Source of the DNA: a virus
Reading direction: 5' to 3' (one strand)
Length of the DNA: 33,071 nucleotides
Virus record (IMG/VR): IMGVR_UViG_3300044846_002275
Span: 1 to 33,071 of that record
Shown here: positions 1 to 33,071 of the stretch, in pieces
How positions within the stretch are numbered: position 1 is the first letter of the stretch
Layout: the number at the start of each line of letters is the position of its first letter
Notes under the pieces: generated by a model
The model's database searches: none
What the model was told of the DNA's origin: nothing
Seen by the model: only the letters and a program-made list of their open reading frames with translations
Position numbers and translations under genes: made by a program

Positions 1-4
1 GCGA

Positions 5-10
5 TACAAT
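5..10 (+). promoter_or_regulatory. Candidate -10 box (TACAAT), -35 outside window
   Basis: TACAAT lies at 5-10, five of six matches to the sigma70 -10 consensus, about 40 bases before the first gene. The -35 element would lie upstream of the window. The same TACAAT occurs at 4886, 12912 and 14126 in other intergenic positions, which makes a recurring host-sigma70 late promoter plausible. Confidence 0.35.
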
Positions 11-11
11 C

Positions 12-35
12 GGGGTAACGCCATAAGGCTACCCC
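12..35 (+). other. Hairpin just after the -10 box
   Basis: GGGGTA at 12-17 pairs with TACCCC at 30-35. Inside it GCC (20-22) pairs with GGC (27-29) around an ATAA loop, leaving a two-base AC bulge. There is no T-run after it, so it is not a standard intrinsic terminator. It could be an operator or a 5' leader structure. Confidence 0.4.
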
Positions 36-52
36 CTACATAAAGGCTGAAG

Positions 53-235
53 ATGACAATACCGGCAGACTATCCCTTGGTTAAGGCGCAACACCTACAG
101 CACAAAGCAAGCTCAGAGGTAGTCTGGGTTTGCAACTGCCCCGGACAACCGGCTACTCGCACACTACGATACGTAGCGGCGCACAGGGATGAGTTCAACG
201 TTTGGCCGCCTGCGGCTAAGGAGGCATCAAAGTGA
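53..235 (+). CDS. Hypothetical protein, 60 aa
   Basis: A 60-residue ORF starting with ATG at 53, preceded by AAAGG at 42-46. I do not recognise it. It is soluble in composition, with no membrane segment, and has a short Cys-x-Cys (CNC) near residue 27-29 and a Trp-rich stretch. Its stop overlaps the GTG start of the next gene (GTGA at 232-235), so the two are translationally coupled and belong to the same late operon as the terminase genes. Function unknown. Confidence 0.6.
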   Translation: MTIPADYPLVKAQHLQHKASSEVVWVCNCPGQPATRTLRYVAAHRDEFNVWPPAAKEASK

Positions 236-519
236 ACGCAATTTTTACATTCATTGCTTTGCGGATCAGTGCACTATACGAACGGCTACAACTTTACGTA
301 GTTAATCCTTGCGATGTAGACGCCATACCTATGATCGGAGTGTTCGGACGTGCGGCTGCTAGGTTTAGTACACTCTGTCCTTGTTGCTCGGGCGTGCGGG
401 TGTTAGCCACAGCGGCGCTGGTCTACCTTTTCCCGTGGACGGTGTGGGGTTACGTGGCGTTGTACGTCCTTGCGCTAGCCATTGAAATGCACGGGCAAAC
501 CGATACAGGGCAGCAATGA
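232..519 (+). CDS. Small membrane protein, 95 aa, unknown function
   Basis: It starts at GTG 232, with AAGGAGG at 218-224 as a good ribosome binding site; the start overlaps the previous stop by four bases. The N-terminal half carries a CPCC motif (about residues 49-52). The C-terminal half has a long hydrophobic stretch (about residues 56-86) that could form one long or two short membrane segments with a Pro-Trp kink. A phage membrane protein upstream of terminase could be a holin-like or superinfection-related protein, but nothing in the sequence decides this. It is one of ten proteins here with an adjacent Cys-Cys pair. Confidence 0.6.
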   Translation: MNAIFTFIALRISALYERLQLYVVNPCDVDAIPMIGVFGRAAARFSTLCPCCSGVRVLATAALVYLFPWTVWGYVALYVLALAIEMHGQTDTGQQ

Positions 520-848
520 AACAATTCACGTCCCCCTTTACGTTGCGTGCGGCAGAAGTATCCGCTGCATGGCTAGAGACAGCGGACTATTCCGGCGTGC
601 CGCAAACCGTACAGCTATCGGTCGTAAACGATGACGCTACCCACACGGCGACGCTGTCCACGAAAGAAGCCATTGCCGACGGCGTATGGCGTTTACGCGT
701 CACCGCCTCGTGTGGATGCTTTAGTCAACTGGTGCAAGTGAAACAATGCCCGACACCTGTACTTGATTCCGTGTACGATAAAGGCACGACCACAGGTCCT
801 GCGCCAGGCATGATTAGTCCTGAGCCGTCCTGCGACCCTGCCACGTAG
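516..848 (+). CDS. Hypothetical protein, 110 aa, probably beta-rich
   Basis: The ATG at 516 overlaps the previous stop (ATGA). The protein reads as a small beta-rich domain with alternating Thr/Val strands, a CGCF motif near residue 66, and a Pro/Ser/Thr-rich C-terminal tail with two further cysteines. The style resembles the small cysteine-containing structural candidates at 12937 and 13312, but I cannot align it convincingly with them. It may be a minor virion protein; this is inference from composition and location only. Confidence 0.55.
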   Translation: MKQFTSPFTLRAAEVSAAWLETADYSGVPQTVQLSVVNDDATHTATLSTKEAIADGVWRLRVTASCGCFSQLVQVKQCPTPVLDSVYDKGTTTGPAPGMISPEPSCDPAT

Positions 849-856
849 AGGCACAC

Positions 857-1285
857 ATGACACCAGCGCAAATAGAAATCATCAGGCGTGACCTTAGGGA
901 TTACGGGGTATTTTCGCTGGCCGCTAGAAACGCAGGCGTGACCATCGGCGAGATCAAGGCTCTAATGGCAAGGGACGAGGACTTCAATGCCGAAGTAAGT
1001 GAAAGCCTGCAAGCCCATGCGGACTACATATACATGACGGCGTTAGAGCGGGCCGTCAACGGGTCAGACATGCTGATGTCCAAGATATTAGAGGCAAAGG
1101 TGGACGGGTTTAGCAGGGAATCTAGAGTACCCGCTTCGGTCAAAAACAAACCCACGGGGCTGGTGCTGAGAACGTTTGACGCTGAAGGCAAGGAGATCGG
1201 AGTAGAGGACGACACACCGGAGCAAGAACCCCAAGAGGCGCAACCCGCCAGCCCTGCAGCGATAGAATGGACACGACGGCTATGA
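857..1285 (+). CDS. terS: Probable terminase small subunit, 142 aa
   Basis: This protein sits directly before the large terminase, where the small DNA-recognition subunit is usual. The N-terminal 45 residues look like a helix-turn-helix (a Leu-Arg-Asp-Tyr-Gly-Val segment followed by AARNAGVTIGEIKALM). A helical middle (residues 50-80) is suited to ring oligomerisation, and the C-terminus is an acidic Pro/Glu/Gln-rich tail. The stop overlaps the large subunit's ATG (ATGA at 1282-1285). The call rests on position plus the HTH-like pattern; no diagnostic family motif is visible. It would bind the packaging initiation site and hand DNA to the ATPase. Confidence 0.6.
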   Translation: MTPAQIEIIRRDLRDYGVFSLAARNAGVTIGEIKALMARDEDFNAEVSESLQAHADYIYMTALERAVNGSDMLMSKILEAKVDGFSRESRVPASVKNKPTGLVLRTFDAEGKEIGVEDDTPEQEPQEAQPASPAAIEWTRRL

Positions 1286-2760
1286 GCGCTAACTTTCAAC
1301 TACCAGCCTACGGATGGACTCCACGTAAAGATCAAGTCGCATTGTGGCGGCAGATGATTAGCCCCGACTTTCGCAAAGGCGTAATCGTAGCCCATAGACG
1401 ATTCGGAAAAGACGAATTGGGGCTGCACATCACGGCCGCAAAGGCGATGAGTCGAGTTGGATCGTACTGGTATTGTTTGCCGGAATACGAACAGGCGCGC
1501 AAAGCGATTTGGAACATGGTCAACTGGCGCACCAAACGTACTCGTATTGATGACGCGTTTCCGCCAGAGATCGTAGCCAAGCGAGACGACCGCAGCATGA
1601 TGTTGTGGCTAGAGTCTGGCTCTACGGTGCAGATCATTGGAGCGGATCAAGTCGATAGTCTTGTGGGCGGAGGGCAAATTGGAATTGTTCTGTCTGAAGC
1701 CTCGCTATGTAACCCCAACGCTTCACCCTTTTTTGCACCGATCCTGGAAGAATCTGGCGGGTGGGAGCTACAGATCGGTACGCCTAGGGGTAAAAACCAT
1801 TTCTACAAACACTACCTTGCGGCTAAAGAAGACCAGGACGCAGGGGACCACTCTGTTATGGCGGCGCTGGTTAAGGCGCACAGCACGGCGGTGTATTCGC
1901 CTGACCAGTTGCAGCGGATTAGGCGTGACCTAGAACGCACAAAAGGTAAGAAGATGGGCGAGGCGCTCTTTGCGCAGGAATACGAATGCTCGTTTAACGC
2001 TGCGATTGTCGGCGCGGTATGGGGCGAGGAGCTATCCGACCTAGAGCTAGAGGGGCGGTACGGTGATTACAAATACGACCGACGTTTCCCCGTCTTGACG
2101 TCGTGGGACATTGGCGTGGGCGATGCTACCGTTATCCTGTTCTGGCAAGAGATCAGAGGGCAAAGCCGATTGATTGACGCTTTCGAGGCGACGGGTATCG
2201 GTTTGGACAGTTACATCAACGTACTGAAAGAAAAGAACCAAACAAAAGGGTACATCTACTCTAAACATCTTGCGCCTCACGACATTCAACAGCGGGAGTG
2301 GATACGAGGAGTCAGCCGACTAGAAGAAGCCCGTCGTATGGGGCTGAACTTTGAGCGCATACCGAACACCAGCATTAAGACTCAAGTTGCTGTAGCGGCG
2401 CAATTCATATCTGTAATGGAAGTGGCATCAGGTGTGCCCGAAGTTGCCGCCGCTTTCGAACACCTGAAAGCGTATAGGTATCCGGTGAGCCAAACGGGCG
2501 CGATCATAACGACCCCTGTTCACGATGAGCATTCACATACCAGCTCTGCCTTGATGACCTATGCGCTATACCAAACAAGCAAGCTGGGGTTTAGCATACC
2601 GGATGAGGACGATAGCCTACACGGTTCGGGCAGTCTAGGCGCGGATAATTTCGACCCAAGGGTGTACGATACGCGAGGAGTCTTTGCGTCTGGTAATCAA
2701 CAAGGGGCTGGACTACAATCGAGGTTTCGAGCCGCACCAAAACGCGGTGCGTTCGGCTAA
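1282..2760 (+). CDS. terL: Terminase large subunit (ATPase-nuclease), 492 aa
   Basis: This is the DNA-packaging motor. The ATPase domain shows a Walker A-like AHRRFGKDE at about residues 37-45, a Walker B-like hydrophobic strand ending in SEA at about 134-140 (Ser-Glu where Asp-Glu is usual), and the coupling motif GTPRG at about 166-170. The RNase H-like nuclease starts with SWDIGVGDAT (first metal-binding Asp near 276), followed by HLAPHDI (Asp near 334) and a C-terminal HDEHSH (about 414-419). I chose ATG 1282 because it gives the ATGA overlap seen throughout this operon. ATG 1267 would add five residues. Length and motif order fit phage terminases. Confidence 0.93.
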   Translation: MSANFQLPAYGWTPRKDQVALWRQMISPDFRKGVIVAHRRFGKDELGLHITAAKAMSRVGSYWYCLPEYEQARKAIWNMVNWRTKRTRIDDAFPPEIVAKRDDRSMMLWLESGSTVQIIGADQVDSLVGGGQIGIVLSEASLCNPNASPFFAPILEESGGWELQIGTPRGKNHFYKHYLAAKEDQDAGDHSVMAALVKAHSTAVYSPDQLQRIRRDLERTKGKKMGEALFAQEYECSFNAAIVGAVWGEELSDLELEGRYGDYKYDRRFPVLTSWDIGVGDATVILFWQEIRGQSRLIDAFEATGIGLDSYINVLKEKNQTKGYIYSKHLAPHDIQQREWIRGVSRLEEARRMGLNFERIPNTSIKTQVAVAAQFISVMEVASGVPEVAAAFEHLKAYRYPVSQTGAIITTPVHDEHSHTSSALMTYALYQTSKLGFSIPDEDDSLHGSGSLGADNFDPRVYDTRGVFASGNQQGAGLQSRFRAAPKRGAFG

Positions 2761-2769
2761 AGGATAGAA

Positions 2770-4881
2770 ATGACCTATACAGCAATCGTCGGCGGATACA
2801 CGCCTAATCAAATGTCGTTTTACGAGGAAGGCAAACTTGCTGCGCCTGACGACATGGGGGATTCCATCGCTCGTATTGTCATGGAGCGTTTCCGTCGGGC
2901 GCACGAGTCAAAACGAAACCATCGTATATACCAGGGTTCAACGTCTATTCAGCTATTCCGTGAAGCGGAAAACGCCATGGAAAAAGTGTACAACCCGGGG
3001 GATGCGGAGAACATTCAACATGCGTTTGGGTTTACCCCGTCACGGTACTACGGTCTGTCGTCGGCTAAGGTCAGGGGTATCGCAGATTGGAAACTAGACC
3101 TTGTGGCAGGGTCGGTAGAAAACTTGGTACGGGTCACACCGTCGCCAGACCCACGGTTAGATGAGGTATCGAAGGCGCGTATCAAGGAAGCCGTAAAAGC
3201 TGAACTCCTAGAGCGCATGCTGTCTAGCGGTACTGGCGACCCTAAGATGCTGTTGGATGTTGTGAGCGGACGCTTGCGCCCTGAGGTAAAGAAGTTTCTG
3301 GACAACCGTGCTATCGCTATCCGGCAGGTCGAACAGGCGCACATGGTAAACGCTGCAGCGGGTGCGGCAGCAGCCGTGCAAACCAAGATGCGTGACATGG
3401 CGATCGAGGGAGGATTCCGCGACGCGTATGCAGCGTTTAACTACAACACATTTGCATATGGCGTAGGCATCCTTAAATTCCCCCACTATCAACGTCGGGT
3501 TGTGCTGTCAGATAAGCAAGATCGAAAAGGGCGAGCCGAACGGATGTGGAAAGTTGTGCCCACGTTTAGCTCGGTCAGCCCGTGGAATTTCTTTGTCACC
3601 AACGACGGACGCACGGCAGACGATTGCACGGCGGTCATGGAGTACCGCGAATACAACAAGGCGGAATTGGTGCGGCTAGCCAAAGACCCTAAGTATGACG
3701 GCGATGCTATCCTCGAAATCCTAGACAAATATTCGTTTAAAGGTCGGGCGTGGCTTATGCCCGAGGCGACGGACACGAAAGCGGAAAACGGTTCAAGTGC
3801 AGGTTACTGGGGTCCAGAGGAATCCGTTGCTGTCCTTTCTATGCAAGGCTGGCTTACAGGGTCAGACCTGCAAAAGTACGGGCAGACAGGGTACGATAGC
3901 TCGGATATCTTGCACGTTCACGCAGAAGTAGTGCTGGGGCGTACCATCAGGCTAGAGGTCAAGGATCCTTTGCAGTCCACGCCCCGTAGCTATGCTGTTA
4001 GTAAATTCGATTCACTAGGAGACGGTGTGTTTAACGCAGTCGGCATCCCTGCCATTTTGAGGGATACCCAGAATCGTGTTAACACTATGTTGCATTTGTA
4101 CGAAGCCAACATGGATGAGGCCGCCCGTCCGCCTAAGATGATTAACCCTGAAGTATTCCGCAACCCGCATGAAGCCCATAAGATTGTGGCAGGCGGACAA
4201 TATCAAGTGAGCGACTTATTCGGCGGAGCAGGGTCGATGCCTGAACCAATCCGTGCACTGCGTTCGCCCTCGATCTTCCAGATCATATGGCCGCTTATCC
4301 TGCAAGCGGCACGCCTAGCAGACGAAGAAGTGGGCGTGCCGCAAATGGCGTTAACAGGCGACCAGTACGGCAAAGGCAGCTTGGGGGAATACTCCGCTCG
4401 AATCAGTAATGCGCTACGTCGCATCAAAGCTGCAGCGTATGCGGAGGATCGAGCGCTTGAACCAATGTGGCGCACCGTGTTTGAAACCGTGTTAGATGAG
4501 AATCCGGTGCTGGTGGAGAACGTGGACTTAGATATGTCGTTCCAAGGTATCACAGGGATTCTCACGCAAGACTTAGAGAAGAAGGCAAAAGTTGACAGGC
4601 TCTCGCTCGTGGATCATGCGGTTCAGTCTGGAGTCGCACCCCCCGAGGTTGCGCAGTACGCGTATCAGGATGCGCTTAAAGCAACAGGCATCCCGACTGA
4701 AGCGCTTGGCATGGACGATCCGCTTATCTCGCAAGCCATGGCGATTGCCGCGTCTAACCCTGTACCAACGTCACCGGGCAACCAAGTACCAGAGTTGGAC
4801 GGGCGATCCGCACCTGCGCTGCAGCCAGGTGTTACCGCCACCCCACAAGGAGCGAGTACGGCTTTGCCGCCACCGGTGTAA
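2770..4881 (+). CDS. Portal protein, 703 aa
   Basis: The gene follows terL by nine bases with AAAGGA as ribosome binding site. The length (703 aa) matches the P22-type portal (about 725 aa) rather than the shorter T7 connector. The central region has the expected run from a loosely packed beta region (the stretch around WNFFVTNDGRTADDC) to the helical stem (DTQNRVNTMLHLYEANMDEA) and a late helical crown. The tail is low-complexity and Pro/Thr-rich. It forms the dodecameric DNA gate at the unique vertex, binding terminase during packaging and the adaptors encoded at 17668-19283 afterwards. The call rests on position after terL, size and the helix pattern. Confidence 0.85.
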   Translation: MTYTAIVGGYTPNQMSFYEEGKLAAPDDMGDSIARIVMERFRRAHESKRNHRIYQGSTSIQLFREAENAMEKVYNPGDAENIQHAFGFTPSRYYGLSSAKVRGIADWKLDLVAGSVENLVRVTPSPDPRLDEVSKARIKEAVKAELLERMLSSGTGDPKMLLDVVSGRLRPEVKKFLDNRAIAIRQVEQAHMVNAAAGAAAAVQTKMRDMAIEGGFRDAYAAFNYNTFAYGVGILKFPHYQRRVVLSDKQDRKGRAERMWKVVPTFSSVSPWNFFVTNDGRTADDCTAVMEYREYNKAELVRLAKDPKYDGDAILEILDKYSFKGRAWLMPEATDTKAENGSSAGYWGPEESVAVLSMQGWLTGSDLQKYGQTGYDSSDILHVHAEVVLGRTIRLEVKDPLQSTPRSYAVSKFDSLGDGVFNAVGIPAILRDTQNRVNTMLHLYEANMDEAARPPKMINPEVFRNPHEAHKIVAGGQYQVSDLFGGAGSMPEPIRALRSPSIFQIIWPLILQAARLADEEVGVPQMALTGDQYGKGSLGEYSARISNALRRIKAAAYAEDRALEPMWRTVFETVLDENPVLVENVDLDMSFQGITGILTQDLEKKAKVDRLSLVDHAVQSGVAPPEVAQYAYQDALKATGIPTEALGMDDPLISQAMAIAASNPVPTSPGNQVPELDGRSAPALQPGVTATPQGASTALPPPV

Positions 4882-4891
4882 CTGCTACAAT
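4864..4891 (+). promoter_or_regulatory. Candidate sigma70 promoter (TTGCCG-N16-TACAAT)
   Basis: TTGCCG at 4864-4869 and TACAAT at 4886-4891 are separated by 16 bases. The -35 has four of six consensus matches and lies inside the portal C-terminus. It is weaker than the overlapping site just downstream. Confidence 0.3.
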
Positions 4892-4897
4892 AAGGTA

Positions 4898-4926
4898 TTG
4901 ACCCCCTTTGCTAATTGCGTTTTAAT
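4898..4926 (+). promoter_or_regulatory. Sigma70-like promoter (TTGACC-N17-TTTAAT)
   Basis: TTGACC at 4898-4903 and TTTAAT at 4921-4926 have ideal 17-base spacing, with five of six matches in each box. The site lies in the 75-base gap between portal and the 94-aa gene, so it would drive the fibre genes with the host polymerase. Confidence 0.55.
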
Positions 4927-4956
4927 TTCACTAACCAACACTGCAAGGCGGTAAAC

Positions 4957-5241
4957 ATGTCAATCGTAATCGACGGCAGCCCTGTAGTAAAGGGCGACAC
5001 CCTTTACTCAAGACGCGCTGGCTCTCACGGTACGGTATTTAAAGTACTGAACAGCGCGGTTATTCTCAGGGTCCAACGCGGCGACAGTTACCGCGATTTC
5101 ACCGTTACGGGCAACGGCTACATCGCAGGCGAGAAAGATGTGAGCTGGTTCCCTTCCATAGAGATTCCGCTAAAGAAAGGCGAAGCGGATAAGTGGGCGC
5201 AAATCCAAGCAGTCCTCACAACTTTATACAAGGTGCTGTAA
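4957..5241 (+). CDS. Hypothetical protein, 94 aa, SH3-like candidate
   Basis: I place the start at ATG 4957 with AAGGCGG upstream, not at the in-frame TTG 4915, which would put the promoter elements inside the gene. The first half (KGDTLYSRRAGSHGTVFKVL followed by a Val-rich strand) resembles a KOW/SH3-like five-stranded barrel, of the kind often used in small head-completion or nucleic-acid-binding proteins. The C-terminal third is a Lys/Glu-rich helix. The function is not determined. Its stop overlaps the next ATG (TAATG), so it is coupled to the cysteine-rich gene that follows. Confidence 0.65.
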   Translation: MSIVIDGSPVVKGDTLYSRRAGSHGTVFKVLNSAVILRVQRGDSYRDFTVTGNGYIAGEKDVSWFPSIEIPLKKGEADKWAQIQAVLTTLYKVL

Positions 5242-6107
5242 TGCCACAAGTCCCTTTCCTGTGTTGCCCTCCTAGCCCCCGAAACGGTCTACCAGCCCCT
5301 ATGCCGGATGCCAATCGTGATCCCTACATTCCGGTGGAGCCAGGGTTAGCGTGCAGCAATCCCGTGTTCGTAGAAGCGTGTGACAAAGATGTAACGCTCG
5401 CAGGCACGGATTGCGACGGCAATGCAAAAACAGTAACAGGCGTAAGAGGCGAAGTGGTGCAAGTGGTGCAAGAGCCGGGGCAGGTTCTTAACGTCCGCTT
5501 CTGCGAACAGCAGACAGATGCGGAGACGGTAATCTTATGCGACCCCTCCAACGATCACCAGATTGCGTTTCAGTACGACATGAAGGCTGTGCCTCCGGTG
5601 CTGCTTTCCGCCTTTGACTTGATGACTGGTCAGCCTTTTACGGGTGACCCTGACACGCTTACGACGTGCGGCGGCAGTAGCGTGACGGAGGAGTCAGACC
5701 CCCATCCGATGTGTGATAACGGGGTTAACTTTATCCGCTGGTACGTCATGCGCCAAGGTGTACCAACCGGCGTTACATATGACACGGATTCTCGTGGTAT
5801 GCCATATGCCGTGATGGACGAGGCTGTTGTGACGTTGGGTACTTGCGTCGTACAGACGGCGTGCGTGCCGACGATTGCCAGCGCGGGGGGTGACGCAATC
5901 GCAAGCCTCCCACCTGGACGCGTTATCGGGGTGCAAAACCCTAATGGCGTTAGGGTCGAAGTGCTGACTTCGGCGGGGCTGTTCATCGTCGTTGCTGGAG
6001 TTACTTCATTTTCGACTAGCGATTTTGGGTGCGAAGTAACGGTCGAAGCCGTTACCGTATCCGAGGGCGCGGTATCCGACGTTATCATCACAACCCAAAG
6101 TTGGTAA
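5241..6107 (+). CDS. Cysteine-rich structural candidate, 288 aa
   Basis: The start is ATG 5241, overlapping the preceding TAA. The protein begins with a Pro-rich leader holding a CC pair (residues 8-9) and has about a dozen cysteines spread along its length. The middle module, around FIRWYVMRQGVPTGVTYDTD and ending ..VTLGTC, resembles a beta domain I associate with phage tail or fibre accessory proteins (a strand pair, a glycine turn, a final Cys). The C-terminal 70 residues are a further beta-rich Val/Thr domain. Its position immediately before two fibre genes suggests a tail or fibre-base protein. No enzymatic motif is visible. Confidence 0.6.
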   Translation: MPQVPFLCCPPSPRNGLPAPMPDANRDPYIPVEPGLACSNPVFVEACDKDVTLAGTDCDGNAKTVTGVRGEVVQVVQEPGQVLNVRFCEQQTDAETVILCDPSNDHQIAFQYDMKAVPPVLLSAFDLMTGQPFTGDPDTLTTCGGSSVTEESDPHPMCDNGVNFIRWYVMRQGVPTGVTYDTDSRGMPYAVMDEAVVTLGTCVVQTACVPTIASAGGDAIASLPPGRVIGVQNPNGVRVEVLTSAGLFIVVAGVTSFSTSDFGCEVTVEAVTVSEGAVSDVIITTQSW

Positions 6108-6112
6108 ACACC

Positions 6113-7861
6113 ATGCAATACGCTAGCGCATCCAAGAGCCAGAACGTCCAGGTATGCTACCGCTTCGGCGGCGACGGGACAAAGCCTCCTTTACGCTTTA
6201 CGGCGGTGACGGTCAAAGGCAAGGTGACGTACTACTCCGGCGGCGTGCGAGTCACAGACCCTACGACGATTGCATGGATGGATCAGATTGTGGCGCAGGC
6301 AACCAGCGACATGATTGAGGACTGCAGCCAAGAAGAAATCGAATCTCTTGACACGGAGTTAAAAGCCTACACTGACGCAGGCGACGCCACCACGTTGGCA
6401 GGAGCTAAGGCATACGCTGACACCCAAGACGCCACCACGTTGACAGGAGCTAAGGCATACGCCGACGCAGGCGACGCCACCACGTTGGCAGGAGCTAAGG
6501 CATACGCTGACACCCAAGACGCCACCACGTTGGCAGGAGCTAAGGCATACACCGACGCAGCAATACCGAAAGTGTTTGCCAAAATTGTGTACACCAATGA
6601 CGTCGACCCCAACGCGTCAGCCGTGTTCGACACGTCGTACCCGCCTGTAGCGCACGACGATGCGCTCAGAGCCAATGACGACTATCTGTACATAGGAGAG
6701 GACGCAAGCGCCTGGGTATTCCGCAGCGGCGGATATGAAAAGCTCAATGCCGGTGGAGCGACAGCGTGGAACCTGAATATCGAAGGCGTAGAAACAGACG
6801 CAGGAGGGAACAAGACCGACACAATCGTGCGGTCAGGGGGGATTGTCACAGGTAACATTCTTAGCCTAGGGGCAGCGGACAACGAGTTTGGCGGCAGCCT
6901 AGCGGCAGTGACGAAAGGCGCCGACCCTAACACCGGCGTCTACAGTTGCGTAAAGCTGATGGCTACGGAAGACTCCACGTGGATTGCGCTGTCAGTTCAG
7001 CGAACGCCGGACATTAGAATTGGGGTGGGGATTACCGTCGCAGACCCCGAAACGGGCGTGCCTGTAAAAGCGTCCAACTATGTGGTAGTCCATCAAAACA
7101 ACCACATGGACGGTGGGGTTATTTTTACAGGGTATCTGGACCAGCCAATAATTGCGATCGACAACGCTACAGCCAGCGTAGGCATAGGAACTACGAAACC
7201 TGAGTTTAAGGTGGATGTAGCAGGTACAGCACGCATTAGCGACTTGCCCGATACATCGCTTGCCACGCATATGGTGGTGGTAGACCCGATTACGCAGCAG
7301 CTTAAATCCCAACGGATACCGACAGGCGGGGGGGCGGTTTACGCTAAGATTGTCCACGTTGACGCATACGACCCTAACGAAGGCACTACGTTCAGCACGG
7401 ACTACCCGCCGAGGGAGAACGACGAAACGTTGAAGGCGAACGACGACAACCTTTATGTGGGGCAGGATGCTAGTACATGGGTGTACCGCGACGGGCGCTA
7501 CGAACCGATACGGGCGGACAGTAGGGGCATGCGGACGGTTGCTACCTTGCCTAGCGGCACGACGCTTCAACCCGTCCTCCGATCCGCTGATGTGTTCTGG
7601 CAGGAGTGTACGCTGTCGGCAGGGCAAACCCTAACCATAAACGTACCGCTTGGCGCGCCGAACGATGAAGAGCGGTTTGAGATTCGGCTACGTTCACAGG
7701 CAGCGGTAAACCTCGGTTTCGTGGGTCTCTCGTACCAAGGCTCTACGGATTTATCACTGCCTGTTACGACCAGCGGGGCGAATAAGATCGACCGCATGGG
7801 GTTTTCGTATTGTGCGATAACAGGTAAATGGCACCTAACCGCTAAAGTTTTTGGGTTTTAA
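6113..7861 (+). CDS. Tail fibre protein with 15-residue repeats, 582 aa
   Basis: The start is ATG 6113, five bases after the previous stop; the upstream in-frame extension overlaps that gene and is rejected. After an N-terminal domain of about 85 residues comes a run of four 15-residue repeats (consensus DATTLAGAKAYADTQ), a heptad-like trimeric-fibre repeat. Two copies of a roughly 60-residue domain (AKIVYTNDVDPN.. and AKIVHVDAYDPN..) flank a middle beta region that contains a VGIGTTKPEFKVDVAGTARI segment, typical of trimeric fibre shafts. The C-terminus is a compact beta domain. It should bind the host surface or link to a receptor-binding protein. No S74 chaperone is seen here; one is present in the fibre at 10980. 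Confidence 0.8.
   Translation: MQYASASKSQNVQVCYRFGGDGTKPPLRFTAVTVKGKVTYYSGGVRVTDPTTIAWMDQIVAQATSDMIEDCSQEEIESLDTELKAYTDAGDATTLAGAKAYADTQDATTLTGAKAYADAGDATTLAGAKAYADTQDATTLAGAKAYTDAAIPKVFAKIVYTNDVDPNASAVFDTSYPPVAHDDALRANDDYLYIGEDASAWVFRSGGYEKLNAGGATAWNLNIEGVETDAGGNKTDTIVRSGGIVTGNILSLGAADNEFGGSLAAVTKGADPNTGVYSCVKLMATEDSTWIALSVQRTPDIRIGVGITVADPETGVPVKASNYVVVHQNNHMDGGVIFTGYLDQPIIAIDNATASVGIGTTKPEFKVDVAGTARISDLPDTSLATHMVVVDPITQQLKSQRIPTGGGAVYAKIVHVDAYDPNEGTTFSTDYPPRENDETLKANDDNLYVGQDASTWVYRDGRYEPIRADSRGMRTVATLPSGTTLQPVLRSADVFWQECTLSAGQTLTINVPLGAPNDEERFEIRLRSQAAVNLGFVGLSYQGSTDLSLPVTTSGANKIDRMGFSYCAITGKWHLTAKVFGF
6383..6562 (+). repeat. Four tandem 45-bp coding repeats in the tail fibre
   Basis: Units begin at 6383, 6428, 6473 and 6518 with exactly 45-bp spacing and near identity. 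Units 1 and 3 share one flank and units 2 and 4 the other, so there is a 90-bp higher-order period. This points to duplication of a 90-bp pair. Confidence 0.9.
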
Positions 7862-7863
7862 AC

Positions 7864-10203
7864 ATGGCTGACAGACATTGGGTAAACGGCGCCGGAACAT
7901 GGGACGCTGCGAACACGGCTAACTGGAGCGCCACAGCCGGTGGGGCAGGTGGGGCGTCAGCACCTACGGCGGCAGATAACGTATTTTTCAGCAGCACGTC
8001 CAATGCTGCAGCCGCAACGATCACGGTCGGGGCGACCGCTGCGTGTTTAAACTGGAATATCTCGACCCCGACTAACGGCATGCTCACGTTCAGTGCGACA
8101 AGCACGTCAGTTATCAACGTCAACGGCACGTTCAACAACACCGCTACAAATAACGTAACCGTGACAGGCAACGGGGTAGTGAACTTTAAAGGCGAGGGCA
8201 CGCTTCGGTTTGGCAGCGCAACCTACGGATCGACGACTTTCCGTATTGACACTACGGCAGGCACCAAGACGTACACCTTAGGTTCGACGCTTACCAGCAC
8301 ATCAACGGTAGTCAACGTCACGCGCGGACACCTAGACACTGCGGGGTACAACGTTTTGTTATCCGCGTTGCAAGCAGGGACAATAGCCGGTACAACATCT
8401 AGGCTTAGTCTCGGGGCTTCAACCCTCTCATGTGTTAGCCTGGTGGAGATGAACAACACGGGGGCGCTAACCGTTAACGCAGGAACCAGCCGAATAAATT
8501 TGACCAGCGCTAACGCAACGCTGAATAACGCAGGGTATACGCTCTACGATGTAAGCTTCACCGCCAAAGGCACAGGGCAGATTCAAATAAGAGGCGCCAG
8601 CGGCACATATAACTCATTGACGGTAGACAGCCCCTCCACCGCAGGTGTGATAACGTTGGTCACACAAAGTAATTCCACCGGCAACACGCTTACCCTAGGG
8701 ACGTCTAACACACCGGATAAGGCTATCGTAGTACGAGGCGATCTAGCCAAGCGCATCATGACGTTTACCACGGTGACAGCGCTATCGAATGTATCGTTTA
8801 GTGACATTGAGGCGCAAGGCGCCAGCGCGCCTTGGAGCGGAACCCGCCTTAGCGATTGCGGGGGGAACACTAACATCCTATTCGACACCGGCGTAACACG
8901 GTACTGGTACTCAGCGGGGCAGGCAGCCGCTACATGGCGGTCAGCCTCATGGTGCAACAACCCTGCCGACACTGTAGGTTCGCTGGCTAACGTCCCGCTT
9001 GCGCAGGATACGGTCGTGTTCAGGGACGTAGGGCTAAATTCAGGGGCGGTACTAACGTCGTCTTCTACGGATAGAATCGAGATAGGCACACTGGACTGCT
9101 CGCAGCGCACGTTGCCGATGAACCTAAATCGGCAGGGGGAAGTATCGCTGTACGGAGACATCATCTTGTCCCCTGCAGTTACATGGGGACTGCTGACGAA
9201 TACGCTACGACCAAGCGGCAAAGGAGCGATGAACATCACGTCCGCGGGCGTTTCGTTCTGGAGCGTCCAAACATATACGTCTAACCCGTCGGTGCTCAAG
9301 CTGGTTGACGATATGAAATGCACTAGCTCATTCGTGCAGCTTGGAGGGGGGACGGTTAATCTTAACGGCAGGGTGTTGACGTGTGCGACATTCGCCACGT
9401 CTACAGCCATCCCCCGCAGCGTTGACTTCACCGGCGGGGCAGTGGTGCGGGTAACAGGAACAAATACCACGGTGTACAACACCACAACGTCTACAGGGTT
9501 AACATACATTGGTGCGCCTAGAGTTGAGCTAATGGGGTCCCCGACTACGGGTACGAGGTCAGTCGTCACAGGTACGCCCACAGCGGCAGCGCAAGCGTCT
9601 TTTTACGTACTAGGCGGCACTGACACGGTTAACATATTCACTGCTGTACAGTCGTTGGATTTCACGGGCTTTAACGGAACCATTACGTCGAACAGATGGT
9701 CGATAGAGGGAGACCTCACCCTAAGCCCAACGGCAACGCTAACAACTACGGCGAACACGATTACGTTTGCGGGAAGCGGGGCAAGTACGCTCACGCTAAA
9801 TGGCGTAGATATGCCGAGGAAAATACTTAGCTACAGGGAAATAACCGTAACCGATTTAAACCCCACGTTTAAGGAAACTGTAACCCTGGAATCAGGAGGG
9901 TTAATACTCCAAGCAGGCGGTACGGCTACGTTTACGACGACGATCCAGACGCAAGGCAGTACGGTTAAGACAATGAAAAGTACAGACCCCGCAGTTAGGG
10001 CAAAACTGGTCATGTCGCCATGGACTCCGCATAACCTGTCACGCATTCAGTTTCAAGGGATTGAGGTAGACAAAAGTCAGGGCGCAACCTTCAACGCGTA
10101 CACAAATTCAGGAAACGCGCTATCCGCCCAGAACCAGAACCTTGGCAACAACATCGGGATTAACTTCATCCCTCCAGGCATGACTATGATGGGCTTTATG
10201 TAG
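7864..10203 (+). CDS. Large beta-helix-like fibre or tailspike protein, 779 aa
   Basis: The gene starts three bases after the tail fibre stop. The protein is Thr/Ser/Asn/Gly-rich with continuous short strands (for example VNVTRGHLDTAGYNVLLSAL) and is typical of a parallel beta-helix or stacked beta-solenoid. The N-terminus carries a module RHWVNGAGTWDAANTANWS followed by PTAADNVFF. A degenerate second copy occurs near residues 345-395 (RYWYSAGQAAATWRSASW then LAQDTVVF). I know this module from fibre-like proteins of many environmental phages. No depolymerase active site can be recognised by eye, so binding and polysaccharide cleavage both remain open. Confidence 0.7.
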   Translation: MADRHWVNGAGTWDAANTANWSATAGGAGGASAPTAADNVFFSSTSNAAAATITVGATAACLNWNISTPTNGMLTFSATSTSVINVNGTFNNTATNNVTVTGNGVVNFKGEGTLRFGSATYGSTTFRIDTTAGTKTYTLGSTLTSTSTVVNVTRGHLDTAGYNVLLSALQAGTIAGTTSRLSLGASTLSCVSLVEMNNTGALTVNAGTSRINLTSANATLNNAGYTLYDVSFTAKGTGQIQIRGASGTYNSLTVDSPSTAGVITLVTQSNSTGNTLTLGTSNTPDKAIVVRGDLAKRIMTFTTVTALSNVSFSDIEAQGASAPWSGTRLSDCGGNTNILFDTGVTRYWYSAGQAAATWRSASWCNNPADTVGSLANVPLAQDTVVFRDVGLNSGAVLTSSSTDRIEIGTLDCSQRTLPMNLNRQGEVSLYGDIILSPAVTWGLLTNTLRPSGKGAMNITSAGVSFWSVQTYTSNPSVLKLVDDMKCTSSFVQLGGGTVNLNGRVLTCATFATSTAIPRSVDFTGGAVVRVTGTNTTVYNTTTSTGLTYIGAPRVELMGSPTTGTRSVVTGTPTAAAQASFYVLGGTDTVNIFTAVQSLDFTGFNGTITSNRWSIEGDLTLSPTATLTTTANTITFAGSGASTLTLNGVDMPRKILSYREITVTDLNPTFKETVTLESGGLILQAGGTATFTTTIQTQGSTVKTMKSTDPAVRAKLVMSPWTPHNLSRIQFQGIEVDKSQGATFNAYTNSGNALSAQNQNLGNNIGINFIPPGMTMMGFM

Positions 10204-10221
10204 CACAAGTATCTCGCATTA

Positions 10222-10260
10222 CCCCCTAAGCAAATTAGTTTTAGCATCCCGCTAAAGGGG
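10222..10260 (+). other. Mutually exclusive hairpins in intergenic leader
   Basis: TTTAGC (10240-10245) and GCTAAA (10251-10256) form a perfect 6-bp stem with a five-base loop. The same GCTAAAGGGG (10251-10260) can instead pair in eight of ten positions with CCCCCTAAGC (10222-10231). No T-run follows. A TTGACC (10261-10266) sits directly after it but has no good -10 partner. Confidence 0.4.
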
Positions 10261-10293
10261 TTGACCTACCCATTAGGTTGTACGGAGCGGTAT

Positions 10294-10452
10294 ATGGACG
10301 CCAATAAGTATGCGTCAGTGAGCCTGCCAGAACACCATGCCCTTGTGCTTGGTGCGCTGGACGGTATCAAAGAAAGTCTAGCTAAACATTCCAAGGAAGA
10401 AGCAGTGATAAGGCTAACCTTTGAAGAGTTTCGTAAATGGGCGGAGAAGTAA
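10294..10452 (+). CDS. Hypothetical protein, 52 aa
   Basis: The start is ATG 10294 with GGAG at 10284-10287. An in-frame TTG at 10261 is rejected because it lacks a ribosome binding site. The protein is a small, soluble, mostly helical polypeptide with a Lys/Glu-rich C-terminus (EEFRKWAEK) and no cysteine or membrane segment. It stands alone between the large fibre and the holin candidate, separated from the latter by a 70-base AT-rich gap. It may be a regulator or an accessory of the lysis block, but there is no motif to support a function. Confidence 0.55.
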   Translation: MDANKYASVSLPEHHALVLGALDGIKESLAKHSKEEAVIRLTFEEFRKWAEK

Positions 10453-10492
10453 GGATTAAACATATTTAACAACAAGCTGTTACCGTTTGATG

Positions 10493-10498
10493 TATAAA
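10493..10498 (+). promoter_or_regulatory. Weak -10 candidate (TATAAA) in AT-rich gap
   Basis: TATAAA at 10493-10498 lies in an AT-rich stretch just before the holin candidate, but no convincing -35 is found at 16-18 bases. AGGGGGTG at 10512-10519 gives the next gene a strong ribosome binding site. Confidence 0.25.
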
Positions 10499-10522
10499 GT
10501 AAATATTTTTTAGGGGGTGTAA

Positions 10523-10897
10523 ATGACGAAAGATACACGTTCGTATGTCGCCGCATCTGTATTTATGGTGGCGACGCTAGGCATTGGGTACGTCTTAATG
10601 GTGTACGAAATTAATTCTACCAACCGTGACCTGGTGGTCTCACTCCTGGCGGTTGCCACATCCGGTGCAGGAATTGCGATTGGAAAATTGTTCGGCACGG
10701 CGACGGACGACCAAGTGGCGAAGTTGCAAAAAGCCTTTAACGAATTGGAGTTGAAGCATCAAACGCTGCAGCATGAGTACGGGGCGCTGGTACGAATGTT
10801 GGTAGACCGCCACATCATACAAGCACAAGGCTTCGAGAGAGCGGAGAACTGCCCGGCGGAGAACTGTCCCGCTAAGGCAAGAAACATTGACAAATAG
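10523..10897 (+). CDS. Putative holin, 124 aa
   Basis: Two hydrophobic segments at about residues 8-30 and 37-57 are separated by a short polar turn. They are followed by a coiled-coil-like cytoplasmic helix (residues 63-98) and a charged tail. This topology, and its place ahead of the endolysin and spanin genes, fits a class II holin or pinholin. With a SAR endolysin downstream, a membrane-depolarising pinholin would be enough to trigger lysis. The C-terminus carries a tandem AENCPAENCPA repeat encoded by two 15-bp units at 10841-10870. No sequence family is recognised, so another small membrane protein is possible. Confidence 0.65.
   Translation: MTKDTRSYVAASVFMVATLGIGYVLMVYEINSTNRDLVVSLLAVATSGAGIAIGKLFGTATDDQVAKLQKAFNELELKHQTLQHEYGALVRMLVDRHIIQAQGFERAENCPAENCPAKARNIDK
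10841..10870 (+). repeat. Tandem 15-bp repeat in holin candidate C-terminus
   Basis: Units 10841-10855 and 10856-10870 differ at two positions and encode AENCP twice. Confidence 0.85.
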
Positions 10898-10925
10898 AAC
10901 TTTACGTATTACGTTTACGATATCT

Positions 10926-10965
10926 AAGTTGTGCAGCCAATCGGCTGTGCCTTTAGGTGCAACTT
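10926..10965 (+). other. Structured 5' leader of the S74 fibre gene
   Basis: CAGCC (10934-10938) and GGCTG (10943-10947) form a stem around AATC. AAGTTG (10926-10931) and CAACTT (10960-10965) can close an outer stem ending just before the AAAAAGGA ribosome binding site. There is no T-run, so a translation or mRNA-stability role is more likely than termination. A perfect -35 hexamer TTGACA (10887-10892) lies upstream, but its -10 partner is poor. Confidence 0.45.
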
Positions 10966-10979
10966 AAAAAGGAAATACC

Positions 10980-11921
10980 ATGAGCTTCGTTAGCTGCAAT
11001 CAATTCAACACGGCGGTTGCCGCCAAGCAAGACAAACTTTTAGACTGCGCAGGCGCACCGCTTGCAGGCAACGTACCTACGTGTACGCAGATGGCTACTG
11101 CCATTGCAGCCGCAACCCCTGCAGCGACTACCGCTACCGCAGGGGTTATCACGTTAGCCACGCCCCTGGAAACGGTAGAAGGCAAAGTAACCGACAAAGC
11201 TGTCACACCCGAGGATATGGCCTACGCGTTGCAAGGCGCGGTGGAATCCTATCCTATTTATGTGCGCAGTAAAGGCGAGACGCTCAACCCCCTTCCTGGC
11301 GAGGACCGAGGGCTTGCCGTGCTGGGGCGGTTTGAAGGGGTCGCAGCCGCGCAGAGCCCTGCGCAGGTTCAAGGCATCGGCGTGTGCGGATATGTGGACC
11401 CGAAAGCGGACACCCCCGCGGATAAATGGTCAGCAGGGGTTTCAGGCTTTAACATCAGCCGTGGTGCAGGGAACAAAATCGGTATGTATGGCTTTAGCAT
11501 GGAAGCGGGAGGCGCGGTCAACTACGGCGTATTTGGGTCGGCAGGCAACGCAGCGGTAAACTGGGCGGGGTTCTTTAACGGCAACGTTAACGTAGTCGGT
11601 ACAGTTTCGCAAGGCTCGGACGCACGAGTCAAGCAGAACGTTGCAACTATTGACGCTGTTAAAGCCTTGGCGTTTCGTAATGGTTTGCGGTGGGTAACAT
11701 ACAAAAAAGTAATTCCTGTCATGGGGCAAAGCGGTATCGTGAGTCTCGACACCGGATACGAAGCGGGACTGATTGCGCAAGAAGTCCAGGCGTTAACGGA
11801 GGAAATCGGCGCATTCCAATTTGTAGTTAAAACCCAAAACCCCGATATGTTGGGGCTGGACTATAACTCGATTAACGCAATCGTAATGGCGGCAGAGCAA
11901 GCCTTGCTCGGTCAACCGTAA
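10980..11921 (+). CDS. Tail fibre with S74 intramolecular chaperone, 313 aa
   Basis: The N-terminal 90 residues carry a repeat-like segment common in tail fibres (ATTATAGVITLATPLETVEG.. leading to AVTPEDMAYAL). A beta-rich shaft follows (about 95-210). The C-terminal 100 residues fit the peptidase S74/endosialidase chaperone: SDARVKQNV starting at Ser213, GLIAQEVQAL near residue 265, and a final LGLDYNSINAIVMAAEQ helix. In this family the chaperone trimerises, folds the shaft and cuts itself off just before the Ser of the Ser-Asp pair. The gene is placed inside the lysis block, between holin and endolysin, which is a less usual spot for a fibre. Confidence 0.85.
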   Translation: MSFVSCNQFNTAVAAKQDKLLDCAGAPLAGNVPTCTQMATAIAAATPAATTATAGVITLATPLETVEGKVTDKAVTPEDMAYALQGAVESYPIYVRSKGETLNPLPGEDRGLAVLGRFEGVAAAQSPAQVQGIGVCGYVDPKADTPADKWSAGVSGFNISRGAGNKIGMYGFSMEAGGAVNYGVFGSAGNAAVNWAGFFNGNVNVVGTVSQGSDARVKQNVATIDAVKALAFRNGLRWVTYKKVIPVMGQSGIVSLDTGYEAGLIAQEVQALTEEIGAFQFVVKTQNPDMLGLDYNSINAIVMAAEQALLGQP

Positions 11922-11954
11922 CACAGACCATCGGTGTAGCTTTAGGGAAACCAT

Positions 11955-12464
11955 ATGACCCAAAAACCAAAACGTGTCGCCATAGCGGCGTTAACACTTT
12001 CAGCTGCAGGGTTCGTGGCACTCGTGGGGCACGAAGGCTACACCGATAAGGCGGTTGTCCCAGTCGTGGGCGACCGCCCTACCTACGGGTACGGCAGCAC
12101 CTTTAAGGAGGACGGCAGTCCCGTTAAGATCGGCGACACGATTACACCACCAGCGGCGTTGCGTGTTGCGTTGCACCACATCGCCAAAGACGAGTTGAAA
12201 CTACATCAATGCGTTAACGCTGAATTACATCCTGTAGAGTATGACCTAATGGTTAACTTTGCGTACCAGTACGGCGTGACAACGCTATGCAAATCCAACA
12301 TGGTGAAGCACGCCAACAAAGGGGACTACACCGCGTCTTGTAAGGCGTATCTCGACTATAAATTTGTAGCGGGTTACGATTGTTCCACGCCAGGCAACCG
12401 TCGTTGCTCGGGGGTATGGAAGCGCAGCCTTGAACGTCACGACACCTGTATGAGTTTGCAATGA
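11955..12464 (+). CDS. SAR endolysin, GH24 lysozyme, 169 aa
   Basis: The protein cleaves peptidoglycan in the T4-lysozyme fold. Residues 8-24 form a weakly hydrophobic Ala/Gly/Leu segment without a signal-peptidase site, typical of a signal-arrest-release domain that tethers the enzyme until the membrane is depolarised. The catalytic Glu is E27 in GHEGY. The residue where canonical members carry the catalytic Asp (E-x8-D) is Pro36. The spacing is shifted instead to Asp40 and Thr43 in GDRPTYGYGS, a variant I know from other GH24 phage lysozymes. Six cysteines in the C-terminal two thirds could form periplasmic disulfides. The stop overlaps the Rz start (ATGA). Confidence 0.88.
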   Translation: MTQKPKRVAIAALTLSAAGFVALVGHEGYTDKAVVPVVGDRPTYGYGSTFKEDGSPVKIGDTITPPAALRVALHHIAKDELKLHQCVNAELHPVEYDLMVNFAYQYGVTTLCKSNMVKHANKGDYTASCKAYLDYKFVAGYDCSTPGNRRCSGVWKRSLERHDTCMSLQ

Positions 12465-12892
12465 CACTACCATTGAACCTAGCCGTTTCAGCGGCTATCG
12501 CACTGACTGCGCTGTTCGGGTACCAGACATACCGCGTCAGTGACCTGAAGCAACAAGTAGCCGCAAGTGAACGCAAAGCCGCAGGGCTTGAGGCGCACTT
12601 AGCCGAAACCCTTAAACAGCAAAAGGTAAAAGATGAAGCCCTCCAAGAATCTAACAAACGCGCAACGGCTAATGCTGCTGCTTCTGACGCCGCTCGCACT
12701 GAGCTTGAGCGGTTGCGCCGGACCATCGCAGCAAACCGTAATCGTCAACCCGATAGCGCCGCCTCCGTTAAGCACATCGACGCCCTCTCAACCGTACTCG
12801 CTGACTGTGCAGCAGAATATGAAAAAGTGGGGCAACGTGCTGACGGACATCTCAACGACGCGTTAACACTGCACCAAGCGTGGCCTCGTTGA
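12461..12892 (+). CDS. Rz: Rz-like i-spanin, 143 aa
   Basis: A short N-terminal membrane anchor (about residues 5-21) is followed by a long Ala/Glu/Lys/Gln-rich coiled coil (residues 27-95) and a small periplasmic end. This is the architecture of the inner-membrane spanin, which pairs with the Rz1 lipoprotein to fuse inner and outer membranes at the last step of lysis. The start overlaps the endolysin stop by four bases and depends on coupling, since the ribosome binding site is weak. A complete Rz1 frame lies inside this gene. Sequence conservation is low in this family, so the call rests on topology, position and the embedded partner. Confidence 0.88.
   Translation: MTLPLNLAVSAAIALTALFGYQTYRVSDLKQQVAASERKAAGLEAHLAETLKQQKVKDEALQESNKRATANAAASDAARTELERLRRTIAANRNRQPDSAASVKHIDALSTVLADCAAEYEKVGQRADGHLNDALTLHQAWPR
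12633..12866 (+). CDS. Rz1: Rz1-like o-spanin lipoprotein, 77 aa, embedded in Rz
   Basis: This ORF lies entirely within Rz in another reading frame, as in lambda. The N-terminus is a lipoprotein signal peptide: basic residues, a Leu-rich core, and a lipobox LSGC at residues 25-28, with Cys28 as the acylated residue. The mature part is about 50 residues with a Pro-rich stretch (NPIAPPPLSTSTPSQP), as expected of an outer-membrane o-spanin. The start ATG at 12633 has an AAGG upstream. The lipobox, Pro-rich tail and nested position together make this one of the surest calls in the window. Confidence 0.92.
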   Translation: MKPSKNLTNAQRLMLLLLTPLALSLSGCAGPSQQTVIVNPIAPPPLSTSTPSQPYSLTVQQNMKKWGNVLTDISTTR

Positions 12893-12917
12893 CTGTACGC
12901 CCTAGAGAGAATACAAT
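12889..12917 (+). promoter_or_regulatory. Sigma70-like promoter (TTGACT-N17-TACAAT)
   Basis: TTGACT at 12889-12894 and TACAAT at 12912-12917 have exactly 17 bases between them, five of six matches in each box. The -35 overlaps the Rz stop codon. This is the best promoter in the window and would start transcription just before the 120-aa gene at 12937. Confidence 0.65.
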
Positions 12918-12936
12918 TTGTAAAACCGGAGAAGCC

Positions 12937-13299
12937 ATGCAGTTAATAGCGCCAGATCAGAAGGTATCAGAACCGTTCGTTGTCCCTAAGGGCGGCGAAG
13001 TCACGGTTGTGGCTGACGGCTTGCAAGGAGCAGACCGCGTAGCGTTTTACGTGGTGAGCACTACATCCTCAACGGCGTCGAATGATCCTTGTTGTCCTGG
13101 GGTGGTTGCCTTGCCTGAAGTCAAATCCCGTGTGCCCCTTAAACGTGAGTGCAATTGCGTCAAGCAACTGGTAGAGCTGACGGCGGACGACCCATGGGCA
13201 GTCATTAACACTCCTCAAATGGTGCAACTGCAGGCTGAAGTTTATGCAACGGACGACGCAGTTATCGAAGTCACCTATTTTGAAACTCTAAGCATTTAA
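12937..13299 (+). CDS. Small virion candidate, 120 aa (paralog of next gene)
   Basis: The start is ATG 12937 with CCGGAGAAG upstream. The longer frame from 12880 would place the promoter inside the gene and is rejected. The protein is beta-rich: an N-terminal LIAPDQKVSEPFVVPKGGEV, a conserved PCC pair near residue 50, then a second beta segment with DDPWAVINTPQMVQLQAEV. The same layout and several identical positions occur in the next gene, so the two are tandem paralogs. A capsid decoration or head-fibre base role is plausible from their location before scaffold and capsid genes, but unproven. Confidence 0.65.
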   Translation: MQLIAPDQKVSEPFVVPKGGEVTVVADGLQGADRVAFYVVSTTSSTASNDPCCPGVVALPEVKSRVPLKRECNCVKQLVELTADDPWAVINTPQMVQLQAEVYATDDAVIEVTYFETLSI

Positions 13300-13311
13300 C
13301 GGGATTGCCAG

Positions 13312-13947
13312 ATGGAAATCATTAAACCCAATCAAACCGCCTCAGCTGTCCTGACAATCCCGCTAGGCAAACAGCTCACGCTAGTGGCGCAAGGGCTAGG
13401 CGAAGGGGACGCAGCCTATGTAGAGCTTGTCACCCTGAGTAGCCAAGCTGAATTTACGGGCAACCCTTGTTGCGACACCACTACAGGGCTAGAGGTAGTA
13501 GCGTCAACACGGCTACGCTGCCCTAACGGCGCACCCGTTAGGATGACGCAAGATTCGCCTTACGTGGTACTAGACGCCCCCCAAAATGTAGCTTTGCGAG
13601 TTGTCATAGAAGCTGACACCAGCGCAGCCGTATCAGTTACAAAACACGAAACGGATAGCAGCGGTTGTATGGCGTGCACATGCCCGACTGAAACGTTGCC
13701 GCCAGAACCTGTCGTTACGTATTGCCCAAGTCAACCGCTATCCTGCGACGGTTCCGTACCAGGGTACGGCTTTCACCAAGCTGACCCGCCAGACCCTGAG
13801 GCTACAGTGGTGATGGATTCTTGCGATGGCAGCGTTGACCCGATTTTCATTTACCCAACCGCAGGCACGGGGCACACGATTCGCGTAACTGATTGCACCG
13901 GCGCGTTAATCGGCTATGCCGCCAACCGTTCAGATTGCGCCGCCTAA
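13312..13947 (+). CDS. Cysteine-rich virion candidate, 211 aa (paralog of previous gene)
   Basis: The first 115 residues match the previous protein in layout (start MEIIKPNQ.., strand TIPLGKQLTLVAQGL, NPCC pair, then DSPYVVLDAPQNVALRVVIEAD). The C-terminal extension of about 95 residues is new: a CMACTC cluster, a Pro-rich hinge, CPSQPLSCDGS, and a final small beta domain ending in two cysteines. It has 12 cysteines in total by eye. The ribosome binding site is poor (GGGATTGCC), which suggests coupling or lower expression than its neighbour. Probably a virion surface or fibre-base protein; no enzyme motif. Confidence 0.65.
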   Translation: MEIIKPNQTASAVLTIPLGKQLTLVAQGLGEGDAAYVELVTLSSQAEFTGNPCCDTTTGLEVVASTRLRCPNGAPVRMTQDSPYVVLDAPQNVALRVVIEADTSAAVSVTKHETDSSGCMACTCPTETLPPEPVVTYCPSQPLSCDGSVPGYGFHQADPPDPEATVVMDSCDGSVDPIFIYPTAGTGHTIRVTDCTGALIGYAANRSDCAA

Positions 13948-13960
13948 ATAAGGAGCCATA

Positions 13961-14125
13961 ATGGCGATGACTAAGAAGCCCCAAAAGAAGATGATCTCCG
14001 AAGGTAAAGAGAAGTACGCTAGCAAAGCTGCGATGGACAAGCACGAAAAAGGCGAAGGCAAGAAGGCTGAAGCTATGGAGCGGTTCAAGGCGAAGATTGC
14101 AGCTGCAGCCAAGAAACGCAAGTAG
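13961..14125 (+). CDS. Lysine-rich small basic protein, 54 aa
   Basis: ATG 13961 follows an excellent AAGGAG (13950-13955) and the ORF runs 54 codons to TAG at 14123-14125. About a third of residues are Lys, with KKPQKKM near the start and AKKRK at the end. The middle reads EKYASKAAMDKHEKGEGKKA, a pattern I have seen in small basic proteins of other tailed phages. It could bind DNA or RNA, or neutralise packaged DNA. It lies two genes before the scaffold candidate. There is no stretch of hydrophobic residues, so it is unlikely to be a membrane protein. Confidence 0.75.
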   Translation: MAMTKKPQKKMISEGKEKYASKAAMDKHEKGEGKKAEAMERFKAKIAAAAKKRK

Positions 14126-14162
14126 TACAATCCGTTATCCCTACAAACCGAGAGGTTATAAA

Positions 14163-14324
14163 ATGTTTACGATTCCTAAATTCCCTACCAACGGCGGACC
14201 TAACAGCAAGCCGGTAAAGATGAACGCAGGCGCAGTAAAGATGCCTGCGCAGTCAGCCGCACCTAGTCCGAAGATTAGCAAACCGAAAGGGTGTGCTACG
14301 TGCCCAGGCTCAGGCAGAAAGTAA
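14163..14324 (+). CDS. Small hypothetical protein, 53 aa, with CxxC
   Basis: The start is ATG 14163 with GAGAGG upstream (14149-14154); an in-frame TTG at 14097 overlaps the previous gene and is rejected. The sequence is rich in Pro, Lys, Ser and Asn, with little predicted structure, and ends in KGCATCPGSGRK. The CxxC with adjacent Gly/Pro could bind zinc or form a disulfide, but a single CxxC is not decisive. A TACAAT at 14126-14131 just upstream could be a -10 box, without a convincing -35. Confidence 0.6.
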   Translation: MFTIPKFPTNGGPNSKPVKMNAGAVKMPAQSAAPSPKISKPKGCATCPGSGRK

Positions 14325-14327
14325 ACG

Positions 14328-14588
14328 ATGAAAGCTAAAGAAGCCGAGCTTTTGTTGAAGCAAGAGGTTGCGTCTAGGTCTCCCCTAGGTGTGGCGTTGC
14401 TTACTCTGCTGGAGGATGCCGAGTTGCAGAACTATCGGCAATCTTCCCGCACGGCAGACCCCTATGTTACGGCTCGTGTGTGCGGCCGTGGTGAAGGCAT
14501 TAACTCAATCATTCAACGTATCGCGCCCGTGGAATCTCCCGCCCTAAATGGCCGTGAGTTAGCCCCACCGGTCGCAGGAGAAATCTAA
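14328..14588 (+). CDS. Hypothetical protein, 86 aa
   Basis: The gene starts three bases after the previous stop and its own stop is one base before the scaffold start. The N-terminal 45 residues are a helical Leu/Glu/Lys/Ala region (KEAELLLKQEVASR..LGVALLTLLEDAELQ). The rest is a basic, Pro-containing tail. No family is recognised. Its tight placement ahead of the scaffold suggests a capsid-assembly or head-completion accessory. There is one cysteine, in a VCGRGEG segment. Confidence 0.6.
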   Translation: MKAKEAELLLKQEVASRSPLGVALLTLLEDAELQNYRQSSRTADPYVTARVCGRGEGINSIIQRIAPVESPALNGRELAPPVAGEI

Positions 14589-14589
14589 T

Positions 14590-15546
14590 ATGGCTACGCA
14601 ACAACTAACAGGCGCAGAACTTTTGGCGTGGCGCGCAAAGCGCACAGGGCGGAAGAACCTAGAAGTTTTTACCGAAGACCCGACAAACAGCCCCAACGGT
14701 CCGATCGCCGCCCTTAGCCCTTTAGAGGGATACCATGGAGTGGACCCCGATAACAAAGACGGTACACCTGCTCCGGATACTCCTGCAGCAGGATCGGCAA
14801 GCGACAACGATTTGCGCAACCAGTTGGATTCAGCGCTTGGGCGTGTTGCGCCTTTGCAACGCCAGATGGAAGAACTACGTGCGGCACATGAAGCGGCTAA
14901 CCGTCGTGCTGCGGAATTAGAAGCTGCGTTAAGAGAGCGAGACGCGGCGCAGGCGGAGGCTGCGGCAGCAAGAGCAGCAGACGAGTTTGACCCGCTAGAA
15001 GGCATCTCGCAAGAAGAGCGTGATCTTCTGGACAGCACCGCGTTAGCTATCATCGCCCAAACGGCGAAGAATGCCTTTAAGAAAGCAGCAGGTAATCGCG
15101 AAGACCCTAAAGAATTGATCGCCAGGGAGTTGGCAAAGCGTGACGCACAAACCCGTGATAGATATATTCGTGGCACGGTCGAAACGCTTGGGCTGATTAA
15201 GCTGGGCAACGATACTAAATTCAACAAGTTTTTGGCGGAGGACGATTCAGCCGCACTCTTGATGAACCAATTTGTAAACGCGCCGGATACGGATACCGCT
15301 CGCTCGCTAGAGCCACGCATTAAAACGATGCTCAAACGGTTCGAGAAAACTACCGATTCGCCGCGGCAGCCTGACGCGCAAGACCGGATGTCCGCCCATC
15401 TCAACCGAGACGCTGGCGCACAATCGACTAGCTCGCACGGCAACCTCACGCCTGAAGAAGCCAGGCGTATTACCAACGAAGCCAAGCGGTTGATCCGTGC
15501 AGGGCGGCAGGCGGAAGCTAAGAAGCTTCTCGCCCAACTTTACTAA
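14590..15546 (+). CDS. Scaffolding protein, 318 aa
   Basis: The protein is acidic and Ala/Glu/Arg-rich, has no cysteine, and has a long coiled coil (about residues 75-130) containing ELRAAHEAANRRAAELEAAL. The N-terminus is disordered and Pro/Asp-rich. The C-terminus is a short basic amphipathic helix (RRITNEAKRLIRAGRQAEAKKLL region), the usual capsid-docking helix. It precedes the major capsid gene by 20 bases. It would direct procapsid assembly and then leave the shell. The call rests on composition, coiled coil, basic C-terminal helix and position. Confidence 0.8.
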   Translation: MATQQLTGAELLAWRAKRTGRKNLEVFTEDPTNSPNGPIAALSPLEGYHGVDPDNKDGTPAPDTPAAGSASDNDLRNQLDSALGRVAPLQRQMEELRAAHEAANRRAAELEAALRERDAAQAEAAAARAADEFDPLEGISQEERDLLDSTALAIIAQTAKNAFKKAAGNREDPKELIARELAKRDAQTRDRYIRGTVETLGLIKLGNDTKFNKFLAEDDSAALLMNQFVNAPDTDTARSLEPRIKTMLKRFEKTTDSPRQPDAQDRMSAHLNRDAGAQSTSSHGNLTPEEARRITNEAKRLIRAGRQAEAKKLLAQLY

Positions 15547-15566
15547 CTAACCAACCCGAGGTAAAT

Positions 15567-16553
15567 ATGAGCAACAACGTAAACTCCGCAGGATACGGCG
15601 GCAGCATTAAAGGGTCGATCTTCGCACCAGATCGAATCAGCGGGAATATCGTACAGGCGTACCACAACTGTAGCCTCCTGCCAAAAATCGCCAATAGTAA
15701 CTTCATCACTGAAGAGGAGTTAATGTGCGGCGGTAAGGTTATCTACGGTATCGAACAACCGGTTAACCTGTTTGGCACGGACCGCCAGAACAACGAACAC
15801 CCTGATGTGTTCGACGGTCCCGGTGTAGACCAAGGCAGCATGTCCGTTTGTCAAGGACGTAAGTTTCAATGGAAACTTTCAAACTACGACAAGCGCATCA
15901 TGTGCAAAAACTTCGAGCTGTGGGAAGCGTCAATCCAGCGCCGTCTGCACCGAGGTATCGCGGAATTGCTCGACGCCTATTCGATCCCTAAGATCATGGC
16001 AAGCGCATCGCCGGATAACGTCGGCACTCACGCCGGCAAGTTAAGCCACTCGATTAACCTGGGGTGGCAGGATTCTAATGCGCTCAATGCGAATAGCGTT
16101 GCAGGTATCGAGGAGCTGTTCTTCAACCTTGACCAAGTAGCGACAGAGAGCGGCATGGTTTGCGGTACGGCGGACACGGAAGGCGAAGGACCAGGCGGTT
16201 CAGTCGTCATTATTATCCCCGAGCAGCTTAAGCGTTATGCAATCAAGTACATGTCCGAGTTCGGCAAACAGGGTTGCTGCACCAAAGAAAACGCCATGGT
16301 CACCGGCTATATCGGTAACATCCTAGGCAAAGAGGTGTTTACGTCTACAAAGCTCTTCGCCAGCAACTTCGGTGCAGCAGGCAATATCGCCCCTATTCTG
16401 ATGGTAGACCCAACGCAAGTGCTGCACGCCTTTGAGATTATCTCAAGCGAATGGTACAAGCATCCATTTGAGTGGGCGTTGACCGGTGAGTTTGTATGGG
16501 ATACCCATGTGGTTCGCCCTGAAGCCATCGCCGTGGCGTTCTCAAAAGTATAA
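15567..16553 (+). CDS. Major capsid protein, 328 aa
   Basis: This is placed directly after the scaffold, with a good GAGGTAA leader and length typical of an HK97-fold coat protein. The sequence has a beta-rich N-arm, a helical spine (around IQRRLHRGIAELLDAYSIP), a central P-domain-like region, and a C-terminal part around ASNFGAAGNIAPILMVDPTQ followed by ALTGEFVWDTHVVRPEAIAV, as often seen at the end of phage coat proteins. It has seven cysteines, including a GCC near residue 236. Cysteines in a capsid could give inter-subunit disulfides. Position and the C-terminal pattern carry the call. Confidence 0.85.
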   Translation: MSNNVNSAGYGGSIKGSIFAPDRISGNIVQAYHNCSLLPKIANSNFITEEELMCGGKVIYGIEQPVNLFGTDRQNNEHPDVFDGPGVDQGSMSVCQGRKFQWKLSNYDKRIMCKNFELWEASIQRRLHRGIAELLDAYSIPKIMASASPDNVGTHAGKLSHSINLGWQDSNALNANSVAGIEELFFNLDQVATESGMVCGTADTEGEGPGGSVVIIIPEQLKRYAIKYMSEFGKQGCCTKENAMVTGYIGNILGKEVFTSTKLFASNFGAAGNIAPILMVDPTQVLHAFEIISSEWYKHPFEWALTGEFVWDTHVVRPEAIAVAFSKV

Positions 16554-16555
16554 GC

Positions 16556-16579
16556 TGTAGAGGGCGAAAGCCCTCTACA
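16556..16579 (+). other. Perfect hairpin with GAAA tetraloop after the capsid gene
   Basis: TGTAGAGGGC (16556-16565) and GCCCTCTACA (16570-16579) form a 10-bp perfect stem closed by the GNRA loop GAAA. No T-run follows, so it is unlikely to be a simple intrinsic terminator. It may stabilise the capsid mRNA, mark a processing site, or adjust expression of the next gene. Confidence 0.75.
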
Positions 16580-16605
16580 CTATGACACATTAAATAGGAG
16601 TTATC

Positions 16606-17283
16606 ATGTCTCGTGTAGCTAAATCCGTTAAAGCGCACCAATCGTTCCGAGGCGGTCTCAACGACCTGTCGAAGAACCCCTACATTCAAGCCCTTGGCAG
16701 CAGCTGCTGCGAACCTGCGGCAGCGGTGGATCAAGATCGTTTGAACCCCACTATTAACCCTGAGAATGCGTTAATCCACACCCGCCCATTCGGCAACCGT
16801 GACTACTGGCAGTTTGGTGAGTTCGCCGATTCAGAACGTGCACGTATTGTGCAACATATCAATACCCACAAGGTAGGCGCACAACTGGAGATTCTGGTCG
16901 TTCCTACTTTCTCTTTGCTCTACAGCGTACAAGCGGTTGTATTCGCCGAAGAAATTGGGTTGAAGTTCAAGGTCAAAACCCGCAACGGCACAAAACTGCC
17001 AAGTGGGCAACTGATTAAAGTGGCGGAGAAAGACGGCGGTAGTAGCTGCGGCGAAGTAGAGCGTACCCAGTCCGTAGGAGACCTGAACGACATCGGCTCC
17101 TTAGACGGTGCGACTCGCGTTCACACGCTGGCGGTGTCTGATATCGGCGGAGAGTTTGCGCTCGAAGCCGACGTGCTGATCTTGGAAGTTACATCCATGC
17201 CATCTATCGGTGTGGTAGGTAACTTTGACCTACGCGTCCACACTAACTACATTGCGCCAGGTCGTTCCGAAGCGGCGATGTAA
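16606..17283 (+). CDS. Capsid accessory/decoration protein candidate, 225 aa
   Basis: This gene comes 52 bases after the capsid gene, beyond the GAAA-loop hairpin, with AGGAG upstream of ATG 16606. The first 45 residues form a basic N-terminal arm with a SSCC pair. The rest is a beta-rich domain (RARIVQHINTHKVGAQLEIL, then a strand-rich part ending VVGNFDLRVHTNYIAPG). A decoration or cement protein is the natural guess for a mid-size protein between capsid and terminator, but no known family motif is visible. It is the last gene before the terminator at 17304, so capsid genes form a closed transcription unit. Confidence 0.6.
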   Translation: MSRVAKSVKAHQSFRGGLNDLSKNPYIQALGSSCCEPAAAVDQDRLNPTINPENALIHTRPFGNRDYWQFGEFADSERARIVQHINTHKVGAQLEILVVPTFSLLYSVQAVVFAEEIGLKFKVKTRNGTKLPSGQLIKVAEKDGGSSCGEVERTQSVGDLNDIGSLDGATRVHTLAVSDIGGEFALEADVLILEVTSMPSIGVVGNFDLRVHTNYIAPGRSEAAM

Positions 17284-17303
17284 CATAGCGATTTAGCCCG
17301 TCA

Positions 17304-17334
17304 GGAAAGGGCGCTCATTTGCGCCTTTTCTTTT
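17304..17334 (+). terminator. Rho-independent terminator after the capsid genes
   Basis: GGAAAGGGCGC (17304-17314) pairs with GCGCCTTTTCT (17321-17331) around the loop TCATTT, including two G-U pairs, and runs into TTT at 17332-17334. Stem, short loop and T-rich end are as expected of an intrinsic terminator. Confidence 0.85.
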
Positions 17335-17344
17335 GACGCTTGCG

Positions 17345-17373
17345 TTGTAACTTTATGCGACGGGGTGTACACT
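17345..17373 (+). promoter_or_regulatory. Candidate promoter (TTGTAA-N17-TACACT) with repeated GTGTAC
   Basis: TTGTAA at 17345-17350 and TACACT at 17368-17373 have 17-base spacing, four of six matches each. GTGTAC occurs at 17365-17370 and again at 17379-17384, overlapping the -10 and probable start. It follows the terminator and precedes the tail operon, so a restart of transcription is expected here. Confidence 0.45.
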
Positions 17374-17418
17374 AGATCGTGTACAGACCACACCCCTTAA
17401 CCTACCGAAGGATTTATC

Positions 17419-17664
17419 ATGTCAGCACAATTTCCTTATATCGTCTCCCGTATTAACGGGATCAAAATTCATTTACAGCCAGGGCACAGAGGCATTATGC
17501 ACCGCTTCGACACCCAGGATAACAAGCCGCTCATCCGCGAGGTTTCATCCTACGGGCACAAAGATACCGACGCACCTCTGATTCTTGAAGGCACGCCAGA
17601 GCCAGGAGAAACCCCTCGCACGTCACGCCGTGGTTCAGCGCCAGCCGCACCTGCAGCACTGTAA
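17419..17664 (+). CDS. Hypothetical protein, 81 aa
   Basis: This is the first gene of the tail operon, with GAAGGA upstream. The N-terminal 60 residues look like a small beta domain (PYIVSRINGIKIHLQPGHRG..). The C-terminal 20 residues are a disordered Arg/Ser/Pro/Ala tail (RTSRRGSAPAAPAAL). The stop is three bases from the next start. It contains no cysteine, unlike its neighbours. A head-completion or adaptor accessory is possible but not supported by a motif. Confidence 0.6.
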   Translation: MSAQFPYIVSRINGIKIHLQPGHRGIMHRFDTQDNKPLIREVSSYGHKDTDAPLILEGTPEPGETPRTSRRGSAPAAPAAL

Positions 17665-17667
17665 GAT

Positions 17668-18591
17668 ATGACGACCGCACGCGGCTGGACACCTACGCTT
17701 AGATACAGCCCCCTGAACCACATCATCGTGGACTGGGGGATTAACGGACAACCGTTCAGTATGTGCGGTATGCCCGAGCGAAATTGCGAGGCGCCCAGCC
17801 CAGTGCCGTCTGAGGCAAGTTGTACCGACCTGCCTATTACGGAAGGCGTGGATACATACGATTGGTACAGGTGGATACCTGAGATCATAGTAGGGTTAAG
17901 CAACACGTCAGATGACATGGCAGCGTCTTATGCCAGACGTGCAGCGCGAGAGTTTGCGGCGAAAGGTCGCGTACTAAAACGCCAGATTGCAGTACGTCTG
18001 CAGCAAGGTGTATTCCGCTATCCGATGGAAGCCTTTGACGAAGAGCAGATTCAAGGCGTCATGTTCATTGACAGCGCCCTAGGCTCGTGTTCCTGCTCAG
18101 GTACACCACAAACGAATTTATTCAGATCATCCTCGGGGCTAAGTTTAGACTCCGCCCGTGGGGTAAACATTGGTGCGGTGCAGTTTAACGTATCCAGGCA
18201 AGAGCTAGTTATCAGTCCGCTGCAAGGTTGTTGCGGCGCGCATGTTGGTAACGGCGGTCCTGAATACCTGCTCGTCACCGTCTGGTCTGCCCCCACCGAA
18301 GACTCCTGCAAACATGACGCTTATCTATATGAGCAATATCGTCGAGAGATCACAGTCGGTGCGAGGGCAGACTTCATAAGCGAAGCACACGCTATTGGCG
18401 TGTACAAGACCACAAGAGGCTACGCCAATTTTAGAGGCGATCAGATGCTCATGCAGCAGGCAAGCGTAGCTCGAAAAGAATTTATGTCCCTGATACGCAA
18501 GGCGAGGGTTGAGGCGGAATTGGAAGGGTTTCAGGAGATCGGCAACAGCCGCCCATCGGGCAGTCTGTTCGGTCGAGGGTGCGGAGGCTAG
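17668..18591 (+). CDS. Probable head-tail connector protein, 307 aa
   Basis: The middle section (MAASYARRAAREFAAKGRVLKRQIAVRLQQG) and the C-terminal section (VTVWSAPTEDSCKHDAYLYE, then a GARADF helix and FMSLIRKARVEAELEGF) follow the pattern I associate with tail-tubular-A or gatekeeper-type connector proteins of short-tailed phages: an N-terminal helix pair, a beta core, then a Trp-Ser-Ala-Pro strand and a final helical bundle. It is much longer than T7 gp11 and has nine cysteines, including GSCSCSG and GCCG. It would sit under the portal. Confidence is moderate because the match is by pattern, not alignment. Confidence 0.6.
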   Translation: MTTARGWTPTLRYSPLNHIIVDWGINGQPFSMCGMPERNCEAPSPVPSEASCTDLPITEGVDTYDWYRWIPEIIVGLSNTSDDMAASYARRAAREFAAKGRVLKRQIAVRLQQGVFRYPMEAFDEEQIQGVMFIDSALGSCSCSGTPQTNLFRSSSGLSLDSARGVNIGAVQFNVSRQELVISPLQGCCGAHVGNGGPEYLLVTVWSAPTEDSCKHDAYLYEQYRREITVGARADFISEAHAIGVYKTTRGYANFRGDQMLMQQASVARKEFMSLIRKARVEAELEGFQEIGNSRPSGSLFGRGCGG

Positions 18592-18593
18592 CC

Positions 18594-19283
18594 ATGCGGA
18601 TATACGATTTTCTATTTTCTATCGCCGGCGCACTAGGAGACGCACGGCAGAACACCCCGTTTCGCAGGCACACGCTGAAAGACTTGGCGATGTTCTACTC
18701 CGAAGCGCTTTGTTACGTGAAGACGCACAGACCGGATTTGTTTACCGACTACGTTGTCATGCGGCTACAGACAGGACGAGACCAAGACGCACGTTGTTGT
18801 GGTTGCGATAACGTCATGGGCGTGCACGCGCAAGTAGATAAAGACGGCAATACCGTTAAGCACATGGACGCCACGGGAACCCCAACGTCTAACACGTCAC
18901 GGTGGTATCGCACCCCCTGCCGTGAATCGCAGGCAAACGTTAGCGGCACTATCCTTACCAACTATACGATCGACCCGGGCATGAACGGGAATTTCACAGT
19001 GACACCTCCTGTCCCTCCTGGTGAGGACGTGTGGGTCAAGCTCAAGTGCGTCAAGTCCCCCGAGAGTATTTCCGAGGCAGACGTCCTGATGGGCAAGACT
19101 ACAGGAGACTGTAAATTCCTACCTGCGATTCGTAGCTACATTATGTACAGGGCGTTGCAAGGAAACCGTCACGCAGTGGGTGCGACACAAGAATCGCAGA
19201 ACGAAATTAACAACGTCAAAGCGTACCTAGGTATTCAGTACAAGATGGAAATAGAACAGGAAAAAGCTAATGGCTTGCAATAA
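18594..19283 (+). CDS. Head-tail adaptor, DUF6682-like, 229 aa
   Basis: The start is ATG 18594 with GGAGG at 18583-18587; the GTG at 18579 lacks this spacing. The N-terminal 55 residues are a helical domain (RRHTLKDLAMFYSEAL). The C-terminal half reads NGNFTVTPPVPPGEDVWVKL then KCVKSPESIS and a long helical end with SYIMYRALQ. That is the beta-strand-then-helix pattern I recall for DUF6682-type phage adaptor proteins. The CCGC cluster near residue 68 is an addition. It would form the second ring between portal and nozzle. Its last 14 bases overlap the next gene. Confidence 0.65.
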   Translation: MRIYDFLFSIAGALGDARQNTPFRRHTLKDLAMFYSEALCYVKTHRPDLFTDYVVMRLQTGRDQDARCCGCDNVMGVHAQVDKDGNTVKHMDATGTPTSNTSRWYRTPCRESQANVSGTILTNYTIDPGMNGNFTVTPPVPPGEDVWVKLKCVKSPESISEADVLMGKTTGDCKFLPAIRSYIMYRALQGNRHAVGATQESQNEINNVKAYLGIQYKMEIEQEKANGLQ

Positions 19284-20118
19284 ACCTCTAGGGGATTGCA
19301 CAAACGTTTCGCCCTGCGGCGCAAGCAGCGGGTGCGGGTGTTCAGACCCTACACCTGAACCTATCCTCCCCAGATGTCAGGACGCAGTTCTGGCGGCAGG
19401 CACTTACGAAAACGCCACGATAGTAGTAAACGCCAACGGGTGTATTGTTTTGGTGGAGAGCGGAGAGCCGCCCGTGTATACGCCAGATGATTGCTGCGGC
19501 GGTACGTCAAGCGGAGGCGGCACGCAGGGCGTGAAAGGCGACGATGGTGAACCAGGCGACGCGGCTTCGATAGACGTTGAACCCTCTATCGAAGTCAATA
19601 GCGGCAACTACTGGTCGGTGGAAAACGTCGGCACTTCCTCTGCGGCAATCCTCCGGTTTCGTTCGCCGCCCTCTACCGCTGGTGGCGGTGGCAGTACAAC
19701 AGGTATAACGGGTACAGTTGCAGGGTTAAGAGTATCAAATGGAGCAGTGCAGGCGCTGCCCTCCGCACTGGTCACGGCGGTTACAGCCGTGCCTACAGGG
19801 GAGCACGCATCTAAAATCACCATGACCTATGCGCCGCCGGATACAGCGCACCCCGATGCCGTCATGGTGACACTCGGACTTGATCTGTTCCATGATAGCC
19901 TTGTGCAGTATGTAGATGCAAAGCATCAAGAGCAGGACAACGCCTTAGCAGCTTTACGTGATACGGTAGCCACGCAGCAGAATTCGATCACCGCTCTTGA
20001 GCAAAAGGTATCTACGCTACAAACGTCCAATACAGAAATGGAGGCGGACATCGCCAAACTAAGGGCAGATGTGGACCGCTTGATGGAAATGTTCCCTACT
20101 GACCCAGGTGGACCGTAA
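19270..20118 (+). CDS. Collagen-like, coiled-coil head or tail fibre, 282 aa
   Basis: The first 36 residues hold six cysteines (3, 10, 16, 22, 24, 36), followed by a CC pair (residues 73-74). Then a short collagen-like run of Gly-x-y triplets (GTQGVKGDDGEPGDA) occurs near residue 84, a beta domain follows to about 205, and the C-terminus is a roughly 60-residue coiled coil (for example ALEQKVSTLQTSN and IAKLRADVDRLMEMF). This is the architecture of a trimeric fibre, anchored at the Cys-rich end. It is placed between adaptor and nozzle genes. It may be a head-side fibre or a short tail appendage. Confidence 0.65.
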   Translation: MACNKPLGDCTNVSPCGASSGCGCSDPTPEPILPRCQDAVLAAGTYENATIVVNANGCIVLVESGEPPVYTPDDCCGGTSSGGGTQGVKGDDGEPGDAASIDVEPSIEVNSGNYWSVENVGTSSAAILRFRSPPSTAGGGGSTTGITGTVAGLRVSNGAVQALPSALVTAVTAVPTGEHASKITMTYAPPDTAHPDAVMVTLGLDLFHDSLVQYVDAKHQEQDNALAALRDTVATQQNSITALEQKVSTLQTSNTEMEADIAKLRADVDRLMEMFPTDPGGP

Positions 20119-21740
20119 TGTCGAGCCGCGCGGTAGTCACCTCTGTATTTAGCGGCAGCACGCCACGACGTGCGGAATACCTTCACAAGGCTAACTCTGC
20201 TGCAAGGGCGGTTGATTGCCGCCTATGGCACGGCTCATTAGAATCGTGGCGAGAGCCTCGTAAAATCCGTGACGTTGGCGCAAATGCCAAGAGCGTGTAT
20301 CAGGCGTTTAATTGCTGCTGGCTAGAGTCTACTAAGTGCGCGCACTTTGCCGAAGGGTCAGTAGAGCAACGGCACGTATTTGCCACGCAGTATAACGAGT
20401 ACGAATACCCCGTGCGCATTGTGTTCGATAGCGAATGCAAGCCTACGGTATACAGGCTAGGGTTGCCTTTCCCTGTCTACGCCCCAACGGCTACGGGCGT
20501 AGCCACAACGGGAAAGGGGGCGGCGCCACGTCAATACCTGTACCAATTCAAAGACAGCTTCGGAAACCTTTCATCGCCATCGCCTGTTAGTAAAGACATT
20601 ACTGTGCAGGAAGGCGCAGCGGTTCAAGTATCCGGCTGGGCTATCCCTGATGGCGGTTGGGATATTCAGTCAATCCTAATATACCGTAGTGTGGCAGGGT
20701 ATGAGTCCTCTATCAAGGAGGATAAGAACGAAGTGGACGTGGGCTGGATGCGGGTAGACGAAATACCTGCGTCCCGCACATCCTACGTAGACACCAAGTT
20801 TGACATCGATCTATTGGAGTCGCTCAAGGAGGACGTAGTAGAACCGCCTCCTGCTAACTTGCAGGGGCTGGTCGAAATATCGAGCATGAACTGCCTTGCT
20901 GGATTTGTCGGGCGCACGTTGTACTTTACCGAGAACAACAATTACCACAACTGGATGTTCCAGCTTCAGCTTGACGATACGGTCAGGGCGATTGTTGAAA
21001 GCAACAATTTAATCTATGTAGCTACGGAGGGGTCACCCTATGTAGTGGAGGCGGCGGCCTCATGCAAAGACGCTGGGTGTAGACAAGCTATCCGTATGCC
21101 TGAAGGATTGCCCTTAGTCGGTAACGGCTATAGGAGCATGGTCGCCGTGCCGTCGGGCGCTGTGTACCCGTCACATCAGGGGCTGATTTATATTCAAGGC
21201 AAGCACGCACCGGTGGTGCTGACGTCCCGCCACTATGCGCCAGATGACTGGCAAGCGTTGCACCCTGACACGGCTAAGGTTCGGTATCACCAAGCCAGCC
21301 TGTTCGTGTTCTGCCGCAACGGCGGTTTTAACATCCAGATTAAAGATGGCGCAAGTACAGGCACGGACTTAGATCACCACACGGAATTGTCGTTGACGCC
21401 AGATGAAGTATTCACCAGTCGGTCAGGACGTTTGTTCTTGCGTTTCGGTTCGGGGGTATATGAGTGGGATCGAGGCACGGCTAAAATGCCTCACTACTAC
21501 GAAGCCGGTTCTGTGGTGACAGGCGTGCCGTTTAACTTCGGTGCGTTGCAGGTTTTAATGTCCCCAGGCGAGGAGAATATCCAGCTGACGGTAGACGGCG
21601 AAGAAGTATTGAACGAAACTATATACACTAATGACTTATTCGCCCTGCCCATGTGGGAGGGGCAGTCGTATAAATGGGCGCTAACCGGCACTGCAACCGT
21701 CCACCAGGTTAGCCTTGCGCCCTCAGCCAAGGAACTATAA
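20118..21740 (+). CDS. Tail nozzle-like protein, 540 aa
   Basis: The start overlaps the preceding TAA (TAATG). The protein is beta-rich throughout, with repeated short strands of the kind found in propeller- or nozzle-forming tail proteins. A segment YPSHQGLIYIQGKHAPVVL followed by APDDWQALHPDTAK and a RSGRLFLRFGSGVYEWD stretch is a pattern I associate with the tail proteins next to adaptors in many podoviruses. It would form the short tail tube, the equivalent of T7 gp12. Cysteines are present, including NCCW near residue 66. Position directly after the adaptors and before the core genes supports the role. Confidence 0.7.
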   Translation: MSSRAVVTSVFSGSTPRRAEYLHKANSAARAVDCRLWHGSLESWREPRKIRDVGANAKSVYQAFNCCWLESTKCAHFAEGSVEQRHVFATQYNEYEYPVRIVFDSECKPTVYRLGLPFPVYAPTATGVATTGKGAAPRQYLYQFKDSFGNLSSPSPVSKDITVQEGAAVQVSGWAIPDGGWDIQSILIYRSVAGYESSIKEDKNEVDVGWMRVDEIPASRTSYVDTKFDIDLLESLKEDVVEPPPANLQGLVEISSMNCLAGFVGRTLYFTENNNYHNWMFQLQLDDTVRAIVESNNLIYVATEGSPYVVEAAASCKDAGCRQAIRMPEGLPLVGNGYRSMVAVPSGAVYPSHQGLIYIQGKHAPVVLTSRHYAPDDWQALHPDTAKVRYHQASLFVFCRNGGFNIQIKDGASTGTDLDHHTELSLTPDEVFTSRSGRLFLRFGSGVYEWDRGTAKMPHYYEAGSVVTGVPFNFGALQVLMSPGEENIQLTVDGEEVLNETIYTNDLFALPMWEGQSYKWALTGTATVHQVSLAPSAKEL

Positions 21741-22129
21741 TGCCACGGATTGTACCAATCATCCCTCCCAACAATGAAGCAGCGGCAAAGGTCGAATTAG
21801 ACAAGATCGTCGCCGCTGCCAAGGCGCTAGACATCCCATTGGAAATGCAAGGATTTGTCGCCAACTGGCTCTCAGACAATACGCGTGTGTTCCTTGCTAC
21901 AGAAGGCGATACGCCAGTAGGGTTTGGTGTACTCGTGTTCGGGCGCCGGTACTACGATAACGATATGTCAGCGTCTGTATTGATAGCAGAGGGTCTTGCC
22001 CGCAAGGAGATGCTGGAGTTTATGGCGGACAGCAGCAAAATGCTAGGCGCCACTATGATGTTCTACGAAGCCCGAGAGGGTGATACGCTGGGCGGTTCGC
22101 CTCGTAACATGTTGGCGCTTGAGCTGTAA
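21740..22129 (+). CDS. GNAT-like protein, candidate gp13 analogue, 129 aa
   Basis: The segment RVFLATEGDTPVGFGVLVFG resembles strands 3 and 4 of a GNAT acetyltransferase, and the later KEMLEFMADSSKMLGATMMF resembles its last helix and strand. The usual acetyl-CoA loop (Arg/Gln-x-x-Gly-x-Gly/Ala) is not visible, so enzymatic activity is doubtful. T7 gp13, an internal virion protein at the same place in its operon, also has a GNAT-like fold. An assembly role is therefore more likely than acetylation. The gene is joined to both neighbours by TAATG overlaps and the protein has no cysteine. Confidence 0.55.
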   Translation: MPRIVPIIPPNNEAAAKVELDKIVAAAKALDIPLEMQGFVANWLSDNTRVFLATEGDTPVGFGVLVFGRRYYDNDMSASVLIAEGLARKEMLEFMADSSKMLGATMMFYEAREGDTLGGSPRNMLALEL

Positions 22130-22938
22130 TGAGCACCACCAAAATAAACTGTATCGACAACATAGCGTACCAAGACGCCGCTACTAAGCAGGCTAACGCT
22201 ATCAAGGCGGAGGCTGTCGCACGCACGGCGGTACAGGTTGGGCTTCTGCTGTGGCAGAGGTATCGTGACGGGCTTATCGCAGACTTGCGGCAGGAGCTAT
22301 CTAACCGTCGGATGCAGATGGCAGAAGCGGTATTAGATCATGCCAAAAAAGCCTGGGAGAAAGAGGCTTCCTTCGTACAGGAGGTGATGGATCAACCCGC
22401 CTTTGCGGTGGACTATAGCCGTATGGCCGCAGTTGGGCAGACCGTTGAGAAGGAATGGAAGTTTACAGACAACGCCCTAATCGCAGCAGCCGAAAAGGTT
22501 GGCTTGCCGATCACTCAAAGTGCGGACGCTAGGACGGGGCGCGGCATGGCGACGGCGAAGGTAGACCTAATTGCGCACACTATGCGCACGGCAGAAGCGC
22601 GTGCCATAGCCTTGAACGACCGCAGGTATTCCCGCCAACACGCGGTCTTAGCCTTGGGTCGGGGTCTGCTAAGGGAAGCCGCGCAGATGGGGCAGCTTAG
22701 CGCAAACGGCACAGTAGTGCGCGCCGCTTTAATTGATACAATTAACTCGGGCATGAAATTGTGGGGATACGAAAGCCGTCGATGGGCGCCCGGAGGCAAT
22801 TGGGCGACTGGCGGTCAAGGCGCACCGTCTGTCGTACCGCAAGGTTCTAGTATGTATGAAGTGACAAATGCCACTGGCGCCACGTCCACTATCATAGCCA
22901 CGGATGCGCTAGGTAAAACATTGACCGAAGGTAATTGA
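22129..22938 (+). CDS. Helical internal virion protein candidate, 269 aa
   Basis: This protein is almost wholly helical and Ala-rich. Near residues 160-223 it has DRRYSRQHAVLALGRGLLREA, then ANG, then KLWGYESRRWAP. The same pattern occurs in the next gene, so these are tandem paralogs. The C-terminal 45 residues are disordered and Gly/Thr/Ser-rich. Size and order (after the GNAT-like protein, before the larger core proteins) fit the T7 gp14 slot, a core protein that forms the outer-membrane part of the ejection channel. That comparison is by position and helicity only. Confidence 0.6.
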   Translation: MSTTKINCIDNIAYQDAATKQANAIKAEAVARTAVQVGLLLWQRYRDGLIADLRQELSNRRMQMAEAVLDHAKKAWEKEASFVQEVMDQPAFAVDYSRMAAVGQTVEKEWKFTDNALIAAAEKVGLPITQSADARTGRGMATAKVDLIAHTMRTAEARAIALNDRRYSRQHAVLALGRGLLREAAQMGQLSANGTVVRAALIDTINSGMKLWGYESRRWAPGGNWATGGQGAPSVVPQGSSMYEVTNATGATSTIIATDALGKTLTEGN

Positions 22939-22939
22939 A

Positions 22940-24058
22940 ATGGGCACTTGCGTCACAGCGGAAGGTTATAAAATTGCGGAGGGGATTCGCCAATCGGCAG
23001 TGTCCTTTGCGGCTTCGCTGCAACAATCTGTAGCGGTTGCCCAGTTTGCGCTGAGTGCGGTTGACGCAGTAAACAATTTCAAAAAGCTGTCGTCTATTTC
23101 CAGTCGCGGTATAGCGATAGAAGAACAACAGCAAGACCGTTTGAAGAATGTATTCTGGCCAAGGGAAGATCAATTCCTGGCGGAGTTCACTACCCCTACG
23201 GCGGTAGAAAGCCAAAGCGTGCTAGCCAAAAGATACGCCGGTCGTATGTGGGCACCCTACGCTAACGTATACGCCAAGGAGCTTAAGAAGCTAGAGTGTA
23301 GCAAGGCTAGGTATTGCGGCAATGCCTACCTGCGTGCCGTGCAAGAGGTGATGGTGGCGAGGGGGACCGCCCGCGCCAACTTCCTCATGGTGGCGGACAA
23401 GATCGCCCAGGCGGAAATCGAAGCCTTTAAAGATCGGGACTTTACGCGCCGCAAAGACGCCATTGCGTTGTACCGTGGGTTGATCGGGGAAGCGTCAAGC
23501 CTGATGCAGGCGGCGGCAAACGGCTTAGGGGCGGCAGGGCAAGAGGCGGCTAACTTGGCGTCCAACGCGTTGAAAACTTTTGCTTACGCTGATGAACGCC
23601 GTCGGGCGCCTGATCCTTACTTCCACGCGCAGACCGCACAAGACGCCATGGAGAACAGCGCCGGTAGTGCGGACGGTCGCACAATAACGTCTACTGATAT
23701 CGCAGACGCAGGGGGTGGAGGGTCAGCGCTAGAGCAAGCCGAGGCAGGGAACAGTACTACAATACCCGGCTACGAGGCAAATAGGGTATCGACTAGCAGT
23801 GTAGTCAACGCAGGCGATACACTAGATCGGGCAAGAGGCGGCATACAGAACATCGAGCTCACAATCCCTGGCATGGAGTACGATGTTAAAGGGGGGAGTG
23901 GCGTGGTGCGCACCGAAACGCTTAAGACTACAATCAAACTTGATATCGAGAAATGGCCGCTAGTCAACGTTGCAGGGTACACGCCGTCAGAAGAACAGAT
24001 TGCGCCGGCGGAGCTGGAGTATCCGCAAGCGGACATAAACGAAACGTTTAAAAAGTAA
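22940..24058 (+). CDS. Helical internal virion protein candidate, 372 aa (paralog)
   Basis: The gene starts one base after the previous stop. The central part (DRDFTRRKDAIALYRGLIGE, ANG, then KTFAYADERRRAP) matches the previous protein position by position, while the N-terminus is different and the C-terminal 150 residues are an added, low-complexity to beta-rich extension. The N-terminal 55 residues include an Ala/Val/Ser-rich helix (around SFAASLQQSVAVAQFALSAV) that may be amphipathic. It would be a second core or ejection subunit. Having two related proteins may allow a mixed ring. Confidence 0.6.
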   Translation: MGTCVTAEGYKIAEGIRQSAVSFAASLQQSVAVAQFALSAVDAVNNFKKLSSISSRGIAIEEQQQDRLKNVFWPREDQFLAEFTTPTAVESQSVLAKRYAGRMWAPYANVYAKELKKLECSKARYCGNAYLRAVQEVMVARGTARANFLMVADKIAQAEIEAFKDRDFTRRKDAIALYRGLIGEASSLMQAAANGLGAAGQEAANLASNALKTFAYADERRRAPDPYFHAQTAQDAMENSAGSADGRTITSTDIADAGGGGSALEQAEAGNSTTIPGYEANRVSTSSVVNAGDTLDRARGGIQNIELTIPGMEYDVKGGSGVVRTETLKTTIKLDIEKWPLVNVAGYTPSEEQIAPAELEYPQADINETFKK

Positions 24059-24067
24059 GGACACGAT

Positions 24068-25129
24068 ATGGCTGGCATTGACTTGATGGCGTTCGCTGAA
24101 GGTGAAAACCTAGCAAACGAACGCAATTGGAAAGATACGTTTAACGATATCCGCGCTCGCACGGATGAAGAGAACCTGAAGCAAAACACGGCTAAGTTTG
24201 ACCTGAACTATCCGGTTGCGTCAGAGATGGCCAACAACGATTACGGCCGCTTAGGTGCGGATCGTCAAGTAGGGGAAGCGCAAGCTGGGTGGATGCGCGA
24301 GCTATCAAACCTCGCACCAGAAGACCAACCGACGTTCTTGGCGGGCAAAATCCAGAACTATATGCGCACCCTGCCTGAAGGTTCGCCATTAGCCGTGCAT
24401 ACGATGAACCGTTTAAACGAGATGGGGCAGCAGCAAGCGGCCGCCTATCTTAAAGCCGGTAATATGGAAGCCGCGCAAACCATCCTGCGGGCATTGCCTG
24501 GCGTGCCGCAAGCAGCCGCCAGCCAGATGACGGATATCGAAAAGTGGAGTAACCCCCTGACCGCTTTTGACGTCAACAACGTCATGGACGCAGGCGGCAC
24601 ACCTATGGGCAACGGGCGTGTACGTATCGGCAATACCGTAATGACCGGTCCTGAGTTTGCGAACATGATGGTGAACCGCGCTAAGGAAAGGCTGTACAAT
24701 TCAAACCCCTACATGCAGGCTATTAACGACAAGGCTAAAGCCGAAGCCCTTGCCTCGCAGTCTATGGCGCTCAGGCTAGGCGGAGGGGGTAACGCCGCCA
24801 ATGTCGCATCCTCCAACGCACTCGCTGCGGCGCTACGTGAAAGGGGCGTTGACGTTTTCGTGGATCAAAGAACGGGTCAAGTTGTCGAGCTTCCCGCTAT
24901 GCCAAAGGACCGCAGGGATTTGCTGAACAACCCCTCAACGCCTAGCGTGTTCTTGCCGTCGCAATACGGCACGTCATTGTCGCCGCAGTCTAGCGTTATG
25001 ACAGGGGGAGGAGCTACGCCTAGCACGCCTCCGAATTGGCTATCGAACGTTCCCCCAGAAAACCCTCCACCGGCCGCTGTTACACCGTACAATTCAAACT
25101 GGCTATCTAACATTCGCCCTTTATTATGA
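24068..25129 (+). CDS. Internal virion protein candidate, 353 aa, no cysteine
   Basis: The protein is Asn/Gln/Ala/Met-rich and mostly helical for the first 280 residues, followed by a Pro/Ser-rich tail in which NWLSN occurs twice (PPNWLSNVPPENPPP and NSNWLSNIRPLL). It contains no cysteine. In gene order it falls where T7 has gp15, the core protein that spans the periplasm, but it is much shorter. The final ATGA couples it to the 142-aa gene. No enzyme or membrane motif is visible. Confidence 0.55.
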   Translation: MAGIDLMAFAEGENLANERNWKDTFNDIRARTDEENLKQNTAKFDLNYPVASEMANNDYGRLGADRQVGEAQAGWMRELSNLAPEDQPTFLAGKIQNYMRTLPEGSPLAVHTMNRLNEMGQQQAAAYLKAGNMEAAQTILRALPGVPQAAASQMTDIEKWSNPLTAFDVNNVMDAGGTPMGNGRVRIGNTVMTGPEFANMMVNRAKERLYNSNPYMQAINDKAKAEALASQSMALRLGGGGNAANVASSNALAAALRERGVDVFVDQRTGQVVELPAMPKDRRDLLNNPSTPSVFLPSQYGTSLSPQSSVMTGGGATPSTPPNWLSNVPPENPPPAAVTPYNSNWLSNIRPLL

Positions 25130-25554
25130 ACATACTCCCTGACCAACCGATACCCCGCCCTGTAGCAGCCGGTGTGCCTGCCGCGCCGCCACGGGAGCTA
25201 TCGCCGGCAGACACTGTGAAAGCCTTAGCGGCGGCCAGAGCGGAAGTAGACGCCGGTTTGCCGCCAGGTACGGTGTTGCAAAATAGTACTGACGCTCAAC
25301 CGCCTAGCCAAGACCCCCGCGCGTGGCTTAAAATGCTACAGCAGAGTAACGGCGTACAAGTATCACCAACCGTTAACGGCGGGGGCGACTGGTCGAGCGC
25401 TAAAGTGTTCGAGAACGTCAAGACCGCAGCGCAAAAATCCCAAGACGAACTAATGTCAAGGATGTTTGGTAACGGGAAGAACCCTGCCCTGAGTGATACT
25501 TCGGTGCTACCATTGGCGGTAGACCGATACCTCGATAAAACCCTCGACGGCTAA
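25126..25554 (+). CDS. Hypothetical protein, 142 aa, probable core accessory
   Basis: The start overlaps the previous stop by four bases (ATGA at 25126). The N-terminal 55 residues are Pro/Ala-rich and disordered, the centre has a helix-forming RAWLKMLQQSN segment, and the C-terminal 60 residues look like two helices (VFENVKTAAQKSQDELMSRM and VLPLAVDRYLDKTL). It has no cysteine. The stop codon lies in an 8-bp hairpin at 25546-25568. It is probably ejected or structural along with the giant protein that follows. No family is recognised. Confidence 0.55.
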   Translation: MNILPDQPIPRPVAAGVPAAPPRELSPADTVKALAAARAEVDAGLPPGTVLQNSTDAQPPSQDPRAWLKMLQQSNGVQVSPTVNGGGDWSSAKVFENVKTAAQKSQDELMSRMFGNGKNPALSDTSVLPLAVDRYLDKTLDG

Positions 25555-25568
25555 GACAACTAGCCGTC
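25546..25568 (+). other. Hairpin across a stop codon before the giant gene
   Basis: GACGGCTA (25546-25553) and TAGCCGTC (25561-25568) are a perfect 8-bp stem with a seven-base loop and contain the TAA of the previous gene (25552-25554). The giant gene's ribosome binding site follows directly (AAGGAA). The stem has no T-run. It could uncouple translation between the two genes. Confidence 0.6.
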
Positions 25569-25579
25569 ATTAAGGAACA

Positions 25580-28500
25580 ATGATGGCTAGTGATCTCTAC
25601 AACCCTGACGCTATCTACAAAGCGCTTAACGAAAAATCCGCTATTGACAGTGGGGTAAACGAACTGCCCAACTTCATGTCCTACTTAGAGGACTTGAACG
25701 CCAAGCACGACGACCCCATGATGAAGCTGATCGAAGCGGAGACCAAGGCCGCTAAGTCACGAGTAGGTCGGGGCGGAGGCGGAGGTGGGTACGGCAGAGG
25801 CGGCGGGATTAAGATCGACACTAGCTTTGCACGTTCGGCGGCCGCAGCAGACAGAGCCGCGGCAACCGCACTCAGGAGAGATGCGGACGCGTTGTACTCT
25901 GACCAGCTATCTAACGCTACACAATCAGAAGGCGAACCTGGCGCACGTATCGCCAATCCTGCTATCGCAAAAGTTCGCCCTGAAATTGACGTCACGAAAA
26001 AATGGGAAGACATTGTTAAGTCGGAGAGCTTCGAGCAACTGCCTTACGCTCAGCAACGTGAACAAGCGCAGTTGTGGATCGAGAGTCGCCTAGAAGAAGA
26101 TCGCAGACGAGTTGAGGCAGCAACCGGCGGGAAGGTTTCCAAAGAAGGGTTAATGCAAACCCGTGCGGCCACCACAAATAACGTTATGAAAATGCTTGGT
26201 GGCGCGCCGGAAAAGAATAGCACGTTAGGTATCTCAGCCTTTGACGGGTACTGGGATAACTTTCGCTATAGTTCTAAACGAACCGATCTCGCCGACGCTT
26301 ATATAAACGCCAAGACGGAAGAAGATCGCGCCCGTATCCGTGACGAACAATTCAAGTTGCGAGACGAATACGAGAAAGGGTTAAGCCCCTTCAACAAAGA
26401 CCTGATGAAGCAGGCCGCCTACCGCAAGCGGATCGTTGAGGAACAAAACCTTAAAGAGCGGGGGGATGCCACGCTTACACCGACGCAAGAAATTGCATTG
26501 GCGGCGAAGGAAATGGCCGCGTCCCCTGGGCTTCAGATGATGGGCAGCGCACCGGCTATGGTGGAGTCTATCGCTAAAACAAACCTCGCACGGTTCGGAG
26601 TTTTAGGGGCAGGGGCGTTAGCCGGTCCGGCAGGCGTTGCCGTTGCTGCTCCTGCTAGCCAAGCGGCAGCCATTGCTACAGGTACGGCAGTGGGCGCAAG
26701 GCAATCGCAAGAGGAAATGGTAGGGGCGATGTTGGACGAGTTTCGCACGATGAAGCGAGAGGACTTGGACAAGAGCGATAAGTTCAGGGAATTGCTAGAG
26801 TTCCACGGCGGCGACGAAAACCGCGCACGTTATGCGTTAGCCGACATGGCGATTAAGAACGCCACCCCTTGGGTTCAAGGCATCGGCGCGGCAGGCGGTG
26901 CGTTAACCGGTGCGTCGATGGGTGCGGCAGCTTTTGCAAAACTCCCAGGCGTTAGTGCGGCAGTAACTAAAGGGCTAGGTTCCGTCGGTATTAACAAAAC
27001 CGCGTCATCTGCGGCGCTCGGTAAGCTGACGAATACGCTTGCAGAAAAATACGTGGCGCCTTCGATACTTAAGTCAGGGCTGGCGCAAACAGGTAAGCAA
27101 ATTGGGATCGAAGCCGGCAAAGAATTCGGCGAAGAGTTTGGACTACAGACTGCGGCAAACATAAGTATGCAGGGCGAAGGCTTAGACAAAGGCACATTTG
27201 AGGGCGCGTATGGTGCAGGTACTCAAGGCGCTTTGCAAGGCGGAGGTTTGGCGGTAGGCGCTAAAGGTATCAGCAAAGTAGCGGGTAAAGCCCTCGGTCC
27301 CGTGATTGATAACGGGGACACCGTAGTTGCGCCTAGTGCAAAAGGCGGTTTCGAGCGTGTTCGCTCAGGTAAAAAAGCAGAGCTGTCTAACGTGGCGGTA
27401 GACCCTGATACGTACCTGATGCGCTTACGAGACGTCGATGCGACGAATGATCCTAACGCCGCCAGTATAGTAGGTTCCGCCAACCACCACCTTATCTCAA
27501 ACACGGCTGTGGCGTCGGGGTTCTCGCCAGACGTGGGTAATGCTTTAGCTGCTAGCGTCAACGCCCTTATGGCAGGGTCTGCGTATGACGGCAGTGCTAT
27601 CCAGTTACCGATGACGCAGCCTAACGGCCAGCGGACTAACGTATCCCTGTTAATGGACAACAATGGGTATCTTAACGTTGCAGACCCTGCAACCGCCACG
27701 CCTGAAATAATGGCCACGCTGACCCAAGCCAACGGCCTTGTGGACTCGATGCGAGACGGCGTTCTGAAGTTTGCGGAAAAGACGGCTGGGTTTACGCCTT
27801 ACGGAGGTGGTCCTACCGCTACACCAGCGCCTGCACCTGTACCTACACCGGCGCCCGTGCCAGCGCCTACACCAGCGCCTGCACCTGTACCAAACGCACC
27901 AGCGCCCGTATCAAACGCACCAGCGCCCGTATCAAACGCACCAGCACCCGTATCAAACGCACCTGCACCCGCACCGGTAGACGCTACGGCTACAGCGCCC
28001 GTATCAAACGCACCTGCACCAGCACCGGTAGACGCTACGGCTACACCAGCGCCTACACCGGCGCCCGTGCCAGCGCCTGCACCTGTACCTACACCGGCGC
28101 CCGTGCCAGCGCCTACACCCGCGCCTACACCAGCGCCTGCACCCGTATCAAACGCACCAGCACCCGTATCAAACGCACCTGCACCAGCACCGGTAGACGC
28201 TACGGCTACAGCACCCGTATCAAACGCACCAGCGCCTGCACCGGTAGACGCTACGGCTACAGCGCCCGTATCAAACGCACCAGCGCCTGCACCGGTAGAC
28301 GCTACGGCTACAGCGCCCGTATCAAACGCACCAGCGCCTGCACCAGTGCCAGTACCAAACGCACCAGCGCCTACACCTGCACCACTGCCGACCCCTACCG
28401 CAACGCAAACATCCATAGACAATGGAGGCATCCCAACCGCACCACCTATTACTAAAATCTCCGACACGGGTCCGTACACCGAGGCTGTCAAGGCGCTGAA

Positions 28501-31500
28501 TGCAAAAGACCAAATGTATGTGTGGGAGCTTGAGCGTAGCTTATCGAACGTCCAGAATGCAGGGGACCGCGCCGGTGATCCGTTCTATGAGCGCATAGCG
28601 GAAATGGCGAAGCTCGTTAAGCGCACACTGTTCGTCAGTAAAGAGATTCAAAATTACTACACTAACGCGCCTTCAGAGAACCTCCCTCCCTACATGCGGT
28701 GGGCGAGAGACACTCTAGGGATAGAGATCGTGATAGGGTACAGTAACGCGCAGTGGGCTAACAGCATTAAGAACGGCGCCGACGCCTTGACGGCTTTAGC
28801 GACCGCAACCGAGAATGCAGGGCTGAACAACGTGGAGGCTGCACGCGCAGTGTTGGCACTTTACACTGCGTCTGGTATCGCTATCCCTCCTACCCTGTAC
28901 ACGACAACGGCGATTAAAAACCCTAACGGTCGTACTTTAGGAGCGAGAGGGACGTATGAAGCATACTGGATTGGCGACCAAGTGTTCGACCCTAAGGTGC
29001 GGCTATCCGGTAGCAAGGGTCGTAAGGGTAAGCGGTATATCTCTACCGCGGCAGACACTATTCCGCACGAATTTTTACACGGTTTGACCACTGCGGGGGA
29101 GCTTCGCTATAAGAATAGCTTGTCGCCCGCAGACCGTACGGACTACAACGCATTAGTAAAGCACCTGATAGGGCTACTGCCTGAAGGGGTCTACGCTAAG
29201 ACCAACGTAAATGAAATGATGGCGGAGTTATTCAATCCTCAAATTCTTTCATTTCTGTCACAAACAAAATACGACCTCTCCGCCTTCCCTTCCAATGCAC
29301 GTCGGGCAGCCGAACGGCTACTCGTACCGCCTAAAGGGAACCTACTGGAAATGGTACTTAGCCTAACGGCTAACGTGTTCCGGAAAGTGTTCGGCGTAAA
29401 CGTCACCCCCGATTCATTGCTCAATATCGTGGCAGGGGCGATAGCGCATTCAATGGCGATGGCGTCGGAGTCCATAAAGGTAGGGCCTGCCAATGCGCTC
29501 ACGCCGGGTAAACCTGTCCCTCCCCCCTACGTCGCCCCTGGTACGACTCAAGCAGGTGCGACTCAAGCAGGTACGACTCAAGCTGGTACGACTCAAGCGC
29601 CTAACCTATCCGCCACTTTGCCGACCGATTTAGCCAAAGGGGGAGGACGGTACAACTACGGGACAAAAGCGTTTACGTTGGATTTCGGAAGAGACATAGA
29701 TCGCGCGGCGTATGTGGCGCGTAATGTAAAAATTAAAAGCAAGCGCGATGCGGACTATCTTCAGTTTGTGATGGACGCAACCGGCTGGACAGAAGATCAA
29801 GTACGGGCGCACGGTGACGCAGTGGCGGCAGCTATTAAAAATGTAGCGGCTGCACGCACGGCAGGCGGGAGCATACGTGTACCTGTAGTAAACGCCTCTG
29901 TGCAAAATGTCGAAGTCGATCAAGCCGGTTCTGTGGATTTAACGTCCGAGCGTCCAACATCCGGCGATTACTCCGCAGGCGTGGCGACAGGAACCTTAGC
30001 CTCCCCCGCTACGGCTACCCGAGGTGTGGCGCAATCCCTACGTAAATCCGGTACGGTCGAACAAAAAGTTAAAGGGACGTTGCCCTTCCTTAAGCAGATG
30101 GGGGACAAGCTGATCGAGAGCTTTGCAGACCAAGCGCTGCCCATGGTGCGATGGATCGAAGGACTAAAGGTTGCCGATACGGCTAAGCAATCCCTGCTCG
30201 GGACTATGCGAACAGCGGCAAACGTGCGAGATACGGTTATTGGCATGGCGCAAAGAGATTTTGGCGGAGACGCCATGAACAAATTGATTGGCGAGATATA
30301 CGCTAAGGTGCGCAAGACCGCAGCAGGGAAAGACCTCAACACCGAGCAAGTGGTGCGGGATATAGGTTACGCTGTCACCGCCACCTACGCCAAGATTAAA
30401 AACGCACGGATGTTGCAAGAAGACCGTGACGCTCAAGCCAAGGCGCTGTCCGATCTGACGATTGCCTCCGCTTCTAACCTGTCGCCCGATGTGATCCAAG
30501 GGTTGCAAATGGCGTATGACGAAGCTACTCGCCTCGTCGCAGACCGTGAGCACGCAATCAACCAGCCGTCTACAGGGTTGCCTCACATGGGGGTTACGCC
30601 TAAAAGCGGTGGAGAGGCGTACCCTGTTGGGTTGGCAGGAGGCATGAACAACGCTGATGCGGATGCGCACATCGCAAGGGCGGCGAAACTCTACGGGCAG
30701 GCTAGCGTGGACGCCGTGGCAAGGGAGCTGTACCGCCTTAATGCGTTTCGTCTTGTCACGGATATTGAAAGCGGGCGCTCGCAGGCGGAAACTGTAGCGC
30801 TGTACTCCCCTGAGTTATCCGCATTGCGTTACGACCTAGTAGATTTTGAAGCCTTGGTGTCCGACCCTAACGCCGACCAACGTCGTATCGAAACCGCACG
30901 CGAAGCATTAGCACGCAAGATCGCCCTAACATCTAAGTACGTCCCGACGACGGGCGACTCTAACCGCCCACTGGAAGGTGACGTATTAGGCGTGGGCGTG
31001 AGCGCGCCAAACGTGGCGACGGATAAGAGGCTTAAGGGTCGGCAGTCTTTGGGCGATGACGCCGTGATGGCAACGCTTAGTGCAATGCAACGTTCGGCGG
31101 CTGCGGCAGGGTGGCAGGACTTCGGGCGCCAGATTCATCAGATATACACGGGCATGAATGACGCCCAACGTAAAGAGGCGGGAATCAAACTCATAGGCAC
31201 GTTAAACGTGATGACTCGCTTAAGCGACAACGTGGTGATATACAACAATATCGGCTACGAGGTCGGCACTTCAGGCGCAGAAATGAGGGCGTTGCGCAAG
31301 GAGAACATGGACGGTCAAAGCGTGCCAATGCGGTGGGCTCAAATGCCTACGCAATGGATGGCTTATGCCGCTACGCAGATGAACCCCACGTTCGGACCGA
31401 TTAACATGGTACGGGATACGTGGGAGAGAAGCGAATTTCTGCGCACTCGAACGCTGTACGATGCGCAAGGACGACAGGTAGATACCGATAAAGTAGCTCG

Positions 31501-32962
31501 TCGCATGATATCGCTAGCCGCCAGCGGCAAGGTGTTTAAAGACGTGGCTAGCGCCCAGTGGGGCAGAGACCAGAACGGCAAGTACGCTGTGTTGTTAAGG
31601 GAGTTTGAGCAATACGGGGGTGGAGGCGCCAGGTTCTCTAAGATGCTCACTCACGAACGTGCGAAACTGGTGGCGGATATCGACGCTTATGCGGCAAACC
31701 CTGCGCGCCCTATCGCCATGGCTCGTAAAGCCTTCCGCGCCACGGGGAAAGTGATATCGCAATGGAACACGTCGTTCGATGCAGTAGCGGCATTATCTGC
31801 ATATGCTGCCTTACGAGAAGCAGGCATGACGAAAGAGGCAGCCGCAGCGGCATCGCTTGACCTGATGGACTTCGGCAAGAAAGGCACGGCCATGCCGATA
31901 TTCCGCGCGCTGTACATGTTCGCCCAACCGGCTGTTACGGGCGGCGCAAACCTGATTAGGCAGCTAAAAACCACGAAAGGTCGTAAACGCTTTGCCGCCT
32001 ATACCGTCGCACTAGGGGCGGTGCAAATGCTGCTAGCGTCTCTCGCCGGCGATGACGAGGAATTAGGCAAGAACAAAATGGACTTGCTTGACGAGTACAC
32101 GCAAGATCGTTTTATCCCTATCCCTGTCGGACCAGGCATGATCGCCAAGTTGCCAATCGGATTCGGTATGCCGATGTTGGCGAACGTGCTGTCTAGGCAA
32201 GCGTTGGGGTTTGCACAAGGCAAGCAAGGCGCAGGGGAGGCTGTGTCTAACGTTCTTACCCGTGGCGTCATGCCGTCCGTGTCGCCGATTGAAGACTCTA
32301 AAATATCCTTCAATGAAAACGCTTTGCAGTACTTCGCTCAGACTTTCACGCCGTCCGTCCTTAAGCCTGTCACTAACGTTGTGATAAACAAAGGCGGGCT
32401 AGGGCAAGATATTATCAGCGAAAAATTCTACAAAAGGGAGGAGTACCGATCTGAGCAAGGCTCGCCGTTTACGGCTAAGGAGTACACGGAAATCGCACGT
32501 GACCTGCGCACTACCTTTGGTATCGACATGGCGCCTGAACAGGTGCGGGAAATCATGCGCGGTTACGCTCTAGGCGCTGCACGTTGGGCGCTGCAGGCGT
32601 ATGTGGACAACCCTAACCGTGAGGCGCAAGGACGTGTGACAGAGAATCCTATTACGCGCCCATTTGTGTCAGGCTACAACCCCAACGCCGTGTTGGCGGA
32701 GTTTGGCAAACTGCAAAAGGAAGGGCTGGGCATAATGCGCGAAGCGGCGGCGTCACCCGACACCCCGTTAGACGCCCGGCAGGAACAAGTACTGACGCTG
32801 TATAAGCAGTGGAAAGAACAGGAGAAGGAATTTACGGCGGAAGGCAATAGGCTGACCAAAGCCGGTGTTGCCCGAGGCGTCGACCCGTCTCGCAAGTCGC
32901 TGTCCGACCGCAAACAGCAAGCGCAAGTTCAGATCATCCGGCAATTCAATGCGCTGGAGTAA
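25580..32962 (+). CDS. Giant polyvalent internal virion protein, 2460 aa
   Basis: This occupies the last position of the operon, where T7 has its large ejected protein gp16. Regions in order: helical N-terminus with a Gly/Arg stretch (residues 61-76); two Gly/Ala-rich hydrophobic blocks (about 336-375 and 431-455) that could insert in membrane; a Pro-rich repeat linker (about 746-940); a zincin-like domain with HEFLH at 1163-1167 and a downstream NEMMAE (Glu1212 and Glu1216 as candidate third ligand); four GTTQA-type repeats (1321-1340); a helical region; and an LPD38-like region (about 1925-2160) starting NPTFGPINMVRDTW. It would be ejected ahead of the DNA. It has no cysteine at all. The start is ATG 25580; ATG 25583 is also possible. 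Confidence 0.8.
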   Translation: MMASDLYNPDAIYKALNEKSAIDSGVNELPNFMSYLEDLNAKHDDPMMKLIEAETKAAKSRVGRGGGGGGYGRGGGIKIDTSFARSAAAADRAAATALRRDADALYSDQLSNATQSEGEPGARIANPAIAKVRPEIDVTKKWEDIVKSESFEQLPYAQQREQAQLWIESRLEEDRRRVEAATGGKVSKEGLMQTRAATTNNVMKMLGGAPEKNSTLGISAFDGYWDNFRYSSKRTDLADAYINAKTEEDRARIRDEQFKLRDEYEKGLSPFNKDLMKQAAYRKRIVEEQNLKERGDATLTPTQEIALAAKEMAASPGLQMMGSAPAMVESIAKTNLARFGVLGAGALAGPAGVAVAAPASQAAAIATGTAVGARQSQEEMVGAMLDEFRTMKREDLDKSDKFRELLEFHGGDENRARYALADMAIKNATPWVQGIGAAGGALTGASMGAAAFAKLPGVSAAVTKGLGSVGINKTASSAALGKLTNTLAEKYVAPSILKSGLAQTGKQIGIEAGKEFGEEFGLQTAANISMQGEGLDKGTFEGAYGAGTQGALQGGGLAVGAKGISKVAGKALGPVIDNGDTVVAPSAKGGFERVRSGKKAELSNVAVDPDTYLMRLRDVDATNDPNAASIVGSANHHLISNTAVASGFSPDVGNALAASVNALMAGSAYDGSAIQLPMTQPNGQRTNVSLLMDNNGYLNVADPATATPEIMATLTQANGLVDSMRDGVLKFAEKTAGFTPYGGGPTATPAPAPVPTPAPVPAPTPAPAPVPNAPAPVSNAPAPVSNAPAPVSNAPAPAPVDATATAPVSNAPAPAPVDATATPAPTPAPVPAPAPVPTPAPVPAPTPAPTPAPAPVSNAPAPVSNAPAPAPVDATATAPVSNAPAPAPVDATATAPVSNAPAPAPVDATATAPVSNAPAPAPVPVPNAPAPTPAPLPTPTATQTSIDNGGIPTAPPITKISDTGPYTEAVKALNAKDQMYVWELERSLSNVQNAGDRAGDPFYERIAEMAKLVKRTLFVSKEIQNYYTNAPSENLPPYMRWARDTLGIEIVIGYSNAQWANSIKNGADALTALATATENAGLNNVEAARAVLALYTASGIAIPPTLYTTTAIKNPNGRTLGARGTYEAYWIGDQVFDPKVRLSGSKGRKGKRYISTAADTIPHEFLHGLTTAGELRYKNSLSPADRTDYNALVKHLIGLLPEGVYAKTNVNEMMAELFNPQILSFLSQTKYDLSAFPSNARRAAERLLVPPKGNLLEMVLSLTANVFRKVFGVNVTPDSLLNIVAGAIAHSMAMASESIKVGPANALTPGKPVPPPYVAPGTTQAGATQAGTTQAGTTQAPNLSATLPTDLAKGGGRYNYGTKAFTLDFGRDIDRAAYVARNVKIKSKRDADYLQFVMDATGWTEDQVRAHGDAVAAAIKNVAAARTAGGSIRVPVVNASVQNVEVDQAGSVDLTSERPTSGDYSAGVATGTLASPATATRGVAQSLRKSGTVEQKVKGTLPFLKQMGDKLIESFADQALPMVRWIEGLKVADTAKQSLLGTMRTAANVRDTVIGMAQRDFGGDAMNKLIGEIYAKVRKTAAGKDLNTEQVVRDIGYAVTATYAKIKNARMLQEDRDAQAKALSDLTIASASNLSPDVIQGLQMAYDEATRLVADREHAINQPSTGLPHMGVTPKSGGEAYPVGLAGGMNNADADAHIARAAKLYGQASVDAVARELYRLNAFRLVTDIESGRSQAETVALYSPELSALRYDLVDFEALVSDPNADQRRIETAREALARKIALTSKYVPTTGDSNRPLEGDVLGVGVSAPNVATDKRLKGRQSLGDDAVMATLSAMQRSAAAAGWQDFGRQIHQIYTGMNDAQRKEAGIKLIGTLNVMTRLSDNVVIYNNIGYEVGTSGAEMRALRKENMDGQSVPMRWAQMPTQWMAYAATQMNPTFGPINMVRDTWERSEFLRTRTLYDAQGRQVDTDKVARRMISLAASGKVFKDVASAQWGRDQNGKYAVLLREFEQYGGGGARFSKMLTHERAKLVADIDAYAANPARPIAMARKAFRATGKVISQWNTSFDAVAALSAYAALREAGMTKEAAAAASLDLMDFGKKGTAMPIFRALYMFAQPAVTGGANLIRQLKTTKGRKRFAAYTVALGAVQMLLASLAGDDEELGKNKMDLLDEYTQDRFIPIPVGPGMIAKLPIGFGMPMLANVLSRQALGFAQGKQGAGEAVSNVLTRGVMPSVSPIEDSKISFNENALQYFAQTFTPSVLKPVTNVVINKGGLGQDIISEKFYKREEYRSEQGSPFTAKEYTEIARDLRTTFGIDMAPEQVREIMRGYALGAARWALQAYVDNPNREAQGRVTENPITRPFVSGYNPNAVLAEFGKLQKEGLGIMREAAASPDTPLDARQEQVLTLYKQWKEQEKEFTAEGNRLTKAGVARGVDPSRKSLSDRKQQAQVQIIRQFNALE
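27829..28392 (+). repeat. Pro-rich coding repeats (51-bp and 21-bp units)
   Basis: A 51-bp unit encoding APVSNAPAPAPVDATAT is repeated five times, with GTAGACGC at 27977, 28028, 28193, 28244 and 28295 (51 bp apart within each cluster). A shorter 21-bp unit encoding APVSNAP, and PAP/PTP runs, fill the rest. It is a long flexible Pro/Ala linker and a likely site of length change by recombination. Confidence 0.9.
29540..29599 (+). repeat. Four tandem 15-bp coding repeats (GTTQA)
   Basis: Units at 29540, 29555, 29570 and 29585 differ by one or two bases and encode GTTQA, GATQA, GTTQA, GTTQA. They join the zincin-like part to the C-terminal half. Confidence 0.9.
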
Positions 32963-33071
32963 CTAGGCAGGGGCGTTCAGCATCTCGATTACCAAGTCCT
33001 GTAGCTCGATCTTGGTTTTCGGGACGTTGAACACCCGCCTATCTTCTGTGCCGCGTGCAAGAACGTGGAAG
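32963..33071 (-). CDS. Partial gene, C-terminus of SNF2-type helicase candidate
   Basis: Reading the minus strand, an open frame of 35 codons enters at 33071 and ends in TAG at 32965-32963, directly against the stop of the giant gene at 32962. The residues run FHVLARGTEDRRVF, then KTKIELQDLVIEMLNAPA. This resembles the end of SNF2-family helicases, where the last motif (ARGT-x-(D/E)-x-x-V) is followed by a Lys-rich helix and a Leu-rich end. A phage replication gene on the opposite strand is reasonable. With only 35 residues the family call is tentative; the coding call is firmer. Confidence 0.5.
   Translation of the reverse strand, partial: FHVLARGTEDRRVFNVPKTKIELQDLVIEMLNAPA

Follow-up and report, generated by a model that had tools for sequence, protein, structure and literature searches.

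A giant LPD38 protein without cysteine at the end of a T7-like late gene block, and cysteine exclusion as a candidate mark of proteins ejected by short-tailed phages

Results

The window, i.e., the whole stretch of DNA that was analysed, is a complete virus record of 33,071 bases. Its late genes follow a T7-like order, namely terminase (PHROG 2), portal or head-tail adaptor (PHROG 332), a scaffold-like protein and a putative capsid protein, and this order continues with head proteins (PHROG 437 and 399), a nozzle (PHROG 511), a pair of proteins from PHROG 37635, two proteins without cysteine and a giant protein. The giant is the last gene of the late block (TerL, portal, scaffold-like, capsid-like, nozzle and internal proteins), and its placement after the nozzle gene matches the T7-like order 12-13-14-15-16, the position expected of podophage core proteins. 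A phage lysozyme is encoded by a separate gene at 11955-12464. The genes and features to which we refer are the following.

5193..6107, + strand: Cys-rich protein, 12 Cys, one Cys-Cys pair
12880..13947, + strand: two Cys-rich proteins (5 and 11 Cys, one Cys-Cys pair each), cysteines conserved
14590..15546, + strand: scaffold-like protein by position, 318 aa, 0 Cys; ejection not expected
15567..16553, + strand: putative major capsid protein by position only, 328 aa, 7 Cys
16606..20118, + strand: head and head-tail proteins (starting at 16606, 17668, 18579 and 19270), one Cys-Cys pair each
20118..21740, + strand: tail nozzle-like protein (PHROG 511), 540 aa, 9 Cys including one Cys-Cys pair
21740..22129, + strand: protein of 129 aa at the gene-13 position, 0 Cys; linked by synteny only to the N-acetyltransferase of BcepMigl and JC1
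22129..22938, + strand: candidate internal protein (PHROG 37635), 269 aa, gene-14 position; single conserved Cys8
22940..24058, + strand: candidate internal protein, 372 aa, with PHROG 37635 in common with the gene at 22129; Cys4, Cys120 and Cys126 kept in four of four relatives
24068..25129, + strand: protein of 353 aa at the gene-15 position, 0 Cys; homologues of 332 and 432 aa likewise 0 Cys
25126..25554, + strand: predicted core or ejection component, 142 aa, 0 Cys; homologues of 277 and 287 aa likewise 0 Cys
25580..32962, + strand: giant LPD38 "polyvalent" protein (Pfam, PHROG), 2460 aa, ATG start, 0 Cys, gene-16 position
26585..26692, + strand: hydrophobic stretch in the N-terminal part of the giant, residues 336-371 (Kyte-Doolittle, 19-residue windows)
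27819..28384, + strand: Pro/Ala-rich tandem repeats (PAPVSNA / PAPVDATAT units)
28577..29509, + strand: zincin-like (metallopeptidase-like) segment, HEFLHG at residue 1163
29618..29890, + strand: short conserved module, residues 1347-1437 (sequence match)
30017..32959, + strand: all-helical C-terminal core, residues 1480-2460 (AF2 pLDDT 87.4, pTM 0.85)
32075..32608, + strand: LPD38 domain, residues 2166-2343 (Pfam)

Neither a family match, nor the comparison with JC1, nor the PDB supports the identity of the putative capsid protein, and a family search with the 21740..22129 protein returned no match. The nozzle-like protein would, judging by homology, remain in the particle.

The giant is a previously undescribed LPD38 "polyvalent" protein, predicted to be an internal virion protein that is ejected. 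It matches Pfam LPD38 (PF18857) at 2.7e-17, with 63.9 bits relative to a curated cut-off of 27, and PHROG 14770 at 2.1e-28. Besides LPD38 it carries a conserved HExxH...E segment, in which the two histidines and the glutamate of HExxH and two further glutamates about 50 residues after HEFLHG (E213 and E217 of A4) are invariant in the window's giant and three relatives. No family library names this segment, and because its AF2 model is weak (pLDDT 69) and matched no PDB structure, motif conservation is the sole basis for a possible peptidase role. The module at residues 1347-1437 is 52% identical to part of a giant of otherwise unrelated layout, and the model of the C-terminal core has 67 matches in BFVD at E <= 0.001 and none in the PDB. 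The Pro/Ala tandem repeats show several nested periods.

The initial annotation had reported that the giant and the two proteins preceding it contain no cysteine and that ten other proteins of the window have an adjacent Cys-Cys pair, and our recount agrees on every point. ORF 25580-32962 has no cysteine in 2460 residues, ORFs 24068-25129 and 25126-25554 have none in 353 and 142, and exactly ten proteins, starting at 232, 5193, 12880, 13312, 15567, 16606, 17668, 18579, 19270 and 20118, have one pair each. The remaining proteins of the window hold 119 cysteines in 7708 residues (1.54%). At this rate the probability of finding none in 2460 residues is 2e-17, and it is 2e-7 at the rate of 0.62% that characterises the largest neighbouring ORFs of relatives. 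The giant gene has no TGY triplet in frame 0, 92 in frame 1 and 111 in frame 2; since the triplet is common outside the coding frame, the absence of cysteine acts at the protein level. Avoidance of TGY in the DNA itself is rejected, out-of-frame TGY being normal in the window's giant and in LPD38 giants. Four more proteins of the window lack cysteine (857-1285, 142 aa; 14590-15546, 318 aa; 17419-17664, 81 aa; 21740-22129, 129 aa), so for small proteins a lack of cysteine has no diagnostic value by itself. When cysteines are counted per gene in related contigs, as the initial annotation had proposed, both halves of the division are conserved in three relatives: their giants (3076, 3401 and 2652 aa) each have none and their shell proteins retain cysteine.

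The ten proteins with a Cys-Cys pair compare with 2.42 expected, and none of 2000 shuffles reached ten. Relative G803 keeps 38 of 52 aligned cysteines over seven shell proteins at an overall identity of 32-50%, with the seven of the capsid-like protein all retained; the 5193..6107 protein shares 10 of its 12 cysteines with G800 at 40% identity, and in the head and head-tail proteins at 16606..20118 retention of cysteine far exceeds overall identity. The pair at residues 237-238 of the putative capsid protein is conserved in three relatives. More widely, the pairs of shell proteins are conserved in relatives at 32-74% identity, but a capsid homologue that is only 20% identical lacks the pair. 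The capsid may be an unusual one in which these pairs form disulfides or bind metal.

A homologue search with the whole giant matched only one viral contig, and an alignment of the C-terminal core used as query found 80 loci from viral contigs. The non-redundant set derived from them comprises 59 LPD38 giants with 150,008 residues (locus L026 is left out, the ORF picked there not being the giant). Cysteine amounts to 0.010% of these giants compared to 1.244% of the other ORFs at the same loci, a ratio of 0.008 or a 120-fold depletion. Every other amino acid stays within 0.55 to 1.19 times its background level, the next lowest being histidine at 0.55 (1.8-fold down). Among genes of at least 300 codons located just upstream of the giants, 50 of 72 have zero cysteine, compared to 4 of 96 elsewhere.

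The giant of phi296 (L006, 8401-16791) was considered as a cysteine-bearing example and rejected as a start-call artefact: its annotated start overlaps a terminator-like hairpin, and the likely start at Met14, which has a GGAG site, removes its only two cysteines, both of which lie upstream. The cysteine of the L163 giant was likewise judged a start-call artefact, and Cys3 of the L086 giant looks real. Among other peculiarities of the set, the frame that encodes the LPD38 protein of a Bacteroidaceae prophage (L190, genome G005) stays open for about 6660 codons. In Pasteurella phage Pmp11 (L003) the giant directly follows the portal gene with no capsid genes between them, which makes this record look like a defective or rearranged prophage; the same direct succession, here of a portal-like ORF of about 725 aa and the giant, recurs in several Pmp11-related isolate contigs (L017-L024 and L030).

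The known ejected proteins gp15 and gp16 of T7, gp7, gp16 and gp20 of P22 and the virion RNA polymerase (vRNAP) of N4 have 0 Cys each. Among T7 relatives, gp15 has none in 33,585 aa (45 distinct proteins) and gp16 has 5 in 57,512 aa (44), and gp8, gp10, gp11, gp12, gp17 and gp19 have 0.2-0.8%. In T7, P22 and N4 themselves cysteine is present in portals and nozzles and in most of the capsid and fibre proteins; the N4 capsid protein, which has none, is an exception. Mass spectrometry of JC1 virions detected the giant gp69 (51 unique peptides), gp64, gp67 and gp68 (PMC9144972), and all four have 0 Cys. From the same operon, gp63 (an acetyltransferase with 3 Cys) and gp65 (a PAPS reductase with 4) are absent from the list (PMC9144972), which is weak evidence because gp62 and gp66, both without cysteine, are also unlisted. 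Within this phage family, the giant detected by mass spectrometry is that of JC1, not that of the window.

Two classes of proteins depart from this division. Scaffolding proteins are nearly free of cysteine though not ejected (T7-like gp9 has 4 Cys in 12,056 aa and P22 gp8 has none), suggesting that a second cause may act on proteins of the head interior. Conversely, proteins of the gp14 type, which are ejected in T7, have a conserved single N-terminal cysteine, against the cysteine-free rule of gp15 and gp16. The position of this residue varies, being Cys2 in most T7 relatives (loci L211-L258) and Cys8 and Cys4 in the window's proteins. The suggestion of the initial annotation that cysteine content separates ejected from retained proteins is therefore partly supported: it holds for large proteins and fails for scaffolds and gp14-type proteins.

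Matched comparisons bear on the cause. The methylase-helicase module carried by some of the giants has no cysteine in five podophages and 39 cysteines in six plasmid homologues, one of which is 64% identical to the module of BcepMigl; the difference (Fisher, 4e-11) concerns residues that are not independent, and P values of this kind overstate independence because many of the counted residues share ancestry. The contrast indicates that the vehicle and not the enzyme sets the cysteine content.

A second comparison concerns the oxygen regime of the host. We take the hosts belonging to Bacteroidota (mostly of gut and rumen) and those of the methanogen virus MetMV, of a Methanoperedens relative and of crAss001 to be anaerobes. 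Giants from Bacteroidota have 72 Cys in 43,334 aa (0.17%) compared to 23 in 136,020 in giants of other hosts, and the giants of anaerobes are still about eight-fold below background. The RNA-polymerase-like proteins of crAss001 have 5 Cys in 6102 aa, and MetMV and the Methanoperedens relative have three cysteines in common around the zincin motif. A conserved C-x107-C-x4-C pattern flanks HELTH in the giants L005, L103 and L064, two of which have archaeal sources (methanogens or methanotrophs). The giant of Fibrimonas termitidis, presumably also an anaerobe, has 0 Cys, counter to the trend. The contrast is suggestive only, because the LPD38 clades that the tree shows to be independent number two, and even with crAss001 added this does not suffice for significance. 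Among Flavobacteriales, sought as an aerobic contrast to Bacteroidales, LPD38 is present in 1 of 399 genomes, too rarely to inform the comparison.

Discussion

We consider it probable that the giant is an internal virion protein from which cysteine has been removed by selection against disulfides in an oxidising periplasm. For the window's own giant, we infer both its location in the virion and its ejection, and likewise the periplasm as the selective agent. The giant would be stored in the phage head, ejected with or ahead of the DNA, pass the portal at least partly unfolded, and have to regain its fold in the periplasm or while crossing it. This compartment is oxidising in aerobic Gram-negative hosts and contains disulfide-forming enzymes, so that any cysteine in a chain that is still unfolded risks wrong disulfides within or between molecules, and selection would remove such residues. 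Shell and tail proteins fold in the reducing cytoplasm prior to assembly and undergo no later refolding outside the cell. They may therefore retain cysteine, and in this lineage they have conserved Cys-Cys pairs. Three comparisons of sequences, i.e., those of the enzyme module, of cargo delivered by contractile tails and of anaerobic hosts, suggest selection against periplasmic disulfides.

The same absence could arise from threading alone, where a disulfide would jam the chain in the narrow portal and tail, so that cysteine is excluded irrespective of the compartment reached afterwards. This reasoning has been published for the N4-like vRNAP (PMC3915230), and the 853-aa tape-measure protein gpH of lambda is likewise free of cysteine. 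We nevertheless regard it as unlikely: DarB of P1 (9 Cys in 2255 aa) and the virion RNA polymerase of phiKZ (5 in 1451 and 2 in 490), both thought to be delivered via contractile tails, hold 0.34-0.41% cysteine, not far from the 0.47% of DarB-type plasmid proteins, and short-tailed phages of anaerobic hosts regain cysteine though their proteins thread too. DarB is a head protein by mass spectrometry, and its translocation is "believed" to occur (PMC9024508). A slightly smaller chance still is given to storage, by which a long stay in the head in air would select for loss of cysteine and so avoid oxidation or cross-linking before infection. Storage would also cover the relaxed constraint in phages of gut anaerobes, and it fits the cysteine-free proteins of the capsid interior, including scaffolds if cross-linking in the prohead matters; however, DarB (PMC9024508) and the phiKZ polymerase reside in heads and keep their cysteines, and in short-tailed phages cysteine persists in the capsid, portal and nozzle proteins that share a particle with the cysteine-free ones. 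The cysteines of DarB and the phiKZ polymerase thus argue against either threading or storage as the sole cause. That long helical, Ala/Lys/Glu-rich or flexible proteins are poor in cysteine regardless of ejection is improbable and, as to helical composition, rejected, since, notwithstanding the cysteine-free scaffolds that are not ejected and the all-helical core of the giant, helix-prone ORFs of at least 300 aa elsewhere at the same loci have 1.09% cysteine (zero in 1 of 18), the depletion is restricted to cysteine, and one and the same methylase-helicase has cysteine on plasmids and none in podophages.

Selection against periplasmic disulfides is hence the reading that we prefer. The initial annotation had combined unfolding and threading with refolding in an oxidising periplasm; the periplasmic part of that proposal fits better, and DarB and the phiKZ polymerase speak against threading alone.

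We lean, by a narrower balance of evidence, towards a general form of this reading, in which exclusion of cysteine would be a general sequence mark of proteins that pass an oxidising periplasm when ejected by short-tailed phages, with independent origins in LPD38 giants, gp15/gp16 of T7, gp7/gp16/gp20 of P22 and N4-like RNA polymerases, with embedded enzymes scrubbed of cysteine, and with the mark absent from contractile-tail cargo and relaxed in phages of anaerobes. If this is true, zero cysteine in a late-region protein longer than about 500 aa singles out candidates for ejection where a short-tailed phage is still uncharacterised; most such proteins are currently labelled "hypothetical". 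Cysteine content would then indicate the redox conditions encountered by phage cargo in the host, and both the exposure or shielding of ejected proteins in the periplasm and the extent to which the chain unfolds en route would become testable questions. Methylases, helicases, transglycosylases and RNA polymerases that are naturally free of cysteine could also be useful scaffolds for protein engineering and delivery.

The absence of cysteine and its possible link to passage through tail and periplasm have been published for N4-like vRNAP (PMC2784036, PMC3715699, PMC3915230). A review of ejection proteins calls the periplasm "harsh oxidizing" and describes refolding of gp16 and nowhere mentions cysteine (PMC8954989), and the word is absent from the paper that defines polyvalent proteins (PMC5512222). 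Beyond N4-like vRNAP, we found no general rule on cysteine-free ejection proteins in the open-access literature, to which the search was confined, so that priority is uncertain.

Among known systems, the vRNAP of N4 (gp50) and its N4-like counterparts resemble the window's giant in their giant size and 0 Cys (3500 aa in N4), the N4 protein being packaged in the head and injected. The window's giant differs from them in having LPD38 and a zincin-like segment, and no RNA polymerase family, the hallmark of an N4-like vRNAP, is found among its Pfam, PHROGs and NCBIfam matches. The window's proteins are like gp15 and gp16 of T7 in gene order, position and 0 Cys, and the T7 proteins reach the periplasm on ejection, with gp16 refolding there (PMC8954989); the giant is nearly twice as long as gp16, its core matched no solved structure by sequence or fold, T7 gp16 included, and Pfam finds in it no N-terminal lytic transglycosylase or SLT domain of the gp16 kind. 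DarB of P1 is, like the giant, a polyvalent protein, in this case a head protein thought to enter the cell. Unlike the giant it comes from a myovirus and contains cysteine, and the methylase-SNF2 helicase dyad expected of DarB is not found by Pfam in the window's giant. The "DarB-like" proteins gp69 of BcepMigl and gp69 of JC1, both Bcep22-like phages, carry that dyad together with an N-terminal transglycosylase, and the window's giant is without either. With these two proteins, which have 0 Cys in 4658 and 4515 aa, the giant shares the LPD38 C-terminal core, the last-gene position and the T7-like core block.
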